The notes beneath the pieces are model-generated. The model had not been told where the DNA came from, made no database searches, and was given only the letters and a program-made list of their open reading frames with translations. From assembly GCA_029204225.1 (NCBI GenBank), contig CM055108.1:15400722-15464721 (forward strand): 64,000 bases of DNA, read 5' to 3'. The position numbers and the translations under genes are program-made. The DNA comes from Diphasiastrum complanatum (Eukaryota > Streptophyta > Lycopodiopsida > Lycopodiales > Lycopodiaceae). Position 1 is the first letter of the stretch. Each line of letters begins with the position of its first letter. Below are positions 1 through 64,000 of this stretch, piece by piece.

Positions 1-140
1 CTTCGCTTTATCAATCAAATGCTAGTATACATTGGAAATCCAGAGTTCTAAGATTTCAGACTAGTGAGACCAATAACCGAGGTAAGCCAAAAGAACAAAT
101 CATAACCTGGAGTTGTGACAAATATGAAGGTGAAACTCCT

Positions 141-1464
141 TTGTCCGACACCAGTTTTACATCAGAAGAATCTTTGTATGTCTTGAATATTTTCTCCTAT
201 AAATCTAATATTGAAGTGCAGTACTTTGAATGTTATGAGAATGTTGATGACGAAGAATTCTTCGATGCCTGCAACGATGAAGTTGATGTTTCCTATGAAG
301 AAATTAACGTTGCAGACACAAACTCGAAAGAGTTTGACAATTCGAGTGACGAATCTGAACACGAATTTAGTAACAAGAACCAAGTTGACAACAAGAAAAC
401 ATCTATGGAGTCAACCATGCGCAAAATTCATGGCCATACCAAGGCCATTATGACTGAAGGTATCATCTTACCAGATTCTACTGAACTGATTGAACTTGCA
501 CCTGGCAGATTTGTGCATGTTTCAATGTAACTTGAAGAATTTGAGTTGGTGAAATTCACTGAACTATTAAAGGAGTATCAAGATGCTTTTGCCTGGTCGC
601 TCAACGATTTGAAGGGTATACCTGCAGAATTCGGAGAGCACCGAATTGATCTGAAGGAAGATGTTGTACCTGTTCGACAAAGACAGTATTGTCTCAATCC
701 TAAATACTCTCTAATGGTCAAGGACGAACTTAACAAACACCTTAAGGCAGGTATAATCTATCCCGTCTTAAGTAGTGAATGGGTTTCACCCATTGTTGTC
801 ATCCTAAAGAAGAAGCCTGACAAAATACAAATATGCCAGGACTCAATGCTGCCACCAGGAAGGGCCATCATCCTTTGTCTTTTACTGATTCCATCCTAGA
901 TCAGGTTGCTGGTCAAGAGCGTTATAGTTTCTGTGATGGCTTTTCTGGATATAATCAGGTGGGAGTGTGAAAAGAGGATCGCTCAAAGACCACATTCACG
1001 ACGGATTGGGGCACTTATGCCTACAACAAAATGCCCTTTGGTCTTTGTAACTCTCCAACGACTTTTTAGCGAATCATGATGTTAATTTGCACTGCCTTCT
1101 TGAGAACTTTATTGATGATTTTTGTGTGTACAGTGATATAAAGACACACCTACAGAAGCTGAAATTAACATTGCAACGGTGTCGAGATACTTGTTTATCT
1201 CTTCATCCAGAGAAATGTTTTTTTGGTATGAAAGGAAGAATATTGCTCGGACACAGAATATCTAACAGAGGAATAGAAGTCAACAAAGATAAAGTCGAGC
1301 TTATAAAGAACCTCCTAATACCAACTAATTTGCATGAACTAAGAGCTTTCTTAGGACATGTTGGCTATTACAGGAGATTTATTCAAAATCATGTTTCTAT
1401 TGCTGCCTCTCTTACACATCTACTGAAGAAACAAGTGGAATACTTGTGCATGAATGAACAGTAG
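141..1464 (+). pseudogene. GYP-1 protease-RT linker and reverse transcriptase, frameshifted
   Basis: Reverse transcriptase would copy element RNA to cDNA in cytoplasmic particles. An acidic linker (141-530) precedes the RT fingers (SEWVSPIVVILKKK, about 775-825). The frame breaks near 839; in other frames the sequence continues with DGFSGYNQV, then YNKMPFGLCNSPTTF followed by a TAG (about 1070). The palm resumes at about 1087 with FIDDFCVYS, the gypsy version of the YxDD catalytic box with both aspartates kept. The connection domain (HELRAFLGHVGYYRRFI) ends at a TAG at 1462. At least one frameshift and three stops make this non-functional. Confidence 0.82.
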
Positions 1465-1479
1465 AAAGCATTTGAAGAT

Positions 1480-3150
1480 CTTAAGCAAAGGTTGATCAAT
1501 GCTCCTATTCTGAGACCACCCAATTGGGCTATTTTATTTCACATTATGTGGATGTTTCTACATTTGCTATTGGCGTCTGTCTAAGCCAGAAGGACAACCA
1601 GAAGAAGGACCATCCCATCTACTATGCGAGTCAACAGCTCAGTGCATCAGAGAAAAATTATTCGGCTACGGAAAGGGAAGCACTTGGCATGATTTTCACT
1701 GTTAGAAAATTTCGACATTATTTGCTGGGATATGCATTTATTTTTCATGTGGATCATTATGCTCTTAACTATCTTGTAAATAAACCAGATCTATCAAGAC
1801 GAATTGCTCGATGGGTTCTACTTCTGCAAGAATTCACTTATCAAGTAGAGCTTCGTCAAGGAAAGTATCATACAAATGCTGATTATCTATCGCGACTCAG
1901 CACTGGAAAAATTGAAGATCCTATCAATGATGATTTTCTAGACAAATATTTATTCGAGATTTCATCTACAAATTTGCTATATTCTAATATCATTACTTAT
2001 CTCAAGGATCAGATATATCCGAATGGTTATGATTTGGAGCAAAAGATAGTTTTTCAATATAAAGTAGCACCTTATAAAATTATTAACAATGTTCTGTACA
2101 AGCTTGGTGCAGATCATCAGCTTCGAAGGTGTCTCGAATCCAAAGACATTAAAAAGGTCGTCAAAGCCTTACACTCAGAAGATGTTGGTGGACATTTTGC
2201 TTTAAAGAACACAGTTAATAAGATATTGACTGCCAAGTATTGGTGGCCAACAAAGTTTAAGAATGTATCAAACTTTATTCATTCGAAAAGTGGGGGATTG
2301 ACTTTGTCGGTCCAATTAAATATGTTACTCAACATACGAAATGTCGATATATTCCAGTTGCAATGGGTTATGCTACAAAGAATGTGGAAGCAGAGGCAAT
2401 TATTGCTACAAAAAGAAATGATGCAAAAACTGTCGCGACGTTCTTATTCAAAAGTATTATCACTAGATATGGTTGTCCACTCGAACTAGTAAGTGACCGA
2501 GGTACACATTTTTTAAATGACACTATACGGTTGCTGACAACTTATTTCCTCATCAAATATAGAAAAACTACACCGTATAATCCAAAAGAAAATGGGTTGA
2601 CAGAAAGAGCTCATGGAATTTAATGTAAGATCCTGACTAAAATTAGCACACGCAACGGATTGGGATTAGAAACTACCATCAGTGCTTTGGGCTTATCGTA
2701 ATATAGAGAAAATCACGACGAAACAGACACCATATTATCTGACATATGGTATGCATCCTATTCTGCCAATTGAATTTGAGGTCAAAACTTTTTTGTATCC
2801 AAGCTCAACGAACAAATGCAGAATGTATAAACGAAAGGTTGACTAATATTGAAGAACTAGCTGAAGCTCGTGAGTCTTCACAAAAATTCACGAAGGAAAT
2901 CCAAAAACAAAGAAAGAAGAAATATGATAGTCATATAAAAAAGTGTGATCTTAAAGCTGATGATTATGCGCTAATATATGACAGTCGCCATCAAAAGTTC
3001 CCAGGAAAACTCCATATGCGATGGCTTGGACCTTTTAAAGTCATAGAGGTGTTTGACAATGGTTCTGTGCAACTTCAATCACTTGAAGGAGAATTGTTAC
3101 CTACACGTATTAATAGGTCCACACTAAAAAAATACTACCTTTGTCCAAAT
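1480..3150 (+). pseudogene. GYP-1 RNase H and integrase, broken
   Basis: RNase H is recognisable from YVDVSTFAIG, the ATEREAL box and HVDHYALNYL (about 1540-1900). The integrase N-terminus keeps the H..H half of the HHCC finger (GGHFALKNT, YWWPTKFK), but sequence holding the CxxC is deleted near 2280. After a frameshift the core continues with GIDFVGPI, LVSDRGTHF and KENGLTERAHG, so the D, D and E residues can all be found. A stop follows at about 2623. After further damage, a C-terminal GPY/F-type segment (RWLGPFKVIEVFDNGSVQL) runs to about 3150. The open frame beyond that reads through the T-rich array and is not coding. Confidence 0.8.
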
Positions 3151-3190
3151 TTTTTTTATTTATTTTTATTCTTATTATTTTCTAGTATTT

Positions 3191-3653
3191 TTCTGGAATC
3201 AATCGCGAATTTTTCTCTATCTTTTCTGATAATGTTCGCGACTTTTTTTTTGTTTTCTAGAAAATTTTCTAGAAATTTTCGTGAACTTTTCTACCACTGT
3301 TTAACATTTGTTCAAACTGGTTTGTGAATTTTTCGAGAATTTTTCTTGTCTTCTCTCAAATCTTTTAAGTTATTTTTCAAAGTATTTTCGAGAACTTTTC
3401 GAAAAACTTTCGCGACACTCAACTATGAGCTGAAACTTGTTATTTTTTTTTTCTTTCGAAAATTTTTCTAGAATTTTTTTTCTCCAGTTTTTCAAGAAAT
3501 TTTCTAGGATGACGCTTAACATTTTCAAGAATTTTTCGTGAAGTTCTGTATCATTTTCTAGAATCTCTCAAGAATGTTTCGCGAAACATTCTAGAAACTT
3601 TCTAGTATCCTTCGAGAATCTCTCAACCTACCGTTTTGAGAATCTTTCGAGAA
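3191..3653. repeat. 11-bp periodic TTCNNGAA array (heat-shock-element-like)
   Basis: About 460 bp between pol and the 3' ORF holds some fifteen matches to TTCNNGAA, with NN varying (TA, GA, GT, CA, GC, AA). The clearest block has half-sites starting at 3556, 3567, 3578, 3589, 3600, 3611 and 3622, exactly 11 bp apart. TTCNNGAA is the core of the plant heat shock element, but canonical arrays repeat every 5 bp. The visible spacing is one palindrome per helical turn. It may be a degenerate minisatellite or a regulatory block for the downstream ORF. Confidence 0.75.
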
Positions 3654-4057
3654 TCTATCTATCTACTTTTTACACCCCTCTATTAAAGATGATGGCCACA
3701 TGATCATCATTATTCACATGTGTGTACGCTCACATATTACAACAAATATTGTTTCTCCTTAATTTATTTGTTTTCTTTTCAAAAACGGTCTTCTGTCATT
3801 AAAAATTGATCTGTCAAATCATAGCTTCAAACATTGACCCATGCACGTACTCCATAAATGGAAGTCACAGATGTCAAGTCACCATGCCACATCATCATCC
3901 CTTTCACACCGCTATTGCATGTCAAAGTTATTTTTCTTTTTTCTTCCTTACACTTTTTGCTTGCGATTTTATGCTTTCCTGCGCACATTCTCTTTGCGAT
4001 CAAAGCATTCATTTGCGACCTATTGCGATCTACGAGCTTTCATGAAAAATTCGAACA
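3654..4057 (+). other. GYP-1 spacer between repeat array and 3' ORF
   Basis: No convincing coding signal. Short overlapping ORFs here lack family motifs. The segment probably serves as leader for the 3' ORF starting at 4058. No clear TATA box could be assigned. Confidence 0.4.
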
Positions 4058-5780
4058 ATGGCTTTTGGATCCCGTTCAAGCTCTAACATCATCTGGAAAG
4101 CACACGTAGGAATCCGCCTGACATCCCTCCAGTCCTTTTTGGATCGATGCAGGTTGGGTAATTTAAAAGTGGACCCCCCCATAATCCTCTCCGAAGTCAG
4201 TACGGAGTTTGTCAACTCCATTCATTCCATTTCGGAGGTGGATTTCAAGGTCCATGTGCGAGGCAAATCCTTCACTATCTCTGAAGACTTGTTCGGCACA
4301 GCCCTTGGATTATCGATGGATGGGAAGATGATCTCAACATATAAGGATTCGGTGGATGAAGCTGCCCACTTCCTTAACAATTGCTTCGTACCCACGAAGG
4401 GGTACAAGATCTCTATGATTCGTGATACCACATTTAAGATGTTTTGTAAATATGCGAACCAAGCACTCTTTTTGATGGATGCGGATGCGACAATTTTAGT
4501 GAAAATTTTTGGTTAAATCTTAGATGAACTTGCAGGTAATCCGGTTTGTTTCAGCACTATTACATATAAAGCATTTTTGCGCTGGATCAAGCACCAAAAA
4601 TTCTCTAGAGTTGGAGCACATGTATCAGCTATGCACCCATTTTGACATTTTGAATGAGCAAGAGAAAACATTGCTGACAGGAAGGATGTTGGCCCCCAAG
4701 CCAATTGATCTTTCCGGCCTCGTTACTGACATTGCACCAGCCGTCGAAGTAGCAGCTACCACTGCTATGGACATTGACGCTGCACCATCCCAGTCGAAAC
4801 CAGTTCCAGTTATGGCGATGAAGACTGATGGAGCTACTGCTGCTGATTCTTCACAGTCCGCATCTGCTTCCACATCTCAGAAGCAGCCGAGTGCCTCCTC
4901 CTCTAACGATGATGAAACTTAGTCTGATACATCAGACAAAAGACAAACAACTGCTGAAGACGACACTGGGGCACTTGTGACAGATGAAGAACAACCACAC
5001 GACCAACCCCAGTGGTTTTGCACTATGTCCGAGAAAGCCAAAAACCTAGTGGCTGAAGTGTATAAGTTGTACAAGTACCACCAACAACTTACAATGGAAT
5101 TTGTCAACTCAGAAAGGAGATTCCAAGAGGATATCAAGGCGTCTTTCGAGAAGATTGATTCGCTCGAATCAGACAACATGAAGCTGATTGAACGAAATCG
5201 TTCTCTCGACACACAGCTTTAAATCTTAATAAAGGAAGTTGATTCTTTAAAACAGATCAATAAGACAATTGAGACCAAGTCTAATAATTATCAGACTCAA
5301 AATAATTTTTTAAAGCAGCAACTGACAATTGCAAATCAATATAATGTCGCGCTCCAGAAACATTTCCAAGAGGAGCGAATGAGAAGACTAAAGGCAGAAG
5401 CTACTCTCTCTGTATGCACCAATGCAGGGTCCATTATAGTCGACCTCACGAAGCTAAACCAGCTCCAAAATCAGATGCTCGACAATTTTCTAGTTGAGTT
5501 CCTGCAACCACTCGAAGATTCGAAGGCTCTTGTCGAGGAAGAATTGGTGGAGCTAAAGGAGTTTTCGAGTGAAGCTACCCCATCTTGCAGCGGACCAGAT
5601 GCACACGACGAGTATCTTCAGGCCTTAATCAGAATTGATGACCTTACAGAGCAAATTCCATCTGTGCCTACCTGCACCAAAGCCTCAGACCATCTCGAGT
5701 ATCTAGAAGTAGTCGCAAAGATTGACAAGCAGGACTTGGAGCTAGCTCAGAAACTATATGAAGAATTGAATAATTCATAA
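4058..5780 (+). pseudogene. GYP-1 3' ORF: plant-transposon-protein-like N-terminus and coiled-coil C-terminus
   Basis: Athila-type elements carry an extra ORF after pol whose role is not settled; it has been called envelope-like. The first part (4058-4516, true ATG) has the segment HVRGKSFTISEDLFGTALGL, resembling the domain annotated as putative plant transposon protein. A frameshift near 4516 leads to a second frame, open from 4524 to 5780 except for TAG at 4920 and TAA at 5220. That part has a Ser/Thr/Ala-rich linker, then long heptad-rich stretches with Leu, Ile, Glu and Lys (about 5040-5220 and 5230-5400), predicting a coiled coil. I see no signal peptide or membrane segment, so an envelope role is not supported here. 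Confidence 0.65.
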
Positions 5781-6067
5781 ATACTATTCATGTCTTTGTC
5801 ATGCTGATGCCTATATGTGATATTGAAGCTAGATCTTTGCAGTTTGAAGATGTTTTGAAGTTTGATTCCAGTTTTCATCAAACAATTTCAACTCAAAATC
5901 AACCTACTCAACGCAACAACAAGACACATATTCTCTAAAGACATATCTAAAGGACGAATCATATGAAGAAATATTTTTTTTTGCCTCAACAAAAATCTAA
6001 CGAACAAGAATGTTTCTCGAATAATCCTCGAAATAAAGATGATATGTTCACGAGGACGTTTCAATTT

Positions 6068-6082
6068 GAGGAAGGAGATATG
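6068..6082 (+). promoter_or_regulatory. GYP-1 polypurine tract
   Basis: A purine run (GAGGAAGGAGATA) lies directly before the inferred LTR start, where plus-strand DNA synthesis would be primed. The 5781-6067 stretch before it is non-coding and shows nothing else. Confidence 0.65.
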
Positions 6083-7276
6083 TGATGCCACGCAAATGTC
6101 AAAAATTGAATATCAACATAAATATGGCATGATATACTCGAAAATGAAGATATGAGCTGGTTAAGTATAAATCATGAAGAGGCCTAAGTCATTTTTTGAG
6201 AATATATCTCCTAGGTACTTGCCTTATAAATTAAGGGCTAGACCTTTAATAGGAAAAGACATTGCCTTGGATAACCCTTAACTAGGTCATCCATATGAAA
6301 CGACTAGTTATGAAAAGACATGTTAAACTAGAGTAACTTTAACTCATAGCTAAGTTGTTTAAGAGGTGTATTTGTTCATCCGGTAGAACATATATTGATC
6401 TCACACTTCAGTCTCGATCATCGAGAGAGAAGAGTTTATGCTTATGTAAGAGATTGAAGAAGTGAATAGAGTTCTGTGAGTTATTCTCCCTTATCTCTGT
6501 TCTCCGCACTGTTGAGTGTGAATGATCTTGAGTCTGCTAACAATCTCTAACGCATTTCATGAATTACTCTCTGATCAGACAGACACTCTAGTGCATTACA
6601 GTCGTTTGCTGTGTTTTCGTAAAGCATGCTCTAAAGAACTGTCTTGAAATCATCTTATTTGTCTGTCGCAAATACTTTCTTTTCGACACTCGAATAATGA
6701 CTATCTTTGTGCAGTCTAGCACGATCATTGAATTAAGTTGTATGTATACAAATGAGATGACAGTCCCTGTCTGAAGAATTGAGTCTCTGATCTGTTTTCC
6801 TGATTGGCATTGACATAAGTTATTAACGTGCTCTAAAACCATTCGTGCTCTTTAACCATTAAGTTGGGCTTTAGTTGTTGAGGACTTATTGTCTAGGAAC
6901 GAATAGTTTGTGAACTCGATTAATTAATTCTCTGCGCAGTCACGAATACATCGAACAATTTCCGATTCTCTTTTGACACCTTAGTCAACCAGAGTGTAGT
7001 CTGGTGTACTACTTTGATAACATTTCATTTGTAGAACGCGCTTCCTTCAATTCGATAGAGGACAAATTGTTGTTCTGAATTCATTAACATTACCCATTCC
7101 AAATATAAGTAATACTGGTTACTTTTTAATGTCTGTCGACAACCGGAATAACATTCAAAACCACCTGCCATAATTACACCAAAAACATAACTTTCTAACG
7201 CTGTCCTCTGTGGGAACGATACTTTTCACTACAAAATCTATATTAACCCTGTTGGTATAGCACGACAATTACATCA
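6083..7276 (+). repeat. GYP-1 3' LTR
   Basis: Inferred from a polypurine tract followed by TGATG at 6083 and a matching CATCA at 7276, giving 5-bp terminal inverted repeats and a length near 1.2 kb. The segment near 7205-7260 (CTCTGTGGGAACGATACTTT) resembles the conserved end of Athila/Tat LTRs. The boundary could also be 6081 (TGTGATG). The partner LTR is outside the window, so this is not confirmed by a pair. Confidence 0.65.
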
Positions 7277-7280
7277 GTAG

Positions 7281-8767
7281 AAAAAAATATAAGCCTGGAT
7301 GAGAAAAATACCAGATAATGATATAGATTAGCACCATGTAATGAGTAACGTTGTCTTTTTCCCAACAATCATGTACAAATTTTACAAATGTGGTGTAATG
7401 ATTTTGCAAAGTCTTCATATCTTCTGACCTATGAGTTTGTCTAAGTTGGTCCACACTTGTCCCTTTTCCACTCGATAACTTCCTTCTAGTGTTCGTGTGG
7501 CTTGAACAATTTCTCTCCAAATTCCGTATTTGACAATTGATTCTTTGCATGTGTGATTGGACAAGAATCTTCTTGCTTTAGCACCTCCAATTGATGGCTT
7601 ATTAGGAATGTTTTCCTTTTTTCCGGAGAGTTTGTCGCTTTTTTCAATCGTGACATTTCCTTTATGTAGTCCTGCATTTGACAGAACTATTTTAACCTCC
7701 TAATTGTTGCTTTAGCCACAGACTCCGGTTTATGATTCCATGCTAGTAGAATATCCAGGTAAATAAGTTTTTCAATAATACAAACCTCAGCATGCAATGT
7801 GCATATGTGAACATATTTTAATGGAATTTGCAAAACACTTTTTATATTTGGATTTTCAGCTTCTCGTGTTGGGCCAATGTTTGTTGATTGTCTCAAAGTC
7901 ATATTGTAGCAATCCTTCATGCAATAAAGACATGGATGTTTTGATGTTGCCCCATGAGAGACATTATACATACATTTTAATGTTTTCAAATACCCTGCAA
8001 GGTGCCATTGAATTTAAAAACTTCCATGGTTTTCGATTGTAAATTTCTCACCCTCCAAATGTCTCTTTATAATCTCGCCATAATTTGTTCTTGAAAATAT
8101 CCATGAAAGTATTTTATGGTCCTCTTTCAAGACCTGTAAAGAAACAAGTAATGCATGACATGTCAATAAAAACTGGCAAGCTATGAATTATTAATAAAGA
8201 TATTCTAAATGAAAATTGAAATGTATATCTGGAATGCCGCCAACCACCATATGTGATTTTCCGATTGAACACTAAATGTTCGATCATTTGTATCTGAAAT
8301 TTTGTTCATCAAAGTGACACTCACTCGTTCCAACTTCTAACCCTTGATGATTTCAGATTCATCCAATTTTATTAAAGTAATGATCTTTCCATTTACTTGA
8401 TGTTCGTCTAGTTTATAGAATCGAATAATGTATTTTAGAACATTTTCAATATCAAAAAAAATATTATTGCAATCGTTGTAATTGAGCTCACCATATTCTG
8501 ATTTATATAATTCAGTTATTGAAGTGGTTGGCCAACTACTTTGAACATTCCGTCAATATAATAATGTATTGCTAATCTTACCCGATATGGACGCGGAAGA
8601 TAATTTCTTTTTACCATCACTTTCGAAAAAGCTTCTTTAACTATTCTAAAAAAAGTAGAATAAGCATTTCTGCTAATTCCAGATACATCACATGCACCTT
8701 GTATCACATTTGCATCCAAGCATGATTGAACCTTAATCAAAACAGTCTCTACAATTTCATTTTTCAT
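7281..8767 (-). pseudogene. DTE-1 transposase remnant (core)
   Basis: Reading leftward: ACDVSGISRNAYSTFFR (about 8600-8700), IKLDESEIIKG then a stop (about 8340-8400), VQSENHIWWLAAF (about 8230-8290), WHLAGYLKTLKCMY with CLYC (about 7915-8015), a P.KYVH.CTLHAEV segment (about 7790-7840), and a final NVTHYMV (about 7335-7360). Each has a counterpart in DTE-2. Where DTE-2 has AADLKTL, this copy has AGYLKTL, so the proposed second catalytic aspartate is changed to tyrosine. Stops and frameshifts are present. Stretches between the fragments look like introns or decay. Confidence 0.6.
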
Positions 8768-9060
8768 TTTTCATTTTTCAAACCGAGCATTTTTTATCAT
8801 TTCCTTTGCTGAATTTCTTCGTAAAACATGACTTAAAGATGATCCAATACATGAAAGATCTTCTAAATAGTTCTTTGCCGCCAAACATGATCTACAACAA
8901 ACATATAAAAGTCAAATTATGTTTAATAAATAGATAATCCATGTTATCAAGTGCAAATCAAACTTAAATGACATATGCAAATCAAATAAACAGTTTATAT
9001 GACAACATACTTGAATGTTTGAATTATTTTTTCTGATTGCTGCTATGTGTAGATAAGTCG

Positions 9061-9653
9061 TCAATATTTTTCATCGGTACTCTCTTTTTTTTTTCTCTTC
9101 ATCATTGCCTTATTGATAACTTTTATATCAACAGCAGATTTTAAACTCTCGGATCGCAACTTTTCCATGGATTCTAGCATTTTTTGGTTTGATCCCCGAA
9201 GAGTAGTGACAATAGCATTCAACTCTAACATAGCATTCTTGAGTGTATTGTTTTCAACACTAGTGTGTTGCACATAATGAAGTAATTGTTGATTTGCACG
9301 TTGCAATTGTTGATTAGCAAACTGTAATTGTTGATTAAGGCAAGATATGCTATGCCATTCCAATATCATGCAACCTTTGACAATATCCAAGTACTTCGCT
9401 ATTTCTTTCACATACATATATGAGAAGATGAGTTACGAACCTAAAATCTGGACACAAAATTGGTAGCTGGATCATTAGGATAGATTAATCCATCCACCCA
9501 CAAATCTATATTCATATGATTATTCATTCTCAATTCTCTAATTATTGCAGTAGCATTCTCTACAACTTTCGCATTTTTCTTAATAATTGGAGTGCATTCC
9601 ATCGGAAGAGCAACATGCAAATGGAACATTGCCATTGTTAAAGCTAAAATCAT
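9061..9653 (-). pseudogene. DTE-1 transposase remnant (N-terminal region)
   Basis: The 9441-9653 part contains NIDLWVDGLIYPNDP, matching HIDLWVRGDLYPHNP of DTE-2. The 9061-9417 part is rich in Gln, Leu and Asn with repeated (L/A)NQQLQ units and Lys/Glu heptads, predicting a coiled coil; the DTE-2 counterpart at 21037-21243 is also helical and basic at its end. No DNA-binding motif is recognised. The 8768-9060 stretch looks like an intron. Confidence 0.52.
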
Positions 9654-10020
9654 GTAAATGAATCAAACTATAGTAAATTAATATGAATAAATCTAGCATT
9701 CCTTACTTTTGTAATGTTTATGTCGCATTGAAAAATCATCCCGCCTCATATTTCACTATAAGCATACAGTGATTTCAAAAGTTCTGCCTCTCTCGCTTCA
9801 GTTTTTGCATTGAGCACATCAAGATTTTCAGTCTTAAAGCTCTAGTCCCGAATTTTGGAATGAGCATGAAGAGAAGTTATTACATCTCATGCTTAACTAA
9901 CTATTGTCTGAAGTTAGCCATACTAGTTAAATGTCGGGCAAGGCCGAAAACTCAAAAAACGATGACCAGAAATTACCGGTTTTCATTCTCTCTCTACGTA
10001 ACCTCTCTCTAAAGTGAAAT

Positions 10021-10055
10021 TTTTTAAAGGGCCCATTTTGAGCCCATATTTTCCC
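10021..10055. repeat. DTE-1 right terminal repeat (diverged)
   Basis: AAGGGCCCATTTTGAGCCCA followed by a T-rich stretch and CCC aligns with the right end of DTE-2 (GGCCCTTTTTGAGTCCA ... GGGCCC). Both ends are followed directly by TAATG, consistent with insertion at similar TA-containing targets. Divergence makes this tentative. Confidence 0.48.
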
Positions 10056-10069
10056 TAATGTCCCTCAAT

Positions 10070-11130
10070 TCAACAACCATTTCAAAGCCTGGTGGAATTA
10101 TACTCTTGCGTTTGTAGTGCTGGGTGACTGGATTTGCCTTTTCACGATTCACATGCATTGCAAAAATGGATTCTTCGAGAGTTGATTGTAATTGCAATGG
10201 ACAATCTAGGCAGGGATGTCCAATGCCACAATTTGAACATAATGCCATGAAGCTAAGGCTGTTGGGTTACTTTGGTGTGGGCATCCTGATTTGCGACTTC
10301 CACCACATCCATAGCATCGTATCATTCGCCTCGGAGCTGGATTGCATAAACTGGTATACGCTCTTCACTAGGTCCTTCCACATAATATAGTGGAGAACTG
10401 TCGTGGCTATCGACTCTCATAGATCTTGGAGATACACATGGCAAATGCACAATTGGCGCCAATCTTTCATCTATTATCCTCAAAATGGGCCCATCTCTTG
10501 AAGATGAACTACTTGGGTGCACCATCTGCTCAACTTGCTTGTTTGTTGTCAAGGGTGGATCTTGGAACTTTTGATGCTTTCTTGCTACTACTGGTTTTGC
10601 AACATGAAACTTCTTAGTTGGGCAATTGGCAATGTAATGGTTCTCGAAGCAATATGAACATTGCCTTTTTTGATGCAACATTACATTACAAGCAGTGACA
10701 CATGCCTTTGAATCATGTTCTAAATCTTGACCTTGATCTATTGATTCATGTTGGTCATCATCCCTTTTTGGTGAAGCTTGCTCTTCCCTCGTCTCTCTGT
10801 TGTTTTGCATTAGTGTTGTCAAAGTTCTTGAACCTCTTATTGATGGTGATACAGATATTTCATCCAACTTAGATTCTGAGATAGTATCTCGAAAGGCCAA
10901 CAATGTGGATTCAATCTTCATGGCATCAACAAGAACTTGCTTCAATGTAGTGTAAGAGGTGAGGTTCTTCAATTGATAGTGAATGTCGCTCCTCAGACCT
11001 TGGATAAAGTTCTTGATGATCAATGATGTTGGGATTGGTGGATGACAGTCCTTTGCTATGTGATAGATCCGATGAAGGTATGTACAAACTGTCTCCTAAC
11101 GTTGCATGCTAATGCTTGATATCTGAGTAG
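10070..11130 (-). pseudogene. GYP-2: Ty3/gypsy gag fragment with two zinc knuckles
   Basis: Gag coats element RNA in virus-like particles. The minus strand reads ETVCTYLHRIYHIAKDCHPP and then FIQGLRSDIHYQL, typical of the retrotransposon gag domain, with a stop near 11095. After a polar linker come two zinc knuckles, CSYCFENHYIANC (about 10605-10645) and CSNCGIGHPCLDC (about 10205-10245), in different frames. Both are C-x2-C-x3-H-x4-C, one residue shorter between the second Cys and His than the usual CCHC knuckle. No protease or pol follows, because DTE-1 adjoins at 10055. Confidence 0.62.
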
Positions 11131-11274
11131 TTGACATGTCATTTGTGGATGGATGGATAGATGAATTTCTATGTAAGATTGCTCTTCAAGAGATGACTGA
11201 TGATGCACAATGTTCCAAATAGTAGTTTTGTTTGGCTTTGTTTTTTTTTTTTTAGGAAGGTGGAAGTTGGGAAA

Positions 11275-11278
<4 letters not shown>

Positions 11279-11307
<29 letters not shown>

Positions 11308-11308
11308 T
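11279..11308. repeat. (TA)n microsatellite
   Basis: About 15 TA units, followed by a T run. Confidence 0.9.
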
Positions 11309-11333
11309 GATTTTTTTTAAGATTCAAAGAACT

Positions 11334-11572
11334 GGGGAATCACAAAAAGTCTAGCAAATTCGGGATTCACAAAAAAGTCTAGCAAATTGGGGAATCACAA
11401 AAAGTCTAGCAGATTTGGGATTCACAAAAAGTCTAGCAGATTGGAAAATTACAAAAAGTCTTGCAGATTGGGGAATCACAAAAAGTCTAGCAGATTTGGG
11501 ATTCACAAAAAGTCTAGCAAATTTGGGAATCACAAAAAGTCTAGCAGATTTGGCAATCACAAAAAACTAGGG
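11334..11572. repeat. 27-bp minisatellite, about nine units
   Basis: Tandem imperfect copies of GGGAATCACAAAAAGTCTAG plus about 7 more bases. Units alternate between GGGAATCAC and GGGATTCAC starts, hinting at a 54-bp higher-order period. Because 27 is a multiple of three, both strands stay open and give 9-residue peptide repeats (SARLFVIPK on the minus strand). I treat those as by-products and not as genes. Confidence 0.88.
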
Positions 11573-11634
11573 GTTTTGGGGATTCACGCCCAATTAGACA
11601 AGAGAAGAAAGGAGAAGCCTCTGCCCCTCTACAT

Positions 11635-13264
11635 TTGATGAGTGTGGTAGGAGAGCCCCTGGCATCTACGATGCCAGTATTCATTCAAACAAAAGCCCAG
11701 AAGAGAAAAGAAAAAGAGCCATCCAAAACTGCTACCACTAGTCCTACTAGTAAATGTTCATGTTTCTTATACGTAGGTGAATACCCCAACCCCATAGTCG
11801 AGCAAGGTAACTTTATGAGAATGAAGGAGTGGGTGAAAAAATCCCAAGCCCTAGATCAAGCTAGAGAGGTAGCCTGAGAGCAAGATCAACATCAATCTAA
11901 TGGCGCTAACGATCAATGGCCCACCACTTCCCCTCACTTCCTAGTGAATCCTAGATTATTGCAGTTCATCCATGAGAGGGGACAAAATGCAAACGAGCAT
12001 TCTAGTTTCGAAGTCCCTTTCCATAGCAAGAAAGAAGCATAATACCATACCGATGTCCTAGTCGATCTATTGAGAGATGTTAGAATGCCCGTAGGCACCT
12101 TACTCAAGATGCATCCGACCCTTTGGGAAGGATTGAAGACTTATATAGATAGACCAGGCAGTGAAAAACTAGAAGTGCACCCTACAAATCTGGTGCCAAA
12201 TGAAGAAGTAGAGAAATCACAACCAGTCCACCAAGTAGGAGTGGTTTGGGAGAAGGATGCCAAACACATGACAATCCCAATCACACATCGTGGATTTTCA
12301 AAAGAATCAGCCATAGTCGATGGAGGATCAGGAGTGAATATTATATCCTCCAAACTTTACCATGAATGGGGACTTACTTATATGGTAAGTGCTCCTTTTA
12401 CGATTAGACTAGTTGAACAGTCTAGTGTGAAGTTCTTGGGCATAGCCAATGATGTGCATACTAAAGTAGCCAAAATTTGTTTTGTGCTAGATTTCGTAGT
12501 CCTGGACTTATCGGATTCTCCTCAATCCTATAGTGTCCTGCTAGGTAAATCGTGGCTCCAAACGTCACAAGCTCTTCACGACTGGAGACAGAACCATATT
12601 GTGCTGCAAAATCGCGATTCCACAGTGAAGATCGATCCTGATACCTGGATTACCAAGCCAACAAACCAGTGAGCCATGGTTTCAAGCTCTGCTACTACCA
12701 TCCACTCTGACGAAGAATCAGATGACGGACGTCGATGGAGGAGGATTGTCATACATGATGATTTGCAAAACGATGTGGTAAACTGGACCGAGGCCTTAGC
12801 CACAATCAATTGTCTTCAATTTGACGTTTTGTCAGATGAGCAATCTCTCAAGCAAAGGTCAGCTATTGACCCATTTTCCAATGAGGACAATATCTCTATC
12901 AAGAGATTAGAAAGACCAGCGAAAAAATCTAGCGAGGGCCATCAAGATTCTGTTTTACTTTTTGTGATGAGCCCAAAGGATATAACCCAGGAACCGCTAC
13001 AAGGAGTATGCAGTGAAAAGAAAATTGAAGTTCTTCATGTGTTCACCTTGGAAGAAGGTTGAGAGTATGAGGATGAGGATATTCTTTGAATGTTGATCCT
13101 GACTATTTCGAGCTCGCGCCGAAAGCCCGAGACACTAGATCCACAAGAGTCTCTAGTGAACGCAGATCTCATTGAAACCGCAGAGCCTCACAAGGCAATG
13201 TTGTTGTAGGCCGAATGGATACAGTGATTGATGGATCCTATAACTATTGATGATTTCCTCCCAT
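11635..13264 (+). pseudogene. GYP-3 gag C-terminus and aspartic protease (left part)
   Basis: The protease would cleave the gypsy polyprotein. Its active site is AIVDGGSGVNIISS near 12310-12350 (the D-[S/G]-G type seen in gypsy proteases), with the later hydrophobic LLGKSWL segment near 12540. A linker continues through 12676-13062 after a stop, and on to 13264 with stops. The frame reaches DFLPL at 13264 and appears to continue as MENV at 22018 once DTE-2 is excluded. The 11579-11634 bases also belong to this element. Confidence 0.72.
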
Positions 13265-13266
13265 TA

Positions 13267-13298
13267 GGGCCGTTTTTGGACTCAAAAAAAGCCTCTTC
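13267..13298 (+). repeat. DTE-2 left terminal inverted repeat
   Basis: GGGCCGTTTTTGGACTCAAA and onward to GCCTCTTC. It pairs with the reverse complement of 21982-22014 with only a few mismatches. It is also partly self-complementary (GGCC..TTTTTG against CAAAAA..GCC). A TA lies directly outside (13265-13266). Confidence 0.78.
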
Positions 13299-13739
13299 AC
13301 TAATTATAATTAGTGTTAATGATGACACGTGTCCCAATAAAATATTGACAACTAAGAGGGAATGGTCCATATGACATGGCAAATTCAATGGTGCAGATTA
13401 AATCAAGTGTGGGCCCACAAAGTACACCTCTAACATTAACCCTAGATAAAGCAATAACTATGCCTACAAGTTAACATCAACTAGCCTGTCTATCTACTAG
13501 CAGCCTTATCCTAAGTGAGCCTAGTCCTTATTTCAAATTTTGAATGTTCACAAGCTCATAGCTCTCATCTCTCTCTCTCTCTCTCATTTTGTAGTCTCTC
13601 TCTAAACGACCTCTCTCTCTCTCTCTCTCTCTCATTCTATATACTCCACAAAATATTCTATTTTTTTTATTTTGGTTCACCTTATCTGAAGATCTACACA
13701 CTATTTCGCATATCCTATATTATCATTACATCATCCATT
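13299..13739 (+). promoter_or_regulatory. DTE-2 left subterminal region and probable promoter
   Basis: Contains an AT-rich subterminal segment shared with the right end, then two (CT)n tracts (about 13567-13585 and 13611-13633) and CTATATAC at about 13637, roughly 100 bp before the ATG at 13740. Pyrimidine patches near a TATA-like box are typical of plant core promoters. Function is inferred. Confidence 0.4.
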
Positions 13740-14096
13740 ATGGCCTCTTCTCAATCAAGGAAGCCCAAGAATCAACTAGCTTCCATTGTTGCACACATCA
13801 AAGATTCCAATGAGCATTGGGTGCCCCATACATTTTCAACTTTTCACTGGGTTTACATGCAACCATCAGGCAAAGGAACTCACAAGGTTGCAAAGAGGAA
13901 GCGAAACAACCAAGACTACCATTGGGAAGGAAGGATCCATGAATTCAAGATCGACCAAAATGGCGAATACCTTGCAAATGTGCAACATGTATACATGCGT
14001 CGAGATATTTTATTGGATGTGGCTGTTGCTGATAGAACCATACAGTCACATTGTGGGTCTCACCTCTTTTATTCTTGTGTTAACTATTATGTTTGA
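13740..14096 (+). CDS. BAH-domain-like protein (DTE-2 cargo)
   Basis: The ATG sits in a good context (ATTATGGCC) and opens MASSQSRKPK. The stretch HWVYMQPSGKG, then a basic KRKRNNQDY, then HWEGRIHEFKIDQNGEYLAN and VQHVYMRRDI has the spacing of a bromo-adjacent homology domain, where a GRI.EF strand is followed by a V.W.YR..D strand. BAH domains read histones and nucleosomes in silencing and replication proteins. After ADRTIQSHC the frame becomes low-quality and probably enters an intron (acceptor GGTGTAG at 14150), so this may be the first exon of a longer gene continuing at 14151. The BAH call is motif-level only. Confidence 0.48.
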   Translation: MASSQSRKPKNQLASIVAHIKDSNEHWVPHTFSTFHWVYMQPSGKGTHKVAKRKRNNQDYHWEGRIHEFKIDQNGEYLANVQHVYMRRDILLDVAVADRTIQSHCGSHLFYSCVNYYV

Positions 14097-14150
14097 ATTA
14101 TTATTATGTCATTGTAATGGATAATAATGTTGCATTAATGTCTGGTGTAG

Positions 14151-15033
14151 ATGTCTTTCCTTCAAATAGCTTCGACTGGCAAAACGTGAAGTCCTTCACT
14201 AGAAAATTCTCCACCATACACGCCAAATATGGAGAACTAATATATGGTGGGTTGGCATCCTCTGTCCTGATCAAAATGGACATTTTCTTTTACGATCACA
14301 TGTACGAAGTTCCAAAAAAAAACTTTGGCCAAGGCAAATTAGCACCAATTTCTGAGCGTGCGATCAATTCTCACGAGTGGCCATATGTTGACCAACTGAC
14401 TATTGAATTAACGAAGAGGCAACTTCTCAAAGAGATTACTGGTAATATGAAGCCAACATTCGGATCCAAACGAGTCTACACTAGCATCTCTGTGCCGATC
14501 ATCGTATTTGTTGCCATATTTAAGGCGGTCCCCTTTAGGAAAACAAACACGATGTGGGCATGGAAAGCAACAGAATCATCACTGTTGGATAACATATTTG
14601 TCGCATGGGATTCAAAGGAAATGGAGCATAAAGGAGATTTGATAAGGTGTAAGCTCTCTTGTGAAACAATGACCATAAGGTATCATATTTCACGTCAAAC
14701 ATGCTCCTTAAGTTTCATCTATAGGTGATATAAGTTTGGTCATGGCTGATGGGACCCTCTGGACGCGGAGACGAATCAGCAAGAAGTGGAGATATCCATA
14801 CATTTGCCCCATGATGAAATACGAGAAATTCATATAAATAAGGAGTGCAGCCTAGAAGATCTTCGGCATATACTTGGATTGACTTTTGTTGATGTGCTAG
14901 TAGATTTTGTCTTCACTCATAATGGACAAAATGTGAGTCCGTAATTTCCATCAGATTCTTGAATTTTAAATAGTAATGTTGAATAAATATAGGATTATTA
15001 ACTTTGTGTCTGGTTTCGTAGATACGGAGATGA
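14151..15033 (+). CDS. Unknown DTE-2 protein A (possible continuation of the BAH-like gene)
   Basis: The open part begins after a GGTGTAG acceptor: DVFPSNSFDWQNVKSF, later ELTKRQLLKEI and VPIIVFVAIF. A further exon (about 14750-14935) reads EIREIHINKECSLEDLRHIL then GLTF, and ends at a good donor (AAT|GTGAGT). After an acceptor TTTCGTAG near 15021 the frame stops within three codons. Two segments resemble the minus-strand protein B at 17218-18658: ELTKRQL against ELTKDQL, and EDLRHILGL against HDLQHILGL followed by HNG in both. No known domain recognised. Exon limits are tentative. Confidence 0.42.
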
Positions 15034-15426
15034 GTCGAAAAAGATCATGAATGTGTTCCATTTTTACAAACAGGGACATTAGGAGTCCAATGGGAATAAA
15101 GGATTTAATCTAATGGAAAATAGAAAACACAATTAGTTAGTTGTGTTTTGACTCTATTCTAATATATTTGGTTACGTTTCGACTTTACTTTTGCGTTGTC
15201 ACATTTTATATGACTGTTACTACATTTGTGGATGTCCAAGGTTGAAACTTGTTAGGGTTTAAATCATTTAGTGATATGCATTTTAATACTATTATTAGTT
15301 TTCTTCGAAGGTTTTCGCTAACTAGCAATTAGGATTTTTACTCATGAGCATAGACGAGAACATACTATATTTGGAAAAGAGGCCAAAACTTTTATAGGGA
15401 CACTTACTAAAAATAGAACCCTTCAC
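15034..15426 (+). other. Intergenic stretch upstream of the H3-like gene
   Basis: About 390 bases with no coding signal; it would hold the 3' end of protein A and the upstream promoter of the H3-like gene. Confidence 0.4.
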
Positions 15427-15434
15427 TATATAAG
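15427..15434 (+). promoter_or_regulatory. TATA box of the H3-like gene
   Basis: TATATAAG followed about 30-40 bp later by a pyrimidine-rich TCATTTCTCCACTTCATCCC, a plausible start site. The first ATG is at 15549, giving a leader of about 90 nt. Confidence 0.5.
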
Positions 15435-15548
15435 GGTGCTTGGGTCCTCATTTCTCCACTTCATCCCTTGAGTGTCAGAGTCTCAGTTTTTTTAAATTCT
15501 TTGTTTTTCATCTCTCGTGTTTTCTGATACGTTTTCAAAGGCTAACCA

Positions 15549-16756
15549 ATGTCGGAGGAAATGGCACGGACAAAACAAATGGCTAGAGATTCCAGAGTGA
15601 CTGCATTGCTCCATAGGGATGCACTAGCCACCCTCGATGAGAGAGAGAGACGAGAGAGTAGAAGCAGGAGTAGGAGTCGCAGCCCTATAGCGTCTTAGGA
15701 GGATCCGGCCACTCAGCATGAAGCTGAGGAGGACATGGCCCATAAAGCAGCTGCACAGGAGGACCAGACTGAGCAGTAGCAGCAAGAAGACCAGCAGCGG
15801 CAGGAGGACAAGCAGCAGCAGCAGCTACCACGAGGAAAAAGCCCTTCCCCGATGGCAACTGAGCGGGAGGAAACAATGAAGTTCCTAGATGAGGAGCTTG
15901 CAGCATCAGGTGAGTTGCCGGTTCTGAATGATTCTTCGACCCATTTCCACCAACAATGGTCATGGACACATCAAATTTAGGCATATCGGGGGACACCACA
16001 CCCACCGTGTCACCTCCAAGTCACGGCCCGGTGATGGGTCCGATGATGTCGTTACTGGTGGGTGGTTCTGATGAGGGCACCCCAATGTCGCACACAACAA
16101 GGATGAAGCAGAAGGCGACCCATAGATGGTCAGAGAGAGGAGCACATGAGCGAAAAAGAAAAAATCCTCGCAAGGCAGGCTCTACATCAAAGCGACGGAA
16201 CCCTGCAGCTCAGCAGCCATCACCACTGCCCACACCGCCAACATCGCCTCCACCTCCACCGCCTCCGCCCCCACCGCCTCCACCGCCTCCACCGCCACCT
16301 CCACCACCACCACCTCCACCACCACCTCCACCACCGCCACCGCCTCCAAGTTCTGTCGCAGCTGGCCCAAGTAGGACCGTAGAGCGTGGCAGGTCGGCCC
16401 CTTGTGCAGCACCATGGGCTGGAAAGGAGCTCGGCAGGATGTAGCCACCACCTTTTCGACTGCGTAAAAAGCATAGGATCGCAAAGTGGCTCCAGGATAT
16501 ACGGAGCTATCAGAAGTCCGTAAAATTTTTGATCCCTAGGGCCCCTTTTGTGAGGCTTGTAAAAGAAATAGTCCATGAATTTTCCTTGGGGAACAGAGTT
16601 ACGGCAGATGCGGTGTCCGCAATACAAGAGTCTGCAAAAATGTACCTAACGCAGCTCTTTGAGGACTCATTTTTGTGTGCAGTGTACGGGAAGAGAGTCA
16701 CAATACTCCCGAAGGATCTCCACCTATCTAGAAGGCTAAGGAGAGAGCACAATTAA
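15549..16756 (+). pseudogene. Histone H3-like protein with ARTKQ tail and polyproline linker, three in-frame TAGs
   Basis: The C-terminal part (about 16451-16756) reads as the H3 histone fold: DIRSYQKSVKFLIPRAPF (H3: EIRKYQKSTELLIRKLPF), RLVKEI, LFEDSFLCAVYGKRVTILPK and DLHLSRRLRRE. Loop 1 has canonical H3 length, unlike plant CENH3. The N-terminus is MSEEMARTKQMARDS; the ARTKQ-ARxS tail is recognisable, with K4 kept and K9 replaced by Asp. Next come RS repeats, an acidic Gln/Glu region, basic stretches and about 35-40 prolines. A 71-nt intron (15910-15980, CAG|GTGAGT ... TTTAG|G) joins the two parts in frame. TAGs at 15696, 15777 and 16442 interrupt an otherwise continuous frame. ATG at 15561 would place ARTKQ right after Met. 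Confidence 0.72.
16247..16347 (+). repeat. Proline-codon (CCN) tract
   Basis: A run of CCT, CCA, CCG and CCC codons encoding uninterrupted proline in the H3-like protein. The mixed third positions suggest either selection on the peptide or an old, mutated triplet expansion. Antisense ORFs here (Trp/Arg-rich and Val/Glu-rich) are shadows. Confidence 0.85.
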
Positions 16757-17217
16757 AAATATCATGTACATGATTTTATTTATAATATACTGAAGATTTG
16801 GTGTCAAGTATCTTGCAGAATTTCAAGTTATGTGAATGCATATTGTTGTGATTGAGTTTGATATCTGATTTCAGTACTGTTTATGTGAATGCAGTCATTT
16901 GAAAATTTTAGTATCATCTATGTGAATGCAGTGATTTAAAATTTTCAGTACTATGGGAATGGTAGTTTCTTTAACCATTTGTAGCTAAGATAGGTTTCCA
17001 TGTCGTGGCATGAAAATCACGCCAAGGCGCGACCAGGGGACGTTTAACCTGGTCAAACGGGCCCTGGTCGCGCCCTGGCGTGAAAATCACGCAGGTAAAA
17101 AAAGAAAAAAAATCTTTATTAGAAATAAAAAAATTCTAAATTCAATGAATAAGCACATCATATAATGACAACGGAAAATTAGGAGAGTCCTCAAGAAAAA
17201 GATGACAAAATCTTTAT
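16757..17217. other. Space between convergent DTE-2 genes
   Basis: Lies between the plus-strand H3-like gene and the minus-strand protein B. It holds short repeats of TATGTGAATGCAGT-like sequence (about 16825-16935) and a strong GC-rich hairpin (17018-17082). No coding signal. Confidence 0.5.
17018..17082. repeat. GC-rich hairpin between convergent genes
   Basis: The arm 17018-17038 (CACGCCAAGGCGCGACC...) pairs with 17062-17082 over 21 bp with one mismatch. The inner GTTT/AAAC can extend the stem. It is far more GC-rich than its surroundings. TGAAAATCACGC occurs on both sides in direct orientation (17011 and 17081). It could be a shared terminator, or a small foldback insertion. Confidence 0.72.
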
Positions 17218-18658
17218 TCACATTTGATTTATTTCCTTCAGAGAGGACTTCAGCTTCTCTGATGACAGTAATGGTTTTAACATTTCTAATGCTAATTTAG
17301 GAGCATCTCCCTCATCCTCATAAGGGCCAATTAAACCCGAGAGAATGAGCCGAGTCTCGAATCTAGGACAGAAATTATTCAAAACGGCTTTTCGGAGGAC
17401 ACAGTAAGCCTTTGGTGTTGACGGTGACAAGTCGAGCTCACCAATGTGCTTGGAGAGTGCTTTGCATTTAAGAAGCTCTGATTGTCCATCTAGGCTGTAC
17501 TTGTTGCTGAAGCAAAAAATAAAGTTGTTGGGCAAGTTCTCAATGCCAGAGTTTCTGCTTCAACTTTCTCCCGAGCGCCACCCCTTCGCATTGCAAATGC
17601 ATCAAGCTCCACTGCGTCTTGCATTTGGTTCAAATTATTGCAAAATGAGTATAATGAAGACAAACAAACATAACAAACACACGCAAGTTGAATTGTTGGG
17701 TCAGACTTGCCTCGGTGCCTTCATCAATGTCTTCGATTTGCGCAAGGTCAATTCCTTTGCCTTTGTACTTCACGTCAGCAGTTTTCCCTTCGAGTACCTC
17801 AAATGGCCTCGTTTGAACTGGTGGTGGTTGAAGAGTTTTCAATTGACAAAGCACTCTTGCCAGTGCTTGCTCGGTGGTGTCCGTGTCATGCCCGATCAGC
17901 TTCTCATACGTGTCGTCGGGCTGGGTGTGGTCGAAAGTGGAACTGCCATTATGCAAATTTACCAATGCTGCCAACATCTCATCTTCTCGCAAGCCGAGAA
18001 TATGTTGCAAGTCATGCATGAACACATACTCCTGCCCATCAATGATGATTGGAGCAAGGCCATGGATTCGAAGCACGACATCATCGGACTCATCTATATC
18101 TTCTGGATCCGCTGATGTGGATGCACCTGTTGCCTCTTGCACAGCCAAGACTACTTTGTGCTCCGCAGATAAATCTTCCTCTTCACCCGGGTCGTTCATC
18201 TCGTTTAGCTGTTCACTAGGATTGTGTTTGTTGCTGGCCACAGTCGCTGGAAACTCATTAAGCAAAAAAATAACAGTAATCTCACTGGATAGAAACTTCT
18301 TTCCTACACTTTCAAGATCAAAAGTTTTCAGTTGATCCTTGGTCAGCTCCAAGTAGTGATCGTTACCCAAGTGACTAATAAATCTGTTGAGACGAGCGAT
18401 AAAGGGTCTATCTCCTTTCCATATATAACTAAGCAAGTTATATGGAATCCACATGATAGTTGAGCCAGGAATTTGTATGGCATAAGGCTTCAAAGTTTCA
18501 TCTATATACTCACTCACGTACGTGAATGCATCCGTATTAGCCCGTAGAGTGGCAAGCGTGTCTATTCTACCGGTAAACATACAATAAATATGATCTAACT
18601 GATCTAAAAACTCTGTGGGGGCTAGCAAATTGGCCAACTCTATTTTAGGGGACGACAT
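17218..18658 (-). CDS. Unknown DTE-2 protein B (acidic, multi-exon)
   Basis: The ATG at 18658 opens MSSPKIELANLLAPTEFLDQ and the frame stays open to about 17700. An N-terminal helical region (YAIQIPGSTIMWIPYNLLSY, ELTKDQLKTFDLESVGKKF) is followed by an acidic Glu/Asp stretch, then YVFMHDLQHILGLREDEM, and a KGKGIDLAQIEDIDEGTEA tail. A likely GC-AG intron (GAG|GCAAGT, near 17710) leads to a short exon around 17610-17550 and a last exon (17535-17218) ending LKEINQM. No family recognised. It resembles protein A (14151-15033) around ELTK.QL and L.HILGL....HNG, so the element may carry two diverged copies of one gene in opposite orientation. Confidence 0.5.
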
Positions 18659-18842
18659 TGTTATACAACTAAGAACACTAATTGACCAGCAAACTAGTAG
18701 TCTAATTGAACAAGACAAGCTAAATTACAAGGAAAGAAATTTCAACAAAGTAAGAAGTGACAACAAAATGAAAACCCCCACTCTTACATAGAGGGACGTG
18801 TTTCCAAAAATAGATATGACTATAAAACCAAATAAAATAATT

Positions 18843-18851
18843 TCTATTTAT
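18843..18851 (-). promoter_or_regulatory. Possible TATA box for protein B
   Basis: TTATAAATAG on the minus strand, about 185 nt upstream of the ATG at 18658. The stretch between is AT-rich and non-coding. Confidence 0.35.
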
Positions 18852-18998
18852 AACAACAATCCAATTCGGCAGTAATATTTATCACAAAGGAATATTTGAA
18901 TTACAATTCAACATAAATTGTTTCTATTCCATCTCATCAGTTTCCGTAGTTTCTCTAGTGCTATTTTCCAAGACATTGGATGTTGGTGTCCTCGACAT

Positions 18999-21649
18999 CT
19001 ATCTCTTTCCAACTCGGACTATAGACATCCTCCATTCTTGATGTCTTGTTCTAGCATTAGAGGATTGCCATGCTGTCTTTTTGACTGAATTTGAATTGGA
19101 GATCATTGAACACAACTCTTCAGTTCTTGTGTTTTGAAAGTGTCCTCGGCCCAAAACTCCTCTGTAAAGCCATTGGAATATCTCAACCAATGCATTGCTA
19201 AGACCCTTTCCTCCGCCATGCCATGAATTTTTGAAATACGCAGCCTTTGCCCTGTAATGACTCTTTTCCATGCCTTGCGTATTCCAAATAGCTAATAATC
19301 CATAGGTTTTCATAAACCAAGGTCCATGAGCATAGAAGATGTGCTGTTCATAGAAAATTTGTATTAGTTTAAATCTTTACAAATACATAATTACGAAAGT
19401 AAAAAATATGAGACACACATACCATATAGTGAGTTATGTGTGTTTCTCCCCATGCATTGAATTCAATAAATGTTTTGACTTCTCTTGCGTCTCTATCCAA
19501 ATCTTCATCTCTCACAATCCTTTTGTTGATAGTTTGTGACAAGGCATCAAATGCTTGCCAAACCTTAGCACGTGTACTTGCCATGCGAGGATCTGAGCCA
19601 ATATTTGTTGTGCATTGACATATTTTCCTCCAGTACTCCCATTCAACACTGCTTTCATGTGCAGTATGATTTGACAATAGGTGTCTCGCTTTTGCACCAC
19701 CCATTGAAACTTTTGCTGGAACATCTTGCATTTTTTCACTCATCTCAGCGTCTTTGGTAAGACTCACGTGGCCCCCGTGCAATCCCATATCGGATAAAAT
19801 TATCTCTAGATTTCTAATGCTAACATCTGCTCTTGATTTGGGCTACATGTTCCATGCGTAACAACAATGCAAAAATAATAATTGGTCCAGTATTCGTAAT
19901 TCACCATGCATTGTGCAAAAATGGACTCTTTCGAGAGGAATGTTCAACACAGGACTCCAAGCTTTGTCTAGATTGTGCCTATTTGGTGCAAGACGTTGGT
20001 TGCAATTCAAAATACTGTTTAGCCCAAATTCAAACATACAATATATACAAAAATTCTTTGCATTTGCACCAAGACCATAACCGTACATGCATTTCAAAGT
20101 CTTCAAATCAGCAGCTAGGTGCCATTCTACAACAAAGCTTTCTCCTTCAACATTGAACAATTTGCCTTCATTTTGTACATGTATTATCTTAGATATACTA
20201 CATTTTTCAAATAGCCACTTCAGTATGTCGTGAGACTCCTTAGGAATATCAAATGCAACTATCCAACATATGTGATTTTCGGATTTCATGCTAAATTCTT
20301 TACAATAACTTCTGCCAAACTGTTGCAATTCACGATTCATCAAGGTGATTGTGACACGTTCAAGTTTACGCCCTTTTACGATTTCTGCTTCGTCCAACTT
20401 AATAACAAATATAACTTTACCTACGCAATCTGTAAAATAGAAATTTCATTACGAAAACATATTAGTTGAAGAAAAGCATACAATTGAAAATCGAAATTGA
20501 CAATAAATGTTCTTACCATTTGTTCTAACTTCGTAATGTCGGATCATCATCGCTTGGACCTTTTCCAGATCTAAGAATATATTATTGCCTTGATGGTAAT
20601 GAAAACATGTCGGAGGTCCTTTCTTCTTATTGGTTACTATAGGAGAATCCTCAATATGTTGAAACTCTCCTAATTCAGAGAGCAAAATCGAATTGCATTC
20701 TCGTTTGGCGGATTCAACAAGTTTATAAGTAGGTATTATTTGATGGAGTTTAGCCCCATTTTTGTCAGAGCGTTTCATATACTTCTTCAAAGCTCTATAC
20801 CCCTTGCGACTCACACCTCCTTGGTCACATGCGTACACCATCTCTTTAACATTTGGATTTGGCTTGAACTTGTTGACTAGCTTTTTTGCAATTCTCAAGC
20901 AAATTGAATCACTTGTTTCATCTTCCACAATCTTAATCAAATATTTACCCTTCAAAAAAAGTTTAATATATTTTCCGGCAATAAAATCTTTTCCAACCAT
21001 CTTTTTCAAGAACTCTTTTGTGTCCCTCATACGTCTTTAACTGGCACCACCACCTGGTGCCAAAGCTTCTAGTTTGTGTCTCTTAGTGTTTTCATTTTCT
21101 GCTTGCTGATCCATCGAGACTCTACGCTTTCGTTGTAAGCCATATATTGTCCTTTGAAATATACTGATTGAAGGTTGCAATTCTTCAATTTTTGTGACAG
21201 AACTGGCAAGCTCTATTTTCAAGCCATTTATCTCCTGCTCCAATTTTCATGTTTATTCCATGCAATGACTTTAAATTGTCATTCATACTCAATATATGAA
21301 TGTTTGCTGTATTTGCCAATGTCTCAGCTTGGATTCTTCGAGAATCCATTGCTTGACAATAGCCAAGCAGTCCATTCCGACCATCCTTAACGAACCTTAA
21401 CAAACTATGTACATCAGAAAATTTAGGAGGAGCATCTACCAGTGGATTATGAGGGTATAAATCACCTCTTACCCATAGGTCAATATGTTTTTTTCCTTCT
21501 AATCTCCAACAATGCATGTCATATGGATTTAAGTTAACACCCCATGTAGCTTTGGTGGTCGCATAATCCTTCTCTAACTTCACATGTGAGTGATACTTGG
21601 TTGTCATCTTGAAGATGTCGAATTTCCCAAAAGAATCTATGTAGAACAT
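18999..21649 (-). CDS. DTE-2 transposase-like protein, multi-exon, DDE/RNase H-fold fingerprint
   Basis: Probable cut-and-paste transposase. Reading leftward: HIDLWVRGDLYPHNP (about 21450); a helical basic segment (21037-21243); YACDQGGVSRKGYRALKKYM (about 20800); KVIFVIKLDEAEIVKGRKLE then TLMNREL (about 20340-20430); WHLAADLKTLKCMYGYGLGA then CIYC (about 20040-20130); PLERVHFCTMHGELRILDQL (about 19890-19950); THITHYM followed by a donor (about 19420); and IWNTQGMEKSHYRAKAAYFK then GGG (about 19195-19290). A D in LDE, a D in ADLKTL with a following CxxC, and a late QGxEK glutamate match the layout of RNase H-fold transposases with a zinc insertion (as in RAG1/Transib). The coding parts fall in several frames separated by plausible introns. 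Exact ends are unknown. Confidence 0.58.
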
Positions 21650-21981
21650 TACAATATACCTTAATCAAATGGTGTCAAAGTTCAATGTGAACTAACCATG
21701 ATATAAGCTTTATTAGGCATATACTAGTTTCCATCCCTAGAGTCCTGTTGTAGTTAGGACAATGAAAGGTCGTCCTATACTAACCCTAATCTAGTTTTAA
21801 TTTTAACTTACCTATTAGTTGCCTATTATAGTCTATGCAAATAACCTACAATAGTCTATGAAAATGAGACCTACATTTAGGCCTTAACTCTTGCTCACCT
21901 TGTATGGTAACCCAAGGTAAAGGTGCCATGTAGGATTGATTAGCACTAAATTAATTATGATTAGAAAACTTGTTTAGGCAA
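21650..21981. other. DTE-2 right subterminal region
   Basis: Non-coding, presumably the transposase promoter. Includes TAATTATGATTAG near 21950, shared in inverted form with the left end. A direct repeat (CTATTATAGTCTATG, CTACAATAGTCTATG) lies at about 21823-21861. Confidence 0.45.
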
Positions 21982-22014
21982 GGAAAAGGCCCTTTTTGAG
22001 TCCAAAAAGGGCCC
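21982..22014 (-). repeat. DTE-2 right terminal inverted repeat
   Basis: Matches the left terminus in reverse complement. It contains a perfect 11-bp foldback, GGCCCTTTTTG (21988-21998) with CAAAAAGGGCC (22003-22013) and a 4-nt loop AGTC. TA follows directly (22015-22016). Confidence 0.78.
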
Positions 22015-22016
22015 TA

Positions 22017-24676
22017 ATGGAGAATGTATAGATTGGAACCTAGCAGAGGATGAAGCTCTTTATAAGCTGGAAATCTCATTATGGAACAATAGTGTAAAGA
22101 TGGTAAAAGATTCTACCCCTGATCCACAATCAGAATCGCCAACGAGTGCCAAGGGAGAAGAGCCAATTACTTCAGATTCTCCACCTAGATAATCACCAAA
22201 GGAAAAAGCTCCATTCACCTTCGCAGATTTGGGCATGAAACCATCCAAGAGTGTTAGAAAACTTGACCGTGCTCTAAAAAGATTGGGTATCGACAATCAG
22301 CCAACCACCAGCCCTCTCCATGAATGCAAACTCCTGTATAAATCAAAAACCCTTGAGTGGAAGACTAAGAGTGATAAAAGATGAAATCAAATCCGTGACC
22401 AAGAATAAAAAGAGAAAATTTGCTAGGATGCCGTTGAAGAGCCCAAACCATGACGTGCCACAGTATTTCAAGGATTATGAAATGGATGAAGTGGTAGTAG
22501 TCATGCCCAGGGCAAAGAGACAGCCCTCAGAGGAAACCTCCCAAGGAGCCAATGTTCTTGCACGTACAAAGGAGATAGATCTGGCTGACAGGTGAGAAGA
22601 AAGTCGTATGGTACCACTAGGGGAAGATATAGAGGGAGAGGAGCTTGAGGATCTTAAGGCACTTCTCCACAAATACCACAACTGTCTTGCTTGGAATTAC
22701 GCTGAGTTGAAGGGCATATCGCCGGATGTAGTGGTTCATACCATTCTGTTGTCTGATGGCGCAAAATCCACAATTAGTAGGCCTTATAGGTCCAATCCGC
22801 ATTACGCCTAGCTATTCCAAGAAGAATTGAAGAAGCTTCTAGAGGTAGAATTCATCTACAAGATGGAACACATTGATTGGGTATCACCTATCTTGGTAGT
22901 ACCTAAGAAAAATGGAAAAGTTAAAATCTGTGTGGACTACAAGAAGCTGAATGTTGTAACCAACAAGAACCATTTTTCCTTACCATTCACAAAAATTGTG
23001 TTAGAGAGGATAACCGGAGCTGAAGCCTATAGTTCTCTAGATGGGTTTAGTGGTTATAACAAGGTGTAGATAGCCCTAGAACATCAACACAAGACTGCCT
23101 TCTCCATTGACTGGAAAACTTATGCCTACAAAGTGATGCCATTTGGATTGTGCAACGCTCCCAACACCTTTCAACGAGTGATGAGTTATGTCTTCAAGGA
23201 TTTTCTTTGGAAGTTTCTTGAAATATTCATGGACAACCTGTGTGTCCACTCCTCTAGAGCCCAACATTTAGCTTGCTTAAAGAAAGTGTTCATCCAGTGT
23301 CGATTATTCGACATATTCCTAAACCTGGCCAAATGCCAATTTCTGGTCACGCACGGCATAGTGCTAGGCCATGTTGTTTTGAGGCATGGGATTGCCACTG
23401 ACGTTGACAAAATCCACATAATACTTGCATTGCCTGAACCGAAAACTGTACGCGAAGTGTACATCTTTATGGGGCATTGCAAGGTTTGTCCTAAAAGCCA
23501 AGTTGGCCCACTTAATCTATCAGATGACTATCCAACTAGAATGGACAGCTGAGGCCACTGAGGCTTTCCACAAGCTCAAGAAGGCCTTAGTTACACCAAT
23601 CCTTCGACCTCCTATCTGTACCATAGAATTTCATGTCCACACAGATGCCTCTAATTATGCAATAGGGAGTGTTCTGACCCAACCAAGGGAGTACAAGAAG
23701 GATTTTCGGATCTACTTTGCAAGTAGGCAGTTGATTTCTACAGAGATGAACTATACCACTACCGAGCATGAAGCGCTAGCCATGGTATACAATGTGAAGA
23801 AATTATACCATTACCTGCTAGCCAACCCTTTTGTCTTCTTTGTAGATCACCAAGCCCTACTATATCTGGTGAATAGACCCTGCACAATCGGACGTATCAC
23901 CCAATGGCTACTATTTTTTTAAGAGTTTGACTTTAAAATTGTCGTTCACAAGGGAAAACAACACTATCTGGCTGATCACCTCTCAAGGATTCAAAATGTT
24001 CTCGAGAGTAGAAAGGTTGATGATGAACTCCCTGACGCCATACTATTCCATGTCGACGGCGTTCCAAAGTGGGCTGCTAATATTGTGGGATATCTTATGT
24101 CAGGACGTCCTCTCCCTGAGATGAGCAAAGTAAAATGACGCAGGTTAATTATTAGATCTGCAGGACAACTATATCGCATTTGTAATGATGGAATTCTACG
24201 TCGCTATAAAAGAAGTTCAAGACTTTGGTAGAGAACCAACTGGATGCACGCATCAAAGTTCTAAGATCTGATAGAGGGGGCAAATATTGCACGAAGTGCC
24301 CATGTAGTGAGCATCACCCATGAAGGAATAGGAGGGGGACATTTCGCTGCCAAAGCTACCAATAGAAAGGTCCTGCAACACGGTCTTGTGGTGGCCCATG
24401 ATATTCAGAGATATTCACTATCAGGTCAAGAGGTGTGACGTGTGTCAAAGATTCAACTGAACCCAGGAAAATGATAGGATGTCGTTACGACCTATTTTGG
24501 CTGAAATGTCATTTGAAAAATGGGGCATTGACTATGTCGACCCTATTTGTCCAGTTTCCCGTGGCTCACAAGCTCAATATATAATGATGGGCACTGATTA
24601 CTTGACAAAATGGGTGAAAGCCAAGGTGGCGAGGAAGGCTGATGCCAACTCCACTGCCAAATAGTTAAGAAAACAC
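22017..24676 (+). pseudogene. GYP-3 RT, RNase H and integrase (right part)
   Basis: Continues the gypsy element split by DTE-2. A linker (22017-22595) leads to RT from about 22620: DWVSPILVVPKKNGKVKICV, SSLDGFSGYNKV then a TAG, and VMPFGLCNAPNTFQRVM. The catalytic box reads IFMDNLCV, so the second aspartate of FxDD is Asn. RNase H follows (HTDASNYAIG, TTEHEAL, FFVDHQALLYLV, about 23630-23880), then after a stop the ADHLSRIQN end. Integrase keeps HEGIGGGHFAAKAT, RCDVCQRF (about 24320-24450) and WGIDYVDPI (about 24520). The element is cut at 24676 by the COP-1 LTR and its 3' end is not seen. Confidence 0.8.
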
Positions 24677-24910
24677 TGTTTAAACACCTGACCGGATCAA
24701 TCACCATAGCACAACGTCAAGTGCAACAAGAACACAGAATTACTCACCTCAAACTATATATTCAACTAATAAGTAAGTACAAAGATATGTTGCTTAAAAG
24801 CACTCAAAGGGCTCGTAAAAGAAAGATGGCCCGATAACTCTATAACTAAGCACACGTGGTGCCGTCGAAATAAGAAAGCACTGTATAAGTCGGTCATTGC
24901 TATTTTAACT
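24677..24910 (-). repeat. COP-1 3' LTR
   Basis: TGTTTAAACACC at 24677 to TTTTAACT at 24910, about 234 bp, next to the polypurine tract (TTGAGGGAGAGAG on the minus strand, 24911-24923). The expected terminal A at 24910 is T. No partner LTR is present to confirm the limits. Confidence 0.5.
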
Positions 24911-25005
24911 CTCTCCCTCAATGATCAACGTTTCCTTTTTTTCTTTTTAGAGTTTACTCTATTCATGGAACATACCTCTATGATAGTATTACAAGTAAAG
25001 GCTTC

Positions 25006-28000
25006 TTACATAACCAGATCTAAGCCAAGTTTGGTTGTAAAAGTCTCAAACTTTTCTTTACTTAAAGCTTTCGTAAATATATTAGCAACTTGTAATAACG
25101 TAGAACAATGTACAACACTTATATCTTCATATTGTAACTTTTCACACACAAAGTGATATTTTACTTCAATATGTTTTGTTCTTGCATGAAAGATAGGATT
25201 TTTAGCCAATTGTATTCCACTTTGACTATCACAGAAAATAACAGTGGGATTTACCTGCTTCATGCCAATCTCACATAATAACTTACATAGCCAAACAGCT
25301 TCCTGGGTAGCAGAACTCAATGCTTTATATTTGACTTTTGTGGAAGAAAGAGAAATAGTATCTTGCTTCTTGCTAGACCATGAAAAACAAACGCTACCAA
25401 AATTGAAGGCATAGCCTGTTGTTGACTTTCTATCATCTATACTTCCTGCCCAATCAGCGTCAACATAACCTTGCAACTTAGGTAAAACACTTTGTCTTTT
25501 GTAGATTAGACCAAGGTTAGGCGTACCTTTCACATATCTCAAAATTCTTTTTGCGGCTTTCCAATGGTCCATAGTGGGTGATGACATGAATTGGCTAATC
25601 AAACTTACAGCATAGCAGATATCAGGACGTGTAGTCAAAAGATATATCAAACTCCCAACTAGCTGACGAAATAGTGTAGCATCAACATGTGCACTATCAT
25701 CAATACGAGATAATTTCTTACCAGCTTCGCAAGGGGTGATGGAAGATTTGCACTCTGTCATGTGAAATCTCTCCAATATCTCGCCCACATACTTGTTTGA
25801 CATAACCTGATATCATTACTAGTTTGCCATACTTCGACACCCAAGCAATAGTGCATAAGTTCTAAATCTGTCATCTCAAACTGCTTGCATAAGTTGGCTT
25901 TGATAGAACGAGTGAGGTTCTCATCATTGCCCGTGATAATGATATCATCAACGTAAAGTACAATCAAGGCAATGCTGTCATCATTTATAAGAACATGAAG
26001 GTTTGGATTTGAATTTGTTCTTACAAACCCATGAGAAAGAAAGTAACTGTCAATGCGTCCGTACCATGCGCGTGGCGCTTGCTTAAGGCCATAAAGTGCC
26101 TTATGTAGTTTACATACCTTTTGTTCTTGCCCTTTTGCCATGAAGCCCTGCGGTTGGACCATGTAAACTTCTTCCTCTAAGTCACCATTCAAAAATGCAG
26201 ACTTCACATCCATTTGATGGATTTTCCACTCAAAATGATATGCTAAGGCAACGATAAGGCGTAGCGTAGTCCACTTAGCCACTGGAGCAAATGTCTCTTC
26301 ATAGTCAATTCCTTTGCTTTGCTCATAACCCTTCACTACTAGGCATGCCTTATACTTTGCTATTGTGCCATCCGCATGAAACTTTGTTCTAAACACCCAT
26401 TTGTTGTCAATGGGTTTCTTTCCAAGTGGTAGATCAACCAACTCCCATGTATCATGCCTGTGGATGGATTCTATCTCTTCTTCCATTGCCCTTTGCCACT
26501 CTTTGTGATCTTTTGCCTCATCAAAGGTTGATGGCTCTCGACACTTCAAAATGTCAGTCATTAGGGCATAGTTCACATGATAACAATCGGGAGACTTCCT
26601 TTACCGCATTGATCTTCTCACTTCGCCTTGTGTGCTAGATCTTGTTTGATTCAGCTTTACATCCTTCATGATCTTTTCATACCATTTTGGTATCTTAGAT
26701 TCAGGTGATACACTACGTGGAGAGTATGTATCCCAAGGAGTGTCTAAGTAATGTCTCTTACTTCCAACCGGTTTCTCCTTTATTGCTCCTATTGGCAAGT
26801 ACCTCCCCCTAGGCTCTTAAATAGTTGGTGTCCTTTCATACTCGTCCTCTCGACTCTCGTCTTCACGTGTATCATCTTGTGGAGAGTCTTCTTCATCTTC
26901 TTCCTCCATAATTGTGGGACTAATGTGAGTCTTATTCATTACAGGATCAAAACACCTGTAAGAGTTTGTCCTTTCATCATAACCGACGAAGATACACTTG
27001 ATTGCTTTGGCATCAAGTTTCTTTTGCTCCTCCTTTGGCACATGTACATAGGCCTTTCATCCAATGACATGAAACTTGTCGATTTTTGGCTTTATTCCAG
27101 TAAATGCTTCTTCGGGAGTCACATTTGGAACCGCGATTGTAGGGCTCATGTTTTGCAAGAACGTTGCCACACTACATGCTTCCGACCAAAGTGAATCGGT
27201 CAAGCCCATTTGCTTCATCATGGAGCGTGCACTCTCCATAATAGTCCTGTCTTTCCTTTTAGCTACACCATTACTATGAGGCGTGTGTGACTGTGTGAAT
27301 TGTCTTTTGATGTCGTGTTCTTTGCAAAAATCTTCAAAATCATCAGATTTGTGTCAAATTTCTTCTTCAAGAAATAAATCCATGTCCTCCTAGAGTAATC
27401 ATCTATGAAAGTCATAAAATAATATGCTTTCCCCAATGACATGGTCTTCATTGGGGTGCACAGGTCGCTGTGAATGAGTTCTAGCGGTTTCTTAGCTCTT
27501 GCAGTTCCACCTTTCTTGAATGTCTCCTTGTGATGCTTTCCCATGATGCATCCTTCACATATTGCATGATGATCATCCTGCAATGCCGGTAACCCTATTA
27601 CCATCTTCAGCTTCGCCATCAATCTCAATCTCCCATAGTTCAAATGACCAAGTCTTCTGTGCCACAACTCGAATTGAGATGTTGTTGAGATAGCCAAACC
27701 ATATTCACCTGATTTTGCAGCATCCAATTTATAAAGACCACAGTTACTATCTCTATAACCCTTCGCCACCACTTTATGGTTGTGGTTCATATCCTTCATA
27801 AGGCATCCATCCTTGACAAATTCAACTTTAAGATATTGATTTGCCATTACACCAACAGAAAGCAAACTCTTTTTGAGTCCAGGAACATAAAGTACATTAG
27901 GGATGTTTTTTATTTTGCCATCAGGAAACTGCACAGGTACATTGCCCACACCTTGTATCTGGCATTCCTCTCCATTGGCTTGAGTGACCTTATCCCCATC

Positions 28001-28977
28001 ATGGATTGGTGAGAATTTTTCAAACCAATCACGTTTCTCGGTCATATGCCTTGTGGCACTGAATCTATGAACCATCTGGCACCATCATCAACTTGGGATG
28101 CCAATGCCAATGAGAAGGCACTTTTCTCGTCATCTTCTCCATCATCTTCGAAAATGTTTCCTTGTTGAGTCACTTTTCCGACCTTTATGTCCGCTTTCTT
28201 CTTATAACACTCGCGTGCCCAATGACCCGGTTTGTGGCAATAGTAACATTTGCCTTTCTTCTTCTTTTTTTCTTTTGATGACGACTCTCCCTCGTCATCA
28301 TCGTCCTTGGATTTCTTAGGAATCCTTTTCCATCCTTTTAGCTTGCCTTTAGCAAGCAAGGCTTGATCCTCCTGTGGGGTTTGCCTTGACTTCACCACTT
28401 CACGATGCTGCTCTTCTTGCAACATGATTCCGTGGAAGTCTTCAAAAGTAGGCAACCTCTCCCTTGAAGCAATGTCACTCACAAACATCTGTAGCCCTTC
28501 CGAGACACCGCTCATTGTGGTATGTACCAATTCAATATCCCTGATTGGTTCTCCAATCGCCACAAGTTGATCTCTCAACTCCTTTATCCTGGTGAAGAAA
28601 GATCCCACTGATTCACTTTCTTCCATCCTTATTGCGTTCAATCTCGACTTTAAGAACATGGCCCGAGCTGGATTGCAAATTTGAAATTGCATTCTAAGAG
28701 CTTCCCAAGCTACCCTAGCCGTCGTGGCATCACTTATATGAGTGATCACATGGTCTTTCACTGAAAGATTGATCAAGGACAATGCTCTCTGCGCCTTTTT
28801 ATCAAAGGCCCTTATGTCACCTGGAGTGGTATTTGGCCGGACTTCAATACCTGCCATGATCTCCCACAACTCTTTCTCCATCAAAATGCTCTTCATTTTG
28901 AATTTCCAGATGTTGTAGTTAGAAGCCCCATCAAGTTTGCTTGCACCGCCCAAAATTGTCTCATTGATGTTTGCCAT
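25006..28977 (-). pseudogene. COP-1 gag-pol, frameshifted
   Basis: Copia polyprotein in the order gag, protease, integrase, RT, RNase H. Gag has the UBN2-type segment (YNIWKFKMKSILMEKELWEI) and a CCHC knuckle (CYYCHKPGHWAREC). A single missing base in the protease active site turns DSGATRHMT into DS-VPQGI (about 28058). Integrase keeps the HHCC finger, HSDLCTP and FIDDYSRRTW, but a deletion near 27340 removes the second-aspartate region, and the ERKNR glutamate is Lys (GVAKRKDR). RT is largely readable with an intact YVDD (VLYVDDIIITGN, about 25940). RNase H (DADWAGSIDDRKSTTGY ... CDSQSGIQLAKNPIFHARTK) runs to 25006. Confidence 0.82.
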
Positions 28978-28983
28978 CTCCAA

Positions 28984-29661
28984 ACTGCTTGAAACTTCAC
29001 CTGTAGGCTATAAAATGTATGCTAGAGCCAACCATGATGTCATAAATCAATAATAATGACCTGCAATTTTTGGCTTACCAGGCCACCCGCTACTCTTTCG
29101 CCAAATTGAAAGCCAAACTGGCGTCGTTTTCCGAAATGCTTCTCGTCACCAACTCCCAGCTTCCTGCCCAGTGGAATGGTGAAATCACTTCTGGCATGCT
29201 TCAAACACTTCTCCATGCAATCACTCTGTTTTGGTGTACCGTACTTGCAGGTACAGTCAGGGTGCCCTTCGTTTGGAGGCTATAGCCTTTCGTTTGGCCA
29301 AAATAGGCTAAAGGAGGTGAAAATAAGGGCAATTTGGGTTTTGAACTGTTTCTTCAGTGTGAAGAAACTTCACCCTTCAAAAAACTTGGGACCCAACAAT
29401 TTTTTCAGTTTGAAGATTTTTAATGAAGTTGCAATGCACTTGGCACTTCAGACCCCTTCAGGCTTTTTCACATCAATCCAACGGATCCTTTAGATCCAAC
29501 GACCCACCTGTCGTGTAATAACCATCGTCGATCTGTGTGATTCAAGATTGGATGGCTTTCCACGCTTTTGTGCATTGATCAAGGGCCTTCGAAGCACCAA
29601 GCACTTTGGGATGCTAACTAACTAACTGAACTGGGCGCGCGAGAGGTCATCTATACTTGAT
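28984..29661. other. Unassigned stretch with COP-3 remnant at its right edge
   Basis: Less AT-rich than its neighbours. An open frame (29070-29285, Met at 29070) has no recognisable motif. TTTGGCC/GGCCAAA and CTTCA-type short repeats occur. The last ~25 bases (29637-29661) continue the COP-3 RNase H end on the minus strand (IKYR then stop). No LTR end, primer site or host exon could be identified in the rest. Confidence 0.45.
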
Positions 29662-29666
29662 GAAAG

Positions 29667-30318
29667 TGTGAAAATTGTCAACATTTCCTAGCTAGTTTGA
29701 GGCCTAAATTGGCAATTTTTGTACATAGTTTTGGATCTAACCTTTCACACGTGTGAAAGAGACCTAGATACTTTTATTCTAGTATATATTTCATGTTGAA
29801 GAAGTCTCAAACTTCGGGACCTTCTAAATGACACTAAAATCATGTTATTTGGACATATAGGCCAAAATTGGCTATTTTAGGTTACTGGTCCTAAAATTGG
29901 GTCCTAAGTTCTAGAGAGAGGAGAGAGAGTCATCTCTCTCACCTATATTAGGCTGAAATTCGTGGAGAACAGGTTGGAGAAACCTTTTGTATGCTTCATT
30001 GAGATCAATAGATCATTGTCATTGTTTCTTCCTCCATTGAGAGCATTGTTGTGTGTATTGTCTTCAAGCTATTGTGTATGATCTTAGGTGCTTTCCAAAA
30101 GTGGTAGGCTGATGTATTATGGACTGTATAATGCTATTTTGGGCCGCACTTGATGTTTATGGAAGTTTCCATTTGTGATAAATGCTTTTTGATCAAGTTC
30201 TTTGCATTCTAGGTAGCATAGAATGTGTTGCCAATTCCTAGCTTATGTAGTTTGGAGTGCAAGCATTCAAGCCAATGATCTTGGAGTTTAGATCCACTTA
30301 GGATCTGTATTTTTCACA
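29667..30318 (+). repeat. COP-2 5' LTR
   Basis: TGTGAAAATTG to TTTTCACA, 652 bp; the ends form an 8-bp inverted repeat (TGTGAAAA/TTTTCACA). An 18-bp CACGTG palindrome lies at 29742-29759 and a TATATATT at about 29783. Confidence 0.92.
29742..29759. promoter_or_regulatory. 18-bp G-box palindrome in COP-2 5' LTR
   Basis: CTTTCACACGTGTGAAAG, perfectly self-complementary, about 24 bp upstream of a TATA-like box. CACGTG is the plant G-box bound by bHLH and bZIP factors. Confidence 0.75.
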
Positions 30319-30330
30319 TGGTATCAGAGC
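30319..30330 (+). promoter_or_regulatory. COP-2 primer-binding site
   Basis: TGGTATCAGAGC directly after the LTR, complementary to the 3' end of initiator methionyl-tRNA, the usual plant copia primer. Confidence 0.92.
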
Positions 30331-31489
30331 TGGTTGGCTTCTATTTACAGTAAGTATTCCATTTTTGGTGATATTTGGATGTTTGATCAAGTTCTAGCAT
30401 GATTTTGCATTGCTTTGTTGATCAAATCTTACTAACCTTTGTTTTGTGAGTTGAAATTGTGGATCAAAAGCATATTTCAGGTCTATTGAAGATCAGAGGC
30501 TGAAAAGAAACTATTTTGGATCAGATCATAACACCTAATCATTTGTGATTGTGAGGCTTGTGCATATTCAATACTAACAATGTTCTTTTCAATCCTATTG
30601 TTGACAATCTCCATTCTTGGATGAACACTCTCCTTAAGTGGATGAAACTTCTCCTTAAGTGGATGACAAATGCTCTTTTGAGTGAGTTGTAATTCTCCTA
30701 AAGGCTGAGCAAAGCTCCCATTTGGATGAAAGATCCCCTTTTTTGGGTGAACATATTGTAAGCTCCATTGTGAAGAGCATATTGTAAAGATTGTCATCAA
30801 TTTTGGCATAAATTTTGGTGTACTTTGTTGAGCATGTAAGTAACTCTCCTTATGTAATTTGATTGGAGCATTTGCTGGAAGGTGTTAACCATTATGCAAG
30901 TGTGTTTTCAGGTTCTTAACAGGTTGAGGAACATTCTCATGTGAAGTGATCTTAGATCTACATCTAAACACCAAGATTTGACAAGATAGTGAAGCTAGTC
31001 TTGTGATTCACTAAGTGTGCTCATTCATTCACCTCTAAATCTTGTATTTATCACTTGCTGGAGTTTATAAACTTTTAGAAGTGTGGTTTACATGTGGTTT
31101 TACAGGTTGAATCAATATCTTAGTGTGTTGATCATATGTTGATCAAGTTTGTTCATTACTAGGTAATCTTGGCATCCTAGTTTTGGGTATTTTCTAAGAA
31201 TGCAAGTAACTCTTCACACCATAACTTGATTTGGTCACTTGCTGGAAAGTTTGAGAGCTTAAGCAAGAGTGTGTTCAGGTTGGTTTGATTTTGTAATCCA
31301 TTCTTAGTGTGTGCAAAGTGTTGCATGTGTTTCAATCTTCCTTTCTATGCTTGGAAACCATCTAGGTTCAAGATAGAAGTGTTTTAGGGCCCTAAATCTT
31401 CATAGATCCCTTTATCTATCATTTGTTGAGAGAAAAGTGAGTGCTAAGTGCTTTAGGACAGAACCTAAAGTTGAAGAAACATTAGAATC
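30331..31489 (+). other. COP-2 untranslated leader with three diverged internal repeats
   Basis: About 1.16 kb without a coding signal. Three modules sharing AAGTAACTCT, ACTTGCTGGA, AAG(T/A)GTG and CAGGTT occur near 30832-30925, 31015-31110 and 31198-31290, about 183 bp apart. The leader would carry packaging and dimerisation signals. Confidence 0.6.
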
Positions 31490-34400
31490 ATGGCTTCCAA
31501 TGGTGGGATCATGCTAGAGTCTAGTGAAAGGTTGAGTTCATCAAACTACTCTACTTGGAAAGTGAGGATGGAGTCCTTACTTGAGTTGAATGAACTCATG
31601 GACATAGTTGCAGAAATTGAAGAGAGACCTCTCACACTTCAAGAGCAACAAAGGTTTGATAAGAAGGCCAAAAGGGCTCTTCATATCATTAAAATGAATG
31701 TTACAAATGAACTTCTCAAGGAAGTTGGAAAGTGTCAAAGTGCAAGTGAGGCATGGAATGCCTTAAAGAAGCTCTTTGAATCAAAGTCCACATCTAGGGT
31801 ATTGACCCTAAGGAGACAAATATTTTCTAGTAGGCAAAGAGAGGGTGAAAGTGCTCATGCATTTATCTTGAGAGTTAAGTCCCTAAGTGATGATTTAGCA
31901 TGCATTGATGAGAACATAAAAGATGGTGAAATAGTCCAAGTTATGTTGAATGGTTTGCTAAATGAACATGCTAACCTTGTGCAAAGTTTTGCCATTCAAA
32001 GAGTCTTGCCAAGTGTGGTTGACTTGCAAGAAATCTTATTGGCTGAAGAACATAGGTTGCAATCAAAGCTTGATGGTGCATCCTTGCAAGGTGGAGGTGA
32101 AGAGGCTTTCTTCACAAAAGGCAAATTCAAGGGCAAAGGTAAAGGCAAAGGGAAATGGTCCAAAGGTGGTAACTTTGATCATGATGATCACTCTTCCTCT
32201 TCCTCTTCTACTAAGAACAATAAGTCAAAGTTCAAGTGCTTTTATTGTGGGATAAAAGGTCATTTTGCAAATGAATGTTATAAGAAGAAAAGAGAGCAAG
32301 GAGAGAGGCAAGGAAATCTTACAATAGATGAGGAAGAACATAACACATGTGAATCACTTGTTATGACTTCAAGTTTGTTAGCCAACATAGATGATAATGA
32401 TCCTTGGTGGATTGATAGTGGAGCCTCATCTCACATGACAAGACATAAGGAATACTTTACATCCTTATTGTCTTATGAGGGAGAAGGTAACATCATCTAC
32501 ACTGCAAATGATGGTCAATGTGACATCAAAGGCATAGGCACTATTCCTATTTCCCTTTCAACAAATAGGAAAGCAAATCTTGAAAATGTTTTGTACATTC
32601 CTTCAATCACTAAGAATTTGCTTAGTGTAAGTCAAATGATTGACAAAGGACTTGATGTGGAGTTCATTGGAGATGCATGTTTGATAAGTAAATGTGGATC
32701 CTTGATTGCTCAAGGTAGGAGGCATGGTAAACTTTTCAAGCTTGATGCATGTGTGATCTCTAATCATGAAGGATGTATGGCTAGGGAGCAATTGACAAAC
32801 CAAGAAGTTTGGCACAAGAGGTTGGGCCATCCCAACTTCAAATCTTTGGAGGTAATGGCAAAGAAAGAGCTTGTTCTTGGTCTCCCTAAAAGTCTTGTTG
32901 CAAACAATAGTGTTTGTGAACATTGTGCCTTGTCCAAATCTCATAGACTTGCTTATTCTAGATCTACTTCTAGATCTAAAGAAGCTTTTCAACTTGTGCA
33001 TTCTGATATTCATTCTTCTAGTACAACTAGCAATGGTGGGGCAAAGATGTATGCAACTTTCATTGATGACTATAGTAGGTATACTTGGATCTATCTTCTT
33101 AAAAGTAAGGATGAAGTGTTTGCTGCATTTGTCAAGTTCAAGAATGAAATGGAAAACCAATTCAATACAAAGATCAAATGCTTAAGATCTGATAATGGAG
33201 GGGAATACACCTCAAATAGGTTCAAAGACTTTTGTATAGCACATGGGATTAAGAGGGAGATGTCTAGTCCTAGGACTCCACAACAGAATGGAGTGGCCGA
33301 GAGGAAGAATAGAACCCTTTGTGAATGTGCCAAGGCAATGAGACTACATGCTAATCTTGCTAAGTCTTTTTGGGGGGAAGCTTTAGCATGTGCTAACTAT
33401 CTATGTAATAGATGGACAAGTGCTTCCTTTGATGGTAAAACTCCTCATGAGGTTCTTTATGGTAGAAGGCCGAGTGTCAAGCATTGTAGGATCTTTGGAT
33501 GTACATGTTTTGTCAATATCACACTTGATGATAGAACTAAAGAAGATCCTTCATCAAAGAAGGGTGTGTTTGTTGGCTATAGTGAAGTAAGCAAGGCTTA
33601 CAAAGTGTACATTCCTTCTACAAAGAAAGTTGTCATAAGTAGGGATGTCATCTTTCATGAAGAGAATGTTTCCAATGTTGTTGATGTTGATGTTGATGTG
33701 CCTACTAATCATCATGATGTGCAAGATGTCTTGGATGAAGATGGAGATGCCACTCCAAATCAAACTTCAAGGAAGACTCAAAGGCAAAGGGCTAAGCCAT
33801 CAAGGCTAACCTATGATGAAAAAGGAAAGCAAGTGGTGGACAACTCTAACTTTGCTTTTCTTACCTCTTTTGATGAACCAACTTGTGTAGGTGAAGCAAT
33901 TCAAAAGAAGGAATGGATCCAAGCCATGGATCATGAGCATCAAGCACTCATCAAAAGCAACACGTGGAGGTTGGTAAAGCTTCCAAAGGACAAGAAGGCA
34001 ATTGGTTGTAAGTGGATCTTCAAGATCAAGACAAATCAAGATGGATCAATCAACAAGTACAAGGCAAGGTTGGTGGCAAAGGGGTATGCTCAAGAATATG
34101 GTATTGACTATGATGAGACCTTTGCACCCGTGGCAAAGATGGTAACTATTCGAATCCTAATCTCTCTTGCAACTCTTTATGATTGGGATATGTGGCAAAT
34201 GGATGTTACTAATGCCTTCTTGAATGGTGATCTTGAAGAAGATATTTACATGGAGCAACTCAAGTGGCAATTTCTTCAAGGCAAGGAAGATCTTGTTGAG
34301 GTTTGGTTTGAGCTCAAATGGGCTAGTTTTATTAGGTTTGATACTCAACTTCATCTACTCTACTTCATGTTGGATAGAAGTGTAGAAATCTATCTTTTGG

Positions 34401-35518
34401 TTTATGATGGTGACATTGTTTTCACTAACTATAGTGAAAGGTTGAAATCAAGCAATGATGAGATCTTGTGGGATGTTAATCATGTGTTTGAGAGGGAGTA
34501 TCTTCAGAGGTTCAGATCTGAAGATGTTTATAAATGCAAAGTCCTTGATGTTTTATTGGAAGATCAAGATGTTGATCTTGAATTGCTTCATCAACACCAA
34601 GAGGCAAGTAGCAATTGGAAGCTAGTCAAAAGCATGAAAGGGGAGCCACATGGGCAAAGCATCTTGGATCTGTTTTTACAGGTCCTTGAAGGTTCAAGTA
34701 AGGTTCTTGGAGCAGCAAGGAAGTGTCCTTTTACTCTACCTTACTTGTTTAATCTCATGTATGAACATTGTCATGTCAATGTGTTGGAATTGTCAAAATT
34801 CAATGAAACTAGTTCCACAGTTTTGCATCTTTTGGATCTTGGAGATGGAATAGTTATCATTGCTGGTTTTTATGATCAAGTACATGCATTCATTCAAATC
34901 TCAAAAGATATGGAAGTGGTCAATATGTTTACTTTTGAGCAAAGTTCAAGATCTAGCATCCTAGTGTTGGCAAATTGGCAAATTGTTGACAATGTAGGAT
35001 CAAGCGTTATATGCAAATCTTGTGGAGATACTTCAAGTATTTCAAGTTCAGGTTTTGCTCATTCAAATGGAACAGAGAACACATCATTTTGGCATTCATT
35101 CACTCAAGGGCTTTCGTGGATTGGAGATCTACAAAGGCAAGGTGGTGATGGAGGTTCATTCATGGAGATACATGGTGCATTCACTATGGGCATAGTGGAA
35201 TGTGGACGAGGCATGCAAACACCTGTTGGTTACTTTCACTTACAACTTGTTTGCTGCTGTTTTACAGAGAACTCAAAGGTGGATACATGGAGGAATCCTT
35301 TCATTGTTATTCTATGTTCTTTTACATGTATCTTGTTCACCATTCTATGTAAAATTGATGTAAGAAATAGTGAAGCATCCTATATGGGCACTATTATCTA
35401 TATCAATTATGTTGTACTTCATATTGTACATATTAGAACACTTGAAAAGAGATCTATCATCATGATGGAGATCATTCTTAGGTTGGAGCAAAGTAGTGTT
35501 GTAAAACTAGCAAGTTAA
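31490..35518 (+). CDS. COP-2 gag-protease-integrase with a non-homologous C-terminus
   Basis: One uninterrupted 1342-codon ORF. Gag (about 1-240), CCHC knuckle CFYCGIKGHFANEC (about 249), protease WWIDSGASSHMT (about 307), integrase HHCC (about 430-490), HSDIHSS, CLRSDNGGEY and QQNGVAERKNR (about 600) are all intact. RT begins normally (GCKWIFKIKTNQDGSINKYK, ETFAPVAK, MDVTNAFLNG), but after EDIYMEQ (about 920) it diverges. The SLYGLKQ region is missing and YVDD is YDGD. From about residue 985 nothing matches copia RT or RNase H, yet the frame stays open for roughly 350 codons. The C-terminus includes a hydrophobic stretch (NPFIVILCSFTCILFTILC) that could be a membrane segment. Confidence 0.85.
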   Translation: MASNGGIMLESSERLSSSNYSTWKVRMESLLELNELMDIVAEIEERPLTLQEQQRFDKKAKRALHIIKMNVTNELLKEVGKCQSASEAWNALKKLFESKSTSRVLTLRRQIFSSRQREGESAHAFILRVKSLSDDLACIDENIKDGEIVQVMLNGLLNEHANLVQSFAIQRVLPSVVDLQEILLAEEHRLQSKLDGASLQGGGEEAFFTKGKFKGKGKGKGKWSKGGNFDHDDHSSSSSSTKNNKSKFKCFYCGIKGHFANECYKKKREQGERQGNLTIDEEEHNTCESLVMTSSLLANIDDNDPWWIDSGASSHMTRHKEYFTSLLSYEGEGNIIYTANDGQCDIKGIGTIPISLSTNRKANLENVLYIPSITKNLLSVSQMIDKGLDVEFIGDACLISKCGSLIAQGRRHGKLFKLDACVISNHEGCMAREQLTNQEVWHKRLGHPNFKSLEVMAKKELVLGLPKSLVANNSVCEHCALSKSHRLAYSRSTSRSKEAFQLVHSDIHSSSTTSNGGAKMYATFIDDYSRYTWIYLLKSKDEVFAAFVKFKNEMENQFNTKIKCLRSDNGGEYTSNRFKDFCIAHGIKREMSSPRTPQQNGVAERKNRTLCECAKAMRLHANLAKSFWGEALACANYLCNRWTSASFDGKTPHEVLYGRRPSVKHCRIFGCTCFVNITLDDRTKEDPSSKKGVFVGYSEVSKAYKVYIPSTKKVVISRDVIFHEENVSNVVDVDVDVPTNHHDVQDVLDEDGDATPNQTSRKTQRQRAKPSRLTYDEKGKQVVDNSNFAFLTSFDEPTCVGEAIQKKEWIQAMDHEHQALIKSNTWRLVKLPKDKKAIGCKWIFKIKTNQDGSINKYKARLVAKGYAQEYGIDYDETFAPVAKMVTIRILISLATLYDWDMWQMDVTNAFLNGDLEEDIYMEQLKWQFLQGKEDLVEVWFELKWASFIRFDTQLHLLYFMLDRSVEIYLLVYDGDIVFTNYSERLKSSNDEILWDVNHVFEREYLQRFRSEDVYKCKVLDVLLEDQDVDLELLHQHQEASSNWKLVKSMKGEPHGQSILDLFLQVLEGSSKVLGAARKCPFTLPYLFNLMYEHCHVNVLELSKFNETSSTVLHLLDLGDGIVIIAGFYDQVHAFIQISKDMEVVNMFTFEQSSRSSILVLANWQIVDNVGSSVICKSCGDTSSISSSGFAHSNGTENTSFWHSFTQGLSWIGDLQRQGGDGGSFMEIHGAFTMGIVECGRGMQTPVGYFHLQLVCCCFTENSKVDTWRNPFIVILCSFTCILFTILCKIDVRNSEASYMGTIIYINYVVLHIVHIRTLEKRSIIMMEIILRLEQSSVVKLAS

Positions 35519-35522
35519 GTTG

Positions 35523-35531
35523 AAGAGGGAG
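35523..35531 (+). promoter_or_regulatory. COP-2 polypurine tract
   Basis: AAGAGGGAG directly before the 3' LTR. Confidence 0.8.
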
Positions 35532-36185
35532 TGTGAAAATTGTCAACATTTCCTAGCTAGTTTGAGGCCTAAATTGGCAATTTTTGTACATAGTTTTGGA
35601 TCTAACCTTTCACACGTGTGAAAGAGACCTAGATACTTTTATTCTAGTATATATTTCATGTTGAAGAAGTCTCAAACTTCGGGACCTTCTAAATGACACT
35701 AAAATCATGTTATTTGGACATATAGGCCAAAATTGGCTATTTTAGGTTACTGGTGTCCTAAAATTGGGTCCTAAGTTCTAGAGAGAGGAGAGAGAGTCAT
35801 CTCTCTCACCTATATTAGGCTGAAATTCGTGGAGAACAGGTTGGAGAAACCTTTTGTATGCTTCATTGAGATCAATAGATCATTGTCATTGTTTCTTCCT
35901 CCATTGAGAGCATTGTTGTGTGTATTGTCTTCAAGCTATTGTGTATGATCTTAGGTGCTTTCCAAAAGTGGTAGGCTGATGTATTATGGACTGTATAATG
36001 CTATTTTGGGCCGCACTTGATGTTTATGGAAGTTTCCATTTGTGATAAATGCTTTTTGATCAAGTTCTTTGCATTCTAGGTAGCATAGAATGTGTTGCCA
36101 ATTCCTAGCTTATGTAGTTTGGAGTGCAAGCATTCAAGCCAATGATCTTGGAGTTTAGATCCACTTAGGATCTGTATTTTTCACA
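35532..36185 (+). repeat. COP-2 3' LTR
   Basis: 654 bp, identical to the 5' LTR apart from one extra GT (TACTGGTGTCC against TACTGGTCC). Palindrome at 35607-35624. The GAAAG duplication follows. Confidence 0.92.
35607..35624. promoter_or_regulatory. 18-bp G-box palindrome in COP-2 3' LTR
   Basis: Same CTTTCACACGTGTGAAAG as in the 5' LTR. Confidence 0.75.
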
Positions 36186-36189
36186 GAAA

Positions 36190-39100
36190 GCACTTTTTCT
36201 CAAAGGCTTGGTGAGTAGATCGGCAATACAAGAGGACGAGTTGACATGCTCCAAATAGATTTCTCCTCCAATAAGCTTTTCTCTCACAAAATGGTGTGCC
36301 ACTTCTATGTGCTTGCTTCTTGCATGAAATGTGGGATAGTGAGCATATCTAGATTGGCATATAAAGACATAATTTTCATAAAAATCAATTTCTAGGCCTA
36401 GGATGTAACTTATCTCTCCTAGATCTTGCATTTTAAACTCACATCCAAGTGCTAGCTTGGTTCATCAACTAGCTTGATACAACTTCCACAAAGAATAATG
36501 TCATCAACATAAACTAGAAGAATGACAATATTGCTATCAACAAACTTTAGATACATGGAAGGATCATAGTCACTAAGAGTAAATCCTAGTGAGATAAGAA
36601 AAGAGTCAAGTCTTGAATACCATGATCTTGGTGCTTGCTTGAGTCCATAAAGACTTTTGAAGAGCAAGCACACTTTGGACTCATCCTTGATGAATCCTTG
36701 AGGTTGTTCCATATAGATCTCCTCCTCAAGATAACCATTTAGAAAAGCATTGGATACATCTAATTGGAACACCTTCCACTTGAAAAAACAAGCAAGAGAA
36801 ATAAGAATTCTTATTGTCACCATCTTTGCAACGGGTGCAAAGGTCTCCTCATAATCAAGACCATGGATTTGAGCAAATCCTTTGGCACATAATCTTGCTT
36901 TATGCTTGTTTATGGTGCCATCATGATTGACCTTGATCCAAAATACCCACTTGCAACCAATCACATGCTTTTTGGAAGGAGGATCCACAAGCTCCCAAGT
37001 ATTGTTGGTGATCAATGCATCATACTCTTGCTTCATGGATCATATCACTCCTTGGTATTGAGTGCCTCTTGTACATTCTTTAGCTCTTCATGAGAGACAT
37101 AAAAAACATAATTAGTGGAATCAAGATCCACTTGTTTGCCTTTGTCAACATATGAGAGCCTCTTAGGCTCGGATCTATCTCTCATGGATCTTCTTGGTGA
37201 AAAAATCCGAGGAGAGTCTTCTTCAAATCTCGACCCCATCACATCATGATTGTCTTCAAAATCAATAATTGATGATGCATCCATAGATTTCTTGATCTCG
37301 GCCTCTTCAAATGAAGAGTGTTGATCTTCATGAAAGACAACATCTCTACTTTCAATAACTTGAGAAGTAGAGAGTATAAAGACTCTATAGGCCTTCTTGG
37401 TGGATGAGTATCCAACCATGATCCCTTTGCATGCACTAGGATCTTCCTTCTTCCTTGTTTCCAAGGGAATATGGACAAAGCATAAGCATCCAAAAACTCT
37501 AAGGTGATCAACCTTAGGCTTCTTCAAAAATAAGATTTCATATGGTGACTTTCCTCCAAGAGCTATATGTGGGAGCCTATTGCAAAGATAATTTGCACAA
37601 TTAATGGCTTCTCCCCAAAAATCTTTGGGCAAAGATGCCTCAATTCTCATAGATTTTGCACATTCACATAGAGATCTATTCTTTCTCTCGGCCACTCCAT
37701 TTTGAGATGGAGAGTAGGCACAAGAAAACTCTCTTTTAATGCCTCAAAGCTCACAAAAATCTTGAAATTTATTGGAGATATATTCACCACCTCCATCACT
37801 TCTAAGAGCTTTAATCTTGAATGAGAATTGCTTCTCTACATAAGCTTTGAAAATAAGGAAATGATGAAACACCATAGATTTTGAAGCAAGAAGATATATC
37901 CAAGTGAATCTTGTGTAATCATCAATGAAAGTAACAAAACAAGTGGCTCCTCCCTTGCTTGTAGTTGATGAGAAATGCACATCCGAGTGGATTAACTCCA
38001 AAGGATGCTTGCTTTTGATAAAAGATCTTGTAAATGGCTTTTTGTGAGATTTAGCAATAGCACAAGCCTCACAAGGCTTGATCTTCTTGGAGAATGACTT
38101 TGGCAAGCCAATAGCTTTGAATTCTTTGATCATAGAGAGCATGGATTTGTAGTTGGGATGTCCCAACCTCCTATGCCATAATTCCTCCATAGAGAGCTTG
38201 TTCACAAGAGCAACATTACAAGCATTCACATACTCATTTGGATCTAGTTTATAGATGCCACCAAATCTAGATCCTAATGCAAGTATCTCATCATTCTTCT
38301 TGATAGTGCAAGTATCAACATTGAATTTTACATCAAGGCCATTATCAAGCAATTGGCCAACACTAATAAGATTCTTGGTAAGCTTAGGTACATAAAGAAC
38401 TCTAGAGAGAGAAAGAACTTTAGAGGATGCAAGCTTCAAGGGAATGTTCCCTATGCCTTCAATAGGACATTCAAAATCATTTGCAGTGTATATTGATTTC
38501 TTCACTCCATCATAAGGTGCAATAGAGGAGAAAGAGTCCTTGGAGCTACACATATGTGAAGAGGCTCCACTATCAATATACCATAGGCCGTCCTTCTTGA
38601 AAGGAGTAGATGAGAAACTAGAGACCATAAGAGATCCCTCTCCATCACTTGCAATAGTGTCTTCCTTCTCATTGGTAATATTGGCTTGCTTGAGTTGATT
38701 CTTCTTTTTGAAGCAATTGGTGGCATAATGACCTTTCTTGCCACAATAAAAGCACTTGATCTTCTTCTTCTTCTTGAGCTTGGATGATGAAGCATTAGAG
38801 GAATTATCTTCCTCCTCATCTTTGTCTTTGGATTTGACTTTGTCCTTGCTTGAGGATTGTTGATGTTGATTCTTGCTCCTCTCTTTGTGCTTATCCTTGG
38901 CAAAGAGAGCTTTGCCATCATTATGAGTGAGAGAAAGCTTGTCCATCCTCAAGAGCTTGTACTCTTGTCTTGATTCTTCTGAAATTAGCACACTTTGGAG
39001 AGCCTCCAAACTTGGTAGCTCCTCCTTAATGGCATAGGATTGGACAAGGTTATCAAATTCACTTCTCAATCCATTGAGAATGACTTGAACTAGCTCATTT

Positions 39101-39534
39101 TGATTGATGGAATCACCAATGCAAGCAAGCTCTCTATTAATATCTTTTACTCTCAAAACATAACTAGATGCATTCTCATCACTCTTTTGGCTACTTTGAA
39201 AGATTTGATTCCTAAGAGTGAGAAGCCTAGAGGTATTCTTAGCCTCATAGATAGTCTTGAGACAATCCCAAGCTTCTTTGGCTGTTGTACAAGTACCTAT
39301 CTCCCTCAATATCTCATTAGAGACATTCATCTTAATGTAGTGGAGAGCCATCCTAGCTCTCTTTTTGTATTTTTGAACCTCTTGAAGAACTTGTGGTTCT
39401 TCTTCAAGGCCAAGAACTATGTCCATCACGTCTTGAAGGATCAAGATGGACTCCATCCTCATTTTCCAAATTGAATAATTTGAAGTGGTCAATCTTTCAC
39501 TTGGTTCCAACAAGGATGAACCCATTGAAGACAT
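36190..39534 (-). pseudogene. COP-3 gag-pol, decayed
   Basis: Likely ATG at 39534 (MSSMGSSLLEPSERLTTSNY). Gag, CCHC knuckle CFYCGKKGHYATNC (about 38720-38760), protease WYIDSGASSHMC (about 38540-38580), integrase HHCC, HSDVHFSS and LRSDGGGEY are readable. A TGA at about 37745 replaces one codon before GIKRE; NGVAERKNR then continues in the same frame. A one-base loss near 37040 shifts into RT (GCKWVFWIKVNHDG, SLYGLKQAPRSWY, VYVDDIIL, to 36452). The rest fuses the RT end (YILGLEIDFYENYVFICQSR) directly to the RNase H tail (TFHARSKHIEV), deleting most of RNase H. Confidence 0.82.
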
Positions 39535-40278
39535 TTGAAGTGAAGAAAACTCAAATGATGAACAATAAATGTTGTTACACACTTTCAATAGGATCCAATA
39601 ATTGAGTACTATCTCCTCCTATGAAAGATCTTACAACAATTTGTGAATTGATTCTCACTAGCTACTCAAATCTCTCTAAAACAAGATCTATTTCACATCA
39701 AATGATGGAGTATAGGCAAAGTTAGGATCTAACACTCTTAGCACGTGTGAAATACACTAAGAAACCAAATTTGACTCAAATACAATGATATTGCATGAAA
39801 CAAAATGGCTAAGATCTCAAAATAGTGCCTAGATCACATATAGATGAGATTGGCAAGCATACAACTGTGATTTTGGATCAACCAAGCAACCTCTTGACCA
39901 AACCAAATGTGTCCACCCAGGTCTAGGTGCCCTACCTAACCCTCTTCAAAAGCTTATAACTTTTGATTGGCTCAACCAAATGGAATGAAACTGATTGCAA
40001 CAGAAACTAGACAAAAATAGCTTCAAAACAAGCTATCAAGCAAGATAAATGGATCAAACATGAGAGAGAACTTCCAAACTGAAATTGCATGTTCCTCACA
40101 CGTGTCTAAGCACCTGATTCCATACAGTACTAGGTCAGACCCAATCGATGTCCTTTTGATCTCTTTTGATCCAAGATTGAACAAGATAGCTAGGAAAATG
40201 GGCCTTGACAACTTCTAGATCAAGATTGATGAAAAAATTTTCACTTACATGGATCAAAATGCATGGTAACCTTAGGTA
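39535..40278 (-). other. COP-3 leader
   Basis: Untranslated leader between primer site and gag on the minus strand. Contains further CACGTGT copies (GCACGTGTGAAAT at about 39740; TCACACGTGTC at about 40096). No coding signal. Confidence 0.6.
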
Positions 40279-40291
40279 GGCTCTGATACCA
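40279..40291 (-). promoter_or_regulatory. COP-3 primer-binding site
   Basis: Minus-strand TGGTATCAGAGCC directly next to the LTR end. Confidence 0.9.
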
Positions 40292-41001
40292 TGTTAAATT
40301 TCACACGTGTGGACTGTCCACTACATGTACTTGTGATCTCCTAAGGTGTGTAGATGCACCAAGATCAAGACTAGATTGAGATTCAAGATCAATCTTGAAT
40401 CCTATGGCAAAAACACACTACTACATGCATTCAATCACTTCCAACTCTCACTCACATGTGTGGGAAGTATTCAAAAAATAATCTAAGTAAAAACAAGCTG
40501 CTCTCCTCGGGTAGAGAGAGAAAATGCATCAAGAGCTCTCGGGTAGAGAGAGAAAGCTAGAAATCCAATAACTCACAAAATCCATGAAATCACCAAATCA
40601 ATTGACTTCAAAATGAGGAGTACAATGATACTAGTAGGTCCACGAGCTACCACTATGCTTAACTATGATTGGACCACATTTTGTCACCTCTTGATCCTAT
40701 TGGATCATTGATCTATGCACCTCTTAATTCTATTGGACTATATTCAAGCACACCTCAATTTCCTATTGGACCTCACAAGGTTCCACCTCTATATCCTATT
40801 GGACCTCTTGGAATTCATCAAACAAAAACTTTACACTTGTCTACACTCTAATTAGCAAGTGTTTAGCCTCTTACTCTATTTTGGCTCAATAGTGGCATTA
40901 CAAGTGGAAATGCATAATTTGCCATCTATGCCAAATTTATTCCTATCAACATCCTACACCTAGATGCTTGATGTAAAAACATAAGACCCCTATATCTAAC
41001 A
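40292..41001 (-). repeat. COP-3 5' LTR
   Basis: The boundary at 40292 (TGTTAAATTTC) is fixed by the primer site. The outer end at 41001 (ATCTAACA) is chosen because TGTTA/TAACA form a 5-bp inverted repeat; ATCAACA near 40952 is an alternative. Contains CACACGTGTG 10 bp from its edge and several copies of a CCTATTGGACCTC-like unit (about 40690-40810). Confidence 0.65.
40302..40311. promoter_or_regulatory. G-box palindrome in COP-3 LTR
   Basis: CACACGTGTG, 10-bp perfect palindrome near the primer-site end of the LTR. Confidence 0.65.
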
Positions 41002-41148
41002 TAGATAATCTTTTTCAATTCTTTACACCTTGCCCTAGTTCATCTCCACCTTTGACAAAGATACTTTTATTAGTCACCTACAAGGGCCAAGACCATGTGA
41101 TCCCCCTTGACCCGCAACTAATTTCCATCGTGCTCACGCTTCCACACT

Positions 41149-41469
<321 letters not shown>

Positions 41470-41527
41470 TCCTCATACCAGCTTAAACTATTATTCTTTG
41501 ATCTAGTGCTACATTTTAATATACATT

Positions 41528-42982
41528 CATTGATGACTACCCCCATTTTACCAGTGTAATATTCATTAAGAATAAGTCAGAAGCATTCAATTGCTTCAAA
41601 GAATTCAAGCAATATGCTGAGAATCAGACTGGTCAGAAAATCAAGCCCTACGATTTGATTCAAGGGGAGAGTACCTATCAAATGAAATGAAGGACTATTT
41701 GTCATCATGTGGCATGTACCATCAATTTACTACAAGCTACACTCCTCAACAGAATGGAGTAGCTGAGTGCAAGAACCACACACTGTTGGAAGTTGCACGA
41801 TCCATGACAGCCAATGTCCATTTACCTCAAACATTTTGGGCAGAAGCAATCTCTATGGCCTGCTATCTGTAGAACTACTCCAGCACAAAAGGAGTTGATT
41901 CCAAGATACTATTTGAAGCCTACTACGGCTACAAACCAAGCTTGAAACATCTACGTGTTTTCGGATGTCTTTGCTATGCACAAGTGCCATCTGATCTGAG
42001 GAAGAAATTGGACCTAGTAAGTTGTAAGAATATTTTCATCGGCTACGCAACATCACATAAAGCATATCGCGTCTATGATGTTGATACAGGTCAGTCAGCC
42101 GTGATGTTGTCTTTCTTGAAGACAAGCATCACGATTTCAAGTAGAAGCAGCCGATACAAGAGTATGTCACAGCAGCTCCACCATCCATCGTTAGGCAACG
42201 ACCTACGACTGTCCATACAAAGGAGTTTGTCCCAACAAATCCATTTACCATCGATGGGCCCAAACCCACGATTGTTCACCCACAAGATGCTATGATCCCA
42301 GTCATTCACCAAGGAGAATCATCCACTCAAGCACCTACAGTTCGAAGGTCTGCAAGACAACGACAGCAACCTGCTCGTTTTGTCCCTCAGACGTTCATCA
42401 GTCACATTGAACCTACCACAGTTGTAGAAGCTCTGTCAACGCTCGATGCAGACAAATGGAAAGCTACCATGGATGCTGAGTATCAATCTCTAATGAAGAA
42501 CAAGACTTGGAGTCTTGTCATTCCTCCTACAGGTGTAAAGCCAATTGATTCTAAGTGGATCTTTAAGCTGAAGCTTAAGCCAGATGGATCTATATCCAAA
42601 TGGAAAGCTAGATTGGTGGTTAAAGGCTTTGAACAAGTATATGGGATAGACTACACTGAGACCTTTCGTCCAGTGATAAAGCATCAGTCTATTTATAACT
42701 TACTGGCTATAGCTGCTGCAGAAGATTTGGACATTCACCAGATCGACATCTAGATGGCATTCCTACATGGATATATACAAGAAGAGATATTCGTCTATTC
42801 ACCAGAAGGTTACGTCCTTCAAGGCAAGCTGCATATGGTATGTAAATTGCATAAGGCCTTATATGGTCTTAAGAAAGCTCCTAGGGCCTGGTATGACAGA
42901 ATTAATCACTTCTTGTTGCAGCACAATTTTACTTCTTGCTCTGTAGACTGCAATGTATATCTCACGCGTAAAGGGTCAAACT
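41528..42982 (+). pseudogene. COP-4 integrase C-half and RT N-half
   Basis: Integrase: FIDDYPHFTSVIF, TPQQNGVAECKNHT (catalytic Glu kept, about 41745-41790), FWAEAIS then a stop at 41872, HLRVFGCLCYAQVP. RT from about 42420: DADKWKATMDAEYQSLMKNK, DSKWIFKLKLKPDGSISKWK, DYTETFRPV. A TAG at 42751 replaces a codon in the IDxxxAFLHG box, then KALYGLKKAPRAWYDRI continues. The frame runs to 42982, where the LARD-1 LTR begins. Confidence 0.8.
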
Positions 42983-43797
42983 TGTGAAAAATGCAAAAGT
43001 AAGCTTGGTAGAGGCCAAAAATCATGTATATAGGATGATTACACATGTGTGGAGCCTATTACCACATGTGAAAATAGTGTACTTGTCATGTACCATAATC
43101 ATATAGGTTGTACTTATGATTTAATTCAAGTTCTAGAGGCTCAAAAGGCCAAAAACTAGTTTTCTAGATATATGACACATGGCATCAATCTATTGATTGC
43201 ATGAGCCAAATATTTTGGTTAGGTGTCACATCCCATGTGTAGAAGACAGCTCACATGTGTGGAATAAGCTGAGGTAGGCAAATTTGGACTTCTAGAAGAT
43301 TTCCAAGTAGATCTCCATATAGAAGGAAAATGGACCAAAAGTGCTCAAAATAGAAGGTTTTGTCCAAATGTCAGTTTTGCATGATGAATCATCATATGAC
43401 AAAGCACCTTCACACATGTGGGATCAGAGGGATGATCAGTACCACGAGTTCTCACTTATTGTATATATAGAGCCACATTTGGCCATAATCAGTGTGAGAC
43501 ACCAATCTTGGTTTTGGAAGCAATTTTGAGTGATTCTCTCCATTTGTCTACATTTGTTTTGATTGTTTTGAGGTTCTATCAATGTGTACTTGATTTTCAG
43601 GTTGGAGTCCATACTCAGACAATGTTTCACACGTGTGAAACCATAAAGTACACTTACCTTCAATTAATGATTGTTCTTGTTAGGATTTTGTGTCTAGAAT
43701 TGATCTAGATTGATCTTAATCTGAAGTAGATTGATAGATCAAGTAATCTGACAACCAATCCCTCTTGACTCTTGGTCCTTTTTGTACTTTTTGCACA
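42983..43797 (+). repeat. LARD-1 5' LTR
   Basis: TGTGAAAAATGC to TTTTTGCACA, 815 bp. TATATATAG at 43462; the 18-bp palindrome at 43624-43641 lies downstream of it, so it would be in the transcript. CACATGTG variants are scattered through the upstream part. Confidence 0.88.
43624..43641. promoter_or_regulatory. 18-bp G-box palindrome in LARD-1 5' LTR
   Basis: GTTTCACACGTGTGAAAC, perfect palindrome, about 160 bp downstream of the TATA box. Confidence 0.75.
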
Positions 43798-43810
43798 TGG
43801 TATCAGAGCC
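43798..43810 (+). promoter_or_regulatory. LARD-1 primer-binding site
   Basis: TGGTATCAGAGCC directly after the 5' LTR. Confidence 0.9.
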
Positions 43811-45375
43811 AAGTACAAGAGTTTTTGTTGAAATTGATAGGGTTAATCCAAATCAAAGCCAAAATTAGCAGTTTTTTAGAAACTAGTCAAATTTTGTGTA
43901 GCGAGTTGGATTTGATAGCTATCCTCAAAATTTTTGGTCCAGATCTTGTTGTGGGCTGTAGTAACTCTTTTCACACGTGTGAGGCCGTACATCTCCGGTT
44001 TTTACTGAGAAAATTAAAAAATTTGTAGAATTTGACTCACATACCCAATTTGAGTGATTTTTAATGCAAAATCAAGCATTTTCTATAGAGAATCTAATTT
44101 CTTGGTTATTCTTGGATTAGATCAGCCAAGAAATTAAATTTGAAGCTTGAATTAGGTGCATTAATTGATTATCTCTGATTTTTTGAGTGCATGTTGAAGT
44201 TGAGAGAGATTTTGCTAAAAGTCATAAATGAAGGAGTGATATGCAAGGTGAGAGGTTGAAATCCATTGTACCATCACTCTAGATTTGTTCAAGAGTGATA
44301 GGGTCAAGTTTAGAAGCATCAATTTGCTAGAAAACATCTTTGGATTTGTCCTCCAAGTGAAATCTTTGAGAGTTTCTAGTGCAAATAGAGCATCTATGCA
44401 AATCTTTTGTAGAATTTGACATAGATTGGCTTAAATTGAGAGTTCTAGAAAAGAGATTGAGATCCAAGTCACATTGTTCAACCCTACTCAATTTGTTTGA
44501 GTGATTGTAAGGTTTGAAAAGAGTCATTAAGGTGTCTATGACAAATGTGTAGAGAGAGATCCAATTTTCGAAGAGTTCCTTCCTTTGTAGAGGGCAAGAT
44601 CTAGAAGCTCATTTTGTGTTGTTATTGGTGGAGAGTTTGTCTTCTCCTAAGTGATCAAATCTTTCTAAGTGGAATTAGCTCTTTGAAGCACAATATCTTA
44701 GTGAGAAAAATCACAACTTTTGAATTTGAATTTCATTCCAAGTCTTAAAAAGTAGAGTAATTGGTGGAATCCAATAGGAGTGATTGAATTCAATTTGTTG
44801 AGCAAGAATTGACATAGAATGTATGAAACTCAAATTAGTTCTATTCAACTTTCTTTGTGAGAGTGTGAGGGTCAATTTGTGATCCCATTGGATGTCTAGA
44901 ATGAGGAGTCCATATTTGAGTATTCATGCATGGTTGAGATCTTTGAGAATCTCCAATTGTCTAAATTTTTTAAGCTTTGTGAAAAATTGGTGGTATAGTT
45001 TGTTGTCAAATCAAATCAAATTTATTCTAAATCTCAAGTGTGAGTCCAAAAGAAGTGATTAAGTTTGATTTTCATGTATTTGAAACAAAACCCATCTTTT
45101 GTTCAAGAATCTCAAGTGTTGAGAGAACTAGTCAAGTGAAAAGGAAAATCTAGGTGTCAAATCTTTTTCATATCCATTTCAACTTTCAAAAGGAAGAGTC
45201 ATTGGTATTTGATAAGTCCAATAGGAGATTGGATCTGATTTCTTTTGTGATTTGATTCAAAGATTGTGTGCTTTTGTCTTAGTGATCAAAGCAAAGTTTC
45301 CAAGTGACTAGTCATTAATGTGAAGATTTATTCTTAGGTTTGTGATCTAGATCTTTTGTAGATCATTCTAGATTA
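43811..45375 (+). other. LARD-1 long leader
   Basis: About 1.5 kb without a coding signal, low in complexity and rich in AAGTG, TTTGAG and CAATTTG-type words. Contains another TCACACGTGTGA at 43971-43982. Confidence 0.6.
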
Positions 45376-46542
45376 TTGAAGATGTTCAAATCTAGTCTCT
45401 TGAGAGTCACAAATTACATTTGTATAATCATATCACAGGTTTTTATTCACATAGCATCAATAGGTGACATCCTATTAAAGGAAAGAAAGGATCCTAAGTG
45501 CAACCTTTGTGGCAAGGGAGGATATATATTCTCAAGATGCTACAAAAAGAAGACCAATCCATCCAAGAAGAACCAAAGCAAGGAGGCCAAGGTGAGGGAT
45601 TGAATTTCAAGTTCAAAATGCAAATACAAGAAGGACAAGTCCAAGGAAAGGTGTTTCCTTTGTGGAAAGGTGAATGAGGCTTGGAGTCTCACAAGGACTT
45701 GCAAGATTTGTCTTCAAGAGTCCATCACAACACATGTCAAATCTTTTGAAATTTTTCATTTGGAAGTGCATTGTTTGGTTCAAGATGCAAAGATAGATGT
45801 CACTTTCATGAAACTAACTTGGATTTATTTTATGTCCTTGGAAAGTATTTTGTTTGGAACTTTAGATAAGTTCAAACTTATTGTTACGATCCAACAGAAA
45901 TCAATAAAAAATAAGGAGCAGCAATCACAAAATGAAAATAGTTTCATTTATGGTCTCATGTCAACTTATGAAGAACCATTTTGCTTTGAAGAGATTTTTG
46001 TATCTCAAAGGTGGATTAAGGCAATACTGGTTGAGTGTGATGCCATAAAAGATAGCAAAATATGTTTTCCTTGTAAGCTTACACTAGTTATGAAGTCAAG
46101 GAAATGGAAATATCTTCATAATGTAGGATCTTTTGGTTTCAATAAGATCATAAATGATGTGTTCATTCATAAAGATGAAAATTGTAAGTTTTCAATCTTA
46201 AAGGCAAGTTGTAAACTTCTTATGAGAATAAGTGAAGCATCCAAAGTGGACACTTATATCCATAAGCAAGTAGTTAGCCTTATTGAGATGGAAATACCTT
46301 TTGATTTCAATATTGGAAAAATCATGCCAAGTTGTGGTGATTTTTGGACTTATGGTTCTAGCATAAGTAATCTTGATAATCATAGGAAGTGCATATTGAA
46401 TGGTCATACTTGTTGTGACATTATGAGACATGGAGGTCTCAGATTTCCATCAAGAAGGAGCACCATGAAGAGGATCTTAAAGAATCATCTCAAGGTTCAA
46501 GTGTGCCAAGGATTGAGGAGGAGAGACCTTCTCAAGTTGTGA
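45376..46542 (+). pseudogene. LARD-1 internal reading frames, first block
   Basis: 45376-45603 ends with CNLCGKGGYIFSRCYKKK, a CCHC-like knuckle whose His is Tyr, so it looks gag-derived. A second knuckle-like stretch (ERCFLCGKVNEAW, about 45650) follows. 45670-46542 is open and includes EEPFCFEEIFVSQRWIKAIL, which resembles the start of copia RT (EP..F.EA....W..AM). It then departs into unfamiliar sequence with ASCKLLMRISEASKVDTYIH. Function unknown. The first codon here is not ATG. Confidence 0.45.
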
Positions 46543-47285
46543 TTCCAAAAAGAAACTCAAGAAATATGGGTGATTCCATGTGGCTCACATTTCAAGGGAA
46601 AGAGGAGCATATCTCATGCAGTATACATCTCATACTTACTTCTCTTATGTCATTTGATAAATCAATTTGCTTTAGTGAGATCATTGCATCTCCAAATTGG
46701 AGTAAAGCCATACTAGTTGAGTATGAAGTCTCTCTTGACAGCATAGATGATGTTCTTAAAAGGTTGAAATTTATTTTAAATCAATTAGAAAGCAAATGGT
46801 TATTTCATCAAATGTATGCTCTTGAGTCATGTAAGAGCAAAAGTGATTTGTTCACTCATAGTTTGAAAATTTGTATTGAGGCAAATTGTAAACTCTTTAT
46901 GAGAGTAAGTGAATCATCTTCTAAAGACACTTATCTCCATAATGAAGTATTTAGCCTCATTAGATTTGAGATTAGCATGGTAAACAAGCATGAAGATATG
47001 ATGCAAACACTTTGTTATTATAGCATGCATAGTCTTGCCAATTTGGATAAGTCTAATTCTCTAGATCATGGTAACATGATGTTAGATCTTTGTGATCCTA
47101 TTAAGTCTAGAAGAAATCTTTATTTTCTCATGGAGGAGCATGGACATGAAGAAGGAGCAAGCCTCAAGGTCAAACATCTACATGAAAATTGGAAGGAATC
47201 AATTTTGGAGGTGCTAGGATGGTGCAAAGCTCTCAAGTTCATCAAAGATGTCAACATCAAAGAAGCACGATCATGGATATGGTGA
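46503..47285 (+). pseudogene. LARD-1 internal reading frames, second block (related to the first)
   Basis: Open frame containing KSICFSEIIASPNWSKAILV and ANCKLFMRVSESSSKDTYLH, parallel to EEPFCFEEIFVSQRWIKAIL and ASCKLLMRISEASKVDTYIH in the first block. The two blocks therefore look like a tandem duplication, one RT-start-like segment each. No catalytic motifs. Confidence 0.45.
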
Positions 47286-47422
47286 TTTCAGATCAACATC
47301 AAGCTCATTGGCTGATCTTCACACCTTTTGAACCAGCAAAGACCAATTCAGCCCATGGAGTCAAGTTCAAGATCATCATGTTTTCCATCAAGCTAGATTT
47401 ACCAAGCTAGATTTTTGAGGAG

Positions 47423-48255
47423 TGTGAAAAATGCAAAAATAAGCTTGGTAGAGGCCAAAAATCATGTATATAGGATGATTACACATGTGTGGAGCCTGTT
47501 CCCACGTGTGAAAATAGTGTACTTGTCATGTACCATAATCATATAGGTTGTACATATGATTTAATTCAAGTTCTAGAGGCTCAAAAGGCCAAAAACTAGT
47601 TTTCTAGATATATGACACATGGCATCAATCTATTGATTGCATGAGCCAAATATTTTGGTTAGGTGTCACATCCCATGTGTAGAGGACAGCTCACACGTGT
47701 GGAATAAGCTGAAGTAGGCGAATTTGGACTTCTAGAAGATTTCCAAGTAGATCTCCATATAGAAGGAAAATGGACCAAAAGTGCTCAAAATAGAAGGTTT
47801 TGTCCAAGTGTCAGTTTTGCATGATGAATCATCATATGACAAAGCACCTTCACACATGTGGGGTCAGAGGGATGATCAATACCACGAGCTCCCACTTATT
47901 GTATATATAGAGCCACATTTGGCCATAATCAGTGTGAGACACCAATCTTGGTTTTGGAAGCAATTTTGAGTGATTCTCTCCATTTGTCTACATTTGTTTT
48001 GATTGCTTTGAGGTTCTATCAATGTGTACTTGATTTTCAGGTTGGAGTCCATACTCAGACAGTGTTTCACACGTGTGAAACCAGAAAGTACACTTACCTT
48101 CAATTAACGATTGTTCTTGTTAGGATTTTGTGTCTAAGATTGATCTAGATTGATCTTAATCTGAAGTAGATTGATAGATCAAGTAATCTGACAACCAATC
48201 CCTCTTGAGGATCAGATTAGGATCCACTCTTGGTCCTTTTTGTACTTTTTGCACA
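47423..48255 (+). repeat. LARD-1 3' LTR
   Basis: 833 bp, preceded by the purine run TGAGGAG (47416-47422). Carries an extra 18 bp (after CCTCTTGA) relative to the 5' LTR. Palindrome at 48064-48081. Confidence 0.88.
48064..48081. promoter_or_regulatory. 18-bp G-box palindrome in LARD-1 3' LTR
   Basis: GTTTCACACGTGTGAAAC, unchanged although about 2.5% of the LTR has diverged. Confidence 0.75.
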
Positions 48256-49119
48256 AAGCTATGTCATAATAATATTATATGTTGATGATTCTTTAATCAT
48301 CAGCAATTCAAATTAGTTGTTACAGGAAACCAAATCTCTGCTTTCATCAAAGTTTGAGATGATTGATTTAGGCTCAGTCCATTACCTTCTTGGTATGGAG
48401 ATCAGCAGAGATCGCGCAGGCAAAAGGATAACTACTAGCCAAGAATCCTACTTGACTAATGTATTTCGCAAATATGGCATGGAGGACTGCAAGCCCATAG
48501 ACACACCTATGGATCTAGGAGCTAAGCTGTCCAGATACATGTGTCCCAAAACTCAAACAGATAAGCAAAAAATATGCAGGTATCCTTATCAGTCTGTCAT
48601 AGGATCTATTATGTATTCTATGATCTACACACAACCTGATCTAGCATATGTAGTAAGCACATTGTCTCAGTATATGTCCAATCTAGACCCACAGCATTGG
48701 AAAGCTCTGCAAAGGATACTGAGGTACATTCAAGCTACAAAGCACTTTGATTTGAGCTATAATGGCAAAATAGAAGCCGCACTCACATTAACCACTTATT
48801 CAGATTCAGATTGGGTAGGAGACGTGGATACCAGAAAATCCACATCAGGCTACATTTGTTTCCTTGCAGGAGGACCCATCTCATGGAACAACAGCTCTGA
48901 ACCCATGAACTCGTAATAGAACTAAGCATATAGAAGTTCAATTCCATTTTCTTAGAGAGAAAATTTAGAGTAAAGATATTGTACTAAGTTACTGTCATAC
49001 AAACAGTATGTTGGCTGATATTTTGACAAAGCCATTGTCTAGAGATAAGCATTCTACTTTAGTAGGTATATAGAATCTCAATTGCAGATCATATTCATAG
49101 CAGTTAGCTTAAGGGGGAG
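48256..49119 (+). pseudogene. COP-4 RT C-half and RNase H remnant
   Basis: Begins IIILYVDDSLIISN (about 48267), with the YVDD box intact, then SSKFEMIDLGSVHYLLGMEI and SVIGSIMYSMIYTQPDLAYV. RNase H has YSDSDWVGDVDTRKSTSGY, then a deletion joins PISWNNSSEPM to the HIEVQFHFLRE tail. A polypurine tract AAGGGGGAG lies at 49111-49119. Confidence 0.8.
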
Positions 49120-50458
<1,339 letters not shown>

Positions 50459-50472
50459 ATGGTATCAGAGCC

Positions 50473-50797
50473 ACAAAGTTCTACCAGCTGGCACCTGTTT
50501 GGTCGTGGGAGAATGTTGCCCGATTCTGGATATGACATGGAATATTCTAAAAGTCGGCAAAAGGCTCCTACAGTAAACCCAAATGCTACAGGAATGTGGT
50601 AGAGAGCCAGAAGTATTAAGATCAGACAACCAGTTGGCATTTTGTGCATTGGACCTTTAGGCTAGAAAGTGTCATGTGCATTGAATAAGATATTTTAAAC
50701 TTAGCTTTTGCAAGTTCCTAAGCTAGGAAACACAACTTGTACCCTCTTATAAAAAGAGACCATTTTTCTTGTATTTTCATCATTCAAAGGTTAATAG
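50473..50797 (+). other. Leader remnant and possible LTR-like start
   Basis: Non-coding. TGTCATGTGCATTG at about 50670 and TATAAAAAG at about 50747 resemble the start and TATA box of another LTR, which would place the (TC)n tract in its transcribed part. Not confirmed by a pair. Confidence 0.35.
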
Positions 50798-50807
50798 AAC
50801 TCTGTCC

Positions 50808-50888
<81 letters not shown>

Positions 50889-51106
50889 TTCTCTCTTTCC
50901 CTCTCTCATAATCTCTCTTCCCATCTCTTCATGGTAATGTGAGTATGAGAAATGCTTAGTTTTCTTTTATGCAATTTTAGGATCGGATCTTAAGCTAGTT
51001 GGTGAAAGGCAACATCTCCAAGGCTCCTAGTTGGACCGAGCCCACTTCCCATACTACACACGACTGAGAAAAGAGATGGGAAAGCCGTCCTTTTCTTGGC
51101 TTAACA
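50798..51106 (+). repeat. Right arm of the long inverted repeat, with (TC)n
   Basis: Inverted match to 41149-41469, about 9.3 kb apart. Ends in a short A run (ACACAAAAAAAA at about 51106). The arm includes the (TC)n tract. Confidence 0.68.
50821..50883. repeat. (TC)n microsatellite
   Basis: About 31 TC units, the inverse of the GA tract in the left arm. Confidence 0.95.
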
Positions 51107-52083
51107 CAAAAAAAATTTCCTAGAGTTGATGCTCTTGAATTAGTAGGGATTCGAAGCTTATCACTAACTTGGAAGGACCAGGATGTAATATTGAACCATA
51201 TTAAATCTTTTATTTAAATCACAGGTTTAAGTAAGGATCTATTATATCCATTTGAAGGGCATGCCAGTCATCCAAATAAATGGATTCTCCAGTTTTTCGG
51301 AACAAGAGATAATATCCTATATGGATTATAAAACATCTAGATGGATCTGTGGATCTGAAGAATATCAAATAAGGTGGTTAAGGGTTTCCAAGAAGAAAGA
51401 GTTGGTGGTATGAAATATCAGTAATTTTGGAAAGAAAATTCTAGGCCTGTAAAGATTTGGTTATCAATGGAATATTTTAGTACCTTGTCACAATATGGGA
51501 AAAAGAAGACCATTGATTAAATGTTGGGATATTTTGAAAAATTATGAGGTTTAATCTAAATCCCAAATGGATATCACACTCTTTACAAAATCAAAAGTCT
51601 TTAAATATATTTCTTGCTTCACTTCTTAGTAATTTCTTGAATATTAGACATCAAACTAGTTTATATGCTTCTTTCTAGTATGAAGTTATTCTTCTAAAAA
51701 ACTATTATATCATATGAATTACTATTTGTGTGAATAAACTTGGAATTCAGATAAATTCTAAAGTTATCATGTTCAATTTCTTAAACTCAAGATATCTCTT
51801 TTGCACAAAGAAATTTCAGAGGAATGGTAGTTACTATCGCTCGGGGTTGAAAATATTTGAAGAAAAAGTCTTGATTGTTATAGAGTAGATCCTTTTCTAG
51901 GAAAGACAATTATTACTGACTTTTCATGGATTTAGATATTTTCATATATCCTCTTTCCAGTTAACTTTTACAGAAATTGATAATTTCCTTAAATGAGGGG
52001 TGAAGAGTTGGGATAGAATTCTATCTGAGGACCTATTGGATGCATAGTTTTTGGAAGAGAACCAATTGTGGTATAGAAACGTG
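51107..52083. other. Unassigned AT-rich stretch
   Basis: No ORF above background. Short coding-like scraps (LTFTEIDNFLK, about 51960) are too weak to assign. Probably a very old, decayed repeat; it is the target into which COP-5 inserted. Confidence 0.4.
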
Positions 52084-52088
52084 ATTTT

Positions 52089-52770
52089 TGTTAAAAATTC
52101 ACAATTCTAGCTTGACTAGTTTTGGTCATATGACTTGTAAATAGTTAGATGGTCATGATGTGGCTTGTCACACGTGACAAATAGCATAGGATTCCATTCA
52201 TAAGGATGTTCTCAAGTAGACCTAAGTGTTAGAACCTTTGGAATGAGTCCAAATTATGCTTAGATACAAGGGAGAAAAAATAGGAGCTATTTTTGGTAAT
52301 TTTTGCATTGTTGAGGGATCTCCAAGATTCCAACCCTAACTTGGTAGGGATGAAAGATCCACCAAAATTAGCATTAGGGATAGGTTTAGGGCTACTCATA
52401 CCTGCCCAAAACCGTGATGGATCATGTATATATAGGTGATGATATCTCACCAAAATCAATCAAGCAATTTCATGATTTTTCTCTCATAATGGTGCAATTG
52501 CTCTCTATGTTCATAATTGTTTGAGTACTTGTGATTACTAATGATTATAGGATTGAATGTAGGTCTGGTGTACAGTACTCAGACTGTGGTAGGCCGTACT
52601 TTCACACGTGTGAAGCCTTCTTCAAGGATTTGGGCCATTTAGTGAGGTTCAAGCATAGATTTTTGATGGATTTTGATGGTTCAACTTGTGCTAATCTTAT
52701 GAAATCATAATCTATTGTTTCCCTCATCATTTCAAGTGTTTTAGGATCCTTATTTGCTGTAATTTTTACA
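52089..52770 (+). repeat. COP-5 5' LTR
   Basis: TGTTAAAAATTC to TTTTTACA. TATATATAG at 52427-52435. TTGTCACACGTGACAA (7-bp arms) at 52164-52179 and TTCACACGTGTGAA at 52601-52614. Confidence 0.93.
52601..52614. promoter_or_regulatory. G-box palindrome in COP-5 5' LTR
   Basis: TTCACACGTGTGAA, 14-bp perfect palindrome about 165 bp downstream of the TATA box, so within the transcript. Confidence 0.75.
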
Positions 52771-52783
52771 TGGTATCAGAGCC
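52771..52783 (+). promoter_or_regulatory. COP-5 primer-binding site
   Basis: TGGTATCAGAGCC immediately after the 5' LTR. Confidence 0.93.
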
Positions 52784-53581
52784 TAAAGGCTGAAATGAGC
52801 TAAATCCTTAGTTTGCATTCAATTTGATCACATTTTTTGATCTAAATCTTGTGTAGATTGGATCTTAGCATCTAGTATTGATTCTAGAACTCAAAGTGAG
52901 TCAAATACATTGGAGATTGGTGTTGTGTGACTTCATTTGCAGGTGTTTAGGTGTCTAAAACCAGAGGCAAAGTTGAATTCAATTCACATTACCAAGATAG
53001 CAAGTTTTGCTTGCTCCAAGCATTGATTTCTAAGCGTGTTTTGGAGGTGATTTCATAGAGAAGGCTTTCTAGCATTCAAGGAGAGGGAAGATCAGAGTTT
53101 TGGGGACTCTTCAAGGCTGTTCTAAGGTGTAGTAGGCACCTCCTAAAGTGATTTAGGTTCAGTCCAACCATTGCTTGACTTATGCACCAAATTAGATCAA
53201 TTTTTCATCAATTTTGATCATTTTTTGCTTGTGATTGGATAGTAGATTGTGTTGCATCCTCATTAAGTTCCATTTAGATCTTTTACAAGTGATTTTGGAA
53301 GTATATTAGGTTGCTGAAATTCACTCTTGATCAGATCATTTGGAAGCTTTAATGTTCTTTATAGAAAGAGGGGCAATTCTACTAGTATTGTCTACTTCAA
53401 TCAAGCAAGTGCATTGTTTCTAGTATTCTATGATTTGATTTTGTTAGAGATCATTCTTAGATCTTTATAGGAAGTCTATTATTGATCTTTTCAGGTCCCT
53501 AAGAAGTGGGATAAGGTAGACCTTCAATCAAATCAATAGAAGTAACCTTCATTTGTGTCAAGCCCTTGATTAGGAGACTAG
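52784..53581 (+). other. COP-5 leader
   Basis: About 800 nt untranslated, no other feature seen. Confidence 0.7.
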
Positions 53582-56500
53582 ATGGCATCTATAAATGCAT
53601 ATCTTTTGGATACTAATGAAAGGCTCAACAAAACTAACTATTCCATATGGAAAGTTAGAATGGAATCTATCATGATCATGCAAGATCTGATGGAAATTGT
53701 AAATGGTAAGGAGGGTGAACCTATTCATCCTCAAGAAAAAGCCAAATACATCAAGAGGTGCAATGTTGCACTACATTGCATAAAAATGAATGTTGCAAAT
53801 GAACTCTTAAGAGAGGTAGGAGATTGCACTTCAGCTCAAGATGCTTGGGAGACTTTGCAAAAGGTCTATGAATCCAAGAACCAAACTAGAATGTTAGCTT
53901 TGAAGAATCAAATCTATAGAAGCTATCAAAAGAAAGGAGAGAGTGCACATACTTTTGTCCTAAGAGTAAAGGAATTGAACAAAGAGCTAGCCTTTATAGG
54001 TGACCCTATCAAGGATGAAGAGCTTGTTCAACTCATATTAAATGGACTAAGCTTTGAATTTGACAATTTGGTTCAGGGATATGCAATTATGGGTAAGCTA
54101 CCCATACTTGAAGAACTCCAAGGCACACTCATGGCCGAGGAATCAAGAAGGAGCCAAATGCAAGAGAGGATGGATAGGCTTTCCATCCAAGGTGGAGATG
54201 ACCAAGCTCTCTTCACCAAAGGCAAAGGCAAGTCCAAAGCCAAAGGATCAACATTCAAGAAGTCTACAAAGCTTGAGGATCAAGAAGGACCCCCAAAGGC
54301 ATCTCCATCAACCACCAAAGTCAAGAAGGACAAATCAAAGGTGAAGTGCTACTATTGTAGCAAGATGGGGCATTATGCCTCGGAATGCTTCAAGAGGAAG
54401 CAAGATCAAAGCCAAGCCAACATGAGCAAAGAGGAGGAGGAGGAGAGTTCACATGAGGACTCTCTCATGATGTCCATATTTTCTTCAACAAGCTTCAAAG
54501 GAGAAGATCCTTGGTGGATTGACTCGGGTGCTAGTTCACACATGACTAGTAAAAGGGAGTTTTTCTCTTCTCTCTTATCTTATGATGGACCTATAAAGTC
54601 TATCTATACAGCAAATGATGAAGCTTGTAAGATTGAAGGAGTTGGTAGCATTCCCCTTTGCTTAGGATCTTCCAAAAAGATCAACATAGAAGGTGTTTTG
54701 TACATTCCTACAATAACAAAGAATCTACTAAGTGTTGGCCAAATGGTAGACAATGGTTTCAATGTTGACTTTGCTTCAAATGAATGTTTCATCAAGAAGA
54801 AGGGTAAGATAGTGGCTAAGGGCACTAGACTTGGCAAACTTTATAAGCTGGATGCATTTGTGGATACTAATGTTGTCATGTTGGCCGAGAAGAGCAAGAT
54901 ATCTACCTTTACTTTATGGCACAAAAGACTTGGACATGTCAACTCGGGTTCCATGGAGGCTATGATCAAGGAGGAGTATGCTTTAGGCCTACCAAGGTCT
55001 ATTGGGAAGGAAGACAAGGTTTGTGAAGCTTGTGCCTTATCCAAGGCACATAAGAAGGTGTTTCCTAACTCCATCACAAAGTCATCTCATCCTCTTGAAC
55101 TCATACACTCGGATGTGCACATTGCTAGCACCAAATCTAATGGAGGTTCATCCATGTTTTTAACCTTCATTGATGACTACTCAAGATATTGTTGGGTGTT
55201 CTTACTTTCCTTCAAGTATCAAGTATTTGATACTTTTGTAAAGTTCAAGTTGTTTGTGGAAAAGCATCATAATCATAGCATCAAAATTCTTAGAAGTGAC
55301 AATGGTGGAGAATTCATCTCCAATGAGTTCAAGGCCTTTTGTGAGGAGGAAGGGATCAAGAAAGAGACTTCTTGTCCTTACACTCCTCAACAAAATGGAG
55401 TTGCTGAAAGAAGGAATAGAACATTATGTGAATGTTCTAAGGCTTTAAGATTAGATGCTTGTTTGCCCAAATCCTTTTGGGGTGAGTCTCTTGTATGTGC
55501 AAACTACTTGATGAATAGGGTGTCTTGCAAAGAAACTGAAGGCAAAACTCCTTATGAGATGTTGTATGGAAAGAAACCCAATCTTAATCACTTGAAAGTT
55601 TTTGGGTGTATATGTTATGTGCATGTGCCATTGGAAACAAGAACCAAGGAGGATCCATCTTCCACGAGAGGGATCATGCTTGGATATGCAAGCTCAAGCA
55701 AGGGCTACAAAGTCTATCTCCCATCCTTGAACAAATTTGTTGTTTCAAGGGATGTCATATTTGATGAACATCATATGCATATGCTTGAAGAAGGCTCAAG
55801 TGCTCCAACAATCAAGAAGAAGATGGCCGAGGAGCAAGATCTTGGTTTTGAGGAGGAGCTCATGGAGGAGCAAGCACCAAACCCACCTATCACACCAAGG
55901 AGATCTTCAAGGGCAAAAGTGGAGCCATCAAGGCTCACATATCAAGGCAAAGGACAGCAAGTTGAGGGTATCTCATCCACTTCTTATGCTTTATCTAGTT
56001 TTGAAGAACCGTCTAATGTTGAAGATGCATTGAACTCCAAAGAATGGTATAAAGCTATGTTGGATGAGTATGATGCCTTGATTGAGAATGAAACTTGGTT
56101 GCTTGTTGAGAGACCTCAAAGGAATGTAATAGGATGCAAGTGGGTCTTCAAGCTTAAGTTGAATGCAAATGGGAGTGTTAACAAACATAAAGCAAGATTA
56201 GTTGCAAAAGGCTATGCTCAAGAGAGAGGGATAGACTATGAGGAAACTTTTGCACCCGTGGCCAAGATGGTCACAATAAGACTAATCATTGCACTTGCAT
56301 CACATTTTGGATGGATTCTATGTCAAATGGATGTCTCTAATGCTTTCTTGAATGGTTTTTTGGAAGAGGATATCTATATGGAGCAGCCACAAGGGTTCAT
56401 CAAGCATGGAATGGAGAACAAAGTATGCCATCTCCAAAGAAGCATCTATGGCTTGAAGCAAGCCTCGAGATCTTGGAATTCAAGACTACATTGCTATCTT

Positions 56501-57550
56501 ATTTCACTTTCTTTTGTTCAAAGTGAATATGATCCCACTCTTTACATTAAGTTTGATGATGTTGGTATTGTACTTTTACTCATTTATGTAGATGACATCA
56601 TCATTAGTGGAAATAGTGTTGATGGTATTGAAAAAATCAAGATAGATCTATCCTTAGAGCTCAAGATGGTAGATCTAGGGTGTATTCACTTCATCTTAGG
56701 CATAGAAGTACTTAGAGGGTCTGATTTTATCTTTATAAGTCAAGTAAACTATGCTCAAAGTCTTTTGAAGAAGTTTAAGATGGAAGTATGCAAAAGTGTT
56801 GACACACCAATGGAGCAAGATGTAAAAGTGCCAAATGAAGATGATGAAAGATCCTTCATGGAAATCACTTTGTTTAGGCAACTTATAGGTTCCTTAATGT
56901 GGATCACTATAACTAGACCAGATCTTAGCTTTAGTGTATGTAGGTTGAGCCAATCCATGCAAAAGCCATTGAATATCCATTGGAAAAAGGCTAAGAGGAT
57001 TCTAAGATACATCTCGGGTACATTGGATTTTGGGATTCTATATAGAGGAGATGTGATTAACCTTCATGCATTTAGTGATTCAGATTTTGCAGGGGACAAG
57101 AGGGATAGGAAATCAACAAGTTCCTATTCAACTTTCATAGGAGAAGGTGTGGTTTCATGGCTTTCAAAAAATCAAGAAACTATATCTCTATCTTCAACCG
57201 AGGCCGAGTACAAAGCTTTGACAACCACTACAAAGGAGGTACTTTGGATCAAGAGATTATTGGTGGAACTAAAGATCATGGATTCAGAGGAGGCACCAAT
57301 CATCTACAATGACAATATATCAGCCCAACACCTTGCATCTAACCCAATCTTCCATGCAAGATCTAAGCACATTGAGATATGCCATCACTTTGTGAGAGAA
57401 ATGGTGCAAGCCAAGGAGATTGCTTTGGAGCATGTTCCAAGCAATGAATGTGTAGCTGATCTACTTACTAAACCACTTCAAAAGACACCTTTTATGAAGT
57501 TCAGATCATCACTTGGAGTGATTAGTAAAGCAATGATTGAACCAAGCTAG
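53582..57550 (+). CDS. COP-5 gag-pol polyprotein, intact
   Basis: ATG at 53582; 1322 residues, a normal length for plant copia. Gag with NYSIWKVRMESIM (about 20-35) and CCHC knuckle CYYCSKMGHYASEC (about 255); protease WWIDSGASSHMT (about 310); integrase HHCC (HKRLGH ... CEACALSKAH), HSDVHIAS, LRSDNGGEF, QQNGVAERRNR (about 605); RT with GCKWVFKLKLNANG, MDVSNAFLNG, SIYGLKQASRSW, LIYVDDIII (about 1003); RNase H with SDFAGDKRDRKSTSSY, SLSSTEAEYKAL (about 1206) and NPIFHARSKHIEI. It makes particle protein, protease, integrase and RT/RNase H by self-cleavage. No frameshift separates gag and pol. Confidence 0.95.
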   Translation: MASINAYLLDTNERLNKTNYSIWKVRMESIMIMQDLMEIVNGKEGEPIHPQEKAKYIKRCNVALHCIKMNVANELLREVGDCTSAQDAWETLQKVYESKNQTRMLALKNQIYRSYQKKGESAHTFVLRVKELNKELAFIGDPIKDEELVQLILNGLSFEFDNLVQGYAIMGKLPILEELQGTLMAEESRRSQMQERMDRLSIQGGDDQALFTKGKGKSKAKGSTFKKSTKLEDQEGPPKASPSTTKVKKDKSKVKCYYCSKMGHYASECFKRKQDQSQANMSKEEEEESSHEDSLMMSIFSSTSFKGEDPWWIDSGASSHMTSKREFFSSLLSYDGPIKSIYTANDEACKIEGVGSIPLCLGSSKKINIEGVLYIPTITKNLLSVGQMVDNGFNVDFASNECFIKKKGKIVAKGTRLGKLYKLDAFVDTNVVMLAEKSKISTFTLWHKRLGHVNSGSMEAMIKEEYALGLPRSIGKEDKVCEACALSKAHKKVFPNSITKSSHPLELIHSDVHIASTKSNGGSSMFLTFIDDYSRYCWVFLLSFKYQVFDTFVKFKLFVEKHHNHSIKILRSDNGGEFISNEFKAFCEEEGIKKETSCPYTPQQNGVAERRNRTLCECSKALRLDACLPKSFWGESLVCANYLMNRVSCKETEGKTPYEMLYGKKPNLNHLKVFGCICYVHVPLETRTKEDPSSTRGIMLGYASSSKGYKVYLPSLNKFVVSRDVIFDEHHMHMLEEGSSAPTIKKKMAEEQDLGFEEELMEEQAPNPPITPRRSSRAKVEPSRLTYQGKGQQVEGISSTSYALSSFEEPSNVEDALNSKEWYKAMLDEYDALIENETWLLVERPQRNVIGCKWVFKLKLNANGSVNKHKARLVAKGYAQERGIDYEETFAPVAKMVTIRLIIALASHFGWILCQMDVSNAFLNGFLEEDIYMEQPQGFIKHGMENKVCHLQRSIYGLKQASRSWNSRLHCYLISLSFVQSEYDPTLYIKFDDVGIVLLLIYVDDIIISGNSVDGIEKIKIDLSLELKMVDLGCIHFILGIEVLRGSDFIFISQVNYAQSLLKKFKMEVCKSVDTPMEQDVKVPNEDDERSFMEITLFRQLIGSLMWITITRPDLSFSVCRLSQSMQKPLNIHWKKAKRILRYISGTLDFGILYRGDVINLHAFSDSDFAGDKRDRKSTSSYSTFIGEGVVSWLSKNQETISLSSTEAEYKALTTTTKEVLWIKRLLVELKIMDSEEAPIIYNDNISAQHLASNPIFHARSKHIEICHHFVREMVQAKEIALEHVPSNECVADLLTKPLQKTPFMKFRSSLGVISKAMIEPS

Positions 57551-57553
57551 ATA

Positions 57554-57564
57554 GTGAGGAGGAG
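57554..57564 (+). promoter_or_regulatory. COP-5 polypurine tract
   Basis: GTGAGGAGGAG directly before the 3' LTR, just past the stop codon. Confidence 0.85.
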
Positions 57565-58245
57565 TGTTAAAAATTCACAATTCTAGCTTGACTAGTTTTG
57601 GTCATATGACTTGTAAATAGTTAGATGGTCATGATGTGGCTTGTCACACGTGACAAATAGCATAGGATTCCATTCATAAGGATGTTCTCAAGTAGACCTA
57701 AGTGTTAGAACCTTTGGAATGAGTCCAAATTATGCTTAGATACAAGGGAGAAAAAATAGGAGCTATTTTTGGTAATTTTTGCATTGTTGAGGGATCTCCA
57801 AGATTCCAACCCTAACTTGGTAGGGATGAAAGATCCACCAAAATTAGCATTAGGGATAGGTTTAGGGCTACTCATACCTGTCCAAAACCGTGATGGATCA
57901 TGTATATATAGGTGATGATATCTCACCAAAATCAATCAAGCAATTTCATGATTTTTCTCTCATAATGGTGCAATTGCTCTCTATGTTCATAATTGTTTGA
58001 GTACTTGTAATTACTAATGATTATAGGATTGAATGTAGGTCTGGTGTACAGTACTCAGACTGTGGTAGGCCGTACTTTCACACGTGTGAAGCCTTCTTCA
58101 AGGATTTGGGCCATTTAGTGAGGTTCAAGCATAGATTTTTGATGGATTTTGATGGTTCAACTTGTGCTAATCTTATGAAATCATAATCTATTGTTTCCTT
58201 CATCATTTCAAGTGTTTTAGGATCCTTATTTGCTGTAATTTTACA
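57565..58245 (+). repeat. COP-5 3' LTR
   Basis: Differs from the 5' LTR at CCTG[C/T]CCAA, CTTGT[G/A]ATT, TTTCC[C/T]TCA and one T in the terminal run. Palindrome at 58077-58090. Confidence 0.93.
58077..58090. promoter_or_regulatory. G-box palindrome in COP-5 3' LTR
   Basis: TTCACACGTGTGAA, identical to the 5' copy. Confidence 0.75.
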
Positions 58246-58283
58246 ATTTTCTGGAAGCAATTTTGGAGAAATCCAGAGTAAGA

Positions 58284-58544
58284 TGTCAATAATGAGATAT
58301 GCAACATCAAGCATTCACCATAAGCAATCACCAAAGAAGCCGGAAGAAGAACACACACTATCAATCTATCACACTGCAACATACTGAATGTAAAATGTAC
58401 ATATAAACCATGAACCCTGATAGAGAGGGAGAACCTAGGAGTAGACTACTAGACTAGCCAACGACTAGTTACAGTTAGTAATAAAGTACGTCATAAACAA
58501 TAACTAAGAAGTGTAACAATGAAGTTTATCATTGATTTCTAACG
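58284..58544 (-). repeat. COP-6 3' LTR
   Basis: TGTCAATAATGAG to TTCTAACG. The outermost base next to the polypurine tract is G here and A in the partner LTR. Confidence 0.87.
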
Positions 58545-61500
58545 CTCTCCCTCAATGATAAAATTACATTCTTCTATTCCTAGTAGAGTACGAAACTTTT
58601 CAAATTTACATCTACCTAATGACTTAGTAAAAATGTCTGCAACTTGATCTTCAGATTTACATAAAACAAGATAAATGGCTCCATCAAGAATTTTCTCTCG
58701 AACAAAATGATAATGTATTTCGATGTGCTTGGTTCGAGCATGTAAAACTGGATTTTGGCAGGTGAATGCAGCTTTGATTGTCACAAGATATAGTAGTTGC
58801 ATCCACCTGTGGTTGACCTAAATCCACAAGCAATCTTCGTAACCATATCGCTTCTTGTGCAGTATTGTTGAGTGCTTGATATTCAGCTTCCGTCGAGGAT
58901 AAGGCTACTGTAGGTTGCTTTTTGCTGCTCCATGAAACTAAATGTATGACCACTGGTAGACCTTCTGTCATCAATATTACTTGCCCAATCAGCATCTGTA
59001 TATCCTATCAATATTGGAACTTCAGGCTGATCATACTTCAAATCAAAATTTAATGTCCCTCGAATGTATCTATGAATATGTTTAGCAGACTTCCAGTGTG
59101 TTTGACTAGGATCTTGCATAAATTGACTAACAACACCAACAACATAAGAAATATCAGTTCGTGTGTGTGTCAAATAAACCAAACTACCCACCAGCTGTCT
59201 ATACAAATAAGCATCCACTTTTTCAGATTCATCGTATGCAATAAGCTTCGTGTTGACATCCATAGGTGTACTCAAAGGATTACAATCCTGCATATTGAAC
59301 TTATAAAGCAAATCTCATGCATAGTTGCTTTGTGTAAGAAAGACCACATTTTCCTTTTGCCATACTTCAATGCCAAGACATTAGTGCATCAATCCTAGAT
59401 CGCTCATGTCAAAAGCAATGGAAAGATCTGATTTGATTTCGTCAATTAAGCAATCATTACTTCCTGTAATAATCAAATCATCCACGTACAACACATGAAC
59501 ACTATATCTAAATCTTGCCTTAGAATATAAATATTAGGATCAATATCACTCTTTACCATTCCCCTTTGCTTAAAGTGTCCATCAATGCAAGAGTACCATG
59601 CCCGTGGTGCTTGCTTCAATCCATAAATATCTTTGTTGAGCTTACAAACAAGGTTCTCTCTCCCTGGTTCAATAGATCCTTGAGGTTGTACTAAGTACAC
59701 CTCTTCATCCAACACTCCATTAAGAAAAGTAGATTTAACATCCATTTGCTGGATCTTCCAACCATAGAAAGCAGAAATAGCAATGACAGAACGTATAGTT
59801 ACCATCTTAGCTTCGGGTGCGAAGGTTTCCTCAAAATCAATACCTTCATGTCGCTCAAATCCTCTCGCAACCAACCGTGCTTTGTATTTGTTGAGTTGCC
59901 CATAAACTCCATATTTGATCTTGTATATCCATTTGCAAGTGATAGGAGTTTACCATCAGGTAGCTCAACCACGTTCCAAGTCCTATTTTTTGATATAGCT
60001 TCCATTTCTGTTTCCTTAGCTTCACGCCACTCCTCGTGCTCCTTTGATTTATCAAAAGTTTTTGGTTCTTGAGCCTTGAACATAGAACCCATTAGGGCTA
60101 GATTCATCTATAATCTTGCAGGAGGTTTTCGATTTCTACTTGATCTTCTAAGCTCTCCCTGCTCACTAGATTCGGGAGTTTCTCCCTTCTTTGCACCATC
60201 TGTGACTGATAAGTACCATTTAGGTACTCTCTTGGGAATCTCAGCATTAGGCTTGCCTTTGTCCAATGGATTTTCTATATCAAAATCCACTTCCTTCTTG
60301 ACTTGTAATTTCGCTCCCTCATCAAAAGGTTTAGTGATTACTTCAGATTGTTCACCTCGGCCCATCTCGTCAAATGTAGCATCCCTAGAAATTACAAGCT
60401 TCTATGCATTTGTGTCATACATCCTGTATGCCTTGGCCTTCTCATCATATCCAAAGCAAATACACTTGATAGCTTTTGCATCCAATTTTCTTCGTTTCTC
60501 ATTAGGAATATGAGCATAAGAATCACAACCAAATACTCTCAAATGAAAAATATTAGGTTTCTTTCCAGTAACAGCTTCATGAGGTCTCTTACCTTCCACA
60601 GATTTTGTAGGACACTGATTCAGGATGTGCATAGCTGTGCTACAAGCTTCTGTCCAAAAGGTGTTTGGTAGACCCTTGCTTTTGAGCATCGCCCTGGCCA
60701 TCTCAACAATAGATCTGTTCTTTCGTTTTGCAACTCCATTTTGTTGTGGTGAATAAGGTGTTGTAGTATGTCTTTTGATCCCTTGATCTTTGCAAAAATC
60801 AATAAATTCTGTCGAAAAATACTCACCACCTCCATCAGATCTCAAAGTTTTGATGCAACATCATGTTTGCTTTTCAACTAATGCCTTGAATTCTTTGAAC
60901 TTAGCAAAAGCATCTGATTTCTTGCTTATGAAATAAATCCGAATGTATCTGCTATAATCATCAATGAAGGTGATAAAGTAATAGTAGCCACTAAGAGATC
61001 TACTCTGCATAGGTCCACATAGATCACTGTGGACAAGATCTAGGATGCCACTGGCTCTCCTTGCTCCACTTTTGGGAAACCTTTCTCTGTGCTGTTTTCC
61101 CAAAATGCAACTTTCACAAATTTTTTCTTCAAAAGAAATATCAGGCAATCCTATAACTAGATTACCTCTTTTGAGAATTTGTAAACTTTGAGCACTAATA
61201 TGACCGAATCGTTCATGCCAAAGGTCACTTCGACTATCAACCATGCTTACCATAGCTTGAGCAAAAGATCTCACATTCATTTTTTAGAGTCGATTCTCGT
61301 TGACGCTAGCTCCTATAGCAATCACTTTGTAGTGATTCTTGATGTCTTTGACAAGACATTTGTCACTGTCAAACTCAACCTTGAGTTGTTGATCAGCCAT
61401 TGTCCCAATAGATAGTAGATTGTTAGCTAAGCCAGATACGTATTGCACATTGCTTATCCGCTTTATCTTCTCGTTGGCTAACTTCACTAGTACCACTCCA

Positions 61501-62669
61501 ATTCCTTTAACAAATAGCAATGTGCCATCAGCTTGTCCAACTTCATCACCATTGTGAGTTCCCTTGAGTTCTGAAAACCACTCTTTCCTTGAAGTCATGT
61601 GCTTGGATGCACTACTATCAATGTACCAGGTATCCTTGGCTTCATCACTTGTCATTAATGCTGTAATGAACAAGTTTGAACTCTTACCTATATCATCTTC
61701 ATTTTGATCATCATCGTAATGATGTTGATCAACATAATTGTCTTCATAATAATCATCATCAAATTGATGTTGATCAACATAATTGCTCGCTTGCCATGAA
61801 TTGTCTTTTCTTTGTTCTATCTCCTTCTATTTCTTGAAGCATTCACGCTCCCGATGGCCAGGTTTGTTGCAATACCTACAATTCCAGGTTTATTTTGCTT
61901 GGAATAGCCTTGTCCTTGACCTCGACCTTGAATCCAATTGCCTCGATTTGGGCCATCATTGGATTGTTCTTGAAATTGTTGGAACGATCCATGATATGAG
62001 TTTCCACCTCTTGATTGGTGTCTTCCACGACTAAATCTGCCAACACGTCCTCTCACTGCAAGAGCTTGATCAAATCCCTTGTTGTGATGACTCAAGTTCT
62101 CTTGACATTGTTCTTCCTACAAAAGCAATCCACCTAACTCTTCATAGGTTGAAAGATTTTCTCGTGTGGCTATACTTGTCACAAACATTTGATGTGACTC
62201 ACTCAAACTATTCCAAATACATGTTCTCACGATCATGTACTCGCTCTCCAACTGCTGCTAATTTGTCACAAATCTCTTTAATCTTTAGTAGGTGATCAAC
62301 AACAGTTGCACCATCATCCATCCGCAATGTGTGCAGCTTCGTCTTCAGGAATAGCACTCGAGATGTGTTTGTGGTCTCAAACAATGCCTTCAACATATCC
62401 CATGCTTCTTTTGGTCCTTCTGAATCCGAAATGTAGGGAATAATTGCATCTCTAACTAATAAGTTGATAACATTTTGTGCTTTCCATTTTCTCCTATCAA
62501 ATTTCAGCTGATCTTCTTCAATCATTGGCCTTGTCTCCTCACCTGTCACGATCTCCCATAGCTCCTTTTCCATCATAATGTTTTTTAGTTTGAATTTCCA
62601 AACTGCATAGTTGACGGCTCCTTCCAATTTGCTTGACTCATTGAGGACACTCTCGATTAGAGTTGCCAT
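58539..62669 (-). pseudogene. COP-6 gag-pol, multiply frameshifted
   Basis: Gag from ATG 62669 (NYAVWKFKLKNIMMEKELWE) to a frame break near 62208; a Gly/Arg-rich segment (61817-62095) shifts frame right at its knuckle (CRYCNKPGHRERECF readable in another frame, about 61850). Protease WYIDSSASKHMT (about 61600-61650, DSSAS in place of DSGAS). Integrase HERFGHIS, CESCILGKQH, HSDLCGPM, LRSDGGGEY; the catalytic Glu of NGVAERKNR is Lys (about 60730). RT: ETFAPEAKMV, MDVKSTFLNG, DIYGLKQAPRAWY; the frame breaks around YVDD (about 59470). RNase H pieces (TDADWASNIDDRRSTSGH, SSTEAEYQAL, NPVLHARTKHIEI) end at 58539. Confidence 0.82.
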
Positions 62670-63372
62670 TACTGAACAGATGAGTCCAGATCAAGTAATT
62701 TATCACACCACAAAATTGTATATTTTTTTGGTTATACACCTTATATCAGAATGGAGCACGGAAGTACGGCTGCTCAGGATCCTCCTTAACTTGTGTGCGT
62801 GGATCCGATATTGGAGCATGCGATCAATATTAGACTGGAGCGCGGATGTATGACTGCTCGGGTTTCTCTTTAGCTAGCGCGCTTGGATCCGATATTGGTA
62901 CGGATATAAAAAAGAGAGAATATAGGACATTTCAAAATAAGTGATCGTTCAAACAGACAGATATCAGTAATGTGAAAGGTATGAAACCTCAAAGCTCTAA
63001 ATGGCAGTACTAGACACTGTCTGGTGTGATTTGTAGTACCCCAAACAATTAAATGAGAGATTTCTTGGCACAACTTACTGACAAATGACACTTCTCACAA
63101 AGACTAAAAAAAAAATTTGTAAAACTTTTCCCACTCAACAGATTTTCAATATGTCTGATGCTGCCCTGGCCTTTCTGATGCCTCCGGAACTGTGTCTTCG
63201 TTCCCCACTAATAATTGTGAGCTCCAAAACTTGCAAAATACATCAAGAAGAATTTCTTCCAGCCGTTTTTTTTTGTCTCTCCAAGCTTACACCTCTTGTG
63301 AAGGACTTTCTCACTTCGTTGCGGAGCCTGTGACAAGCTGTATCCACTGATCAGGCATGCAGGACTATTGTA
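62670..63372 (-). other. COP-6 leader
   Basis: Untranslated region between primer site and gag. Two GATCCGATATTGG copies (about 62795 and 62885) with flanking GGAGC.CGG.. form a ~75-bp imperfect direct repeat (about 62750-62900). Short ORFs here have no motifs. Confidence 0.55.
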
Positions 63373-63384
63373 GCTCTGATACCA
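63373..63384 (-). promoter_or_regulatory. COP-6 primer-binding site
   Basis: Minus-strand TGGTATCAGAGC directly beside the 5' LTR. Confidence 0.92.
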
Positions 63385-63645
63385 TGTCAATAATCAGATA
63401 TGCAACATCAAGCATTCACCATAAGCAATCACCAAAGAAGCCAAAAGAAGAACACACACTATCAATTTATCACACTGCAACATACTGAATGTAAAATGTA
63501 CATATAAACCCTGAACCCTGATAGAGAGGGAGAACCTAGGAGTAGACTACTAGACTAGCCAACGGCTAGTTACAGCTAGTAATAAAGTACATCGTAAACA
63601 ATAACTAAGAAGTGTAACAATGAAGTTTATCATTGATTTCTAACA
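63385..63645 (-). repeat. COP-6 5' LTR
   Basis: TGTCAATAATCAG to TTCTAACA, 261 bp, with TGT/ACA ends. Confidence 0.88.
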
Positions 63646-64000
63646 TAGATACAAATCAAAACTTTTTGAATAAGAGAAATTCTCTAGAGATTGTGTGGAC
63701 CAAGCTAGAAGTATAATTGGTTTAAAATTTGAATCATTATTTAGAAGTAGTACAATGAAAGATCAAAAGTTACTAATTCCATTTTAATTGGATTTGGAGT
63801 AAGTTTGATCAGAATTCAAGTTTGAGACATTTATATTAGATCAACCTAATCTAAGTTTGAGTTCTAGGATCAGGGAGGGGTTGATTGAGAGGAAGAAATG
63901 ATATTATTAGAGGTAAGCTAGGTTGGAAAACTGGTGAGAGTGAATATGTTATTCGTCTAAGAGATTTCTCGGATATGTTATTTACTCATGAGAAATAGAA
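63646..64000. other. Unassigned right edge
   Basis: AT-rich, no open frame or repeat end recognised. Style and base use resemble the unassigned 51107-52083 stretch. Confidence 0.4.

Follow-up and report, generated by a model that had tools for sequence, protein, structure and literature searches.

Results

The type A element and its H3-like gene

The window, a stretch of 64,000 nucleotides from the genome of Diphasiastrum complanatum (contig CM055108.1), carries a broken histone H3-like gene (15549 to 16756, plus strand) inside an 8758 bp transposon at 13262 to 22019, the limits of which were set from its terminal inverted repeats (TIRs), from homologous copies and from empty paralogous sites, and which belongs to a family that we have named type A. 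The left TIR (CATTAGGGCCGTTTTTGGACTC..., 13262 to 13298, plus strand) and the right TIR (21983 to 22019, minus strand) form an inverted repeat of 89% over 38 nt, the right one being placed also by an end pattern that recurs genome-wide, and the element ends read CATTAG...CTAATG both in type A and in a second family, type B. Between the TIRs lie the first exon of gene M (13740 to 14051, plus strand), a second exon region of this gene with approximate limits (14150 to 14935, plus strand) made up of open frames, the H3-like gene, a GC-rich 42-nt inverted repeat (17008 to 17092) that varies between copies and, on the minus strand, gene R (MSSPKIELAN..., 17630 to 18718) and a transposase. The catalytic exon of the latter (19372 to 20445) holds KLDE, HLAADLK, C-x2-C and H-x4-H and contains one TAG, and its upstream exon region (20449 to 21649) is broken into open frames, although the copy L024 has it as a single open frame of 403 aa. 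The sister copy L020 aligns with the window element end to end, both TIRs included. No family match was found for gene R, nor for gene M in Pfam and PDB profile searches, and the by-eye impression of a BAH domain in gene M was therefore dropped. The GC-rich hairpin, with its GCGCGACCAGGG motifs, gave more than one match in several other copies. Outside the element, a 27-bp unit (AAAAAGTCTAGCAGATTTGGGATTCAC) is repeated eight times in tandem at 11317 to 11592, and long open copia-type retrotransposon frames of 1322 and 1342 aa lie at 53582 to 57550 and 31490 to 35518, respectively.

The H3-like gene begins at 15549 with an H3-type tail (MSEEMARTKQMARDS), continues through RS repeats and Gln/Glu-rich and polyproline stretches, and ends in a histone-fold core (16445 to 16753) directly before the stop codon at 16754 to 16756. 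All of these features had been described in an earlier note made from the sequence of the window and are present where it placed them; that account omitted, however, that the gene is not one open frame. Three TAG stops and a single change of frame interrupt the window copy: the tail frame, counted from 15549, has TAG at codons 50 and 77, and the middle and core follow in a different frame, in which the third TAG, at 16442, immediately precedes the core. Some sister copies are open throughout, such as L009 with its uninterrupted frame of 417 residues. Reading from the first ATG would put MSEE ahead of the tail and block a free Ala1; a second ATG at 15561, which has the better plant context (GGAAATGGCAC versus CCAATGTCGG at the first), would give MARTKQMARDS. 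It should be noted that the retention of K4 and the replacement of K9 by Asp, as read earlier in the tail segment MARTKQMARD (15561 to 15590), are correct when the H3 tail is numbered from this second ATG.

Profile searches and structure prediction bear out the H3 nature of the core. It matches the Pfam Histone profile PF00125 with an E value of 7.2e-26 (91.3 bits, cut-off 26.4) and H3.1 in the PDB with 2.2e-25, the HMMER alignment to H3.1 having a three-residue gap and then running gap-free from the first core helix; its identity to host H3 is 48-53%. The AF2 model has four helices (residues 6-27, 32-46, 54-82, and 89-100; pLDDT 78, pTM 0.56), and the 50 Foldseek matches shown are all nucleosomal H3 chains (best E 4.3e-7). 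Their TM-scores reach only about 0.6 and the rmsd is mostly high, the probable reason being that a histone modelled by itself packs its helices in another way. Weak Pfam matches of the CENP-T/CENP-S type are uninformative, since canonical H3 yields the same matches. The residue at H3 R63 reads as Pro in both type A and type B.

Copies, ends and insertion

Across the 1.74-Gb genome the H3 core was matched by all 150 of the scored candidates at 70-100% identity, and the transposase exon by all 113; both counts are lower bounds (at least 150 and at least 113), given that scoring covered 150 of 6,073 first-look candidates for the former and 113 of 13,814 for the latter. This number of cores speaks against a single ordinary host locus. 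At 53 of the 113 transposase exons a listed H3 copy lies within 6 kb in the convergent arrangement of the window, where 0.12 would be expected. The 27-nt end pattern, allowing two mismatches at most, occurs 967 + 956 = 1,923 times (reversed control 0 + 0), which corresponds to about one thousand elements, short ones included, and a type A end falls inside the fetched stretch in 11 of 14 type A loci. Placed as it is between these TIRs and near the transposase exon, the H3-like gene is carried inside a transposon, as had been proposed, and it is near certain that it is a gene of the element, the window having a single, decayed copy of this element-encoded H3 variant. Canonical-type H3 accounts for 13 Pfam matches at 163-165 bits in the genome, and the eight that were read all have the ordinary ARTKQTARKSTGG tail.

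The distribution of 100 type A copies over the 15 chromosomes of known length is even (KS p 0.95). Among the 100 type A ends listed, 12 fall in the region C1:48.6-51.1 Mb; these all lie on the minus strand, with spacings between about 50 and 840 kb, and may form a segmental array. In L014 and L022, two of the 11 loci with a type A end, that end lies on a portion of a type A element that adjoins the first in inverted orientation. L032 (C1:67871190-67872540) is a 1.14-kb element with type A ends and a GC-rich inverted repeat, too short for the genes: a MITE-like derivative.

The element sits in a repeat: of the 40 matches listed for its joined flanks, two are the window's own flanks and 38 lie elsewhere in the genome. 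In the three paralogous empty sites that were read the junction is gap-free, so that insertion added no bases at those three sites. The ends of six type A and two type B elements were also inspected: seven of these eight lack direct repeats of 2 bp or more, and the remaining one has AAT on both sides, which chance could give.

Classification of the transposase

The catalytic exon of the window transposase is 89% identical to the open exon of L020. By sequence no convincing match to the transposase was found in the PDB or in Pfam, and a scan of IMG/VR returned no relative; the fold of its homologue P0003, on the other hand, is RAG1/Transib-like, with the RAG1 core as top fold match. The residues D280, C300, C303, H378, and H383 are present in 58 of 58 sequences, with the same motif in the window. 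The CMCT clade comprises EnSpm/CACTA, Mirage, Chapaev, Transib, Plavaka, ESTA, and Lanisha (PMC12730594), and the elements described here share with it the 5'-CA..TG-3' ends (in both families), the C-x2-C and H-x3-4-H pairs after the second Asp, and the RAG1-like catalytic fold, as seen in the homologue. They depart from the 2-5 bp target site duplication (TSD) given for the clade (PMC12730594), as none was found at the three empty sites and seven of eight elements were without end repeats. The top fold match to the RAG1 core is a likeness to RAG/ProtoRAG and Transib, but the 5-bp TSD of RAG/Transib was likewise absent from the three empty sites and the eight elements, and an animal genome has few autonomous Transibs (PMC4411706), as against the roughly one thousand elements here. 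Nor is the fold match specific to RAG among the members of the CMCT clade. We describe the element as a RAG1-fold (CMCT-clade) TIR transposon encoding a transposase, an H3 variant and two further proteins. The label of Merlin (DTE) in the earlier note has to be withdrawn: Merlin has an 8-9 bp TSD and a Merlin transposase, and it is excluded here by the RAG1-like fold of the homologue and by the lack of a TSD at the empty sites, the ends being CA..TG.

A second family with a protease extension

In six of 20 fetched loci the H3-like gene was of type B, and type B copies number at least 122, a lower bound, as all 122 candidates scored out of 9,957 matched at 84-100%. The two families are diverged: their H3 cores are 45% identical, their transposase exons align with an E value of 2.5e-70 and 27-48% identity depending on the piece, and for gene M the first exon is 32-36% identical and the L020 equivalent of the second exon matches type B with 3.7e-34. 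The genes placed as gene R are barely alike (E 0.021 only), and gene R is for this reason not claimed as common to both families. The order M, H3, R, transposase is the same in three type B copies (L016, L026, and L027) as in the type A element of the window, and in these three the orientation of the H3 gene and gene R is opposite to that in the window.

In three type B copies (L016, L025, and L027) the H3-like gene reads beyond its open frame, past a likely intron, into a DHW motif, and a QQN-SF-CGW stretch follows further on in L016 and L027, its last part being lost in L025. When L016 is read as spliced across inferred introns it matches Peptidase_C48 (Ulp1) with an E value of 2.9e-7 (31.0 bits, cut-off 20.7). 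Because this match lies behind the histone on the spliced reading, type B has the appearance of an H3 joined to an Ulp1-like (C48) protease. No domain of the Peptidase_C48 type was found in the type A frames scanned. The type B core is one residue longer than the Pfam profile (residues 27-123 on 27-122). That H3 had been captured by the element, as the earlier note put it, is incomplete as a description, since two diverged families have H3 and one has it as an apparent fusion to a protease.

Tail conservation, selection and methylation decay

In type A, numbered from the second ATG, position 4 is Lys in all 29 readable tails among the 31 aligned, and at position 9 the 14 tails shown have Asp in 12 cases and Gly in two; the majority tail keeps A1 to R8 of ARTKQTARKS and replaces K9 and S10. 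The type B tail, MDRRKQTRRDF, has K4 in 22 of 24 copies and Asp9 in 23 of 24, so that the replacement of K9 extends well beyond the window. Both families keep the lysine of the active mark (K4) and replace that of the silencing mark (K9).

Selection was tested by comparing the ratio of replacement to silent changes between changes present in two or more copies and private (singleton) changes, in a sample of 14 type A loci from the Pfam list picked for open frames, to which 20 type A and 20 type B copies were added going down the match lists. In the 26 type B copies shared changes in the core were 28:34 against 56:20 for singletons (p 0.0008), those in the C-terminal part were 57:44 against 116:44 (p 0.010), and those in the short N-tail were 7:8 against 23:12 (p 0.23, not significant); in both families the shared class may include changes from segmental duplication or recurrent deamination. 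In type A the direction was the same but weak, with p 0.26 for the core (n = 35), 0.47 for the tail (n = 31), and 0.16 for the middle (n = 33), and p 0.041 when the three regions were pooled. Pairwise pN/pS was lowest in the cores (0.46 in 15 type A copies and 0.32 in six type B copies) and higher, at 0.67-0.90, in tail, middle and extension. Since amino-acid changes are depleted among its shared changes, the type B H3 was under purifying selection, the evidence being weaker for type A. In type B 17 of 26 copies are without an in-frame stop.

The decay of the copies has a distinct signature. C-to-T changes per site were 0.108 at CG, 0.097 at CHG, and 0.027 at CHH in 24 type B genes, with transversions at 0.015-0.023, and 0.101, 0.082, and 0.032 in 21 type A genes, with transversions at 0.030-0.040; of 14 stops in the type B sample 13 were TAG and one was TAA. 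The pattern is that expected from the decay of plant DNA methylated at CG and CHG, and CHG methylation is tied to H3K9me2. This decay shows that the copies were silenced and that any protection was incomplete.

Ancestry and related proteins

A tree of 46 cores, which rests on a short alignment with long branches and in which Arabidopsis, rice, and maize CENH3 served as references, placed types A and B together at 80/67, a grouping to be read with a warning of long-branch effects; its base does not decide between an H3 and a CENH3 origin. A search for relatives, in which the 7,993 candidates sharing most words were scored and the best 120 of 2,978 matches retained, contributed 19 H3-like proteins that form a 100/100 clade, two of them from Ceratopteris, and a single clade of all element and related proteins was not rejected (p-AU 0.31). 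P0208 and P0214 (Ceratopteris richardii), P0188, P0202, P0206, and others have mostly ARTKQT-type tails and a conserved extension, which is C-terminal in P0126, P0188, P0202, P0206, and P0208 (Ceratopteris and others). P0208 represents 13 sequences, and Ceratopteris richardii also has a transposase homologue, P0079. The HHalign comparison of the extension of these relatives with that of type B, for which the L016 row of the type B set had been cut at the wrong place with the core still included, did not reach significance (E 0.21, against 0.062 for the reversed control), and common descent of the extension-bearing relatives with the transposon genes is therefore not claimed. Two further candidates, P0105 and P0106, turned out to be tandem canonical H3.

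Discussion

Our main reading, to which we give a probability of roughly 45%, is that the transposon encodes an H3 devoid of K9 which counters silencing by H3K9me2 and CHG methylation. The H3-like protein would be made and would pair with host H4, it would join nucleosomes on or near the element in which K4 of the tail could take an active mark, and, given Asp at position 9, such nucleosomes could not maintain H3K9me2 and the linked CHG DNA methylation. The Ulp1-like protease joined to the type B histone would in addition strip SUMO or similar marks locally. Splicing, expression, nucleosome entry and the anti-silencing effect are all predictions of this reading, as is the possibility, raised in the earlier note, that the protein may mark or shield the chromatin of the transposon. 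Against it, the long tail of type A and the longer loop of type B could bar normal entry into nucleosomes, and use of the first ATG of type A would leave Ala1 blocked. The Pro in place of R63 in both families, the weak selection signal of type A taken alone, the choice of some copies for their open frames, the slight likeness of gene R between the families and the silencing decay of the copies also count against it. A wider form of the same reading, in which a transposon superfamily builds silencing-resistant chromatin from an H3 that keeps K4 and cannot be marked at position 9, fused in one family to a SUMO-type protease, and element nucleosomes thereby escape the loop of H3K9me2 and CHG methylation, is tentative and to our minds less likely than not.

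The histone fold might instead serve as the pairing module of an element protein that is not packed into nucleosomes, with partners such as H4, histone chaperones or the transposase, or as a means of aiming the type B protease at chromatin. The long low-complexity tail of type A, the extension and protease of type B and the type A core, only 48-53% identical to host H3, all fit such a protein, but the best match of the core is to H3, gap-free from the first core helix, and both families retain K4, for which a module that does no more than pair would have no need; we regard this explanation as unlikely. That a host H3 fragment was transduplicated into the element and multiplied there without function has a precedent in Pseudocercospora fijiensis and its relatives, where a hAT transposon captured histone H3 (PMC6710886), and many copies here are indeed broken and the selection signal of type A is weak. 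This explanation is improbable in view of the selection in type B and its majority of copies free of in-frame stops, the presence of the gene in two families with such diverged cores, and the tail with K4 and Asp9 common to both. A CENH3-derived histone that targets centromeres or chromatin, directing insertion or driving chromosome behavior, is the least probable: there is a resemblance to plant CENH3 in the LIP-APF, AAEDY, and KDF-type residues and the base of the tree is compatible with such an origin, but the tree does not group types A and B with CENH3, loop 1 of type A, compared with H3 and with Arabidopsis CENH3, is not longer than that of H3 (gap-free versus H3.1) as it is in CENH3/CENP-A, and the even spread of the 100 type A copies over 15 chromosomes speaks against centromere targeting.

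The closest known case is the fungal hAT element, which likewise has an H3-like coding sequence in a DNA transposon of 9-10 kb with hundreds of copies (PMC6710886). There, the insert is a copy of an H3 transcript, mostly of the third exon, all copies are inactivated by RIP and the TSD is 8 bp (PMC6710886), whereas here the H3 is long diverged and occurs in two families with some open copies and selection in type B, the transposase has a RAG1 fold and the empty sites are without TSD. The plant Vandal VANC and the Ulp1-carrying KIU genes are likewise anti-silencing genes encoded by elements, one class having an Ulp1 domain; these are MULE elements, and a histone is not mentioned in the parts of that account cited here (PMC13317346), while in type B the Ulp1-like protease follows H3 within one gene. 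Transposons with TET/JBP or SET genes similarly carry chromatin modifiers that are thought to let them escape silencing, but those are enzymes and the product here is a structural histone; nor is a histone gene mentioned for CMCT elements in the sections of the same source that describe them (PMC12730594). The proposed anti-silencing effect would thus parallel that of VANC/KIU and TET-carrying transposons by a structural route. In the literature searched we found no case of a transposon-encoded histone in plants and no histone-protease gene like that of type B, and the word histone does not occur in a review from 2026 on the capture of genes in plants.

A RAG1-fold transposase that inserts without TSD is a departure from what is reported for CMCT elements. 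With Asp9 in both families and K4 kept, the idea of an H3 lacking K9 is directly testable at the H3K9me2-CHG loop. If the wider form of the reading is true, the related long H3 proteins in the fern and in the databases would make it an old strategy, widespread among selfish DNA. The anti-silencing genes known from transposons code for enzymes and DNA-binding factors; were selection to maintain a structural histone among the genes of an element, selfish DNA could supply the very chromatin that packs it.
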